Shown here one piece after another: positions 1 through 64,000 of a stretch of 64,000 bases of DNA; the first letter of the stretch is position 1, and every line of letters starts with the position of its first letter. This DNA comes from Phallus indusiatus. Its lineage: Eukaryota > Basidiomycota > Agaricomycetes > Phallales > Phallaceae. Position numbers and translations under genes: made by a program. Under the pieces are notes generated by a model that worked only from the letters and a program-made list of their open reading frames with translations, did no database searches and was not told the DNA's origin. The DNA is taken from the NCBI GenBank assembly GCA_027605045.1, contig JAQFWX010000012.1, forward strand, positions 322,930-386,929. Direction: 5' to 3'.

Positions 1-386
1 ATGAAGGAGGGAAGCTCTCACTATTACTTATCGAAGAGACGCGGTCAATGTTTTTTTGCGCCACGAGATCGGATGTGCAGGCCGCCCGATACCCAACTAC
101 CAACAGAAGAATAACGCGCTCAGCAGGGGAAGGAAAAGAAACAATGTGATTATCCGGAGAAAAAAAAAGAATCAAAATAAATAAATTATATTTTTCTTTT
201 TCTTTCTTTTTCTCAAAGATATGGCCTATCTTCACGTCTCATGCGGTCTCATCAGCAGCCTACTTGTTTTGCTGGTTCGCCTAATTTTACGTATAGCGAC
301 TAAATGTACAAATAGTGGCCTTCTCCGCGACATTGGGATTACCCAGGTCGACTACCCATCCCCTGTGTGTGCGCTGTATTCCAACC
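1..386. other. intergenic / upstream region of prenyltransferase
   Basis: No coding region is supported here. There is a pyrimidine-rich run around 190-215, the kind often seen just upstream of fungal start codons. Short frames in this stretch have no recognisable protein content. Confidence 0.5.
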
Positions 387-2144
387 ATGCCTGTCCCTCA
401 ACTCTGTAGCTCTGATATCCATGCAGACGAAAGCATTGTTTCAGACAATGTCTACCCCACTCCGTCTCCATCCCCACCTCCAACATCAACCCCTTCCAAC
501 GCCATGGACGTTGACGTACAAGATCCTTTCAATTATCTTTCCACGGTGCGTACATCTTTTTTTCGCTCGTGGACAACATTCATAAGTGATTTTTTCTCAG
601 TTCTTCATTCATGAATCCTACGACGCAGAATTCTGGTGGAGAACAACTGGAAAGATCTTCTCCCAAATGATGAAACGGGCTTTCTACTCCTTAGAACAAC
701 AATACAAGTACCTTATGTTCTACTATTTCACAATTGTTCCCGAACTAGGCTCAGCTCCTTCCCCTGCTCATCCGAAATTCCCCGTAAAATCTCCATACAA
801 GCACATTTCGAAGACCAGGTCGAGAAGGAAGGGTGGTGATATGGCCATAACCACTGATGTGGAGACTGCGAAGCCCGTCTATCGATCGTATATGACAGAC
901 GACCACACTCCCATTGAGTTGTCCTGGCAGTTCGGCGCGGACGGAGGCGTCGTAGCACGCTTCGCTATCGATCCCGTCGTTAGACAGTCTTCCGCAGAAA
1001 GATCTCGTGGTACTATGAGCATATTCGATGACTTATCGTCTTTGGAGACCATTGCTCCGGGTGTTGACTTGGACTGGTGCCGTGTATGTGCGAAGACGTT
1101 GACAACATCCGATGTTGATCACCGAGTTAACACCATCTCGCAATACCCTAGTCAATACTTCGTTGGTAATGGAACTTCGTGTTTTGTATCATGAAACAAT
1201 TTTAAACGTTCATTAGGATTTGACTTTTCTTCCCAAGGGATCGTTCTTAAGGCATACTTCCTACCAGAAACAAAGTCAGCAATAACGGGAATCTCTAAAG
1301 CCACCTTGGTGACGCAATGCATAGAGGAGCTAGCAACAAGGTCTTCCTCCGATTTGTTAACTCCCTGGCTGCGCGTTCGCAAATTTTTCAAAACACTTCC
1401 GCTATCCCTCAGACCTAACATCAACATCGTCGCTGTAGACTGTGTATCCTCGAAGCACAATCGTGTTAAAGTATACTGCAGATCGCCTTCCGCGACATTG
1501 TCAAACTTGCGTCGGTTCATCACCCTTGGCCGCTCACATCAAAGTAACATTCCCCTATCCACTTCTACTTCCACTGCCTTCCCTACTGCCCATTCAGACT
1601 CGGATTCGTCTCCCTTGAGTCGAGGACTGCGGCAAATTACCCTTCTCTGGTACTTGCTCTTTCCGGAAATGGCAAGCAGCGAGTTTGACAATACGGAACC
1701 CACAATGAAAGATCCGTCACATCCCACAACCGGTCTTCTGTTTTATTATGAGCTTCGTGGAGGGCATTCAGAACCCTTTCCAAAAGTCTATATTCCCGTT
1801 CGACATCTTTGCCCGAATGATAAACACGTAGTAAAAGCGTTGACGCAGTTTTACCATCGGACCGGGAATATCAAAGCTGGTATGCGATATGCCCGGGACG
1901 TGCAGGAAATTTTGTAAGTAATCCTCTAGCAAAACCTCCAACGGTTTAATTTTATTCTAAACACTCCCCCCTTTTTTCCAGTTCACATCGGCGATTATCC
2001 CAACGTTCAGGAATTCACACATACATCACAGTTGCTATCAAAGAAAGCAATATCGAAGTAACAAGCTACTTCAATCCCGAATGTTATTCCGCAGATTATC
2101 AGAAAGAACAACGCCACTGCAGCAGTAATCCCGTCGGCTATTAA
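387..2144 (+). CDS. DMATS-family aromatic (indole-type) prenyltransferase
   Basis: Predicted to transfer a prenyl group from a prenyl diphosphate to an aromatic acceptor such as an indole; these are soluble ABBA-fold enzymes of specialised metabolism. Four exons join in frame (387-545, 601-1165, 1217-1913, 1982-2144) to about 527 residues, somewhat longer than usual because of a Ser/Pro-rich N terminus and a Ser/Thr-rich insert. Family marks in order: the WWRTTGKIF region, then TPIELSW, whose Glu corresponds to the residue that activates the indole, then RVKVYCRSP and FITLGRS (diphosphate-binding strands), KVYIPVRHLCPND, and HTYITVAIKES followed by TSYFNPECY near the C terminus. The start ATG at 387 opens exon 1; upstream frames are not convincing. 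The acceptor cannot be told from sequence. Family assignment is confident. No NRPS or PKS gene is next to it in this window. Confidence 0.9.
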
Positions 2145-3960
2145 ATCCATCTACTCTCCTTTTCGATCTCCATCCCATCTCCTGAATTTTTAGAAGCTAC
2201 CCTAAAACCCCATATAATGCCCAAAACCTTAGACCAATTCAACATCATTGACAGCCTTAGATCTAACTCCTTATTTGGCGCGTACGCATGTCGTCGACGT
2301 CTCCTTCGTTTTCACCAAACCCCCTTACTCTATGCTCTTTTTTTACCTAATTCCAAATATTCGTCACTCCCTTAACTTTATTCCTCCCCTTCGCCTTCGC
2401 CTTTTTGCTTTGTTTTCTCATTCCTCGGACACGTGGATCTTGTAGCCATCAGAAAAATTGCACCCCTCCAATGACACTCACTAGGATTTTCATTTCTTCA
2501 ACTCTGACTCTCTCTCTTCTACATTAGCATATCTGTTTTTAGATTTCATCGCATGTAGTATAGATTACCACTTCGATAGCCTAGTAATCGATACTTATCA
2601 CCTAGCGCTTTCAGTCATTTTACTCCTTATCTAGACACCATTAAAATAATGAGAACAGAAGCGTGCGTATACGCATGCACGTATACAGTATATACGTCTC
2701 ACTTCCACACGTACAGCCTTCTTCAAAAAGTCGTGGACTAACGTAAACACTTGATTGACATCGACCACCACGCGCACGCATGCCACCCTTTTGTGCTTGC
2801 GGCTTGAGCTTGTTGACAATGAGTGATCCCACGTGTGCGGGGCATGCCAGTGGCCATTGGGTAAATTTTCGCTTTGGTATATTCGTGAACCTGTAACTCT
2901 CATACTAGAGCTGATACTCGTCGCGAAGAAAATTAATTTGGAGAGGAAGAAAAAAAAAAGAAGTTTGAGGGTTTGTCGGTGTCGGCTGAGTGTCTGTCAT
3001 GGCTATCATCTGGCACGATTCTGGCACGGTTGTCGGTTGATAAGAGAAAACGTTTTTTTACGCATACTGCCTATGCATGTAGATACACACATCAAAGAGA
3101 GACGGTAGTAACCACAAACCTGAGGTCACTAGGCATACCCGTGCGTGTACGTATCATTAAAAAAGAGCGAAGTTTTTTTTTTGAGGGTTGTCATCATTCT
3201 CGTGGAACATCAGGCAAATCACCACAGAAGCTCTCGGGTCATGTACCTTAATATCTAAGCGCGAAACATCCGGTAATACTCTTTCGAACACTGTAGTGCC
3301 CAGATTGCTTGACGGCCAGATTTTCAAGACTGTTTACTTCAAAGGTGGCCACACGAATGCCGATCTAATTGTCATTTCAAATAGATTTCATACGCCAAAG
3401 CTTGACGCGCACACTGTGATGGCACTGAGATGTGTATACATAATACGATAATGCAGCCATCCGATCCCCCGAAGTCCTCCGATTCCGGCCGATACAATAC
3501 AAACGCATTTTGTCGATGACTGTATTGTAGTCAATTACCACTCGTTGCCGCCGAGTAAACGAGATAATTTGATGTCAAATGTTATTACGATTTACAAAGG
3601 CATGAATAACCTCGCATTATATACATACAGCCGACAGAAATGAAGGAACAAAGGGAATTGTTTGGGAATGTACAGACAAGACACAAGATAGTTTCAGGGC
3701 GAGATTTAGTCCACGCTTCGCCACACTCACCCTTAACAATTGCAAAACCTTATTCAAAGAATATAACACTCTCTTCTCGTCCGTTTCATCGTAATTTAAC
3801 CGATCGCGCGAATCCATAGAGCGCAATCGTGGTTTGTTGTCAATCATCATTTCAGAGCCGTATGAACTGAATGTATGAAACGGCCGATCGATTGTTGCAA
3901 GTCCACATGATAACGTGCAAATGAATATTGCACTTTTTGATCCTTTTGTATTGATTTTGT
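2145..3960. other. intergenic region
   Basis: About 1.8 kb between the prenyltransferase stop and the RCL1 stop. It holds several purine or pyrimidine runs (for example around 2948 and 3170) and short frames on both strands that resemble nothing known. The 116-codon minus frame at 3617-3964 overlaps the end of RCL1 and is more likely its 3' untranslated region. Confidence 0.5.
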
Positions 3961-5649
3961 TCATGAAACGTTTCTATTGACATTGATGAATCCTACACCA
4001 TAACACGATAAAAGTAATTCTTGCGTTCCTTCTGGTGATGAGGAAGGGGTTGATGACGATGACTGTTCCGCTGGAACAATTTTGAAAGATGTACCGAAGA
4101 AATCACGGACGTCACGGAGAAATTGTATCCTAACATATACACAGTGAAGAAAAAAAAAGAGAGAAAACAAGTAACGTCAACTCTTTCGATCAAAGGTCAA
4201 TAGCACACGGTTGGTAACTTACGTTCGGGGACTCAATTCTCCCAACCTTACTCGGCCGACGTCTTCACTTCCGAGTACCATGAATAGCAACACGAGGATC
4301 TGATGATGTCTATCCACGCAACCACCTCGTTTGATCTCAGTTAATAAAGCTCGAGCAGCGGCCAGGGCTACGTCTTCGGGTGTACCTCCAGCAACAGAAA
4401 CTGATTCGGAACAATGTAAAGCCGTAGTCGTAGATTCGGCGACGAGGCTAAGTGCGTAGCCTGGCGAACTTGGTATATATGAAAATTAAAAATAAAGAGA
4501 AGGAATGGAAGTAAAAGAGGGAAGCCATAAAGATGATCAGATCAGATCAGGTAATGTGAAGGGAACAATATCTCATTGACTTACTTTCCAGATTCTTCTT
4601 TCTTGTAAACGTCGGAATAAAGGTATATATCCGGTATGTACCGATTGAGTACTGAACGACAGGCATCAATCATACGGTTTGAGAATTGTGGACTAACACG
4701 GACTGCATGCCTGTATATGAAGGGTGAAATGGATAAAGAACGAATTAGCTTTCAGTTCTATTTATTTTTTCTTCCTCCCTGTCTTGTGACAGGTGAAAGA
4801 AGAAGATACCCACGCAATGCCTCGTATTCGTTTTATCCGCCCTGGCTGTACGAAGTTCAGCGTCTTGAGTTGTTTCACTATCGGACAGATAAATTGAGCT
4901 TCTCCTCCGCCAAGAGGTGGCGCGCCGCGCTTCTTTATCTAATGAAGGAAAGACCAAATGACAAGTAGTTAGAAATAGAAAACGAAGCCGAGATACGGGA
5001 TGGCGTACTCGCAATTCTAAACCATCACCGATTCCGAATGGCAGCAAGTGCGGTAAGGTCACCGTTCGAATAAGATCAACCTTTGATCAGGAAAGAGATA
5101 AATACCGACAATGTTACGACAAATAGAGACTAAAATGGTCGAAAGGGGATACGCACGGAGAGGTCGTGTGCGTCTGTAGTAATACCCTTCAAGGTGAGAT
5201 TTAAAGGTTTCTTGGCGAAAGGAGCAAGCATTATTATAGGTTCCAGGAAATATCCGATAGAACGACTGAGCGGACATTCGTGCGTGATTGTTCCTCCAGC
5301 GATAACACCAGGTTTAATGAGAACCGTAGTACCTGTGTTGGGAGAAGACTAAGCAAACGCGGGCGATGAAATGGAGTATTGCAATGCACACCAGTGTATG
5401 ATATTTCCATGATAGTGCCATTCGTGACCTTTTCCAATAACCGAAGTAAGCTAACTTCAAAATCTGCCTCAACAATGTTAAAGGCTTCCCTCACTAAACC
5501 ATTGAGACTTGAATCGCACCTCTGAGACCAGGGTCTTTATCATTTGATCGTATACCGTCAATTCTGACAGCTTTTCCGCTTAAAATTGATAAGACAAGAC
5601 GTGTGCGGAGGTGAAGATGTCCTGTATATCGTAGTGGTGTTTGCGCCAT
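3961..5649 (-). CDS. RCL1: RNA 3'-terminal phosphate cyclase-like protein (18S rRNA processing)
   Basis: RCL1 is a nucleolar protein that acts with the GTPase Bms1 in early pre-18S rRNA processing; it has the cyclase fold but the family is not thought to cyclise RNA. Reading the minus strand from ATG 5649, exons give LRYTGHLHLRTRLVLSILSG, then FEVSLLRLLEKVTNGT, ECPLSRSIGYFLEPI, a segment around 5040 with LPHLLPFGIGDGLELR, then SPGYALSLVAEST, GGTPEDVALAAARALLTEI, RGGCVDRHHQ, VGRVRLGELSPRT and IQFLRDVRDFFGTSFKI. This is the RCL1 order from end to end. A Ser-rich stretch near the C terminus (about 4030-4080) is a lineage-specific insert. At least six short introns are present. The gene looks intact, and the product would be close to the usual 360-400 residues. 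It is a single-copy housekeeping gene and an orientation marker for synteny. Confidence 0.93.
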
Positions 5650-7353
5650 TACAAGAAAAAAAGTTTTGTAGGTGTGGTTACGTAATGTTGCTTACGCTCA
5701 AGTTCGTTTAAATTTAGATACGAGTGACTAATGACGTGAACACAGCATTTGCAAGATCAATCTCTGCGTATACCCAAGTTGCACAGATTCATGTCTCTTA
5801 TACTATTTGCATGAAAGCAATTCCCCGATGTCACCATGCGTCAAACTCAGGAACCAACAAGCACTGACAAGTGTCTGAGTCAGTCAGTCCTTTAACTAAA
5901 CCTCAAATTACTAGGAGACGTCGAGTTCCGAATCTTGCCTGCGTCCGCGTCCGCGTCCGACGGATCCTGCGGTCCACGTATCGGACAAGCACATGTTGAA
6001 ACATGAAGCTAGATTGTATATCCGCCTTATTCAAAACTCCTCGGGCTGTTCAGAATTCAGCGAAGGTCCGACCATGCTATCGCATTGTAATCTTTCTTAG
6101 CAAGGCTCAGCACATCATGCCGTATATGGCTGTATGGTATTTGATCTAGTAAGTAATGCAGAAGTTTCGGGAGCCTTCATGACATTTGATGCTGGGCCCG
6201 CAGATGGACACTGGTCGCCGAACGACGGTCAACTGAACGGAACCACTCGTTGCACAGCCCTGTACATGTGCCAATGACCAATGACCATGGCAGGGACCGG
6301 GACTTTCCAGACAAATTTCCTTCTTTAGCCATGGATCGTCAATACAAAGGAGTCAGATAACTGGGTCTTATGGGTGTTGAGAATGCTTTGTATAGAAGGT
6401 GAAAAAACAGCAAGAAACTGTTATCTGAGAGCTGAAAAGCTTTGTTTTTCGACTAACGTGTACGTGTCCTCCTCCCAGTGCAAACTGCGCAGTGCCGAGA
6501 ATATCGATTAAGAATGCAGATCCACGTAAGTCTTATGTATAGTTGTAAATCTTATTACGATCCGGTATGGAACTATAATTAGAATAATATAATCTCCACC
6601 ACGAGTACATACGCACGATAGCGGCAGAGGGTATGAGCTACTCAACAATGACTCGACAAAGCCCCCTGAGGCATTCATTGTGAACATGCATCCGGCTGAC
6701 ACCCACAACTCCACCTTTTAACGGATAAGTGAACAACGAAACAAACGCAAACGGCCGGAACAAGAACAAAAGAGCAGCTAGGTACGTGTACATTGCTTGG
6801 TCCTCGAAATGACCATGGCCGATAGGAGTTTTACGTCTCTTCCAGCGCAAAATAGGACAATCACTTGAAAAGCCCATGGCCCAGATGCTGTACAATTCAT
6901 GATTCATTTTTTCTTGAATAGAGTCGAATAGAGTCAAAAATAAAGTACACAACTTCTGTAATCCCCCGCGGCTACCTTTTGCTTTCCTGACTCTAGTCAT
7001 GAATTACAAGAAATCAGGAAGTAACCCACATTGAGAGATTAGAGATCAGCAATGCACTCATTTCTAATGCTTTGGGTGTTGGATTAGAAATTTTTCGTAG
7101 TTGCAAGGGTAATCATGTGCCGGTTATGTGTTATGTAAGTACGATTGGTCATGCGGCTCCGAGGCATAACTATGTATATGACTCACTCAATTGATGTTGT
7201 GGCGCTGTAATATGTACCGGAGAAGACCGATTTTTTTTCTTTTTTTTAAAATATTTTTTATCCCCAAGATGACTCAACTTATCATAAAAAGTATATAACC
7301 TCAATTTTTCACTCGTATTCTATATCTTTCATCATTGAACTCAAGCTTTTAAA
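5650..7353. other. intergenic region between RCL1 and small HSP (divergent)
   Basis: About 1.7 kb of noncoding sequence between two divergent starts. It includes a short GTCCGC-type tandem repeat near 5943-5958. The 120-codon minus frame at 6638-7000 has no recognisable content. Confidence 0.5.
7179..7298 (+). promoter_or_regulatory. small-HSP promoter: two TGACTCA boxes and a TATA box
   Basis: TGACTCA occurs at 7179-7185 and again at 7270-7276, and a TATATAA box lies at 7292-7298, about 56 bp before the start codon at 7354. TGACTCA is the binding site of fungal bZIP factors (Gcn4/AP-1 type). I did not find a clean array of GAA/TTC heat-shock elements. The binding role is inferred from sequence only. 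Confidence 0.5.
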
Positions 7354-8095
7354 ATGACAAATCACATGTCATCAGCTGCACTCTCTCCTCAAGCATACTT
7401 TCAATCCGCTGTTACATTACCTAGGGAGCACCTGCTCGCTTTGCAGCACGTCGTCAGCAGTGCTCTGGCTTTTCAAAGTCGTTCTGCCAGCGTCCCCAAA
7501 CACCCACCACCTCCCTATATCACCAATAATACCGAACCACTTTATCGACCCAGGTAGGTTTAAACGAGTAAAGCATTCCAGCGACGATTTGAGCTAACTT
7601 TTTTTTTAGAATGGATATGTTCGAAACTCCGTCTATGTCTTCATCAATTGATTCGCGTCCGACCGTTACTGCCGTCTTTGAGCTGCCTGGTCTACGCAAA
7701 GAAGACGTGCACATTGAAATTGTCGAAGGAAATATGATTATCACTGGAGATAGGAATGGTTTGAAGGCAGGGAACCTTGAATCTGCCGTAGACGATGGTC
7801 GAGACGGAAGCCCGAGGGATGATCAGTCCAAAATGGAGGAGGACGGTGATCTATATCGCAACCAAAACTCGTATTCAGTCCGTGAAATCAAAAGAGGGAA
7901 ATTCAGACGTGTAATTACGCTACACCCGTCTGTTCAGGTAAGAATCCCATTACACAATATTTTTTACTTGTCGTTAACTCTACTTGTTCTTCTGGATAGA
8001 TCTCGGATATTAAAGCATCAATGGCGGACGGTATCTTGACAATAACATTTCCCGGCAAGCCCAAGCCTATGCGGTGTAGCGTTCCTGTTGCCTAA
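7354..8095 (+). CDS. small heat-shock protein (HSP20 / alpha-crystallin domain)
   Basis: An ATP-independent holdase chaperone that keeps unfolding proteins soluble under stress, usually as cytosolic oligomers. Three exons (7354-7553, 7610-7937, 8000-8095) join in frame to 207 residues. The first ~67 residues are a loose N-terminal arm. The alpha-crystallin domain begins near residue 75 with PTVTAVFELPGLRKEDVHIE, continues with GNMIITGDRN, has an acidic insert (about residues 125-150), and resumes with YSVREIKRGKFRRVITLHP, which ends at the exon 2/3 junction. Exon 3 gives DIKASMADGILTITFPG, the conserved closing beta strands. The usual I-X-I/V C-terminal motif is not obvious. The gene is intact. 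Its promoter holds a TATA box and two TGACTCA sites. Whether it is heat-inducible cannot be seen from the sequence. Confidence 0.92.
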
Positions 8096-10446
8096 ATCAT
8101 TGTATCCTATCACTACGCGACCTCAACTTGGCCTCAACTCCATATGTACTAGTTACACACTCCTTAATTACCAACCACGCCTCTTGTTCGAGCACTTATT
8201 TATATATCGTCCACCACCAATCGTGACGTCCTTCGCTTCTCGCCAGTTTATCGTTGGACGCCGCCCAAAAATCTGATTTATTGTGTTCACATTCCTTCCT
8301 TGTTATTAGATAATTGTATCTTCCTATTTTTTATGAGCCAGTTTTAGTAGTTCAACATGTATCTTCTATGCTTTCTTCACATTGATATTTCAGTTTTGGG
8401 TTACAGGTGCTGTGATCACTACCTGTTTAATGATATTATTCACTTAGGACATGTACAATTGTACAATTGATAATTAATATAATCCTCACTTTTGGGTTCA
8501 AGATTGATTGGTTGATGATCTGCGACCAAACCTAGATGAATCATGCGTGAACAAACGTGTTCGTAGCGCTGCCGCCACTCGACTTTGAGGTTCATTCTTA
8601 TCACGCATGGCAATCGCAACGTGTCCCTTGTGAGCTGGCCGTCAATGGTGAGTAGTACTGCTGTCGGCACTTGGAACTCCCGAGCGATAACAAAATGTTT
8701 GGCCAGTTGTGCCAGTTCTGGGCAAGAACCACTGTCATGGCAGCGTGAAATTGAAGTCATAGCCGATTACTATGCTAAACTCGAGATGCGCTGGGGAAAT
8801 CTTTGCTCATCGCCAACTGTCAAATTAAAGGGGAAAAAGAAGAATCATTCGATTCATCATGGGGTTCAGTGCGCAGCGTATAGCCATATTATGTTTGAAA
8901 TCTGAAAACAGATGTCGATCCATTCGCCTGAAATCGCCGTGGCACTGGCTGAAAAACGGGCTAAACTCGGTTCCGAGTTCGTAGAAGATATTTAATCATT
9001 CATTGACTTCTCGAGCTTCCAATTTCAATTCTCTATTTCCACTGGCAGTCGCAACTTTTATGTACAAATGAACGTGATTGGTGGTGAACCGCAATTTTCC
9101 TAGATTGTGAAGTTCTAAGAAATACGAATACATTCCTATTATAGAATTAAAATTAAATTTGCACCCTTTTTTACATAGACTCATCTGTAATAATATTAGA
9201 ACAATAGAAGTCTTGGTCCCCGTGCGAGCTCTATTAGGTGCCTTCATCGCCCCCCCTTTTTTTTTTCTTTGCTTCATGGTCTACCCATATTGGTAATGTA
9301 CATGCCTAGAATAGGGGGGCAGATGTGGCAACGTGTCATCTATCAGTCTGACTCAATATTTGCTTTTCAGTTTTGGCTGTGTGAATATCTTTCACTCACT
9401 TGCCAAGATCAGGCTTGAACGTTTCAGACGCTGGCTCACTGTTCATAATTGGGCGGAGAGTTCCTTTCCAATAATAGAAACTAAAAGCTATAGATTATCA
9501 ATTACCACATGTGCCCCAAGCCACCTGATTTGTAGGACTCGAGACCGAGTCAGATACGAAGGGCGCGAATTCACATCCATCCTCCGACTCACTGACTCAT
9601 GTTATCTATCTTTTTCCCGCCGTTGTCTTGATAATCGTATATCACGGGAACAAAAGATCGAATAGAGCGGGAATTTCGGGAGGCGGCGGGGCAGGACACC
9701 CGGTGATTCCGATAGCTTTGCATGACATAGTTTTTGAAATGCTCAATTAGTCATTTGACAGTCGAGAAAAGCTGACATGGCAGTGAATTTTATTGCTACG
9801 CAGTCTGATTTCTGCTGGTAATTACCTGACCGGTTGGATACCCCATAGTATCAACGTACTGCCACAATCTCGCTCATCACAAGTTCAGGTTTGATGGTGA
9901 GCTTCGCGAATGCTGTAGCTAGTACAAAACGCACTTCTATAATGTTTCTCCTAATCTAATCCATGGTATACGGGGTTTTCTATACTCCTATAAGCCAATG
10001 TTATTATGCGACCCTCCTATGATTACTTGGAGTTTCATGATTACTCACGGTATGCGCTGACTCATAACAACACCCATCTCACCTCACAATATATCGGCTA
10101 TTGAAGTAAAAAAAAAAATTTTTAGCCAAAGCCATACACCGGTATTAGTTCAATTGGACTGTCGGGACCGATCTGAACAATTTTGAAGTCACGACGTACG
10201 AGTGACCGAAAACAAAATGTCGAGTATTTTTACGTAAAAATACAGTCACGCACTTCGTCACGCGTACACAGCGTACAGTGGTAGACGGCAAGTAGACGGT
10301 AGTCCTCTGGTCAACCTCCGACTTGTGTAACATCATTATCCAATTATCTCCTTTGTATTCTTGGTACAGTATCCGTTCACATGAATATGTGTAAGCCTAC
10401 GTAGTCTGACAAATTCATTAGGTAAAAACACAATCACAAGCTTGTG
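8096..10446. other. intergenic region with bZIP-type sites
   Basis: About 2.35 kb without a supported gene. Opposed 106-codon frames at 8440-8760 (minus) and 8585-8905 (plus) overlap and neither shows a family signature. The stretch contains three TGACTCA sites (9349, 9593, 10059) and a perfect palindrome at 10224-10243, all upstream of the cysteine-rich gene. Confidence 0.5.
10224..10243. promoter_or_regulatory. 20-bp perfect palindrome with TTACGTAA core
   Basis: The sequence from 10224 to 10243 reads the same on both strands and centres on TTTTACGTAAAA. TTACGTAA is a known target of Yap/CREB-type bZIP factors. It lies about 200 bp upstream of the cysteine-rich gene start, downstream of three TGACTCA boxes. 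Regulation is inference. Confidence 0.45.
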
Positions 10447-10963
10447 ATGACTGACCAATCCATCCTTGCATCTTGTGCGACCCTTTGTGGTAAGCGTATT
10501 TAGTGGACTAGCCTCTCAATGCTTCGTTCTGATAATTGCATGACTGTTTATTAGGTTTAACGTGCTTTTCGGCACTGGAGCCTTGGTGCAATACCAGTAC
10601 GTTTTGCTGATGGGATTGGATACGCTGCTTGGAAATTAACGATGCATCTTCGCAAATTTGAAAATAGGACGCTATGGATGTGATTGCTGTGGTTGTGGCG
10701 GTCAACGCGGATTCTGCAACTCATGCTTTGATAGAGGGTTCAACGAAGACTCTTGGGATAATCCCGAGTCTGACCAACAGCCATCCAAAGCCACTGCGCC
10801 CGCGCCTGATTCAGCCAATCACAACGCCGATTCCGACAATGCTGCGCCCAGTCCAGATGGACAGCCCCAGACCGATGCTAATACTGAGAAGGTAATACAA
10901 AGTCAACAACCGGAAGCGATGCCAGAAATGAAACCTTCGAATGATAGTGCACAAATGGAGTGA
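10447..10963 (+). CDS. small cysteine-rich basidiomycete protein
   Basis: I recognise no defined function. Three exons are proposed: ATG at 10447 running to a GTAAGC donor near 10490, a middle exon of about 45 bp from about 10555 to a GTACGT donor near 10598, and a last exon from about 10669 to the stop at 10963. The joined frame starts MTDQSILASCATLCG, continues with ALEPWCNTRRYGCDCCGC, then FCNSCFDRGFNEDSWD, and ends in a Pro/Gln/Asp-rich disordered tail. The Cys-rich core followed by a FNEDSWD-like acidic block resembles a short protein family I associate with Agaricomycetes; that is recollection, not a search. The first ~20 residues are mildly hydrophobic, so membrane association or secretion is possible but not clear. 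No in-frame ATG exists in the last exon before the Cys core, which supports the upstream exons. Confidence 0.6.
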
Positions 10964-13512
10964 ACTACTGTTCTGTCAGCTCTCTATTTGCTGATTACTC
11001 GCATTGCATCGTCTCGTCATCGCGTTTGCTCAATATTCTTCTTGGTCCTGTTTTCCGTCTCGCTCCTGTTTGTTTCTTGGACTCTCAATTCTGAGAAAAA
11101 GTTACCGTTATCTTGTTACCAGTCACATATTTATACCCCGTATGTCGTCACAGATTTCTTATCGTCTTATGGTCTGCCATAATCTCGATGATTATCGATT
11201 CATGTTTTAGTTGTAGTTCATGTCTTCCATTTACTTCTTGGAATGCAGTCGTTTATAATGGCGGGTTTGTTCATATGATCCATACTAGTGAAATTATTTT
11301 CTACCGGATTTGAAAACGAAACTCGAAGGTCTTCTGAATTTGGCAAGTTGGCTGATGAAGGCTACAGTGGGTCCTGGCACAAATTATTACCAACGCTCAA
11401 CGGTTACTATTGTCTGTTGGGTATGATTAAAAAAAAAAAAAATTTCCGGTGTAAAGGGTTATTTTGAAATCGTCGGAGTTCGTGCACCTCCACACATATT
11501 AGTACTGTCAAATGCTTTAAACATTTGCTAATGGTCAATTAGGAGCAGTTGCTTCCATAAATGAAGGATTCTGGGACTAATGGTAATAAAAGGCGATATG
11601 ACGGGCGGCAACATTTAACACATTCGACGAGCGCAAGGTGGCCAGTATTACACAAGATACCAGTGGACTACTTTTCCAATTACCAAGATCTTTTTTGTGG
11701 TCCGTTTTTTTTTTGAAGGAGGAAGAGGCTGTCCAGAGAACATCTTACGACAACATCAAAATTCAGGGCCTGCCTCGGTCATAGCATGTACGAAGTGTAA
11801 CGCACAATATAATGGCGCTTTGCCATGATATGTCAAGAGTCACTGCGTATACGATTGATTCAACATCGTAATATACTGCCGGAGACTTTCCAGTTCTATC
11901 CGGCGTAAAAATCTTCCGCCCTGATCATATTTCCGAAGTGCATATACTGCTATGCAAACTCAAGCACTGCATAGCATATGGTCGCTTCTGTCTGCAGGTA
12001 TACTACCTCGGCTCATTCTGTTTTTTTTTCTTTTATGACGGCATCCTATGATTTTACTCCTTAAAATTTGATATACATTCAATTTGACATTTAATCGAAA
12101 TAATAACTTTTTGGTATACCCGTGAGTAGTACTAGTAGTGAGGATGACTACTTATGTAAACCCGAAGTCCGTAGTACATGATTATGATGATATACTACTG
12201 GTCGTATCGCTTCTTCTATTTTCTAGCTTCGAATCTCTCAGCAATGTAGTACAAAGCCACACCCCTTTTACATATCTGTTCATCACTGTTTCACTGCCAT
12301 ATTGGTTGACAACTCTCTGATTTTTTCCACTGTTGAACCGTGCATTTCGTCGTGTCAGGTGTTTGGATTGGTATCTGGAGAGATTTTTCGTTGAATCTCG
12401 AAGGTTTATTGAGTAAACCTAATTTTTTTGACTGTAGTATGTTTTGTATGTCGTCTCCGTTGGACTCGGAACTCAGACGCGTACACCCTGAATAAGTTTG
12501 TCAAGCGTTCACCGGATATAATGATACCTCAAGCTTTCTACTTCAATTGCCCACTGTATCTTAGTAAACCTAAGGGAATGGCCCATATGGGGTAAAAATT
12601 CGTCTTTGAATAATCTCACCTTTGAGCTTTGTTGAATCCATGCTAAGCGTATATCCGGATTCAGTTTTCGCGATACTATTATTACTCAAAACACATGCAT
12701 TGTCCTTGCTTGATATATGAACCTGCCAACAGTGTGAACTAGTGAACCACTAATATGCCGATCGCTATGAAAAAAAATCGCATGTGTGGAGTTAAGTGAT
12801 GTCGTACGGGTATAAATTTTGCAACTTAGCCTTCCATGAGAAAACTACTACTCTTTTGATATATAGCGGGGATCATCTAAACGTTAAAGAGGTTTGTTTT
12901 GTTTATTTCGTTTCAATAGTAACCATATTCTTATCTGTTTGTGGAATAATGTTTTGGGAAATTATAAATTGCTTCCTCGGCGTGAATCCGGTTGAACCAC
13001 CTTTTTAAGTTGATGCAAGCGAGATAACAGCATTCAGCTAACCTCGACAATTAATTTTGTTTTAAGCACATTCCGCCCTTCTACGGTCACTGGAATAGCC
13101 ACCATGGCGCGACAACTAATATCCAGTACGTACTACGAGGCTTCCAAAAAGGAAAGATGCTTAAGATCTGAAGAATGGAAGCTCGGTATGCGGGCATCGC
13201 ATTGAATTAAAATCATTTAAACGAAGTGCAGCGATGTGATTTTACTATTTACACTGACGGACGTTCTGACTAAAATAAGATTGCGGGTAAAATTTCTAAA
13301 CTTTTCCAAGAGAAACAGAAAAAAATCAAATCACACACGAAGGTGAACGCGAATTTGGGCGGTCCGTGCTGATAGGAGAAGGAGTGGTGCAACTTGTATC
13401 CATTTTTGTTCCCCGCTTGAGGATATTTTTATGCTTCTTACCAAGATAAGATTTAGAACTTGGTCTAAAAATGCGCTACATCATCGGTCTTTGTAATGTA
13501 GTTTTCATCCCT
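10964..13512. other. gene-poor AT-rich region
   Basis: About 2.5 kb between the cysteine-rich gene and the next minus-strand gene. It has A/T runs (11429, 11708, 12021, 12420) and only short frames without recognisable content. No transposon ends or RNA gene were seen. Confidence 0.5.
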
Positions 13513-14434
13513 TCATAGCTGACGAAGCTTGGCGATTAACTCTTCTTCCAATCCTGGTGAAAGGGTGGTCAATCCATCTGTGGTACATATTCGATAAGTA
13601 GGCATCGGGTTATACGTCTCCGGAAGCATCTTATTAAAGACATGTTAAAGTTTGAGCCTCAACAGTTATAGACAAATGGTACCTTTCCATCTTCTACCCG
13701 TACGGAAGCAATTATATCGTCAGGTCTGCTTATCCGGCCCACTTCCGGCAGGTTTCTGTCATCTGAATGAGCTTGATTAGGGGATAAGGCATGCAATGTC
13801 CGCGATAGCTAAATACCATTGATGTGCATCCACCCAGACCCTAGTTGAATAGCTTCTGATTCCAGTCTCTCGTCCCTGTTTTGCGCAATAACGGACCGTA
13901 ATACTTCATGTACGACATTCAAGAATTCATCTGAGAATCAGCCAAGGGTTAACAAATAAAGTATAGGTAAATGAGCGGCAACCAAGTAAGCTGACTGTTC
14001 TCTAGAAAATCCTGAATGCCAGCTTCTTGGTCATCCCTTGTTGATGCAGCCAGGAGCCATCCCATTACCGTTGGGCTACGGGGGTTCGCCGGCAGTTTCT
14101 CGAGTAATGAGACAGCATACGCGGGTAGTTCCCGCGATATTGGATTGGGAGCTTCTATTAAGTGATAATATATCGATGGTCGGATGGGGTCTTGTAGGAC
14201 GGGAGGACCGGGTGATGTTGAGTAGTGGCGAAAAAGAGTAAACGGCAAACCAACATAGAAGTCAATTTGACCTAATAGTTTTGGTGTGGATACTCTATGC
14301 CTTGTGCTGAAAGAACGCCCTGATAAGAAAACTGGAAGAGGTTTTAGGATTGTTGCGTGTTGGTGCACACTAGAACAAAAAGTGACATGTCGACGAGATG
14401 ACGGCAGCAAACGGGGACGCATGCGTAACGGCAT
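13513..14434 (-). CDS. conserved protein with mitochondrial presequence, unknown function
   Basis: The function is not recognised. On the minus strand, ATG 14434 starts an Arg/Ser-rich leader (MPLRMRPRLLPSSRRHV, later GRSFSTRH) typical of mitochondrial import, followed by a body with DPIRPSIYYHLIEAP, PTVMGWLLAAS and AGIQDFLENN. The first intron is about 13934-13993, and exon 2 continues NEFLNVVHEVLRSVI to about 13818. After a second intron comes DDRNLPEVGRISRPDDIIAS. The last exon gives MLPETYNPMPTYRICTTDGL and ends with KLRQL before the stop at 13513. All joins keep frame and use GT..AG ends. An in-frame start further upstream at 14521 is possible but adds hydrophobic sequence unlike the leader. 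The gene lies about 125 bp downstream of the RBX1 stop on the same strand. Closely similar C-terminal blocks occur, as far as I recall, in other Agaricomycete hypothetical proteins. Confidence 0.75.
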
Positions 14435-14559
14435 GTCACATTTTCTTACGAAATTTGGAAACGGAAAACATACATGAGATACTTGTGAGGTACTTAGAGT
14501 AAAGAGGACTACAAGTTGCAATGAAACGAAAGGTAGTGAAGATCTGCGAGGCAGACAAA

Positions 14560-15207
<648 letters not shown>

Positions 15208-15375
15208 CTTTATAACTTGACGTGCGTGAGATGAATGGAATTTAAAAGGATAACTTTTGTGGCAGTCAACGACCTCTGAGAGAAGGCGCGAACGGTGTGT
15301 GATGCGTGATGCGTGAATGAGTCACACCGATTGGTAATCGGTCATTACGGTATTCTCCGTTCGCTATTGACGACG
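15208..15375. promoter_or_regulatory. shared divergent promoter of RBX1 and TBCC
   Basis: The 168 bp between two divergent start codons must hold both core promoters. A TGAGTCA box (bZIP type) is present near 15318, and a GTGATGCGTGATGCGTGA repeat lies just before it. No clear TATA box is seen. Confidence 0.5.
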
Positions 15376-16793
15376 ATGGCTCATGCTCATGCTCGTGCAA
15401 CAGGGGTGAACTTAGAAGAAACTCACGGAACAGAGTTATCCGCCAACTTCTACGCTCACTTTCAAACAAGGAAAAATGGTGTGGAAACTCCCTACCTCCT
15501 TTCTAAAATGAAGTGAAAGGGCAATATCATCTTGCTCAAGCTCAGGGCCATCTATCTTTTTTTCATCCAGATATCTCTGCAAAACTGGACAATTTGAAAA
15601 TATCAGGGAAAACCCTTCTAGCATCCCATCCAGACATTCTTTCTATATCAAGTGATATTGCGAATCTAAGAAGAGACCTCGTTGAAGCCACGCCCCATCT
15701 TCCTGCCTATGATCAGGGAAAATGTGAACAGGTGCAGCATTTTTTTTAGGTTCTCAACGTTTACGAGAAATTTTCTTTAATGCTAACTATGATTTCCCCT
15801 CTCCTTCTTTTTCATTAATCTCACAACCCTATTATGAATTAGCAATTGAAAATTATGGAAGAAATCTTTTCGCAAGTGCGTGCACCACGAGCCAAATTCA
15901 CATTCAAAAGAAGTCCTGCTATTTCTGGGACCAACAATGATGGAAATACTACCAAACCCACAGGGATTCCTGCAACCGCGATTAATTCTCTCGGTTCAAC
16001 ACCCGTCATCAAGGCTAACTCTATTTCTTCTCCCACGTCCAATCTAACTCTCTCGTCACGGGCGTCGGAGAACTTAAATATTTCTTGTCTGGCCAGTCCC
16101 GGTAACGATCTTCCGAGCAGCTCCGATGTAACGCTTGTCCATCTTTCAAATTGTTTTGTAAACTTTTTCCCCCCACAAATGAATTCTCACACCGGCTTGG
16201 AAAGCTCCTTTAGGATGACAGCTTTACATGGAAAAGATCTAGATCGAACTATTGTTCTCATCCCACATGTTGACGGGAGCGTTCTTTTACACAATATTCA
16301 CAACACCGTCATTATTATAGCATGCCGTCAAGTAAGTTCCAAAATGATCATATCTAGAAAGAGCCCGTCTCTTCTTTTTCTTTCTTTCTTCTCTCGCGCA
16401 TTTCCTTTCATCTTCTCTCATTTCATTATCAGTTTCGCATACACGACTCGACAAATACGACGGTATTATTGGACGTGCTATCAAACCCTATCATAGAACG
16501 CTCAAGCAACCTTCGTTTCGGGACATTCCCGGAACAACTCAAATATGCCTTATCAGAGGTCTTTGCAAATGTGATTAGTCTCTCATCAAATTCACCATAG
16601 GTTGATCCAACTGATAAGATACGTGCTGTAGCGACAACCGACCAATTATTCCGTTCAAGATTTTGATTGGATCAAGTCCACACCTTCCCCTAATTGGTCC
16701 TCGATAAGCCCACCATACCACTTTGTAGACAAGTTACTACAACATAATGAGTCTCAGGATGTTGAATATTTACTTAAAGAGTATATTGTATAG
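15376..16793 (+). CDS. TBCC: tubulin-folding cofactor C
   Basis: Cofactor C joins the cofactor D/E-tubulin complex and stimulates GTP hydrolysis by beta-tubulin, releasing native alpha/beta dimers in the cytosol. Five exons (15376-15478, 15571-15731, 15843-16331, 16433-16558, 16632-16793) join in frame to 346 residues. The N-terminal region has ELSANFYAHFQTRKN followed by a helical stretch, as in the TBCC N-terminal domain. A Ser/Thr-rich linker follows. The C-CAP/TBCC beta-helix domain begins near residue 200 (DLDRTIVLIPHVDGSVLLHN) and includes IIIACRQFRIHDSTNTTVLL, where the Gln-Phe-Arg 'arginine finger' is intact. The C terminus has VQDFDWIKSTPSPNWS. The exon 4/5 acceptor was chosen at 16631 because the nearer AG at about 16600 leads to a stop. 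Confidence 0.92.
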
Positions 16794-17005
16794 TATCAAT
16801 CAGAGTTGAATCAAAGCATTATTTGCAAAGAGCACATGCCGAGCTTATTGCCGAGGCTGATAGAAATGCTTCCGTGTTCGCGGAAGCAAATCTCATCTGC
16901 AATTCCTTTTCTGCTTCCCTTGGTCAAAAAAATTCCAGAAGTACGCTATACACTGAACACATTGATCTGGACCACCAGAACATTGCATTACATAAATCTG
17001 CCAAG

Positions 17006-18372
17006 ATGAAATATACTTACAAGGTACCTTTTTTTCTCGTTGGCTCGCTATAACCTTCGTATTCTTTGTTTTTTTAGGTTGTTCCTGGATTCTTCGTAGA
17101 CATACTAGATAATGAAGATCCCGAGATCCAGCAAGTTAGAAAACAAAATCCTCATATATTATTATTTCTCCAAGGACCAAAATCTAGATTGCTCCTCGTT
17201 TTGGTCTGATAGATGATAGTCCCACACGTTGGCAAAATTTGAAAACGCGTATCGCGGAACTGAACAATACAGCACCGCCCGGATCAATGTACAAGATCCT
17301 CTTCATAGGAAGGCATGGTCAAGGATTTCGTATGTCTCTTTATTGAATTTGATCCACTCCGTTGAAACCCCACCGTCGGAACATTTTTCAAGATAACGTG
17401 GCTATAAGTCACTATGGAGCCGAGGTGGGGTTTTTTTGGTTTTGTCTTTTTATCCTGTTATATACTTAGATTTGAGCAAACAGGAATGGGATAGGCGAGT
17501 GGAGTATCTTTGATTTTTCAAAAATGTCTTTCGTAAGGTCCTATGTCTATGATTTCTCTCTAGATACTGGTCGAAACAGGCTGGGGACGGAAATATGACG
17601 TGGGGTCGTGAGTGGATACACTCCAATATCCAACCCAAAAATTCCAACTTTCTCGCAGCTGATCCACTTCTTACTTCCGTGGGCAGACAACAGGCACAGA
17701 ATATCAATGAAGCCTGGAAAGAAGAACTTCAGTGGGGTGTTCCTGTCCCTGAACGCCTCTATTCAAGTCCTTTTAGTCGGGCTGTTCATACCGCCGTTGT
17801 CTCATTTTCTGGCATTGTGTTCGAACCGACGTCGACGACAGCTAATCCAATAGCGACGATAAAAGAGGTAAAGCGGTTTTTTTAAAAAAAAGTCTCTATG
17901 TCAGCCTAAAGGATTATTCTTGGTAGAAGCTACGAGAAGAGAACTGTGTCAGTCTCTGCGATAAACGGAATACTCGCTCGTACCTTGTTCAGAACTATCC
18001 CCAGTTTAACATCGAAGAAGGGTTCACTGAAGAAGATGAATTGTGGAGACCCGATCATCGAGAGACCGACGATGAAATGACAAGAAGATTGCAGGAAGCA
18101 TTAGATGAGATTGTTTTGGAAGACACCTCCATCTGTGAGTATTCCCTTTTCCCGAATCAACGTAAAAGATTTTTTTATATATTGGATTAGATGTGTCCAT
18201 TACAGCACATGCAGGGACCATCAGGGCGATTCGTCGGGTTCTGGGTCTTCCTACTCGTCGGCTTCCTACGGGAGGTATGTGATTACCCTTCCTTTGGAAT
18301 ATTGCTTCGTTAAAACCGAAATGGTTATTAACAGGTGTGTTTGGAGTTGTGGTGTATATCGCAGCTATATAG
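17006..18372 (+). CDS. histidine-phosphatase / phosphoglycerate-mutase-like protein (PMU1-type)
   Basis: Belongs to the histidine phosphatase superfamily, in the fungal Pmu1-like branch whose physiological substrate is unsettled; true glycolytic mutase activity should not be assumed. A tiny first exon (MKYTYK) joins VVPGFFVDILDNEDPEIQQ, then IAPRFGLIDDSPTRW, and LFIGRHGQGFHNVAISHYGA with the catalytic RHG triad start. It continues with WSKQAGDGN, PDPLLTSVGRQQAQ, LYSSPFSRAVHTAV (the second conserved Arg), NTRSYLVQNYPQFNIEEGF, then SITAHAGTIRAIRRVLGLP, where the second catalytic His sits. The stop is at 18372. About eight introns are needed. The donors near 17170 and 17430 are my best fit by frame only. 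It starts about 210 bp after the TBCC stop on the same strand. Confidence 0.87.
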
Positions 18373-19129
18373 AGCTTGAGAAGCCAACGGTTATACCCGT
18401 TTGGTTGAATGAGCTCCATGCTCCGCTCAATGAAGCAATGTCTTGGACACGGTAGATAACTATAAATGGTTACGAAGTAGACTGGGATTTTGTCGTAGAC
18501 TTATCACTTATCGGCTTAACTCCTCTAGCAAGTAATACGCGAACGTCGGTCCATCAATCCCTCCTCTGATGCTAGCTACGGAGGTCGTCACCGTCGTTCG
18601 GCGGCGGGGCAACTACTCCACTTACCTTCAATTCATTTCGTAATTTGGGAGATGAGTCTCAGCAACTTGATCGGCTTACGATGTCATCGAGATAAATCTC
18701 ATGAGATTGCCATTCTTTAAGATGAATTCCCGCTTAGCCCCCTCGTCTGCATCCAAAAGGGGTACAAAAACACTATAACTAGGTGCGTGCTGACAAAGTA
18801 ATTGCATGATTCAAAATGGATCGATTTTCAAAACACTGTCAGACTACTCTTTCATTTGGATCTTGAAGGTGTTATTTTTGCGGTTTTCTCACGAGAATCA
18901 GGGTTTTCTCTCTGCAAAAAGGCTATGAGAATGAAAGGATGAACTTTACAGTAAAGACGTTGGACAAAATTAGATTCAGCATACACATGACTCCAAGAAT
19001 GGAAGAAGGGAAGAATGGGAAAAGCGTGACATCAAATGCATCACGGGTGCCCGTTCCGAACACAGACCAATTCCTTCCGACTTGAATCAGTACCAGTCAC
19101 CCAAGTTTGAAGCTCTATCACCTACAATC
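18373..19129. other. intergenic region
   Basis: About 750 bp with no supported gene. It contains the upstream region of the dehydrogenase at 19130; no canonical TATA box was seen close to that start. Confidence 0.5.
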
Positions 19130-21027
19130 ATGGCGAAGAAAGTGTATCGCATTGCTGTTATACCAGGCGATGGAATTGGACAGGAAGGTAAGTTGTCCCG
19201 CGGTTTTCATATATCGGGAATGTCTCACTAAAGCCTGTGTGAATGAAACAGTGATGCCAGAGGGACTTCGGTGTTTGGAAGCAGTAGCTGAAAAGCACGG
19301 ATTTGAGTGGAATTTCGAACATTTTGATTTTGCGTCCTGTGACTACTACGAAAAGCACGGTTGCATGTTACCCCCAGACTGGATTGACGTCCTGAAACCG
19401 TTTGATGCCATTTATTTCGGCGCCGTGGGAGATCCAAACCGTTACCCTGTCAGCGCAGCATTTGAGGGTATAATTTAATTGACGTGCTTATTTATATCAC
19501 AGGATCATATTACTCTATGGGGAAGTCTGCTACAAGTTCAGTATTTCAATTATGCCCCAGTCCAGCCGATTAACCGCTTCATTTCTTATCAGTTTCGGAG
19601 ATATTTTGATCAATACGTCAATCTTCGGCCAGTTAGATTGATCCCTGGCGTTCCAAGTCCACTGGCACTGAGAACTCCTGGAAGTGAGAAAATGTATGTG
19701 GTTCCTTTCAAGCACGTCTTCAGGTTCATTGATGAGGCTGCTTCAAGTGACTTCTGGGTAGTTCGTGAAAATACGGAAGGTTAGTTTATAATTTTTTCTT
19801 TTGTATCAACGTTCTCGTTTTACGTTTTGTAGGGGAATACTCTGAAATCGGGGGAAGGTGCGCATGTATCGGACTTTATCGGGTTCTATAGTACGTCCCT
19901 GAAATCGATCCAGAATATTTGCCGGGACACCGAGGGAGATCGTTACGCAAGAAACCATTATGACTAGAATCGGGGTTGATCGTATTTTGGATTATGCCTT
20001 TAAGTTGGCACAATCAAGGCCTCGGAAACTGTTGACAAGCGCAAGTAAGTTTCAGAACACGGGTTATATCCACGATTAATTCTTTCTTTATAGCTAAGAG
20101 CAACGGTCTGTTTATGCGCTGTTAACTTATCCTCCATAAATTCAATTCATACTTAAATAGGCATATCGATCACAATGCCATATTGGGATGAGCGTGTGGC
20201 AGAGAAGGCCAAGGGTTATCCTGACGTCAAGGTCGAAAAGTATCATGTGAGTTTTGGTGTAATATAAATGATATTCCATCAAGTGAAAGCGCCGAAATTA
20301 GATTGACATACTTTCTGCTCATTTTGTCGGTAGACCGCATACGTAAGTCCTGAAACATCAATAACAATTGGTTTTGTCTATGCGAAAATGCAAACTTGGC
20401 TTGTAGGTTCGATGTAGTTGTTGGAAGGTACCGCTGGGTTTCTTAGTCATTAATCCCACATTGTTAACACTTTACACAGCAATCTATTCGGTGACATTTT
20501 GTCCGTAAGTATCATGATGTTTGTCGTCTTGACACGGGTTATCATTTGGTTATTCATTATTGATTACTCAAGGACCTTGGACCGGCTGTCACAGGTACCA
20601 TAGGTATTGCCCCTTCTGGAAATATTAACCCTACGGGCGAATGGCCTTCCTTATTCGAGCCTGTAAGTTCATAAGCATTTGGCACCCCTATGCTGCTACT
20701 GCACACTTGAAGGGTTATAGGTGCATGGATCTGCCCCCGATATCTCTGGAAAATATATCGCCAATCCTGTTGGGGTGAGATTGCTACATCATATGCAGGG
20801 TTATTTGTGCCATTGATGGATCAATTTTTGATACATAGATGATATGGTCCGGACAAATGATGCTTCTGCACTTGGGCGAGAAAGAAGCAGCAGCGGATCT
20901 TATGGCCGCTATTGACATAGTACTCGGCCGGGCTAACCCTTCTGAAATTACCCCTGATTTGGGAGGAAATGCGAAGACGCATGACCTTGGAGCGGCAATT
21001 GAACGAGCTGTCAGAAGTAGACAATGA
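19130..21027 (+). CDS. beta-decarboxylating dehydrogenase, tartrate/D-malate type
   Basis: NAD-dependent oxidation and decarboxylation of a 2-hydroxy acid (D-malate or tartrate class), in the same family as 3-isopropylmalate dehydrogenase. Exons read KKVYRIAVIPGDGIGQEVMP, YFGAVGDPNRYP, DHITLWGSLLQ, FRRYFDQYVNLRPVRLIPGV (substrate-binding Arg residues), FWVVRENTEGEYSEIGG, then FAGTPREIVTQETIMTRIGV, ITMPYWDERV (catalytic Tyr region), FDVVVGSNLFGDILSDLGP (metal-binding Asp residues), then TGTIGIAPSGNINP and FEPVHGSAPDISG (NAD-binding). About a dozen introns; the product is near 360 residues and appears intact. The FDQYVNLRPVRL block and the GTPREIVTQE block separate it from Leu2-type enzymes, although family members can accept 3-alkylmalates. 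No targeting peptide is evident. It sits 6.6 kb from the 2-isopropylmalate-synthase homologue, so it could supply the third step of a chain-elongation route; that is inference. Confidence 0.9.
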
Positions 21028-22080
21028 ACACCAAAGGAGATGTGTAGAATGGGCGTGTTCTGTAGGGTATTTTTGTTACCCTTTTATTTCTGCCCCTTTT
21101 TCTCCTTTTTACCCGTTCAACTTACAACTGTCATAAGCTGTATCGCTTGTGTATAACCGTGATCATAATTAAGCCGGTTATTGCAAACGTATCTGTTAAT
21201 TTCATCGATAAAATTGTAAGAGATAGTAACTGAAATTGATGTAGTTGGATCGGTGCTATAATTCATGGGCTTGGAGCTGAATGTTTGCAACTAGGTATGA
21301 ATAAGTGTACACCGTCCTAAATCCAATACCATTAAATTCAATAACTCCTCTGGCACATTGTCAGTTTTTAAAAGTCGAATTCCGACAAGGACGCAGACGT
21401 GCAAGTATATGAAACCGAACCCCTAACGAAGCAGGGGCTACTATAGGGTAAAGTGGCTTCAAGAACATTATCATCTTTTACGTTTTCCCTCTGTCTTCAG
21501 GGTACTACAAGGGAGTAAACCAACGTCAGAAGTTATTGCCGGAGTCGCTCTCACTATATTACTTATGGATGTATCGGAAATCTTCCGTCTGTGTCGCCAA
21601 GAATTTTGAGGCCACTGGCCAGATGTACATAGCTTAGGTCCATTGGCTGCCTTATGACCCGGCGATGCCGTTATTGAAGCTAGTGCATTACCATGGCTTA
21701 TCTCTACAATATAAGCATCCATTCCCTGATAGTGACGCAATATCCAAACGTACCGTTGAGATATACTCACGTTCTACATTTATGCTTGGAGGCTGTCATG
21801 AAATGTATGCGGAGATATGCACTGCACCTAGTAACGTTGACGAGGGGTATGAGATAGAAGGATAAAAACAGGTTTTTCTGGCCACCTCAAGTCAGATGAC
21901 TCCTTCTGTGCCCCCTGGTATCAATGAACGGAAGAGCACCGAGGCTAACGGAGGTTGACGAGATGCCACTTGCTAATATTTATGCATTATAATTATAATC
22001 TAAGTTTGAGTAATAATAGTAATTTTATGTCTATCTAAGAGAAGATGTCAGATAAGTATGAAGGGCAATAAAGAATCTCC
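21028..22080. other. intergenic region between convergent genes
   Basis: About 1 kb between the dehydrogenase stop and the DUF1308 stop. The minus 99-codon frame at 21471-21770 has no recognisable content. Presumably 3' ends and spacer. Confidence 0.5.
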
Positions 22081-23983
22081 TTACGGCAAGCGGGTTTGCA
22101 TGTTTTCTGAGAGGCTACGTGGCTCGATGATCCAGATGGTAGCCTCGATTTCGCCCGCGTCGGAACGACTCTGAGTGGGTTTTGGGAGGTGCGCGTCACA
22201 ATTGTTTTCTAAGAAAGTGACATTTTGGTTTTCTAGAACTTTCATTTCTCTAATCAGCGCTCTAACACTCGCTTTATTGGCTGTGAGAGTTGTCATTCCT
22301 TCATAACAGCCCAGCAGCATCGACTTCACGGTATGCATCGTGAGCTTTGGGTTTAAACTAGAGACTTTAACTTGACCCATCTCTCCATATTTTCGAAAGA
22401 GTCTAGGATGGGGCGTAGCAGCGTCTTTTAGAATATATCGACAAGTTTGAGCAAGTCGGGATTGGAATAAAGATGTGTTTCGAAATTGTTTAGTTTCGTA
22501 TGAATCTTCAGGGTGCCAGCGGTGTATACGAATTGGGAACAGAGATGGAAAGAATGTGGGAGGAAATCGTGAATTTTTCCAGAATTCAGGGGCCAGATCT
22601 GGTGATTCGTTTATATTGTCGTATTTGTCGTGGAAAAGCACCCGCGCACGGTGTTTTTCATTTGAACCTCCGACCTTCTCGACGATCTGCAAAGCTCTAT
22701 CTCGGGCCTCATCTGATGTCCAAAATTCGACAGATTCAATGGGCCATCTCGCAGATAATTTTTCCACAAGCTCGTTGAGAATTCCCCGATCCATTTCTTG
22801 TAAACATTGCAAAAAAAGCGCGCGCGAGTGCTTTGTAAATTCTCTGTCAAAGTGTCCAACCGGACCCGGACCGGCATCATCGGGATGATGTCCATCGTCC
22901 GTTGGGAGATTAATGCTCGTGCATTGACGCTTTTCATCATGATGAATATGGCATTGCGGTAGCGACGTACTGAATCTTGATTTAGCTTCTTCACGATTAG
23001 ATGGCAAGTCTGCATGTGTAAGATCAGAGATTAAGGCAATTAAAACGGAGAGGTCCAAATTGACTCGATTAGTTGGTTGACAAAGGATCGGTGAAGTATT
23101 TTGATTGTCATTTTCCCTTGTTGTCCTGAAAGGACGCTCCCCTAATTGGACATCGAGTCCAGATCGACGGAGGTCGTTGATAACCTGGCCTATTCTGGAA
23201 TCTTGCCCCCTGGCAGGATCTAGCCGTGTAAGCCTCAAAACTATCTTGGGTTTTTCGTTAGACCCGATCCATGCAATTGATCCAGCTCTCATCAGGGCAC
23301 GACCCATTTGAAGAAGGGAATTATCCTGATAAGTTGGAAAATTGCCATGAACTACGTCTACATCTGAAGATTTTTCTGTCTCGTCCTCCGATTCTGTCAG
23401 GTATGAATCAAGCTCCCGAAATTCGGCTATCAGCTTGGAGTTTTTGATCCTAAATGACAAAAGTTGAAAAAGGCGCGTTTCAAAACAGGAAGACTACACC
23501 ATCCATTGAAGTTGGAGGCTTACGTATTGATTCGTATCCATGTCTTGCCCTCATCAGCTACTACGTCAATTTTGACACTTTTATTTTGCATATCGGTCCC
23601 ATGATTTCCGGCTGGCGATGGAAAAATTTTTCCAAGGGCCACGACAGGCCAAGGCGCTGAAATGAGTTCATTCCAAACAGCAATAAAATATAGGGCATTA
23701 GTTGAAAATTTAGACTTTGAGTTGGGTTTTCGTATGTGCTAGTTCTTCCCTTGGAGAAGAGAATTTGATTGAGAGAACAAACACTTACCTGCTCAAGAAC
23801 TTCTATTTCCTTGCTCAAGGAATCTCGAAAACTTCGTAGACCGGAAATAGAGTCAAGGGTGTTATTGTCGGAGTCATCCAGTCCCAGTATAGGTAAGCTA
23901 AATTTATTCGATTCAATGAAGATTGGAATTGCCTGCGATATAGCTTGTAGCTGTTCTAACTGTATGCCCAGAGAGATCGCCAT
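22081..23983 (-). CDS. DUF1308 / C7orf25-type (UPF0415) protein
   Basis: A conserved eukaryotic protein of unknown biochemical role; the C-terminal half of the family has been proposed to be PIN-like. From ATG 23983 the first exon gives MAISLGIQLEQLQAISQAIP and SLSKEIEVLEQ. The next exon includes KIFPSPAGNHGTDMQNKSVK and IDVVADEGKTWIRINT, a family hallmark. The large last exon (about 23449 down to 22081) has IKNSKLIAEFRELDSY, NRVNLDLSVLIALISDLTHA (another hallmark), a long middle region, SSLNPKLTMHTVKSM, then TLTANKASVRALIREM and IWIIEPRSLSENMQTRLP, which match the family C terminus. The donor of the first intron is uncertain: GTAAGT at the obvious site gives the wrong phase, and a donor 4 bp further on keeps frame. 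A start at 24088 is possible. It lies between two metabolic genes but has no known metabolic role. Confidence 0.8.
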
Positions 23984-24949
23984 CACGGTCACAATTGGGA
24001 GTTTCGTAAATTGCTGAGTTTGACGGAGTTTGAAAAGAGACAAAAATGCCTCTTTAGCTTTACAGCACCACTGGACCATCTGGACCATTAATTTTGTTTC
24101 ATATCACGCGATCTCTGAAATGCTTTAGCTCCGGATCTGGCTTAATAGATAGGAAAGTTATCGGATCGCCAGGTCTTTGAAAGTCCGTTCGGGATCGGCG
24201 ACGGGCAATGAAAGAATGACCCCCCGTTTCCAACCGGTCCTTGTGAGGTGATGTCCTATGTTGAATCTGCTAATATGTCTTCGCTACGACTTGTATTATC
24301 TCAAATTTCGGTATAAGATAATTGCCGGCTGATATCTCTGCCGGAAATGACTTTGCAGTTATTATTCGAAGTCAAAACCAGACAAGCAAACCAGCAATAT
24401 AATTGATATGAATGACATGTCTCTCTCTAACCAGACGTCTCTAATCTATAAGTTCCCACAAAAAAAATATTGTATGATCTGGGGAAGGTATACGTGGTGT
24501 TAACTTGTGAAGAGCTAATTGACTCTGTAAACGAAAGAACGGATCAAAGGGCGGTGTGTATATCAAAAGGTTATTTGACCAGAGGTCTCATTCTTCGAAG
24601 GCTACATTCAGAAGTAGCAATTCTTATGCTTTGATTGATTTCTTGCTGTTTATACTTGATTTACAAGAAGTTCGAACTGCCAGTGAGACACGCCAGTTCA
24701 ACTGCTAGGCTAAATTTGTCCAGCGGGAGAAACAGACTCAGGACTACGATGCCATTAGTCATATTGTTATATTGGCACTACATTTGAAAGAAACTCTCTT
24801 ATCTCAAATTCATTCATTACAAAGTTTTACTTACGTGTTTATAGTTTTCTGTCGCGCCAGGTCTAGTCCCGGCATGGACGGGTATCTGAATGGCGCCAAT
24901 TTGCCGGCGCTTCACTTTTCTTTACTCCAAACCTGCACAACAGTCACCG
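23984..24949. other. divergent intergenic region
   Basis: About 970 bp between the divergent DUF1308 gene and the gene at 24950. No coding content, RNA gene or repeat was recognised. Confidence 0.5.
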
Positions 24950-26122
24950 ATGTCTAGAACCTCCTCTGCTTCATCACCCCGCACCCTGTTTGATGCTTTG
25001 GATTTATCTCATTTTCAAGAACCCTCAGAAATCAGGAAGAGATTTACCGAATTGGCCGAATGCTTACTCCTGCATCACAAGTTATGTCTCGATTACACCG
25101 AAGGTGGCGCTTCAAATCAGGTTCAGACCTTCGAATTTCAATTGCTAGAAATTGAATTCTACCTATATTTTCCGGATATTCACGAAGATCCGTTCTGTCA
25201 TAGTCATATAAACCAGACAAATTCCGGACAATGGTAAGGTAGCCTTCTACAAAAGAAAACTATGCCATTACGATTCACAAGGTACTTTCATCGTGCCGGG
25301 GCCGGGCAAGCAAAAAAAGACGGTATTTCCAGTTTGGATAAGGCAACAAAAAATCCCAAAACGAGCTGTGGTGGCTATCGCGGAGGGACACGCAAAGGTG
25401 TTGATCTCGTGTTTGGAAACCCTGTCACATCATCCTTTTTTCCATCTTCATCGACAATCCACGGAGGTATTTTATTGCGATCAATGCGGTCCCTTTCCTG
25501 CGAAAACGAGGTCGTGTCAGGGCCTTCATTACTTGTGGATAAGATTCTTGAGCTGACATGCTCGAGAAACATAGCTGAATTGGTCAATGACAAGTTGAAC
25601 GGTCACATTTGCGCCATCGATAATAGTGCTTTAACGGTCAATAAGACCGTAAATCTTTGTTTCCGTCCTTCCCGAAACGATCATCCTGGCTACTTTCACG
25701 GAACTATTGAATGTTCTCCGCGCGTAGGACTGGAGCTCTCTCATCCTTCTGTCATACCCATTTCTTCCAATCCTCGCGTTTCGTTTATTGGAAGAATGTA
25801 TCGCTTTTTTATAAATCCCGAATCCCTCAAAGCAAGCACTCGGTACTACAACCTTGTCCCATATCTATCAAGGGACTTTATTAATCACCTCGGAGAAGAC
25901 ACTATTAGCAAGACAGTCACAAATCTAATAACACAAATTGGAAAAGAAACATTTATTCACCGGGCACGTCTAGAGAAGTACATCACCGCTTTCTCGGATG
26001 GTTATCAACGGAAAGACCTCAAAGGCTTTGTTGGCCCCCCCGGCAAGGGCACCTCTGCTAATCCCATCAAGTTTTTGACATTAATTGGGGTTCTGTGTAG
26101 ATTAGGGTTGCTCGATGGATAA
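24950..26122 (+). CDS. conserved fungal protein of unknown function
   Basis: I do not recognise a defined family. Two exons (24950-25233 and 25282-26122) join in frame to 374 residues with standard GTAAGG donor and CACAAG acceptor. Exon 1 has a helical N-terminal half and ends in a conserved-looking block: LLEIEFYLYFPDIHEDPFCH, then SGQW joined to YFHRAGAGQ in exon 2. Exon 2 carries CGGYRGGTRKGVDLVFGNP, HGGILLRSMRSL, VVSGPSLLVDKILEL, a middle region with RVGLELSHPS, and a C-terminal helix-rich end with LTLIGVLCRLGLLDG. The order (Glu-containing strand, HxDP, YFHR, GG-RGG, G-D, GG-LLR, GPS) suggests an enzyme with a compact active site, and I recall similar Agaricomycete hypothetical proteins. 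No signal peptide or membrane segment. It is 1.5 kb upstream of the 2-isopropylmalate-synthase homologue on the same strand. Confidence 0.8.
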
Positions 26123-27608
26123 TAGAAATCCACGTTGCTTATCATATAGATTCATTCCAAATCAAGTCACGAATATCATGTGCCCTGTTGAATTAACCAG
26201 ATTTCGCTGAATGAGATGGCCATATAGCATCATTTTTTTGAGTACACACATACGGGGTAAGCGGCAACTTTTCACTTGTACATACTTACGTTTCTTTTCG
26301 GGGCACAAGATGTATGTTTTGGATTTTATTTCATCGAACCAGGCAGTCATTCAATGACACGATTTACAGAAGCCTTGGGTTTGTAAATTATGGCTCCAAA
26401 AGTTATAGTTGGTGACTTTGAAATGCGTATATGGTCTTAATGACCGCTTTACTTGGTATTTGGAGAATGTGGAAATTGAATCCCCTTTGTTTTTCGCATA
26501 CACGTTCCTACCTACGGGCGATAGGACATTGGCCAGTTACATAACAACGATGAACAGCTAGCGTTCCATGACACTATTACATCATCTAATTAAAGCTTTG
26601 TTCCCCGACTGGTTGTTGTATTCGTAAATGTTCTCACAGAGCTTTTGTATGTCCGTATCTAGGCACATGTACTGAATTTCGAGCGCGGTCAAAACTCAAT
26701 AAGACACAACGACCGCGTGCACTGAGAGCAGGGAGCTTTCAAGTTGCTCAGTCTCACCTGCATTACTAGGAATCAAATATCGCACACCGGTGCCAGGATA
26801 ATGGAATCGTCATATATATCCATGAATTTGGCATGATCCATATGCTCTTCACGTTCGTAATGTCAGTCTCTTGATCGGTTTTAAATGTATGTACATAGAT
26901 ACGCTTTAATAGTGTCGTGATGCGCGCAAGCCTATGATTGTTTTTTTCTCTCACAGGAGCGGGATTGCGTGGGTGCATTCTTTCAGAATAGCGTATTTTC
27001 GGACCGATAAGTATAGACAGTGATAGATTTATGATAGTCGGTGAATCTTAGAAGCCTGAAAGTCAACTCTTGCTATGAGCGCCTATTCTCGGCAGAGGCT
27101 CTGGCATCTCACTTGCTTCGTCAGGTTCACACGTGTGCAGAGCCGAACTCTTTTCTCTGTTCCTTTCCGACAAATCAGTTACCACCTTCAGCAACAGCAA
27201 GAGAAAAAAATAAAGGATATTTATTTTTTTTCTTTTCTTCAATTTCAGTGTCTCAAAATTTAAATATAAACGATATTATCCTATGATTGGGGTCTCGGAG
27301 TAGGTTTGTTCTTATTGATTTTATATTTACACTTTTCAGGTAATACTCCCGATTTATCGTTATGGACTTCTTAACAACTCAATCATCCTACCCTGTGCTC
27401 ATTTGGATATCCAGAAAATGAGAGCTTGTATTTCCGCAGACAACCATAACATAGTCATTTTCGCGGTATCTTCTTCCGAGGAAAGACGACCGTATGGACC
27501 AAAAACATTCGACCAATATGGGTACAATAATTATAAGGTGTAGTCTATATAAACCCAACTAATCCTCCTTCAAACTTCCATCAAGTCCTTTCGTTGCTTT
27601 CACATATC
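26123..27608. other. intergenic region upstream of the IPMS homologue
   Basis: About 1.5 kb with no supported gene. I scanned it for TGACTCA/TGAGTCA boxes, typical of general amino-acid control, and found none. A TATA box lies near its right end. Short frames, including a minus frame at 26766-26978, are unremarkable. Confidence 0.5.
27546..27553 (+). promoter_or_regulatory. TATA box of the IPMS homologue
   Basis: TATATAAA at 27546-27553 lies 56 bp before the start codon at 27609, a plausible distance for a basidiomycete core promoter. Confidence 0.55.
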
Positions 27609-29957
27609 ATGTCTTTGAGCCCAAAGCTTCCTACTCTTTCTGTATTCCCTCGTCTCTCTCGTCTTCTTCTCAGCCCTCCGCGACACTCGTGTCGGGGATT
27701 GGCAACAGTTTCTGATGCTCCCATTCTGTTCGTGAATGCCCTTTTTGTGTTGTCCGAGAATTGCATACTGATGACGATGCGTTTTCCAAACCTCTTTGAA
27801 TAGTCCTGAGCCATCTCAAAAATACCAGCCTTATACCCCTATACAATTGAACGATCGTCAATGGTCTTCAAAAGTACTTCGTAATGCACCTATGTGGCTT
27901 TCTACAGACCTCAGAGACGGAAACCAAGCCCTGCCCAACCCAATGAGTCTGCAACAGAAACGCAGGTTCTTTGACATGCTCTTGAGAATCGGATTCAAAG
28001 AAATCGAAGTAGCCTATCCGTCCGCTAGCGAAACGGAATTCATGTTCGTTCGGAGTCTCATCGAAGAAAATGTTGTCCCAGATGACGTGTGGTTACAGGT
28101 GCCTCTTATTTTATCAAAATTTCTCATGTGGCTAACAAACGTTTTTCCTTTGCTTTTGGTTAAAGGTTTTGACTCCTTGCAGACCCGAGCTCATAAAGAA
28201 GACATTAGAAAGTGTCGCTGGTGCGAAAAACGTCATTATCCATACATACTTGGGTACCGCTCGGATATTTAGGGAAGTTGTTTTCCAAAAGACGTGTCAG
28301 GAGACCGTCGAGATGGCTAAGAAGAACGTCGCGCTAGTCCGGGACCTTACTCAAGAATATGCGGCACGTTACGGGACAAACTTTCGTTTCAATTTTGGCG
28401 TCGAAGGGTTTTCACAAGCCGAACCCGATTTTGTATTAGAGTTATGTGAAGAAGTGAAGCGGACCTGGGCACGAGCTGAACCGGGCAATCAAAGAATCAC
28501 CTTTAATCTTGCTGCTTCTGTAGAGGTCGCACCGCCGAATCATTTTGCTGATCAAGTACGTGGGATATAGCATATTTGAATTTTCTGTAAGAGGTTTAAT
28601 AATATTGGCCTTTTATTAGGTGGAATATTTCTCTCGCAATATTTCTGAAAGAGAAAAAGTTATTATTAGTGTACATCCTCACAACGACATGGGTATGAAT
28701 TTCAAAATGATAAAAATGCCCTTCTGATTTTTCTCATACAACCTTCTCAGGTACGGCTGCCGCAGCCGCTCATCTAGGTTTGCTGGCTGGTGCCGAGCGT
28801 GTTGAAGGCTGTTTGCTTGGCCACGGCGAACGAACTGGCAACGTTGACTTAATTACAATGGCTCTTAACCAATTTACTCAGGGGATCTCACCACGCTTGG
28901 ACTTCCGCAACCTACCCGCCATCTTGAAAACAGTCGAAGAATGCACAGGCCTACCTGTGAATCCGCGTCTACCTTACTCCGGAAGCCTAGCGTTCACTGC
29001 CTTTTCTGGATCACACCAGGATGCTATCAGAAAGGGATTCCAAGCACAGAAAAAACGTCACGAAGAGAACCGTTTCAAAGGAGAACCACAATTGTGGAGT
29101 ATTCCGTATTTGCCCTTTGATCCCAATGGTGAGTATTTCTTGACTTTTTCGATGGGGGTTCTCAACTTTCCATTTTTTTTTCTCTTTCTCAATCATTCTC
29201 GATAGACATTGGCTGCACTTACGAAGCAATGATCCGTGTCAACAGCCAGAGCGGAAAAGCTGGAGTAACCTCTTTACTCGATCAGGCACTTTCCATCAAA
29301 CTGCCGCGTGAAATGCAAGCTGCATTCTACAAAATCGTTCAAAGGGAAGCTGAGAGAACTGGAAAGGAAGTTTCCATTCGTACCATTGTTCGCCTGTTTC
29401 GTCAAACGTATCGGCTTGGTGTTGAGCGCTCCTTACCAAGCTACGTAACCTTACAGTCATACCGTATTCTAAACGATCATCGTCGCACGATGGCTCAACA
29501 AAGTCCAGCAACGGTCGCTGTAGAAGCTGATATACAATGTGATGGACTGACCCGTACTATTCAAGGTTCGGGTTCCACTCCCCAACACGCTTTTCTTTCA
29601 GCACTCTCGAATGCATTAAGCGTACCCATGACGCTTCTGGAAAGTCAGGAACACGAAATAGAACACATACCAGGTCAAGAACGACCCATTTCTTTTTCTT
29701 CTTCTCAAAAAGCGACAAACTCTCACACAAGGGACATTGCTTCTTTCTCTAAAATCTCGATTCCGATTTCTCTTCAACAAACCTTTTGGGGTACGGGAAT
29801 CGCAGACGACCCTGCCGAGGCTGGAATCGCCGCCGTGCTTAGCGCAGTTAACCTCGGAATGGATCAACTACGGCCAGAGACTTCGATTGATAAAAGGGCG
29901 TATCCACGTATCAAGAATCTCCCACGTGGTCAACAAAAGCTGATGATGATGGCATAG
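27609..29957 (+). CDS. 2-isopropylmalate synthase homologue with altered pocket
   Basis: Predicted to condense acetyl-CoA with a 2-oxoacid. The first exon is an Arg/Ser/Leu-rich mitochondrial-type leader ([20 protein letters not shown]). The catalytic barrel follows: [20 protein letters not shown] (metal Asp and catalytic Arg), [42 protein letters not shown] (metal His pair), [33 protein letters not shown] and [15 protein letters not shown] LeuA-type C-terminal domain follows ([29 protein letters not shown]). About six introns; roughly 640 residues; intact. Oddities: the usual FSPE strand reads FGVE (28394-28405), FNLPATVE reads FNLAASVE (28502-28525), and GNGERTGN reads GHGERTGN (28819-28842). 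The first two changes replace pocket residues by smaller ones, so a bulkier 2-oxoacid than 2-oxoisovalerate is plausible. It could still be an unusual LEU4; the sequence alone does not settle this. Confidence 0.9.
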
Positions 29958-30741
29958 ATTATATGAATCTTACATATGACCTTTTCTCACTTTTTCTCGT
30001 TGTTTCTATTCATAATTCTCGTTTTGAATTATATTATCGTATTTTTATCGCTTGTACACTCAACTTAAGTTTCCACTCAAACACGAAAAACTCCCACATG
30101 GAACGTGTTTGGGGCTATCTTGACAAATCAGCCACAGGAGCATATAAACCCCAGGAATCACCCGTGGCAGCAGCAGTGACAACGGGACGATCAGCGAGAG
30201 AATTCAATAATCTAATATTCGAATTTTCCTCCCATAATATTTTACAATTCTGGATGCGTCTTAGTCACCCCAGTCAAGGGAAAAACGACTACCATCCAAG
30301 GCATGTATAATACGCTTAGTACAGCCTAATCTTTTTAAATGGGGAAACACGGACTATAGATTGCACACAGAGTTAATCGTCATTAGAAGTAACGGAGATC
30401 CCTGATCTAAATAAATTAGAGAGATCGGGTTTGACTTCCTTATAAATATACTCCAGATTGGTTTAAGTAATACTAAATTTTACGTACATTGTACGTAAAA
30501 ATAATTGAATGATTTGACAGAAATTAATCATAAAAAATGAGTGTGGGAGCATACCGCTGAGTTCTTCTCCCTCCCCAGAAGAAGTCCGGTATGTCATCAA
30601 AGATGGTCAATGCGTGTCAATATGAGCCAATGATATGGACAGGCCTTGAACTCCGTTTTTGTTCATCCCTTCCCTAGAACGGAACAATGGACATTGTCTC
30701 CGATTGTTCTTGTTCTGACACCACTTCGTTTGACTTTCTCT
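29958..30741. other. intergenic region between IPMS and isomerase homologues
   Basis: About 780 bp between two tandem genes. Contains a perfect inverted repeat at 30478-30500. The 115-codon frame at 29963-30310 has no recognisable content. Confidence 0.5.
30478..30500. repeat. perfect 10-bp inverted repeat with 3-bp spacer
   Basis: TTTTACGTAC at 30478-30487 and GTACGTAAAA at 30491-30500 are exact reverse complements separated by ATT. It lies about 240 bp upstream of the isomerase homologue and could bind a dimeric factor; that is a guess. Its TTTTACGTA half resembles the palindrome at 10224-10243. Confidence 0.5.
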
Positions 30742-33682
30742 ATGACCACGGAAACACCAAGAACCTTGTACGAGAAGATATGGGAGTAAGTTCTTGTTTT
30801 TGTTTGTTCCCAAAACGATCTCAATAATTAACATCCTTTAGCGAGCATACAGTGTGAGTTGATACTCGTCATCGTTAACGGCCAATGTATGCCTATTGTC
30901 AAATGAACATAGTTGTCGTCAAGAAGATGGTCCCACCTTGTTATACATCGATAGGTGATTCGTAAAAAGGTTCAATGCGATTGAATCCCAACTGACACAG
31001 TTCAAGGCATATCATACATGAAGTGACGACCGCTCAGGCTTTTAAAAGCCTGTATGTTGAGATATGATGAATTTGCGAAATGCTGTTCTGATTGGTCCAA
31101 AGCCGAGATAACAATCGGATTGTTCGTCGTCCAGACTTGACGCTGGCAACGGCAGATCACATCGTCCCGTGAGTCAGCTTGATCCTAGTTTGTACCATGC
31201 CAAGCGTTCTTATAATCGGACGACGTCCAGAACCAAGTCTCGAAAGCAGTTGTCTCAACAAGATTACTACAAAGATGATCCCAAGGCGAAAGAGCTGTGC
31301 AGTGCTCTTGAAAAAAATGCTCTAGATTTTGGCTTGCATCTATTCTCCTTGAACGACAAGCGCCAAGGTAAGAGCTGCGAGCGTTGTTATCCCGGCTAAA
31401 TTCATCACTCGTTTCCAGGAATCGTACATGTCATCGCGCCTGAACAAGGCTTCATTGTAAGAGCTTCTGAGCGTTTGACTTTGGCTAAAATATCTTGACA
31501 CAATTAAATTTCAGCTCCCAGGAACGACTTGCGTTTGCGGAGATTCCCATACCTCTAGTATAGATTTTCTTGTTCTACGATTTCTAAATGAACTGACGCA
31601 AATTAAATAAAGCGCACGGTGCGTTCGGAGCCTTGGCATTCGGAATTGGCACCTCGGAAGTCGAACATACTCTTGCCACCCAAGCGCTTTGGCAGCGAAA
31701 GAGCAAGAACATGCGGATATCTGTCGAAGGAGAGCTCCATCAAAGTGTTTCCTCGAAAGATATTATTTTACACATTATTGGAAGAATTGGGACAGCGGGA
31801 GGAACGGGTAGGTTTTGCTGTTCAGCTCTTGCTGCGTCGGAAAAAAAAGCTGAGAATGACGGAACAGGCTGCGTAATAGAATATGCGGGTTCTGTTATTC
31901 GAAACTTGTCGATGGAGGCAAGAATGAGTATTTGGTGAGATGATTCGAAGCTAGATCTTTGATGCATCGTGGACTTAACGCATCCAGTAACATGTCAATA
32001 GAAGCCGGAGCAAGAGCTGGAATGATCGCACCCGACGAGATAACTCTAAATTTCTTAAAAGGCTTGCCGTTCGCTCCAAGATCAGGCAACGAATGGGATA
32101 AAGCCGAAAATCATTGGAGATCGCTCTATAGCGATAAGGAAGCTAAATTTGATATTGATATTACATTTGATGCGGCTGAAATTGCACCCTGTGTCACCTG
32201 GGGAACTTCTCCTCAGGACGTCGTTCCCATTATCGGCTCCGTTCCTCATCCCGAATCGTTCCAAGATCCCCATAGACAAAGTGCGGTGCAACGCTCGCTT
32301 GCGTATATGAATCTTCAACCGGGGACACGCATGGAAGACATCGCTATAGATAAAGTTTTTATGGGATCTTGTACGAATAGCCGCATAGAAGATCTTCGTT
32401 CGGTAGCCTCAGTTATCTTGGCGGCGGGACCTGATGCTCGCGTCCCACCGAATGTGCGTGCGTTGATCGTCCCAGGGTCTGGAATGGTAAAGCAACAGGC
32501 CGAAGCGGAAGGCCTTGACATAATTTTCGAACGGGCAGGTTTTGATTGGAGGGAAGCGGGATGCTCAATGTGTTGCGGCTTAAACCAAGATAGGTTAAAA
32601 GTCGGAGAAGTAAGCATTTAACCGTTATCAGCTTTTTCGTGCGATCTCGTGATATCTGATTTCATTTGACAGAGGTGTGCGTCCACGAGTAATCGTAACT
32701 TTGAGGGGCGCCAAGGAAGCGGTAGCAGAACACATCTGCTAAGTCCGGTCATGGCGGCTGCAGCGGCTCTGAATGGCAAGTTAACCGATGTGCGAAAGTA
32801 CGGCATTTTGCCACGGATGCCCGACCATTCAAGGAAACAGCATTCATCGATCTCTACGAACCTTCATACTGGGAAAAGTATGTTTACGAGAGAGGAAAAT
32901 ACGCCACCTTCCAAGGATCATCAGCAACCTATCCAAGAAGGGAAAGAGTCCGTCAAGTTTGTAACTCACCGTGGAATCGCTGCGCCACTTTCTATGGAGA
33001 ACATTGACACAGATGTCATAATTTCTGTTCAATTTCTAGCTGAGGTTACACGAAGCGGTTATGGAAAATATCTTTTCCATGCATTACGGTTCTCTCCTGC
33101 CACGGGTGAAAAGACAGATTTCGTTTTGAACCGGGTACCTTATGATAAGTCATCCATCATCGTTTGCACAGGTCGTAACTTCGGATGTGGGAGCAGCCGT
33201 GAAGCTGCTGTATGGAGTTTGTACGCATACAAACCTTTGTTCCCTTTTTCGAAGAATGATCGTTGCTGATTCACTCCATTAGCAAAGAGTTCGGAATTAA
33301 ATGCATAATTGCACCCAGTTTCGGAGAGATATTCGAAAACAACTGTTTCAAGAATGGAGTTCTTCCTATTATCCTTCCACTTGCACAATGCGAGGAACTC
33401 CGGGCAGACGCAGAGGCGGCTTTACAGTTGGAAATAGATTTGGCCGCTTTGGAAATCCGTAGGACTGAACCAAGATCGACCATTTGTTTCCACATCGATC
33501 CATTCCGACGACATTGTTTGCTTCAGGGGCTAGACGATATTGGTTTGACGATAGAAAGACTCGGGGAAATTGAACAATTCGAAGAGAATAGAAAGGCGAA
33601 ATTTCCGTGGATTGATGATATTCCTCCACCTTCTCGAACAAAGTTGTGGAATCAAGGATATGAAGAAGCTTACGAATGGTAA
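30742..33682 (+). CDS. isopropylmalate isomerase homologue (aconitase family, LEU1-type)
   Basis: Predicted [4Fe-4S] hydro-lyase moving a hydroxyl from C2 to C3 of a 2-alkylmalate. Exons read [122 protein letters not shown] and [13 protein letters not shown]. The cluster Cys residues in GSCTN and GCSMC are all present. The swivel domain follows at about 32960-33682 ([36 protein letters not shown]). About 760 residues in one chain, as in fungal Leu1; no targeting leader. Oddities: the near-invariant PKQFL reads SVQFL (about 33027-33041), and SREHAPWAL reads SREAAVWSF (33195-33220). With the synthase changes this argues for a different substrate. The start codon at 30742 opens a complete first exon. 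Confidence 0.92.
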
Positions 33683-34832
33683 TTGAAATAGCGGACAATC
33701 GCGTACCTGTATATTTTTCCTACAGGAATTTATGCAATCCTTAAAAGGATCATTCTTTTTAGATATTATCAACATCAATACATAAAGTGCTTACTATATC
33801 TACCTTTGATGAAAGCTCTATTAGCTTGACCTTTGAGAAGGGCCCGGGTGCTAGTCTTATAAATACGTTTGCAGCCAAACTTGATTGAGCACAACGCCGA
33901 TCAGAAGTGGTGTGAAATCCTAGTACGTTTGTCGATGCTTATCCCCTTCGAGCCATCGCATAGCTTTACTTATGTTTTAAGATGTAAGAAGTCCATATAT
34001 GTGGCAAAAACCATCTCTCACGCGTTTAAGTAGTTCCTCTGAGACAAAGAAAAAAAATTATCAATAGGGAATATCTTCTTCTCTGAGACCTTACCATAAG
34101 TTGATTCTTTCCATTATCCAACGGACGCCTTGGAAACGGGGTACATTCATACGTCCTTCTAACCAATGTACTTACCTGCCCGTGAGTATTTTGACAGTGT
34201 GATTAAGCCACCACTTACGCAGTAGCTTCGTTGAAGGTTTTGATCATTTATACAACGAAGACCGGGACCACGTTATCGACAAGGGTATGATCTACATAAC
34301 ACCCTGTATAATGAGTTATTTTATCATCGAGGTTATGGCTTGAGATTTTATATCGCCGAGAAGAAATCCACCTTAACACGGTTTTTTGAGAAGATGTAAC
34401 CCGAACTTCGCACAAATTTTTCAAGCTAAGCGTCTAGCTCTCTCTGTCCCACAGCAAATTGGGAATTTGATACGCGTCGATGCAATCGTAATCTGTATTC
34501 TGAAAAAAAAAACCATGAATGACAATAAATCGGACCCATACTAAATAAACAATGTCATCCAGAAAAGCTACCTGGTTGAAATTAGGTGTTATTTCTACAG
34601 ATGTGGAGAGTTATCCAAAGTCGCAGAGGAGTGTTAGGCAATTAGAGTAAGACGAAACTTCTGCGGAGGCGTCGGAAGTTCTGTCAAGGTTGCTAAAAAA
34701 ATTGATAGCGTCACGGTTGACAACGTTGAACGTTGACAGCGAAAACAGGTTACGTAAGGTGAAAATCCGGCAATCCCCGGGCACGGACCTGTGACGCTGC
34801 CGACCTTCTCAAGATCCGTGCGACAACTGGGA
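33683..34832. other. intergenic region
   Basis: About 1.15 kb. No gene is supported; a run of A near 34503 and ordinary AT-rich sequence. No TATA box was noted close to the aldehyde dehydrogenase start. Confidence 0.5.
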
Positions 34833-37111
34833 ATGCTACCTCTTCCAAGGCTCAGCTGTCGTCAACTGTGTTCCCAGAAACATGTCGCGTATAGGAGACT
34901 ATCAACGCGCGCGAAGGGCATACTTTCTTCCTTGAGTCTTCCGGAGACACACTCGGAAATACCGGGTATCTACGATGGAGAATGGAAAGGATCAGGAGAC
35001 ATCATTGAAAGCGTTTGTCCTTCGACACGAGAGATAATTGGGCGGGTCCGATCTGTATGTAATTGGTTTGTACATGTCATTTCCTACGATGCTTATCCTA
35101 TGTGTAATAGGGCACACCAGAAGAACTGCAAGCGACATTGTCTAAGACCCGAGAAGCTTACCGTCAATTCAGATCATTACCTGCATCATATCGTGGAGAA
35201 ATAGTACGGCAAATCAGAAACGCTATATCGTCCAAAGTATGCCTGCCGCTTCTCTGTCCAAAGGAGAAATAACCACTGACGCAATCACCTGTAACAGAGA
35301 GAAGAGCTTGGAGCCCTGGTTGCACTTGAGATGGGGAAGATACGCACTGAAGGGAAGGGAGAAGTACAAGAATTCATTGACATTGTGAGTATGTCGAGAA
35401 AAAAATGATAGCTCATATCTTTCTCACAAGAAAATTAAGTGCGATTATGCCGTTGGTTTGTCCAGAATGATGAACGGTCGACTAGTTTCTTCTGAAAGAC
35501 CCGGTCATTCTATCCTTGAAGGTTAGACAAATCTTTTGTCAGGTGGAAAGCAATTACGTATCATTAAGACCATTTTTATTATAGTACCCAATCCTCTCGG
35601 AGTAGTTGCAGTACTGTCTGCATTCAATTTCCCAGTTGCGGTCTATGGATGGTCTGTCCTTTAGTAATTTCCCAAATCTATAATTGTGTCTGAGCAAATT
35701 TTCCGATAGGAACCTTGCAATTTCTATGATTTCAGGAAATGCCACCCTTTGGAAACCTTCTCCGACGACACCACTCTGTTCAATTGCCATAACAAAGATT
35801 GTGAGTGGTGTGTTAGCGGAGAACAATTTGCCAGGGGCGATTGCGGGGTTGTTTGTCGGTGGCAAAGATGCGGGGGAGGCTATCGTGGAAAGCGAAGAGG
35901 TTGACCTCGGTAACACGGTTTATTTGTCTGTCGTTATCGTGTCTGCTTTAACTCCGGTTACATTAAGTCTCCTTTACGGGATCTGAAGCAGTAGGTAGAC
36001 AGGTTGGCAAAGTGGTGCAGAGCCGTTTTGGAAAGGTCCTTCTTGAGTTGGGTGGAAACAATGGCTAGTAATCTCTATGACAGATCAGAGGAGGTTCAAA
36101 AAGTCTCACACTTTGATCAGCTGCGGTTGTTCTTGCTGACGCCGATCTTGATTTGGCCTTGCCGGCTGTATTTTTTGGCGCAGTGGGGACTGCTGGCCAA
36201 AGATGTACGACAACTCGCAGATTGTATGTCCAACGTTCCATAGCTTCGGAATTCCTCGGACGACTCCAGGCCGCATACAAATCTGTCTTTCCCGGAGATC
36301 CTTTAGTGGACGGAACCTTATTAGGACCTCTACATACAAAGCGAGCTATTACAACTTATAATTCAGCCATCGATCACTTGCGATCCTCAGAAGCGGAAAT
36401 TCTTGTCGGAGGGAAAGTATATGAACCATCCGATATCAGAGAAAAGTATCTTTCCCAAGGATACTTCGTCCAGCCTACGATTGCTATCCCTAAATCAACG
36501 GATACTAGACAGATGATTTGGAGTAAAGAAAATTTCGCGCCTATTTTGAATGTGGCTGTGTTCGATGACGTTGAGGAAGCTATTTCATGGAACAATGCCG
36601 TGCCTCAGGGACTGTCCAGCACCTTATGGACCCGAGACGTAAGAAATATCGGGAAGTGGATCGGTCCTGCGGGTTCTGATTGTGGTATCGTCAATGTAAG
36701 TGATGCACCGAACCTTCTGGACCTTCTGTTGACACTGATGATGTATGTATTCAAGGTGAATGTCGGGACTAGCGGCGCTGAAATTGGGGCAGCCTTTGGT
36801 GGAAATAAGGTATGTCTTTCTCATCATCATGGTGTACATCAATTATTGTCTCTCTAACTACTGAGCTTCTGCGTTCCTTGATTTTAGAGTACTGGATGGT
36901 TAGTCACCTTTTATTATTCTTCTGGAGGTTTTGAGTGATGCAACATGAAATGGTTGATGTTTCATGTCTTTTTCTTCAACACAGGGGCCGAGAATCCGGG
37001 GGTGACGCTTGGAAACAGTATGTACGCTGGAGTGCATGTACCATCAACTATTCAGATGCGGCACCTCTCGCACAAGGAGTCAACTTCTCTTTACCATCGT
37101 CATCATCATGA
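34833..37111 (+). CDS. ALDH7/antiquitin-type aldehyde dehydrogenase
   Basis: NAD-dependent oxidation of a semialdehyde to the acid; animal and plant ALDH7 acts on alpha-aminoadipic and betaine-type aldehydes. From ATG 34833 the leader [17 protein letters not shown] with further Arg residues suggests mitochondrial import. Then [113 protein letters not shown] (catalytic Glu), [19 protein letters not shown] (catalytic Cys) and [14 protein letters not shown]. The last exons give [15 protein letters not shown] and PLAQGVNF. The fit is to ALDH7 throughout. About ten introns. Oddity: between LELGGNN and [15 protein letters not shown] (about 36060-36120) the frame joins only if the intron begins with GC rather than GT. 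Placed just after the isomerase homologue on the same strand. Confidence 0.9.
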
Positions 37112-38031
37112 GCGGAAGTCTTCGGAATCTCGGTGAGTAAGAAATTCACATAGAAATGGGAAATTTTACCACTTAAGCGAGATTTTCTGATGGACAGCCT
37201 TGAATTCAGTTTTTGTCATAACTCGCCGGATAATTCCCATGCCAGCACACAAACCAAGATCCCCCTGGTGAAATAAATGGTCATTCATTCGCTTAGCGTC
37301 TTACATACATCAAGATGGGGATGAGTATATGAAGATCATTTTTTCGTCCTATTGTACTTTTCTATCTTACCGACCTGCATTCATATGATGTTCTCATAAA
37401 TTCTCAATGCGACTTCTTCTCTTTTTGTACTTCTTTTTTTATCAATTTTGTCGCGAAATACGTGGAATTGCCAACTTTCAATGTCTCAGATGCCAGGGCG
37501 ACCGCATTGTTTCAACTTTCAACGGCTTTAGTTTGAAAGAACAGTTGATGAAATTCAAATAAACGTTGGTGGTCCAACGGTTTAACAAGGCAGCTGGGGC
37601 TATAAGAATTTCAAATTTGTAGTTGTCTCGCTGATCCGTTGCCGGGGTATATTATGACACTGATAGCACAAACACAAGGCATGATTGAAATTTTCGGACT
37701 TTGTATCAAGCTAGCGTGGACGCGCCGTCACATAACAAGCTGCGTCGCGCCGATAGAGGATTAAAACTCTAACTTGATTTTTATTTGATGAACAAATGCC
37801 AGTTCATTCAGGTCTAAGAAAAATGTGTACAATCTATATAAGAAATTGATACAGTCGGTTATAGAAAATTTGTGGCTAATAGTATGCTATAGAAGGGATA
37901 AAAAGAGGAATGTTAAATAAATGTGCGCTTTCGAAGCGTTTCCAACAACTTCTTATTAAGTGCGTCCTTTGATGATAATATGTTGTAGAAGGAGGCTCAA
38001 GTTCATTGGGGGCTATCGAGGGGTCGTTTAC
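37112..38031. other. intergenic region between convergent genes
   Basis: About 920 bp between the aldehyde dehydrogenase stop and the stop of the minus-strand zinc-finger gene. Nothing recognisable in it. Confidence 0.5.
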
Positions 38032-38982
38032 TTATCCCCTTTTCTGGCAACGATGACAGATCATTCCACCAAATCCTTTGAGTTTCCGACCTGGGAGACC
38101 GCTAAGGTGAAGATAATTTTTAATTCAGAAACAAGGTTAGTTGATACCTAGAAAGTATTCTTTGATGCTTACCAGGAACTACACGGTTTTTGATCTTCGA
38201 GATGCCTGTCAGCCTCGACCTGACGCCCAAACTGAGACCCGCTGAAAAATGATTATGCGTGAACAACGAGTCTTGGATTGTTTGTGTAAACAATTACATA
38301 CCACGAACAACCCCATGGTTTTCTGAAATTGATCTTATGTTGCATTGTAAGATGTTCTTTGACTTGGGTTTTAGTGTAGATCCACGGCTGCATACAGCCC
38401 GGTAGCTGGCAGTAAAAGTTTGGACGTTCTCGGCCAGGTGGTAAATTGAGCGATCTCCTATCCATTTCACTCATTTTGTGTACTTTCTCCCGTATGATAT
38501 CCTCCATCTCATTTTCATTACGGTGAATCGTATGAGTTTCAGCTGGTCTGACAGCAGAGTTTCTCAGCCTTTGCGTCGAGGATGGGGGATAGGTGTCTGC
38601 TCTGGTTGGTGTTGGGGCTGAATAGTCTCTGAGTTAGCGTTCGACAATGCAATATTTAAGAAAACGATCTCACATAATGGTGAAGTAAACTCAGAAGCGT
38701 AACTAGCGTACAAAGACTCTTCGGGCACTTCAGAGGGCATCGTTGAGTATAAAAAGTACCGAGCGATTTGAACCAATTGTTGGACTTACATGAACAGATG
38801 CTGTCCAAGGAATCTGGAGAATCCGACGTCGGATAGTCCAGAGTAGAGTAGTCATTGTTGTTATTGTAGTAAGCAGTCGCAGATCCTTGGGAGAGCGGGT
38901 ATAGGGTAGATGAAGATTGATAGCTTTGAGGGAAGTTACTGTTCGCGTAACTGTGGTGAGTGTATGGAAAGTTGTATGACAT
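38032..38982 (-). CDS. Cys/His zinc-finger protein, probable transcription factor (copy 1)
   Basis: From ATG 38982 the exons read MSYNFPYTHHSYANSNFPQS and a Tyr/Ser/Asn-rich N terminus (DSPDSLDSIC), then LPEESLYASYASEFTSPL, a linker with EMEDIIREKVHKMSEMDRR, then the finger region. This has CQLPGC with EHLTMQH (a C2H2-like unit), WGCSCGSQFGRQVEADRH, CSSCG, and ICHRC just before the stop at 38032. Four introns; one splits the codon after GCS and the next splits the codon after CSS. The low-complexity N terminus is typical of an activation domain. The same finger layout and the same two intron positions occur in the plus-strand gene at 47792-48872, so the two are paralogues. DNA binding is inferred from the finger pattern; targets are unknown. 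It ends 0.9 kb from the aldehyde dehydrogenase. Confidence 0.8.
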
Positions 38983-41900
38983 TGTAAGTGACAAATGGCC
39001 AATGCTGCCTGTAGGAACAAGTACCACGGAAGGTGAACGGTTGGTGTTACGCCACTGTGGTGAGAGAAGTATTTGGGAGATGGGTTGAGCATGTGTCGAT
39101 AAATAAGGTATTATATACATAACTGGAGACAGGAAAACTTTATTCTGAGTGATAAAAGTTGCGAGTCGATGATGAGTCCATCAATCAATAACCTGAAATA
39201 GTGAAGTATCTTGAGATTGTGTTCAAAGTGAACCAAAGCAATTGTACCGCCTCCGGCAGTGCTTCCTCTGAGCGCCGGGATATAGTGGCCGCTTTAGACG
39301 CCAATTACTAAAATTGGAATGATCGCGGTGCTTTTGCGGAAAGTTCCGCCCTTCTTGTCTTCTCAATTTGAGATCCGGAAATTGAATGGCCCGTTGAATT
39401 GGAGGTGATAATCCGGATACATGTGAAGGATCGAGTATTAATGAGCAATGAGAAAACCTCATGCGGTTAGCCACCAGAAGCGTGCATTTTAAGAGACAAT
39501 TTCCAATACACATGTAAATGAAATCAAGCCTGGAGCTTAATATACGCTCAAAGGCTGGGTAAACTGTTTCTCAAAGAGATGAAACCTTAATATTGTGACT
39601 GCCTTCAAACATTCCATTCGCTATGCGGCAGAAATGTGGAAAAAGTGCTGCAAGCATTAAGGCGCAATAAAATACTCGCTATCGATAAATCACATGAAGA
39701 TCAAGATCAAGATCGATTTCTCGCTGTATGTGACTAAACAAGGTCATTTGTTTAAACAGCGTATTTGAAATGCTGCGATCCTCCCAGCCCACAAGTCTGA
39801 AAATGGAGGATAGCCCAGAGCGGTAAAGGTTGGATATGGTTCTAGATAAGGGATGATCTTCAAGCCAAAGCTCCTCTTTACCGGTGTTATATTGATGACA
39901 TCTGTAGAACAAGCCCTTGTGTTCAAAGTGTCCTCTTTAAGAAGAAAGGAAAAATCGCCGGTGGAGATACGAATCTCGCCGAGATTTGAACAGAACATGT
40001 ATAATCATGACCCGTGCTTTCACGATAATACGAAGACACTCTTTGATTATTTATTATGGACGAGCGGAGTGAGAGTCTTCTCAAAATCGCGCAGCCGAAT
40101 TGTCCTTCCTTATTGGATGAGGGCCGTCCACGAGGAAAAGAACTTAAGCCAATTGCACTAAGAATGTGAAATTCGGCTTCATATTTAGCATGGGAAAGTG
40201 AAATACCCCTAGCTTCGCGTCATGATGAAGTCTAGTATATTGCTTCCAACCATGAAACAGAGTCTTCTATATGAAATATCTTGTGCTTCCCAAGTGGCTT
40301 CGTGAGAAGATATCACAAAACAGCCGAATAGAACCCTTACCGACTCAAGATGATTCGAGATTGTAGCGCTGTGGGTTGAATTTGGTATAATCTTCAAACA
40401 GTTTTGGGGTGTGTTGTCCCCCTTAATTTCCACGTTTGTCTCTGGATCTGACCCTTTTTACGAAAAGTATTGGAATTCAATGACTTCCGGTCCGCAGCAC
40501 ATGTCATGCAAGTATCATGTTCCTCGGGAAGCGCTTCTAACCACAGCAGGAAATCGATGAAAATCTTACTTCACATGTGTTTGCGACCTTTTCTCAAAAC
40601 TTTAGGGTTCACATTATCGCCGGATTAAAACGTCATGACTTGTGGATGTGTAAATTCATTATACCACACTATTGACAACTGCATAAACTTCGATGACGAC
40701 TTTTTTGTGACTTTGGAACCAAGCTTATCGCCACAACAATATGAGAGATTATATACAGTATGATAGATTAATGAACCATATCGTTTTATAGCACCTGCAA
40801 ACCCCGAGGCCGGTATACATAGCTATTATGTACCCTATTAAAACACGTTGTCTGCGCGTGGAACCCTGTCTTTCAAATCGTTCGCTCTAAAATACGCTTA
40901 GTACAGGAGTAAAACCCCAATCTCGATAGTACAAGAAACACCAAGATTGCGTAAGCCGGATCTGAATTCCTTGGTTATAATATGTAATTGTAGTCGGATA
41001 TGGCTTGATCTGCCAACATGATGAACACTTCTAGCTCTTAGGAGAATAGTGATAGTGCTATCACGTATTTTTGTTTTGTGAAAAGGAGGCAGACTTATTT
41101 GCTTTTACATTTGCCATATTTCTATTAAATCCAATCAAGTCTTGAGTTCCAGTCTTAATGTGAATTGCTGCTTGGTTCATAACCCTCGCCGCAAGCGCGG
41201 GTCCGAGGTCGTTCGACTGCTTTGGTAGAGGTATGAACGAGACACGACATGGTAGCAATACACGGGCAGGATAGTCCGTGTTAGTGGAGATACCGTGAAA
41301 GAAAAATAAGGGATGGCTGATAAGGAATTTCACGAAACTAATCACTACAAATCGCAAAATCCATCCGTACCGCCGAAAAAAGCCTGAGAGCATGCCGAAG
41401 AGATGATTGTTTAAGCTCCTTTGCAGTTGAACGTTCCCAGTTTAAAGCACTGCTTACCGGTTGAGATTCAAGATCCACGGAGATCCCGTAGAAGAAGGTG
41501 AGCACCAGATTATCTCTGCGTTACCCATCATGGTGTCGAGATACCAAGTGGGTTCCTATTATCATCAGGTTTCTAGTTGGAAAGATCCAGAGATCAAAAT
41601 ATTTACCAGTACGTGTGAAGGTTCTAGTGATGCCTATTGTCGTTCCCTTTGTCGGACATGCAGATGTTTTGCGTCACCGATCGGAAAGAGGACCTCGTAG
41701 AACAAGGGTTGTAGATCTGACTGTCATGACGCTAAGATACAAACATGTACGCATCAAAAGATGAATATATGACTTACACTAGCACAAGAAAGCGAGCAAA
41801 AAGAGCTGCGGCATTTGGTTAGTAGTGGTATGGTCGTCTCGGTGACAGGTAAAGACCGTTGCGATGATCGCGATCCCCCAACTGACAACTCGAACTACAT

Positions 41901-43475
41901 CGCAATGTAGTCCTGAAAACCATCACAGATTGGATTAAATCTGCCACTATTATTGATTTCATTATTTGGATACTTCTCCAGGATGGGAGAGTTCCATATT
42001 CCTCATTGCGTGAAAGTGACTCAGAGCAATGCCTTGCAAACGTTCAGTTCGGCGCCTAATATTACATAATCTTCAGGAGAAACACATTATGTAACTCCGA
42101 CGCTTAGTAATTCATCCAAACAAGTTCAAATAAGATTGCAAAGACCGTCATCGCAGTCAAATCGCGACTTGATCACCTTGTGAAGTTTTGGAGAGATCTA
42201 ACACATTTCAGGTTGGGTCAGTTCGAGTCATTTGGATTCAGGGTCATTGAAATTATCCCAATCAGGTTTGATTCACATTATTTTTACCCTGACATCCAGC
42301 GCATCGCTCACTGGCAGCCGAACAGATATGATTTTTTTCTTGAAACGTTGCTTTAATCAAAGAAGGTGCATGAAAAGTTTAACAAAAAGAGTAACCGGGT
42401 GACAGGTAGGGAATGAACCTCAGAAATTTTTCGTGATTGAATTCAAAGAAGTATTCCGTAAATTGAACACGCGGCGAGTTTATTTTCCGGAGTTGCAAAG
42501 AGTGTAGACTAACTACAAAGAATAAGTATGCTTCTTCCCCCAGTAGTGGCTCCTCGACACTCGTGAAGTTGTGCCTCGGCCTGTAATCGTAAAATTGACC
42601 TCCCATCGACGCCCACTGCATCGCTCAGGAAGAATGGCTTTTCCTGATATCGATGGTATTTTGATAAGAATCCTCGAGTTCACCTGTGCGTTGACATACC
42701 TGACGTTTTAACTTCGCCCCCAATATGAGCGCTGACATGTGCATGTGCTGATGGGTGGTGAAATGGAGCTAAATGGAGCTGCATCTGAGCCGTGGTGGGG
42801 CTTCTGTGATGTAACGAGGGAAAATCGACATACATAGCCCAGAGCTGACAGTTGACTGATACTTTATTGCTCAGGATACTGTGGCTGTTACATAGGATTT
42901 CACAACAGCCCACAACTTCGCACCAGCCTCAATATTTGTCTTGTCCTAATTTGCAATCGCAATTGCATTTTGATCCATGACTTGACCATGACTCAGATCA
43001 CTCATCTAACGAGAGTCATGAAAACAACGCCCATCAATTGCATCGACTTCTTGAGCGTGCCCGGCTTTTAAAAAGGTATTAGTAAACCGATTGCCCGTTG
43101 TTTGTTTAGTGAAGATCTTCAAATGGCTTTGTGGCTTTTTTACTGGATCCAGAGTTAATCCGTCGCACAGCCTCAGGCTGCCACTCGTCATGTGCTGCGC
43201 CTGCCTGAGAAGAAACGTGTTATACGCATGGATAGGTACGTTTGGTGACAGATGCCGGTGACATCGTGAGTCATCTCTCGCAATTTTTATTTATTTGGGT
43301 TAGGGTTGCTCAAATGCTGTTTCCTTGCTTCGCTCCCGGAGCATTAATAGGATGACATTTCGAATACATGTTTATAATCACATTCCATATTCCAAATATA
43401 CAGATATGACTATCTTACACAGCGACGTTAATAAAGCTCAGAAGCCCAAACTTGCATATGAAGTATCAACATGAT
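38983..43475. other. 4.5-kb gene-poor region
   Basis: Long stretch without a supported gene. Frames of 75-110 codons on both strands (for example minus 39223-39513, plus 39853-40161, minus 41061-41393) have no recognisable content and no joinable exons I could find. No terminal inverted repeats, LTR pair or transposase motif was seen. It may hold decayed sequence or an unrecognised gene. Confidence 0.45.
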
Positions 43476-45826
43476 CTAAATTTGTTGCACAAAGATTTTT
43501 GCAAAATATTTCCTGACTCCTTCAGCGTTCGATACAATGGCTCCAATGAACGAATCGGGTCTGACTATAACGATTGTGACCGTTTCTTTGTTAAGGATTC
43601 TATAACTTGTGGCAGCGTGGTTCTCCTTGTCCTGGACAATGCGAATATCGGAGCTCGCAGTGAAGTCGACATTGAGTTTGTTCACGTCATCACCTCCACC
43701 AATAGGGTCGCAGATGACTAATATTTGTATTAAACCAGCGGGACGAGTCCGTATCGCATCAAGAATAGCTGAGACCGATGCTGCCGCCAATGTGTTAGCG
43801 AAAATTAGCACAGTATGCATATCGGTTCTGAAAACGTCGAGAAGACAAGTTGTCTCTTTTTTGTGAATGTCGTACAAAGCGGGAGCATCCGGCGCTCTGT
43901 CGCCAGCGCAGAGAGTATCGCGGCCTTCATATCCAGAATACGCATGAGCTCTGACATCTTCAGCATCCCATTCTTCCGTATTTGCGCGTTCTTCAAGTAC
44001 GATGGAGCTAAACCTGTAATTTACACCGTACAATTCCAAGGCATCGTTACGCCATTTCATAAACTGACTTCTGTCGTTAGCAATCGCTGGTACAGATTTG
44101 ACGGCGTCAGCTTCATTAGTCTGTTCTTTTTCTTTTGAAACAAGGTGGGTGTAAAGTTTGGTGGTTGCGTAGAGCATTTGAGTTATCACTGGCAAACGCT
44201 CTTCGTTGTATGTATCCAAAAGTGATGGCGGTGCGTGCGACTTCAAAACGAGAGCTAGTTTCCAAGAGAGATTTGACTAATAGCCGATTTGAGTTAGAGA
44301 GTTAGAGATATCAGGCACGAGGAAATAGGTTCTAACCGCATCTTGGACGCTACAGTTTATACCTTGACCTCCAGTTGGTGAATGGACATGAGCTGCATCT
44401 GAGAGCAGTTCAGCATAGTTCTCCGAATATGAAAAAAAAACCAAACCTCCGACAATAAATACTCTTCCGTTCTGAAACTTGTTCACAATTCTCATATTCG
44501 GTCTGAGAAATACATGAGACTGAGCCGCCAGACCACGCAAAAAAGCTTTCTTTTTACTTATAGTAATTAATCCAACTCCACTTTCCAAATCGTAAGTCTG
44601 TCCTGCCTGTTTCTTTCTGTATAAACTCCATGGCTTTTTCCGGACTGGCTTGTTCTACTGGGTCAAAGCTTTGCCCAACTATGGCGATGTGAAAGATGTT
44701 CCCGGTTTTCGTAGTTGGTCGCATCATTACGCTGGTTTGTTTTTTTTGGTGACCTCGGCTGAAAAAGGGAGGAGAAAAGGACAACGTACGAAAAGCGCTC
44801 CGGTTGCGCCCAAACGTGCCAAAACTAATAATGAGTCAAAAAGAAGAAGAAGAAGAATTCAAGAAAAAGTGGATGATTTACCTCGTTACTCAGGCCGTCA
44901 ATTTCTACATCAGCCCAAACTTGACCATCGGCATCTCGCGTTTCGCCTTGAAAGGTTAACCCCATCAGCTTTCGGCTGGTTCCTGATAAATTTTCAAAGT
45001 TAAATTTAGGAAACTTCTGCATTACGAGATTTTGTTTATAGTTTTCTACCTTTTGCGCCGTCGGCTCCAATGATATATCGCGCCGATACATTCTCGCTTT
45101 CCTCGGTTAGTTCACCATTTTTACACGTGGTGACCGTAGCAATAACGACATCATCGCCCTCCTTTTGTTCGATCGCGGTTAAGGCTTTGCTCAACTCGAC
45201 AGATATACCATATTCGGCAAGTTTGTCTCGTATTATTTCTTCCAAAATAGACTGATGAAGACACAGTCCGTTAGGCTGTGTCATGAATGAGATGTTGATG
45301 TAATTTCTCAGATGTGGCGTGCTTTGAATAAATGGAGCCAACTCACATAAGGACGATCGGGCCAAGGTTGTCTTCTTGGATATAAATCCCATTGTTTGAC
45401 AGGTTCTGTTCCACCAGGAAGTTTGTAAGCCTGTAGAGTGGGAATACCCATGGCGTGTTCCTCAACTTGCTTCTGTATACCAAGCAGTCGGAAAGTCTCA
45501 AAGGTACGCGGCTTAATTGAATAAAATAAGAAGGAGTTTTCGCGAGTGCCATATAAGTATAGTCAGAATGACTCGGAAGAAGCATTAATGAATAACATGG
45601 CGTTGGGTTTACCTGCAAACCGAACCCCCGCGCACCAATTCGATATGAATCTGCGCGATCAATGATCCGTACTTTGATTCCACTTTGGGCCAACCCCAAT
45701 GCTGCGACTAGACCCGACGGACCTGCGCCAGCCTATTAGATGATAAGATATAAGTAAGGAACTCTTCTGAGAGAACTGAATATGAAAATATACAATAAGG
45801 ACCGGTGGAACCTCCGAGTTTGTCAT
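43476..45826 (-). CDS. phenol-hydroxylase-type FAD monooxygenase
   Basis: Flavin-dependent hydroxylation of an aromatic ring, usually of a phenol, with NAD(P)H. From ATG 45826 a short first exon (MTNSEVPPVLI) joins AGAGPSGLVAALGLAQSGIK (FAD Rossmann loop) and IIDRADSYRIGARGFGLQ. Then PRTFETFRLLGIQKQVEE, LPGGTEPVKQWDLYPRRQPW, NGLCLHQSILEEIIRDKL, ARYIIGADGAKG (the DG motif) and RDADGQVWADVEIDGL. After further short exons come PNMRIVNKFQNGRVFIVG, DAAHVHSPTGGQGINCSVQD (FAD ribityl/diphosphate site) and NLSWKLALVLKSHAPPSLLD. The last exon carries the thioredoxin-like C-terminal domain (LCAGDRAPDAPALYDIHKKE) and ends at 43476. About nine introns; near 590 residues; intact. The natural substrate is unknown. 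It sits between two paralogous zinc-finger genes. Confidence 0.91.
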
Positions 45827-47791
45827 AATGAATGAGAACTTGAAACTTTCTAATTCAGAGCAAGTGGTGAATTGAAATGATATGGATGATTTTGATTGAT
45901 ATAAAATGACGAGTTGAGGCTGGAGTCTGTCTGTGTTGGATGTAGGCAAAGTCTCAAACAGGTTCGGTGGCGGCTGGCCGTGGCGCAGGCGAATTGCGCA
46001 GGCTCGGGAGCGCCTCGGCTGGCGCGGACTACGGTGAGCGGGATCAAAGCATCGATCGCTTAAACGGAAAAACTTTCATTATGATAGAAAAGAATCATCT
46101 TTAAGACTGCCTTTCTACTTACCAAGAACAAAAAACAACAAAGAGAAGTTAAGTTGACAGCGCCGAAAGATCTGCTATCACCTGTAAAAAACGTTGACAT
46201 CATCAGTGTATATTAAGACCTGTCTTGATTGACGCAGACACGTGGAGGATGTGCACCGCGGTAAGGGGTAGAACTCCAGTGACCGCGCAGAATTTTCTGA
46301 ATTTCATATCGTAAGAACAAGCTTATGGAAGGGATTTCCATGGATTCCAAAGGAAGGTTATGTAATGAACCAAAATCATTAAAATGACAGATTTAATGCC
46401 AGAATCAGTGTTGATAAGTGTTGCTCCAACGTAACTCTAGCAGTGCGGCTGGATTCAGTGATGATTAGTTTTTGGGCTATGCCACCATGTTATGATTCTA
46501 GTCACTTACGATCAGCCGGACGAGAAAATTCCGACTAGTAAAACTTCTTAACAATGTGATTCATGATGGATGAGATATGAATGTGAGGACTCTTACGATG
46601 TGCAATATCAATGGACCAATGAACCAGGTGAACCGACTGGTTGAGCGCTTTCCGGCTCGCTGCTTCGTATAATAGATACCTAGTAAGAACATAAGGGCTA
46701 ACTGCTGTGTCATTCAATCCAAACGGGTGACGCAAATACATGTTAAAATATAGTCTAGAGATTCGAGAGAAAAAATTGCTAGCAAACGTGTGTAAAAAGC
46801 CTGAGCTTTAAGCGAACTGAATATGAGGCGGAGTTATAACTTTACCAAAACTCTATCTAAGACTATGTACATCCTCCAAAATCTTTCAATTGGGAAGAAC
46901 GGGTCTCGAGTCTAGAGCGTCCCGGTGCCGGCAAAAGAGTAAGTATATAACGCCCGTCCACAAACGCTTAAAGTATCTTTTTCCCAAGAACGGTTCGGTC
47001 TCGATACGTTATATTGCAGTGCAAATCACATCGATGATTCAACTTGCACAGCATAATTTATATTTTTTTCCCCAGAACGTATTTGGAAAGGCTAAACGGA
47101 TCGAAAGCGCGTTTTAATTACATAAAGCGACAAGCTTCCTCGCGATTGGAATCCGACGTGGGGGTGCCAGCCAGAGGCACCAGTGACCAGCTATGTACGT
47201 ACCAAAAAGCACTGTTTCTCTCTAACAATAATTGGTTTGGCAGTTGGTTGATTGTGGTGAGTACCTGGAACTGGCAGTTATTATCTCGTTGATGTTGATT
47301 TGGTTATCGGCTAATCCTGTAGGGGAATCCAATAGGAAGGATGGCGGGAACAATGATGAGTCGTATCTCAGTTCACCGAGTACGCGCCAAAACCTTAAAA
47401 CGACAAGGCTGTTATTGACCCTTACGGACCTTGTGGGTATTATTTATGTTTATTTTCGGGTTTTTGATGAAATGATTTTATATGGTATTTACTGCCGCTC
47501 AAAGTATTTATTCCCATAATGAATTTCAAGAATTTTACCCCTTTTGGAAAAATTTGGGTTTCTGTGAATGATTTTCCTCGCGTGAAGATCAGCTGGGAGA
47601 GCATGAAGCCAGTTCAATCTGACGGTTTGGCCTCATATGAAATAGTTGCATCGCCTTCACCCCTTCGACAAAGTTCCCCTTACCGGACATATATATTGCC
47701 TTGTGGCATTCTTCTGTTCTGTTCCCTCAGCCATACACTATCCGCGTCTTATCCGCGTCTTTTCCTAACTTCGTTCCTGCTTTCAGCGATC
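45827..47791. other. divergent intergenic region
   Basis: About 2 kb between the monooxygenase start and the second zinc-finger gene start. It contains a GC-rich patch near 45965-46045 in otherwise AT-rich sequence. No gene is supported; the 105-codon frame at 47519-47836 overlaps the start of the zinc-finger gene in another frame. Confidence 0.5.
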
Positions 47792-48872
47792 ATGGTCTAC
47801 AACATAGAACAAGTAGGTTCCGTGGTGGCGTTTTGATCGTTGCCCTTGGTCATTTGATTAACGTTTGTTCCAGGCCTTTAATATACCCAATGATTCAACA
47901 TATGTGCCACAGATGACCCTGTCTAATGGGACTGCGTATCCTAGCGTGTCTTCAGGTGAGCTCATAATCCATTATGACTCAACGTTTTGATTTTGACAAA
48001 TTTCCCGTAGCTTATTATGCGACCTACTCGGATCCTTCGTTCGGGTATAATGATGGAATGTACTATCCTCAAAAGATTTCCTCACAGTCTATGAATGTTT
48101 CTGCCAATGTCAATGGTATTTCAAATTTTTATGGTCAGCCATCCAAAGAAGTTTCCGTGTGTTGGAAACAAGCCCCGCTTGCTAACGACTTGTCCATTCT
48201 GTTTTAGATGAACCGACACAGTTTGACCCTTCTTCGCCAATGTCTTCTCATAATTCTTTTAATGGTCAATTCCCTTTTTGTTCTTCTTATGAAAGATGTA
48301 TCTAGTTCATGTGCTTACTTTACTTTCCCATAGGATCTACATCATCCCTCTCATCCTCTCCACCGACAAAACCTTCTTACTACTATCAAAACCAAAATCA
48401 TTTAATTCATGAAATTCAAGTCTCTCAAAGCGTCATTGAGGCGTATGTTTCTCGCCCAACTATTGACGACCTTCGCAGTGGATGGAGACCGGATTTTTTG
48501 AAATGTAACTACCCAGACTGTCCTTCGAGGGCGATTGATGCCAGTCGCTTACATTCCCATCTGGCTTTGCATTTAAATTCCAGAAAGGCTTATGGGTGCA
48601 GTTGGTAAGGGGACGGTTTTATTAGCCTCAATATCAAAGTGATATAATGGGGTCTGAACAATGCTTAGTGGTACAACGTTTGGTCGTCTTTCTGAAGCAA
48701 ACCGACATCTTTATGATCAGAGTCCTTGTGAGGTTTGGTACGTTCTGCTATCATTGTCATATTTTATTTTTCGGCGATTGACAGATGCCTTCGCAGTGGT
48801 GATTCAAGACGGAAACAGAAAGGAACCAATACATGTAGTCGTTGCTATATCGCCTCCGCCAGATTACGCTAA
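47792..48872 (+). CDS. Cys/His zinc-finger protein, probable transcription factor (copy 2)
   Basis: Exons joined in frame: MVYNIEQ, then AFNIPNDSTYVPQMTLSNGT, AYYATYSDPSFGYNDGMYYP, DEPTQFDPSSPMSSHNSF, then a Ser/Pro/Tyr-rich linker (SSLSSSPPTKPSYYYQNQN) and the fingers. These have CNYPDC with HSHLALH, YGCSCGTTFGRLSEANRH, PCEVCG and TCSRC, ending at 48872. The acceptor of the last intron was set at about 48797, because the nearer AG creates a stop while this one gives CGDSRRKQKG, matching CGLPGRKLKG of the minus-strand paralogue at 38032-38982. Six introns; about 240 residues. Tyr/Ser/Asn-rich N terminus and Cys/His C terminus point to a DNA-binding regulator, by inference. Confidence 0.78.
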
Positions 48873-49354
48873 AATTTGCCAGTAGTTTACTTTATAACTC
48901 AGGCTCTGTTTGACCTTTTCCCAACGCTTGCCAGCTTCCGTGACTCTATGACTCTACTTCTTTGGTTTTTTTTTGTTTCTCTTCGTCGTCAGGCTTCACT
49001 TGTATTCAATTCATGCCGGCATGCTACTTCCTTATTTAACCTATTGTACCCAATAATCCCTTTTTTCTTGTCACATCCACTATGATATAATACATTGTTC
49101 ATGACGTCTTCGTCAAACTAACTTCCTATATTCGGTTAACTGGCTATTGAACCATAGGGTTGCAATTGAATAGCGTCAAGACTTCTATCTCGGAATCCGC
49201 GGGTAAACTGGCTATAATTGCAACGTAGTTCGCTCAAATCATGTGTTTCCGTCGGCATTTCGAAAGCTCCTTAAATTCTATTACAATTACAGCCGTCAAT
49301 GGCTTACAACAATGGAGGCTAACTAAAAGAGAGATGAAGAAAAACACATGATAT
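48873..49354. other. intergenic region between convergent genes
   Basis: About 480 bp between the zinc-finger gene stop and the seryl-tRNA synthetase stop. Pyrimidine-rich in its first third; nothing else recognised. Confidence 0.5.
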
Positions 49355-51269
49355 CTAAGCTTGTTTACGCTGTAATGATTTGGGGAGATCCTTCTTGAAC
49401 TCGATAAAGTCTCGACCTTGCATGTAAGGGCGGAGTACTTCCGGGATCCTTAACCCCTGAAAAAGGATTAGCTCCGTAGGCAAGAAAGAAGCCAAAGAAG
49501 AAGGAAGTTTGCCATACATTTTCTGTCTGATAATTCTCAACTAAACAGCACAGCGCACGTTCAGTGGCACAGAGAGTTCCGTTAAGCATGTGGACGTATA
49601 ACTTCCGAGTCTGATCCTTTGTTTTCAGTCCACAGCGAACTTCTAGTCTCCGGCTTTCTTTTTTAGCCGGTGTCAGTAAGTATTCAACTAGAAAGGATTG
49701 AATTTTTACGGTAATCTGTGCAATTTGAACATGAAACTAATTCTTTATAAGCTCCTTGAAAGGGGAACCACGCCTCCAAATCGTATTTCTGTGACGCGGC
49801 GAGATTGAGGGCACCTGACACGATTGCGACCACCTGATAGGGAATACCAAGCGATTGATAAAACGCTTCGGCATTTGACAACATCAAGTCAAACATTTCC
49901 CACGACTTGTCCGGTTCTGTTATGCAAAACTAGTTCGGTATGATTAGAAGCTGACTACCCAGGGAACGCTAGTTTTTACCTGTTCAATTTTCTCAAATTG
50001 GTGAACCCTGAAAATCCCCCACATATCCCGTCCTGCTGCGCCGGCCTCCTTACGGAAGCAGGTTGAAAATCCGGCGTATTTTATTGGGAGTTGTTTTTCG
50101 GGGTTGTCGAACCATTCATCGGAGTGGAAGGCCGAGATGGGCTGCTCCGAAGTTGCAATGAGGTATTTGTCATCGTCCGCTCCGATAACCTGTGTAGATA
50201 AGTGATTAAGTCAAGTTGGCAAAAAATGGGGTATTAGGGGGGAAAGAGGACTGCTAAATTGGAAGCTAAAGGTCTTAAAATGGTAACAAAATGAAGAGGT
50301 ATAAAAGAAAGAAAAGGGATCGCCAAGAAATCACACACTTTGTAAAGTTCTTCATCAAATGAATCAAGCTGGGCTGTCTTCGCCATGACTTCTTTATTCA
50401 TTATAAAGGGTACTTGGACTTTACGGTACCCTCTTGCCCTGAGGAAGTCCAGACCATAGGCTATCAGAGCGTGATTCAAGTCGACTCCATCCCCTGTCAG
50501 GAAGTAACCTCGGTGTCCAGCAACTTTAGACCCTGAATGTTAGTAACCGGAGGTTGTTTAGTTATATACAATTCAATTTGCATGAGACGTGGAAGAACTT
50601 ATGAACCTCTGTCCATATCGAGTGCATCTAAACGTATAAGGACTTCATGGTGAGCCAAAATGTCTTTTCTTTGCTGGACTTGTGCATTTGGGCCGTCGGG
50701 GTGCCAAGTTCTGATGGTCACATTATCGTCCTGGTGAACGTATTAAGATAGAGATAGTAGGGCGTTTAGCACATCGGAAAGGTCAGAAGACTCACCTCCG
50801 TTAAGCTCACAGGGACAGATTTTGCCACAAGATTTCCGACTAAACCGGCTTTTATTCGCATTGTCTGTTCGGTCTCTTTTGAGCGTTTCTTCGTTTCATC
50901 AATTTTTTCACTCAAGATCTTTTTGCTTTCCAAGATTTCATCTATGCTCTCTTTAGCCTAAAAAATTGATTGAATGAGATACAGGGGATGCGATTGAGTT
51001 GATGGTGTTTGACACACTTTTTCTTCGCTACTATTTGCTTTTGGAGCGCGTTTGCTTCTTTGTTGAGCTGATTAAGCTCAAAATCGACTGTTGAAAGTTG
51101 AGAGTGAACTTAGTTGGTTAGTCCAAAACGCACTTTTAATCCAATCCGCATACAACGCAATCACTTCATCAACCAATTCAACTGAGTGACCCCGCTTCCT
51201 TTGCGATTCTCTGATCGCGTCGGGGTTTCCGCCTTTTTCAGCGATAAATTCCAGGACGTCCAAAGTCAT
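49355..51269 (-). CDS. SES1: cytosolic seryl-tRNA synthetase
   Basis: Class II synthetase that charges tRNA-Ser. From ATG 51269 the exons read [35 protein letters not shown], then the N-terminal coiled-coil arm (about 51090-50850, with [20 protein letters not shown]), [93 protein letters not shown] (motif TxE), [20 protein letters not shown] (class II motif 2), [33 protein letters not shown] and [20 protein letters not shown] (motif 3). The C terminus is [20 protein letters not shown]. Length near 460 residues and intact; about eight introns. The start is supported by the MTLDVLEF opening typical of the cytosolic enzyme; no organelle leader. It is head-to-head with VPS15, with 193 bp between start codons. 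Confidence 0.95.
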
Positions 51270-51462
51270 GTTTTAATATAGGTTATCGATCTCGAAAAAT
51301 AGTGCGTAGATGGATGTTTGAAGTTAAGTAAGATCCAGCGGATACACGCGCTGGACGATGGTGACTCGATGACACTGGTTTCGTGCAGATTGGCGCCGGG
51401 GTTGCGTAATGCACTCGTGTGACACTGTGTCACGCATCGTCTCATGTTCCATCTCCAGTCCG
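51270..51462. promoter_or_regulatory. shared divergent promoter of SES1 and VPS15
   Basis: Only 193 bp separate the two divergent start codons, so both core promoters must lie here. No clear TATA box. Confidence 0.5.
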
Positions 51463-54400
51463 ATGGGTAATTCGCTCTCTGGACCCATATCAACTAGACC
51501 GTACGGTGCCGTGGATACTTTTGTCTCTGACCTTGGTAATGACATTGTCTATGAGAAAAGGTACAAAAATTCAACCAAATTCAATCAAAATTTGGTTAAT
51601 TCTGACGCGTTTCTTTTTCTTTATCCTCTGAAGTTTAGGGGCTTCACGGTTTCTCAAAGCTGTCAAATGTATCCATCGAAATGGACCTCTTGTCGTTAAA
51701 GTATTTATCAAACCGGATCCTGGCTTGAGCTTGAGAACATATGCCCGACGTTTGAAAGGCAAGCAGCCAACTCACAACTTCTCATTGGTGGTGGCGTCAT
51801 TTATTGTACCTTTTAGTGGAGAGAGAAGCACTGGCTGATATTTTGAATGTGTACAATTACAAAGTTTTCGTCGAGAATGATCGTGCAGGATATATTGTAA
51901 GACAGTGGTTGGATAAGAATTTATACGATCGCATCAGGTATGGTCCCCGTTCATGATGGAAGCTTTCATAGCAAACTTTTTTTTTTCCAGTACCCGTCCC
52001 TTTTTAAGTTCCATCGAGAAGAAATGGATTGCGTTTCAGCTTCTAAATGGGATGAAAGACGCACGAAGACGTAATGTAGGACTCTATGTGCATTCGCATC
52101 TTATGTACTCTCACCTGCTTCTAGGTATCGCATGGTGATATCAAAAGTGAAAACATTCTCGTTACGTCTTGGAATTGGGTGTACCTTACCGATTTCGCCT
52201 CATATAAGCCAACATTTCTCCCTTTGGACGATCCAGCCGACTTTTCGCTGTTCTTCGACACCTCAGGCCGGAGAACATGTTATATAGCACCGGAAAGGTT
52301 TTATGCCGCAGGAAGCGAAATCAGCAAGAAGAAAGCCAATCTGGACTTCGACAAACGCGATGGGAAAATCTCCGAAGCTATGGACGTTTTTAGTTTGGGT
52401 TGTGTCATCGCAGAGCTTTTCCTCGAAGGCGCTCCCATGTTCACCCTTTCTCAGCTATACAAGTATAGAGCCGGCGAATTCAATGTGGAGTCTCATATTT
52501 CGTCCATAGAAGATGGGGAAGTCAAGGTAATATATACCTCTCTGTATTTGTTGTATTGGGGGTCATTCTCATTTTTCGTCTTTGTAGAGTTTGATACTTC
52601 GCATGGTGGCTCTAGATCCCGCTCAGAGGCCTACATTCGATTTGGCACTCCACAGCTCTCGAGGAACAGTATTCCCTGAATCTTTTTACTCCTTTCTTCA
52701 TAACTATATGGCCTCCTTAAACGAGCTCTCCTCTCAAAACGTCTTTTCTAAAGCCGGAAACCTCACGCCCTCTGATAACGCTTTTGATGAAACGATAGCT
52801 ATGCCTACCGACTCGGATCACAGAATCAACAAAGTTTGGGGAGACTATGATCTTGTGGAGCCGTATTTGACCCAATCCGACACTCAACTGGCTATCTTGA
52901 ACAAACCTAAGAGCGATAATGACCCACAGAGGCTTCGAGACATTTTCCCTGTCGAATTGCATATTCCTAATCGCTTGCATAGTTTATCAGACGCTATCAA
53001 TGCAGATATGACTGCAGCCGCCGAAGGTCAGCACTTTTGGTGTTCAGGAGTTAATCCGTCCTAATAATAAGCTTAGATGGAACTGCTTTAATTATGCTTT
53101 CTTTTATTTGCGCCAATATTCGAAACTGCCTTCTCCCTAGCTCCAAACTAAAAGCTACGGATATGCTTCTGGCTTTAGCCCCACATCTGACGGATGAAGC
53201 AAAGTTGGACCGTTTAATACCATATGTAATTGATTTATTGCACGACGATGCGGCCATCGTTCGAGGTGCAGCGATACGAACCTTGATGCAAGTGGTACGC
53301 GCATTTGTCTCATGTTTTTGGGTTAGTTGAAAACCGGATCTTTACAGTTAATGCTAGTGAAAGCTATCACACCGTCCAATGCATCCATCTTTCCGGAATA
53401 TATACTTCCTAATATTCGTTATCTGTATAAAGATCCGGATGTATCTGTTCGATGTGTTTTGGCACAGTGCATTGCTCCGCTTGCAGATACCAGTCTTCGA
53501 TACCTTGAAATGGGTCAAGCGCTCAAGGCTCATGGCACCTTCAAATTGACAATTGCCGATGACTACGAGGACGCTTTATACGAGGTAGATAGCTATATCG
53601 GTGTTCTTATATTGCTTTGCGGTTTATGGATTTCACTAGGTATCCTACGATGCTAGTCTTCAAGATTTACAGTCGTCAATTCAGGACATCCTCGTTTCTT
53701 TACTGGTAGACAATTCAAGCGTTGTCAAGCGAGCTGTCCTTCAAAATGTTTCTTCGCTTTGTATTTTTCTGGGAAGGCAGCGAACCAATGATGTCCTTCT
53801 CGGTCACATGATTACTTACTTGAATGATCGTGATTGGCTATTGCGATATGCGTTTTTCGAGAGTATTGTGGACGTTGCGGCATGTGTTGGTGCTCGGAGT
53901 TTGGAAGAATATATTCAACCTCTTATGGTACAGGCACTATCAGGTTTGTATATCGTGGTTTAAGGTTTGAAGCCGATGATATCCTGATTCATTGTTTGTT
54001 GGATAGATGAAGAGGAGAACGTCATCGTTCGGGTTTTAATATCCCTTACCAGTCTATCTGAACTATGCCTATTCCAGAGAATGCGGTTATGGGAGCTCAT
54101 GAGCGCGACTCTAGGATTTGTATATCATCCGAACATCTGGATTCGACAAAGTATACTTTCTTTGCCATTAATCAAGATCTTATAACGTAAACTGACTTGT
54201 AACCGAAGACGCCATCGCATTCATTGTCTCCGCAACAAATCAGTTACCCTCAGTTGACACGTGGTGCATCCTATACCCATCCTTGCGACCTCTTCTCCGC
54301 TCTGATATCAAGTCCGTCACCGTGTTATCGGTACTCCAAAGTTTGAAGCCTTCTGTAAGCGCCATCTCTTTCCCCATTGTAAAATTACACTTGGTAATCA

Positions 54401-57308
54401 ATACTCGTAGCTTTCGCGTCCTATTTTTGATGCGACAGTACAATGGGCAATGAAAGCTGACAAGACCAACTTTTGGAAGATCCCCAGATCGAGACCAGCG
54501 TCAAAACCCGAGACGGCGAAAGAAACGTTTGTGGCCAATAGAAAGTCGGCAGGCACACGACATAGCGTACCGCGAACCGAAGAGTTTGTTTTGTTTTATA
54601 TTAAATATCCTATCAAAGGTACCTAATTTGTTAACAGGGATGAAGCGAATATATCCAAGTTGCAACAATTAGGTTTGACACCTCAAGATGAAATGAAGCT
54701 TTTGTCTTTGCGGGACTACATAATAAAACTGGCGCATGTTATATCTAGGTACCAGTGCATTATCTCGAATCATCTGGCATGCTCTTTCATTAATCGCATC
54801 GCTTTCTTACAGTTCGTCCGCTCGCACAAAAGATCCGGAACCTGAAACATCTATACAAACAATCAATGGAGTAGAGTTACAAAAGCTCGGCGTAGTTCCA
54901 CAAACCGTATTTGTTGCGACCAAATCATCTGAAGGTTCCATCAAATCTGCCAGTTCTCGTCGAACAACCTTTGATAATCTCAGTCGCCAGAGCGCGATTT
55001 ATGGCAATACGCGAGTTGCTCGCCTAGGCAGTGTGGAACATGTGGATGATTTACGGCGAAAGTTGACTTCAATAAACAATGGCTCTGGTTTGTCTCCGGT
55101 ATTAGGATCTGATCGCGACCGTCGAATCAGTTCAACGCCCTCTGCACTTGATTTACCGGCGACAAGCGCCGAAAACAGGCCAGCCAGTCCTACTGATTCG
55201 GTTGTGTCAAGTACGGTGGAAGGCTCTTTAGTCCGGCAACGCACACATCTTCATATTGGGAGTACCGATAATCAAAAAGCCCCCGCTGCGATTGGTTCCA
55301 TCAAGACAAATGTTTCTGGTGTTCTAGAACTTCCGATCTCTAGGATGGATGATGAGTTTATTTTATCAGGGCGGTCGTCTCCCGTGTCAAATGCTGGAAC
55401 ATTGCGAGCTGATCATCGATCAACGTCGACCCTGCGACCATATCCCTTGTTAACTGGTGGGTACAAAAATATTATTTCGTTTTTTAAATTTGTCTGAATA
55501 GTATTATTTAGAAACGCGGGATCAAGGTTTAACCAATCTTTTGGATCATTTCTATAACGAGGGTCTTCGTGATAGTATGCAAGATTTCGGACCTAAAGTA
55601 CACGAAACACCTATACGCAGGCGGAATACACCTCGTCAAAGTACCTTTTCACTTCATGGATCTTCCCGTCGACCAGAAGCCTTCCTAGTCGCGAACTTAT
55701 CTTCACATACGGGTGCCATTAATGGAATCGCTGTAGCTCCTGATCATGCTTTCTTCGTAACATGTTCAGACGATAAGACTGTCAAAGTCTGGGATACCGC
55801 TCGCCTCGAACGAAACATTACTAGCAAGCCACGTCAAACGTATGCTCAGCATCATGCGCGTGTTACGGCTGTGTGTATGTTGGAAGGCTATCATTGCTTC
55901 GCCAGTGCAGGAGACGACGGCAGTCTTCATGTGGTTCGGGTGCATATGTCATCCAGTGGCTCAATGCCAAAATACGGAAGACTACAAATCGTTCGGGAAC
56001 ATCGTGTGGAGCAGCCCAAGGATTATATCACGTGTCTTACGCATTATAATACAGGTATGTAATTCCGTTCAAAGAGGAATCATGTGGATGGATTGTTGAC
56101 ATCGAACTTCGTTGTTTAGAAATGACGTCCAATATTTTATATACTACCGCACAGTCCACAATTACCATTTTAGACATCAAGAGCATGCGTATCTTACATA
56201 CCATGGAAAACCCTCGACATTTTGGTCCCATCGCTACTTTCTGTATCGACAGACGGAAATCATGGCTGGTCGTAGCCACTATTACCGGAGTTTTGTCATT
56301 ATGGGATATTCGTTTTGGACTTTTGATCAAAAGTTGGAAAGTCAACGCGTCAGCTTTGAGTGGACGTGCTTTGAAAATCCACAAGTGTATTATTCATCCA
56401 TCAAGGGGAAAAGGTCGATGGATCATCGTTGCGTTGGAAGTTCGGCCGACTTCAACCTCCAAAGGAAGAAGCATGGTGCTTATGGAAGTCTGGGATATAG
56501 AATCGACGACATTAATGGAAACCTTCGAGACGCGAGATTTGACTTCTGAAAATCCAATGGATTTGGTGGACACTAGGCCGGAAGATAATGCGCAGATCGT
56601 GAAAGTCGCGCCCGTTCAGGAAGCTGAGAAAGATCCTGCCAATGCAATAGCCGCACTTGTCCGATCGCGTGGAGGTGCTAGTATAACGTTGGATAGTGCT
56701 AACCCTGTCGTCACAGAAGACACTAGTTCGAATACGACCCGTCAAAGCTCGCCATGGCCGCAGCCTGATATCTGCGCTATGATCGGGGGCACTGATATCT
56801 CAAATCTCTTGGGGTCCGTTCTGCCTCGGCCTAGTGATTTCATTCCAGGGGACCACGCTTTTCATACTGAACGCAAAAGTGGTTATATTATTACTGGCTC
56901 GGAGGATCGTAAACTTCGGCTTTGGGATCTAGGTAACATTGAACGATCTGTTTTGTTGAGCGGAGGTGAGACAGAAGGAGAGAAACCGACATTTAGGTCA
57001 GTGACTATTTGTTTCTAGCTGGACTTTCTCTTTTTTTAACACCGTCTAATAGGACCATTCACGACGATTCAAAAGACTTCTTAGTTCATACAGAAACGTC
57101 GAGTCCCGGCAATACTTACTTGGGTAACCAGAATCAACGTGCAGCATCGAGAACCAATGTCATTACGCAGCATCAACATAATTTATTAAGATCACATCAA
57201 GATTGTATAACGGCGGTATCCTGTATTGATTCGCCGTTCAGAGGGGGGATTGTTAGTGGAGACCGAGCTGGTCTTGTGAAAGTTTGGAGGATTGAGGAGG
57301 CATTTTGA
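51463..57308 (+). CDS. VPS15: VPS15, regulatory pseudokinase of the class III PI3-kinase complex
   Basis: Vps15 (PIK3R4/p150) anchors and regulates Vps34 in the complexes for autophagy and endosomal sorting. From ATG 51463 the protein begins MGNSLSG; Gly2 with Ser6 is a myristoylation signal that ties it to membranes. The kinase-like domain includes FIKPDPGLSLRTYARRLKVE, HGDIKSENILVTSWNW (HGD in place of HRD) and YLTDFASYKPTFLP (DFA in place of DFG), both usual for Vps15. Next is YIAPERFYAAGSE and MDVFSLGCVIAELFLEGAPM. HEAT-type helical repeats run from about 53130 to 54500 (LDRLIPYVIDLLHDDAAIVR, NIRYLYKDPDVSVRCVLAQC). The C-terminal WD40 domain spans about 55690-57308 (FFVTCSDDKTVKVWDTARLE, YIITGSEDRKLRLWDLGNIE, GDRAGLVKVWRIEEAF). 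Over 1,500 residues in many exons; intact. Confidence 0.95.
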
Positions 57309-59070
57309 TTGTTTAGAAGTATGATTCCCTCTTAAATGATGTATGTATATCAATAATGGCTTTCGTAATTTGCTCTGTTTAATATTTGCTCTTCTGTTAT
57401 TGTTGAACGAGTCTGCGGCGCGGTTTGATTATCGCACCGCGATCAGAATAGATGAATCTATGAGCGGGATGTGGTTCATCGCTTATCCGGGAACTGGATC
57501 AACACTTGCATTCCAAAAATATGGGTTACGACAATGAGAGTCTGAGGAGATGAGTCGGATGATAGGACTGGGGGACGGCGTTGATATATATGTTGAGTGA
57601 AGATCTGAGGAGCTTCGGTCAAAAGACATATATTAAGTTTTAGCTAGACAAACGTACCTGAGGAGCTTCGGTCAAAAGACGAAGTCTTTTGGCCGGCGCC
57701 TCAGGTCACTATGTACAGCGCGTTATGTAATGTAATATAGATTCTAATCTACGGTGACCGCGTCGTAACTCCAACAATATATACTTACCTCGGCTTCGAA
57801 GCAAGAAGGAACTTGCGCGCGGCGCGAGTGTCATTTATTTATCTTCATACAGTTAATACACCTCTCTAGTGTCTGATGAAAAACAAAATCCGCCGCATGA
57901 CGCTGTTTTTCTTATGAGTGATATATGATACATGTAGTACTTCGTTCAGCGAACGTTGGAAAAAAGATCTTCGGTTGCGATGTAATCTGCGTGCCATAAG
58001 GGACTCATTTTTATAACAATAGGATCAGAAAGTCTCCAGGAGCATAAATTAGTGATTTACATTCGACCCCAGAATACATACCATAGTGATCGGATCTCTC
58101 GGTCCTCGAAAGGCTCCGGACACGGGGGCTGCTCCGTTACGGTGGCGAGTGGGGAAGCGTCAGTTTCTCCCTTATATCTGTTTTTCTGCGCTCAATTTTA
58201 GATTATATTTGTGTTCTGTTTCTAAGTGCGTCGTGTTTCGACACTATGCTACCTAAGTAAACAGACCTAGTTGTCCTTGCGGCCCTTGGCGCTCTCTTCA
58301 TAGGCTTTTTCATCTGTAGTAGAAACGGCTTTTTTGCTCATCATTGGTATTCAATATCTCGTGTGCCCAAGTAGCTAGCTTAATAAAAATTTGTTCTGTT
58401 GTTGTTTTGAGTCGCCAGTCATCAACAGAAAACAAACTCCAGCTGTGATTTGCCGATTTTAGTCGTATACACAATTATTGTTTGCCCACCTAATATATTA
58501 GCAATTTGCCCATGGTGATTGTTCTGATCAATATCGTCAGGTTTTTTTCTTGAAGTAAAGCCAAAGTCGAGTTTGAGTTGAGTTGATTGTTTATAATCAC
58601 ATGCCGTCACACACGATAGTTCCAGCTTCTGTTCCGCGCACTCCGCACATGGTGCCTGCCTGGCTCAGGACAGGCCTCAACCGAAGCTCTGAGGCAAGTC
58701 CAACGCGTCATAACTCTCGTTCAATCGTTGATATTACCATCTCCAAGACAATGGGCTCCTCATCAATCGATTGCGCCAGCTGTACAATGATGTACATGTG
58801 CCACCTTTCGCATTTCATCTCGACAACAATCACTCTCCTTCTCTTTGTGCTATCGGAGGAGCACATTCTTTGATGAGATATGTTTCGTTCAATACACGTG
58901 CACATGCTCATAACGCTTTGTACATATGGCTATTTATGAGTCAAATCAATTAATTCAAATTTGCGCGCACTAAGGAGTAATATTAGCTGTCTTCCTCTCT
59001 CATCGCTTCTCATTAATCCTTAAATACAGGCTGCAGGTTGCTACCCTTACTGTGCCTCACATCCTTCTAG
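57309..59070. other. intergenic region with hairpin repeat
   Basis: About 1.76 kb between VPS15 and the first aspartic protease. It holds the direct/inverted repeat at 57605-57704. Overlapping frames at 58583-58953 and minus 58708-58911 have no recognisable content. Confidence 0.5.
57605..57704. repeat. 23-bp direct repeat whose second copy forms a hairpin
   Basis: An identical 23-bp unit starting CTGAGGAGCTTCGGTC occurs at 57605-57627 and 57658-57680. Directly after the second copy, 57684-57704 is a near reverse complement (outer CTGAG/CTCAG and inner AAAAGAC/GTCTTTT match exactly; a few differences in the middle), giving a stem of about 20 bp with a 3-base loop. It could be a decayed MITE-like element end, a transcript hairpin or a DNA-structure element; I cannot tell which. 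Confidence 0.7.
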
Positions 59071-60789
59071 ATGTTCTGCAAACCCACCTTATTTGCTTTG
59101 GCTTTGTGTCTCTTAGTTACTGCTAGCCCCGTCCAGCAGCGTCAAGGGTTTAGCATTGCACTGCGCAACCGAACATCTTTGACCAAAGGAAATGGCGTTT
59201 TTGACTTAGAAAAAGCCGTCCTGCAAACTTTCAAGACCGCTGCGTATGTTTTTTTTTTCGCAACGCGAATCCAAAGTAATATTCCTATCAGGAAACATCG
59301 TCAAAATTTGATCAATCTTGAGCGCAATGTCGGGCGCGAAGCTTTCAATGAGGTACAGTTCATTGTGCCTTTTCGGCTACTTGTCAATTATTGAACACCT
59401 AATCAGGGCGCAGAAATTAAAGACCTTCCACCTCTTCCTTCCAGCTTGCAACGTCGACAATCTGAGCCCACAACGAATGAAGACGAGGGCAACGAATGGG
59501 CGGGGACCATTTCTATTGGTACTCCTGCTCAAAATTTCCTCGTTGATTTCGACAGTGTGTTGCCATCTGTTATTCATTCGAGTGATCTAGCTCTGATTGA
59601 TTTTGATTCTTTTAGCTGGTTCTTCTGACCTTTGGGTCCCGTCTTCTTCTTGCACTTCCTCAGTTTGCAACTCAAAGAATAAGTATAACGCCAAAAAGTC
59701 ATCCACTGCGCATTCTCAAAGAGGCACATTCGAAATAGTATATGGTAGTGGGTCGGAAGTAGCCGGCGGCGTTGAAACGGACACAGGTACCATTTTTAAT
59801 TACTGTAACAAGATAAAATTTGACTATATTTTTTTAATGGCTACTAGTTGTTGTTGGGGGTGTCCATGCTACCAATCAATTCTTTTCCCCGGTCACTCTT
59901 CTTACAAGCGATTTTGCGTCGAATCCGATTGATGGGTATGTCTGTCCATTTTCTGCTCTGCACTTGTATTACAATTCTATCCGAATAGTATTATGGGAAT
60001 GGGTTTCCCTTCTCTATCGAACCTGGGCCAAAACCCTTTCTTCACGACCGCCTTTCAACAAAAAGCGGTCCCAGAGAATGAGTTTAGCATGAAGCTTGCT
60101 AGCTCGGGGTCTTCTCTTTTCCTTGGAGGAACCGACTCGTCTCTCTTCACTGGAACTATCGAATTTCATCCCGTCGTTGGCAACACCGGCTTTTGGCAAC
60201 CAAGTGGTGCCTCTATTCAAGTGGGGTCAACAACTGCCATCTCCAATACTCAAACTATTATAGACAGGTGAGAAAAATATATCGTACATGTTGTTATACT
60301 TCTTATGGAGTCAATTAATCTTAAGTGGAACGACTCTCATTTATGGTCCCCCTTCGCAAGTTCAGCAGTTGTATTCACAAATTCCTGGTTCTGCTCCGTT
60401 TGACGAAGAGGAGGGCTTTTATACTTTCCCCTGCTCTTCGGTACCTTCTGTCTCTTTCAGTTGGGGTGGGAAATCTTGGAGTATTTCTAGCTCTATGTAA
60501 GCAAACAGATACATACATTCAGGGGGTCGGTCATTTATCTTCTATAGCTTCAATCTTGGTCAAGTTTCGGAAGGCTCTTCTCAATGCGTCGGTGCCATTA
60601 GTGGAATGGATTTGGGACTCGGCTCAAACACATGGCTCGTCGGAGATAGGTGCGTTTCATTCAACGAAGATTATCTTTTAAAGCAAAAGGTTTACCATTG
60701 TGAATTTCCCATTTCTTAGTTTTATGCAGAATGTGTATACCGTTTTCTCTTTCGCGCAAAATGCTGTTGGATTCGCGGAGCTTAAATAA
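59071..60789 (+). CDS. secreted pepsin-type aspartic protease (copy 1)
   Basis: Family A1 endopeptidase with acidic pH optimum, presumably secreted. From ATG 59071 the N terminus MFCKPTLFALALCLLVTASP is a clear signal peptide ending at Ala-Ser-Pro. A propeptide of about 80 residues follows (SIALRNRTSLTKGNGVFDLE, KHRQNLINLERNVGRE). The mature part starts near WAGTISIGTPAQNFLVDF, joins DTGSSDLWVPSSSCTSSVC (first catalytic Asp), then SLSNLGQNPFFTTAF and GTIEFHPVVGNTGFWQ. The second catalytic site TIIDSGTT is split by an intron near 60268-60324, and the end is NTWLVGDSFMQNVYTVFSFA with stop at 60787-60789. Both catalytic Asp residues are present and the Cys pair regions SCTSSVC and FPCSSVP are kept. 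About seven introns. It is a tandem paralogue of the gene at 61705, with the same domain order and intron layout. Confidence 0.9.
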
Positions 60790-61704
60790 TGGCGACATTT
60801 CGATACTGAATGTTATGAGCTTGTTAAATAATAGAATTTTTATGTCCATATTCTTGGATACGATTTGTTATGCTCATATTCAACTCATATTAAGCTATAC
60901 CATGGCTCCTTCACGCAAAACTTTAAAAAAAATCGTCTGAACAAGTGTATTCATATGCAGCTCGCATGACATAATGTTACTTATTGAATTATTTTTATTC
61001 CTAAGCGAGTAGCTGCCCCGCCGGCCACCCTTCATCATAAACATCAGCTTATTCATATCTTCAAAATTGTTTGATGTGTTTCAAAAGTGACGCGTGATAT
61101 TTTGACAAATATTTGCGCGTCACATGTACGGCATCGGTGATACAAACTCAGGGTCGTTTCAATGTACATATTGTATTGCACCTACGTCTATCACCAGTGC
61201 ACCATCATCGTTCGTTGGCCTTCTCTTGCCGCAATGCGTATTCCACTAGACTCCACTTCAAAGGTTTCTCTCCTTTTATCCTCGGAATAAAAACATATAC
61301 GTGAATTGTGATGCAGGGAGATAAGAGCCTGTGTCTTTGTGTATCGGGTTGCAGTTAGGAGTGAGCATATGAAATCTTGTTAGGCTAAGGATTTTTTTTT
61401 ATGAGGGGATTCTGTATCGTCTTCCGGGGATATACAAATTCGGGTAAATTCCCTTTCTTTTACCGTCGGACATCATATTTGACTCCAATTTTTACTTTAC
61501 AGGGGTGATAACATAGCCCAGCGAAGCATCTCCACATTGTACTAAGTCAGGTTACAATGCACATCGTAACCGTCCAAGACTTTGCTTGATAGAAATGTCC
61601 CTTGGTTCATCGCCGCACGGTCCGGGGTCTGTCTCGCCGTTCACTGCTTTCAAAGAGTATATATATTACTCTACTACTCAACTCAACTTCAGAAGCTCCC
61701 AAAC
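60790..61704. other. intergenic region between tandem proteases
   Basis: About 915 bp. A TATATATAT run at 61658-61666, some 40 bp before the second protease start, may be its TATA box. Nothing else recognised. Confidence 0.5.
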
Positions 61705-63439
61705 ATGGTCCATAAATTCGTTCTTCTTGCTTCGGCTTTGTGCTTTTTCGTTGCTGCCAGTCCAGTTGAACAAGGAAATGGGGGCATTAGCATTGCCTTG
61801 CATAAACGAAGCTCCTTGACGAATTCAGATGGCGTTTTCAACCACGAAGAAGCTATAAGACGTTTACACATGACTGCTGCGTAAATTTTATTTACTTTCG
61901 CCGATCCGACCTTGTCGTTATTGAATCCCTATGGATAGGAAACATCGTTCAAACTTGATCAATGCGAAGCGGAACCTAGGACACCTTAATAAGGTAAATG
62001 CGCCCGAATCTGCAGTCTGTTCATTGGATTGACTAACCTTTGATAAAGGATCAAGAAATTAAACCACTACGAGCTCTTCCTAATCATTTGCGACGACGCA
62101 GTCATTCCGAGCCTTTGGTTGATCAAGATAATGATCAAAACTGGGCGGGGACGATTTCCATCGGCACCCCAAGTCAAAGTTTTGTGATGGACTTTGACAG
62201 TATGTGCTCGTTTTCTTTCCTTTTTGTCTTCAAGGTTATTCCAAGTTGACGGCGTTTTTCATCTAGCCGGATCCTCTGATATTTGGGTCACCTCTACTTC
62301 TTGCACTTCGGCAATTTGCAGTGAAAAGCATAGCTATGACCCTAACCTGTCTTCAACGTTCCATAAACAACCGGGAAATTTCTCAATTTTGTTCGGAGAT
62401 GGCTCTACAGTCTCGGGTGACGTAGCAACTGACACGTGTACGTTCTCCTTGAATCTTCATTAAATGAGCGATTGGGATTGAAACTTTGGCTCATAGTCAC
62501 TGTCGCTGGCGTTCAAGTTACTAATCAAACCTTCTCGCCGGCCAGGACTTTATCTAATGAATTTGCAAATGTCTCTTTCGATAGGTATGTTTGTACATGT
62601 ATATCCTCTTTACCAACTTGAAACTCACACTGTGTCTGGGCAGTCTTATGGGAATGGCGTTTCCTTCACTATCGCAACTGGAAAAACCTCCGTTTATCGT
62701 TACTGCTTACAAACAAGGAGTACTCCCTAAAAATGAGTTCGCGTTCAAACTTGCTAAGGAAGGATCTTCTCTTTCTCTCGGAGGCGTTGATAAAACGCTC
62801 TTCACTGGTGCTATTGAATTCCACAAAGTTAGTCCAGAATCAATAGGATTCTGGCAAATTGGCGATGGCTCTATTCATGTAGGATCGGACGTAGCCGTCT
62901 CTAAAATGCAGACCGTCATAGATAGGTATGTCCGTTTCTAATTTTTCACTTGTAACGTTTACGAGCAAATGCCATTCAAAAGCGGAACGACTACGATCAT
63001 CGGTCCAACCGACAAAGTTCAGAAGTTCTACGACAATATTCCCGGTTCATACTTATTTGACGCAGAACAGGGCTTTTACTCTTTTCCTTGCTCTTCTGTA
63101 CCTCAAATTTCCTTGAGCTGGGGCGACGGTAAAAAATGGAACATCTCTGCAGAGGAGTAAGCACATATTTGGATGAAAAAGCAATGTTTTCATCATTCTT
63201 TTAGTTTTAACCTCGGACCGATTGAGAAAGGCTCATCGAGGTGCATGGGTGCCATTACTGGTCAAGATATTGGGCTTGGAAGCAACACATGGATCGTGGG
63301 TGATACGTGCGTATATAAAATATTCGGTGTATATTCTATTCCTTTAATAAGCATACATTTTAGGTTTATGAAGAACGTGTACACTGTCTTCTCTTTCGCA
63401 ATAAACAGTGTTGGATTTGCACAGCTTTCGGAAAATTAG
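61705..63439 (+). CDS. secreted pepsin-type aspartic protease (copy 2)
   Basis: Family A1 endopeptidase, predicted secreted. Signal peptide MVHKFVLLASALCFFVAASP, then a propeptide (SIALHKRSSLTNSDGVFNHE, KHRSNLINAKRNLGHLNK) with a basic LRRRS segment before the mature enzyme, a plausible processing site. Mature part: WAGTISIGTPSQSFVMDF joined to DTGSSDIWVTSTSCTSAIC (first catalytic Asp), ILFGDGSTVSGDVATDT (flap region), MGMAFPSLSQLEKPPFIV, IGFWQIGDGSIHVG, TVIDSGTTTIIGP (second catalytic Asp), QGFYSFPCSSVPQISLSWG, NTWIVGDTFMKNVYTVFSFA and the stop at 63439. Both catalytic Asp sites are intact. About seven introns at positions matching the neighbouring copy, so the two arose by tandem duplication but have since diverged, mainly in the propeptide and the pro/mature junction. 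Confidence 0.92.
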
Positions 63440-64000
63440 GCAAACTTTATATTTATGACCATCCCACGAGTTATTCACGAGTTAGTATCTATTTATTTAT
63501 TGTAATCATAAACTGCATCTGGGTCAATTCCCCCTGTATCAGTTGGCATCCCATGTTGGCTGCTTTGGGGATCTGATAAGACCGACAGCGGGCTTTCGCC
63601 ACTGTGTTGATCCATCCTTTGCACGTCACTGTCCTTGTTGTGCACACAATTATAAACTAATTAAAACTTCATATTTGGCGCAGCCAGTGCATTAAACTTA
63701 TTGAGTAATAAATCCTGTTGAACTCCGACATAGACTACGAGTGCCATTGGTGGCCAGACTACCCGATTGCGTGTCAACTTGAAGCGCATCGACAACAGTA
63801 ACGAGCATTAGAATTCCATGTATCGTAGTTTATGTTCACTTAGTTTATTGAGAAAATGCCATGTATATGTAAATACGATGTATTTGGAGACGCAGACACT
63901 GCACAAGGTTGTCTTGCAGTAACTGGAATGGGGTGTCAAGTTGATGTCGGTCAATGGCTTTTGCCCACTCGATATTGGCTAATACTATCACACATCTTTA
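63440..64000. other. intergenic, window end
   Basis: About 560 bp after the second protease with no supported gene. A gene may begin beyond the window. Confidence 0.5.

Follow-up and report, generated by a model that had tools for sequence, protein, structure and literature searches.

The window that we analyzed, a 64,000-nucleotide stretch of the Phallus indusiatus genome, carries genes for a beta-decarboxylating dehydrogenase, a LEU4-like synthase and a LEU1-like isomerase (Table 1). The three genes span 14.6 kb and all lie on the plus strand, as the original prediction had described them (same strand, within 15 kb). A pseudogene reading was dropped because the spliced models of all three are open throughout, and every intron is of the GT-AG type and 49–77 bases long. 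In addition, the database contains the synthase as an intron-free copy (P0001, 646 aa, on a 2,394-base contig), whose first 640 residues are identical to those of our spliced model. The two genes expected between the dehydrogenase and the synthase are both real open frames, and a Pfam scan of four frames within them yielded no domain at cut-off. Beyond the isomerase lies an ALDH7-type aldehyde dehydrogenase gene whose sole other close copy in the genome is a near-identical one on contig C142; it may be a pathway member.

Table 1. Features of the Phallus indusiatus locus (positions within the window).
Feature	Position	Strand	Remarks
Tartrate/D-malate-type beta-decarboxylating dehydrogenase	19130-21027	+	15 exons, 364 aa; proposed third step
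Separating open frame between dehydrogenase and synthase	22084-24103	-	
Separating open frame between dehydrogenase and synthase	about 24890-26122	+	
LEU4-like 2-alkylmalate synthase paralogue	27609-29957	+	6 exons, 668 aa; proposed first step
Synthase exons	27609-27727, 27804-28098, 28166-28555, 28620-28692, 28751-29128, 29206-29957	+	
Synthase first exon	27609-27727	+	codes a basic presequence-like extension (N-termini compared)
LEU1-like aconitase-family isomerase paralogue	30742-33682	+	13 exons, 752 aa; proposed second step
ALDH7-type (antiquitin-like) aldehyde dehydrogenase, neighbour	34890-37093	+	PDB best matches antiquitin/ALDH7A1

Judged by sequence, the set is not the leucine genes of this genome, because canonical copies sit elsewhere: LEU4 on contig C111, LEU1-type genes at two loci besides the window isomerase (C140 and C100/C104), and LEU2 on C140/C171. 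The possibility that these are the genome's only leucine genes was thus dropped, and the proposal of a chain-elongation set apart from leucine synthesis, which was to fall if the window held the sole synthase and isomerase genes, is supported as a candidate. We also dropped the idea that the synthase is an allele of LEU4, since a single 239-base stretch of C111 matches it in DNA, at 67%. Nor is it a homocitrate synthase or an HMG-CoA lyase, as it does not score best as either; fragments of two other PF00682 loci (C9 and C24:1.17 Mb), which were scored one by one, do score best as one of these. Further PF00682 loci lie on C13 and C145, and C184 has a weak match.

Changes in the synthase and isomerase

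The window synthase fell below the cut-off of the leuA_yeast equivalog (TIGR00970; 665.3 bits, cut-off 697.4), with a match reaching profile position 560 of 564. Five relatives also stayed under this cut-off (615.5–682.7, the lowest being P0004, a truncated model), and the genome's own LEU4 (792.8) and P0007 (913.5) exceeded it. Residues R80, D81, E218, H285, H287, H379 and Y410, whose catalytic and metal-binding roles are described in the M. tuberculosis structure literature, are present in all seven paralogue rows of our alignment. The same seven rows share S216G, P252A, T254S, R290M, A171G and T219G, and three of the positions (P252, T254 and R290) are invariant in all 115 other rows. These pocket changes take away bulk rather than add it, suggesting a wider substrate pocket. 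In E. coli LeuA, S139G is a reportedly pocket-widening change. Among the positions known from the methylthioalkylmalate (MAM) synthases, 216 (Gly) and 252 (Ala) are changed, and L143, H167 and N250 are as before. Among positions reported to set specificity, lineage-specific columns are no more than modestly enriched (two of five, P 0.076; three of seven, P 0.021).

The C-terminal regulatory domain of the synthase is retained but eroded, and the leucine-binding loop GxGNGP is lost in 7/7 paralogue rows; in the other rows its N is kept in 107 of 115 and its second G in 112 of 115. Leucine feedback has therefore possibly been lost. A comparison of N-termini, in which the genome's own LEU4 most simply begins at MPML, points to a presequence-like extension on the synthase, which is probably mitochondrial. 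Two whole synthase exons (390 and 73 bases) have the same size in the genome's own LEU4 and the tree sets the synthase clade among basidiomycetes, so that horizontal transfer from ascomycetes, hinted at by an HTYL motif, is not favoured.

In the isomerase, the canonical recognition loop IIPKQFLKT reads IISVQFLAE and the flank SREHAPW reads SREAAVW, with the altered loop and the His-to-Ala change found in all four isomerase paralogues. In Arabidopsis, this loop region is reported to decide between the leucine and the methionine-elongation substrate (PMC7308503), although its mapping onto the window isomerase is our own. The original prediction of active-site changes in both enzymes is thereby borne out, by S216G, P252A, T254S and R290M in the synthase and by the altered loop in the isomerase.

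These two enzymes might instead be feedback-free, perhaps mitochondrial, leucine isozymes that still make 2- and 3-isopropylmalate and that, during some growth stage, supply additional leucine or compounds of the isovalerate type. This would fit the retention of all synthase catalytic residues, the passing of the subfamily model NF002991 (661.6 vs 455), and an isomerase above both the leuC (712.6 vs 560.25) and leuD (196.5 vs 116.25) cut-offs, with the canonical control higher still (794.4 and 219.1); the lost leucine loop alone would yield a deregulated isozyme. We nevertheless regard it as unlikely, given that three residues fixed in the 115 other rows are changed alike in 7/7, that the isomerase recognition loop is altered too, and that the genome already has LEU4 and two other LEU1-type loci.

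Linkage in the Phallomycetidae and the place of the dehydrogenase

The synthase and isomerase are diverged paralogues common to Clathrus, Hysterangium and Ramaria, and the synthase also occurs in Sphaerobolus. The original prediction proposed to look for the cluster in related species, and the synthase and isomerase are indeed linked in other orders of the subclass: in Clathrus their locus tags are consecutive, and in Hysterangium and in Ramaria both genes sit on one contig. Here linkage means a shared contig, judged from equal contig sizes (81 kb to 2.8 Mb) in the match tables, and the spacing between genes was read in Clathrus only, from its locus tags. Each homologue search covered the best 120 of about 8,000 matches, where absence is not proof; among these we found no Clathrus dehydrogenase and no Sphaerobolus isomerase.

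The dehydrogenase is not of the Leu2 type, as predicted: on a model that still included one 18-residue intron, it passed the tartrate dehydrogenase equivalog (TIGR02089; 520.9, cut-off 470.4) and failed that for leuB (212.1, cut-off 353.2). Its best solved relative is a tartrate dehydrogenase (3flk), and the genome has no second copy of this type. Dehydrogenases of the tartrate/D-malate type suit small malates, which would fit a citramalate-type route in which the synthase acts on pyruvate and the dehydrogenase turns 3-methylmalate into 2-oxobutanoate for isoleucine. We consider this highly improbable, because the synthase scored 70.8 bits against the citramalate synthase model (cut-off 450), a result of the same kind as that for the genome's own LEU4 (64.6), and because its pocket changes cut bulk.

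The original prediction held that the two intervening genes weaken the case for the dehydrogenase. They do intervene, but the case is strengthened by the finding of dehydrogenase and synthase together on a single contig in both Hysterangium (1,417,034 bases) and Sphaerobolus (1,073,753 bases), that is, in three of the four species listing both, the window included. There is a fair chance, below even, that elongation is the work of the synthase and isomerase as a pair, that an ordinary tartrate/D-malate-type dehydrogenase lies nearby by chance or loose synteny, and that LEU2 carries out the third step. The unrelated intervening genes agree with such an arrangement, as do a sequence typical of its family (only two lineage-specific columns), the different contig in Ramaria, the lack of a Clathrus copy among the matches listed, and a second Hysterangium copy (P0248) on another contig; the recurrent contig sharing speaks against it.

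A candidate elongation module and known systems

Overall, our findings favour, at a probability of roughly 0.55, a conserved module dedicated to 2-oxoacid chain elongation, apart from leucine synthesis and acting on a substrate other than the oxoacid of valine. In the reaction and order of steps that we infer, the probably mitochondrial synthase would join acetyl-CoA to an R-CO-COOH other than 3-methyl-2-oxobutanoate, the isomerase would shift the hydroxyl group (2-alkylmalate to 3-alkylmalate), and the dehydrogenase would oxidise and decarboxylate the 3-alkylmalate to R-CH2-CO-COOH. The route might be finished by a decarboxylase, or by a general aminotransferase encoded in another part of the genome. 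Since the changes at 216 and 252 would open the pocket and L143 and H167 are kept, we would guess, weakly, at an aliphatic oxoacid of medium size, for example 4-methyl-2-oxopentanoate or 4-methylthio-2-oxobutanoate; the literature that we consulted gave no usable clue to the product. Counting against an elongation module are that only two of five MAM positions differ, that column enrichment is modest, that the isomerase exceeds the leuC and leuD cut-offs, that the dehydrogenase has just two lineage-specific columns and lies on another contig in Ramaria, that the best 120 matches include neither a Clathrus dehydrogenase nor a Sphaerobolus isomerase, and that our search of the window for an aminotransferase (PF01063, and PF00155 with 9 of 48 candidates scored) gave no match. 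More tentatively, the module could represent an ancient, subclass-wide mitochondrial elongation in the Phallomycetidae, with MAM positions 216 and 252 re-used, a recruited tartrate/D-malate dehydrogenase and, as product, a chain-lengthened oxoacid or amino acid so far unreported from these fungi. Few examples of such elongation are known apart from leucine synthesis. If the reading is true, a linked set in four mushroom orders would amount to a natural re-run, among fungi, of the evolution of MAM, in which synthase and isomerase specificity could be compared while diverging together; it would hint at an undescribed metabolite in stinkhorns, coral fungi and their allies, and offer a possible enzyme source for non-standard amino acids.

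The candidate module resembles the MAM/IPMI/IPMDH methionine elongation of Brassicaceae in its duplicated leucine-pathway synthase changed at 216 and 252, its changed small-subunit recognition loop in the isomerase, and its putative loss of leucine feedback. MAM enzymes are reported to derive from isopropylmalate synthase (IPMS) via L143I, H167L, S216G, N250G and P252G, S216G being both the earliest and the strongest of these (PMC8490860), and MAM1 G259A, which matches Ala at position 252, gave no elongated products (PMC6603273), so that Ala252 in the window synthase counts against the elongation reading. As described there, MAM enzymes also lack the whole C-terminal regulatory domain and are changed at 143, 167 and 250 (PMC8490860, PMC6603273), unlike the window synthase with its kept but eroded domain and Ala252, and the third enzyme here is of the tartrate/D-malate type. 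The predicted likeness to the hty genes for homotyrosine in echinocandin producers, compared by description, stands for the three reactions, with IPMS-like, aconitase-like and dehydrogenase genes that in a fungus stand apart from leucine synthesis (PMC7778625). As for the hty transaminase and the NRPS that hty serves, the searches for PF01063 and PF00155 (9 of 48 candidates scored for the latter) gave no aminotransferase match in the window, and the 20 frames scanned showed no NRPS or PKS domain. HphA, which homologates phenylalanine and tyrosine and was likewise compared by description, is similar in that, by our own mapping, position 214 is Asn in five of six distinct synthase paralogues, as in the hHphA column, and 216 is small; it has Ala where the window synthase has Leu143 (PMC12961565). 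Finally, the window dehydrogenase belongs to the same family as E. coli DmlA (D-malate dehydrogenase) and bacterial tartrate dehydrogenase, for which substrate ambiguity with isopropylmalate included is reported, D-malate dehydrogenase being described as accepting isopropylmalate too (PMC12709889), in line with the proposed third step. Unlike these enzymes, it is fungal and linked to a synthase and an isomerase.

The three-gene set and its surroundings

As the original prediction held, the three genes lie on one strand within 15 kb (14.6 kb of the window, all on the + strand), and both of the genes said to separate the dehydrogenase from the synthase are located between them. The window is C24:322930-386929 in a genome that comprises 67.2 Mb in 206 contigs. 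Genes were spliced with a protein-to-DNA alignment script plus manual work, which left the reading frames of all three models open, with introns of 49–77 bases that are GT-AG in 31 out of 31 instances. An intron-free database protein of 646 aa (P0001), whose source contig is 2,394 bases long, has the same sequence as the synthase model for its first 640 residues, and its final six residues presumably reflect sequencing-adapter read-through, which they resemble. P0001 is most simply a cDNA, and we therefore infer that the synthase gene is probably transcribed.

Features of the window
Feature	Position	Strand	Details
Tryptophan dimethylallyltransferase	586-1914		PF11991; ~17 kb upstream of dehydrogenase
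Dehydrogenase	19130-21027	+	15 exons, 364 aa
Synthase	27609-29957	+	6 exons, 668 aa
Isomerase	30742-33682	+	13 exons, 752 aa
Phenol-hydroxylase-type FAD monooxygenase	43479-45732	-	Pfam scan
Two aspartyl protease frames, tandem	59933-62938		PF00026

The Pfam scan covered 20 hand-picked frames out of the 86 open frames of at least 100 aa in the window, a kinase-like gene, a WD40-like gene and others also being among them. Aminotransferases of two families were sought in the window and none was found (6 out of 6 candidates scored for one family, 9 out of 48 for the other). An ALDH7-type gene lies downstream of the set. Another contig, C142, starts inside the isomerase gene (its bases 1-287 match 33403-33690 at 100% identity) and then runs on into a near-identical ALDH7 gene; it is probably the other haplotype, its synthase copy missing from the assembly.

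The dehydrogenase is, as predicted, not Leu2-type: it belongs to the tartrate/D-malate family, with 3flk as its best solved relative. It is 79-81% identical to its Phallomycetidae orthologues by the hit table and 83-85% over aligned columns, and its only close match in the genome is its own locus, all others being at most 50% identical. Only two of its columns are lineage-specific, and its sequence thus bears no sign of a new substrate. According to PMC12709889, which cites Vorobieva 2014, D-malate dehydrogenase also acts on isopropylmalate.

Leucine genes elsewhere in the genome

The set had been proposed to elongate 2-oxoacids outside leucine synthesis, a reading opposed to one in which these are the sole synthase and isomerase genes of the genome. 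The latter fails, and the set as the genome's leucine genes is ruled out, because canonical LEU4 (contig C111), LEU1-type (C140, C100/C104) and LEU2 (C140, C171) genes lie elsewhere. A PF00682 profile search of the genome gave 14 matches, in the window, on C111, C9, C13 and C145, at C24:1.17 Mb and, weakly, on C184. Two of these loci were compared with further models: homocitrate synthase and HMG-CoA lyase were the best-scoring ones for the C9 and C24:1.17 Mb fragments. Against the leuA_yeast equivalog cut-off of 697.4 bits, the C111 gene scores above (792.8) and the window synthase below (665.3), as do five relatives of the latter (615.5 to 682.7, the lowest being a truncated model).

The PF00694 search returned the window and three Leu1-type loci (C140:1.75 Mb, C100:773 kb and C104:7 kb), with the canonical recognition loop, as well as SREHAPW, present in all three proteins. 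The spliced C100 and C104 proteins are nearly identical and the loci are probably alleles; the automatically spliced C100 copy departs from C104 near one 14-residue stretch. The two canonical-looking LEU1-type genes are ~85% identical. The window isomerase itself still clears both cut-offs, with 712.6 bits for leuC and 196.5 for leuD, where a canonical control reaches 794.4 and 219.1. LEU2 was found at C140:920 kb and on C171, where the piece scores best with the leuB model.

Origin and linkage of the paralogues

Judged by its sequence, the window synthase is a diverged LEU4 paralogue: its catalytic part shares 61% identity with the genome's own LEU4, the remainder 36%. Two complete exons are equal in length between the two genes (390 and 73 bases), and the paralogue therefore derives from an intron-bearing fungal LEU4; equality at 297 bases in the preceding exon is an artefact of alignment starts and was excluded. 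The closest relatives are from Clathrus columnatus (80% and 72%), Hysterangium stoloniferum (70%), Ramaria rubella (66%) and Sphaerobolus stellatus (66%), representing Phallales, Hysterangiales, Gomphales and Geastrales, all of subclass Phallomycetidae; the window therefore most likely comes from a relative of the stinkhorns. Phylogenetic analysis of 41 selected rows put the six distinct Phallomycetidae paralogues into a single clade (SH-aLRT 100) and the own LEU4 with canonical Agaricomycetes (support 95). The clade has three Polyporales paralogues as neighbours (support 94), a placement to which long-branch attraction may contribute, each of the two stems being long (about 0.7). P0087, P0090 and P0113 (from Pilatotrama, Trametes elegans and T. 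polyzona) represent a second diverged LEU4-like family, in Polyporales, which likewise has S216G and P217V, but with 143 and 167 altered and P252 retained.

The isomerase forms one clade with its Clathrus, Hysterangium and Ramaria relatives (support 99; 31 chosen rows). P0124, a second Ramaria rubella isomerase on a 114,427-base contig, is intermediate between canonical LEU1 and this clade, which it adjoins (support 100 for the five).

Linkage was assessed among the best 120 matches listed per homologue search. In Clathrus the tags of isomerase and synthase are consecutive (Clacol_008774 and Clacol_008775, respectively), and another synthase (Clacol_001961) lies elsewhere; Ramaria carries synthase P0005 and isomerase P0123 on an 81,234-base contig; and in Hysterangium one 1,417,034-base contig carries all three (synthase P0003, isomerase P0122, dehydrogenase P0242), another dehydrogenase (P0248) being located elsewhere. 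In Sphaerobolus, a 1,073,753-base contig carries the synthase (P0006) together with the dehydrogenase (P0241). Neither a Sphaerobolus isomerase nor a Clathrus dehydrogenase appears among the best 120 matches listed. Among these matches, the synthase-isomerase pair is linked in all four species listing both, the window included. The dehydrogenase is on the synthase's contig in three out of four species listing both, and the Ramaria dehydrogenase (P0244) is on a separate 162,914-base contig. Because the contigs are long, this sharing is support, not proof, that the dehydrogenase belongs to the set.

The three-gene observation is correct; its chain-elongation interpretation has withstood the refutation test and is strengthened by the evidence from other orders. 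We read the set as a proposed module for 2-oxoacid chain elongation, conserved and of independent origin. Among the open-access papers listed in our searches, none described genes of this kind in these fungi.

Active-site changes and known elongation enzymes

Active-site changes had been predicted for both synthase and isomerase, and both carry them. The isomerase and its relatives retain CSMC and GSSRE, but the loop IIPKQFLKT is altered in all four paralogues (IISVQFLAE in the window) and the His of SREHAPW is Ala in all four, with Pro changed to Val in the window and Clathrus only. In total, 31 columns, one of them inserted, are lineage-specific in at least three of the four paralogues compared with 116 canonical rows (P0124 was in neither set). 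In Arabidopsis, according to PMC7308503, the choice between leucine and methionine-elongation substrates depends on a five-residue recognition region within a loop of the small subunit; GSSRE plus its flanks is invariant. By our own mapping, the altered loop appears to coincide with this recognition region.

For the synthase, 115 other rows were set against seven from the paralogue, namely the window, its copy P0001 and five more; residues are numbered as in M. tuberculosis LeuA. All seven retain R80, D81, L143, H167, Y169, E218, N250, H285, H287, H379 and Y410. In every one of them, positions 171, 216 and 219 are G, 217 is V or I, 252 is A, 254 is S, 290 is M and 315 is H. P252, T254 and R290 are invariant in the 115 other rows, and S216 is G in three of these, each a Polyporales paralogue. 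Of 112 canonical rows, 110 have Glu at position 214; of the six distinct paralogues, five have Asn there and one has Ala. The GxGNGP loop of the regulatory domain, which we take to bind leucine, is absent from all seven paralogue rows. Five of the six database paralogues (the sixth, P0004, is a truncated model) have 74-85 residues ahead of the DLRDGNQ motif and begin with a basic, acid-poor stretch; in 112 other motif-bearing rows this length is at most 45 in 94 and at least 70 in five. The natural reading, by inspection only, is that this extension would be a mitochondrial presequence. The genome's own LEU4 has in-frame stops further upstream of MPML, and most simply begins there, as other canonical proteins do.

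PMC8490860 describes methylthioalkylmalate-type synthases (MAM) of mustards as derived from isopropylmalate synthase through L143I, H167L, S216G, N250G and P252G, S216G being the earliest and stronger change. The 15 diagnostic columns, among 153 near-invariant catalytic columns, cover two of these five positions (P 0.076), and three out of seven once those of the phenylalanine/tyrosine homologation synthase HphA are added (P 0.021), a suggestive, not strong, sign that they may be enriched at known specificity positions. Counting against a specificity reading of the pocket changes, at the P252 position of MAM1, G259A gave no elongated products and G259P did, as reported in PMC6603273. Position 214 would match an HphA specificity position by spacing, in our own mapping onto the positions given in PMC12961565. 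Of the five MAM positions, the window synthase departs from isopropylmalate synthase at 216 (G) and at 252 (A, not MAM's G), and is unchanged at 143, 167 and 250.
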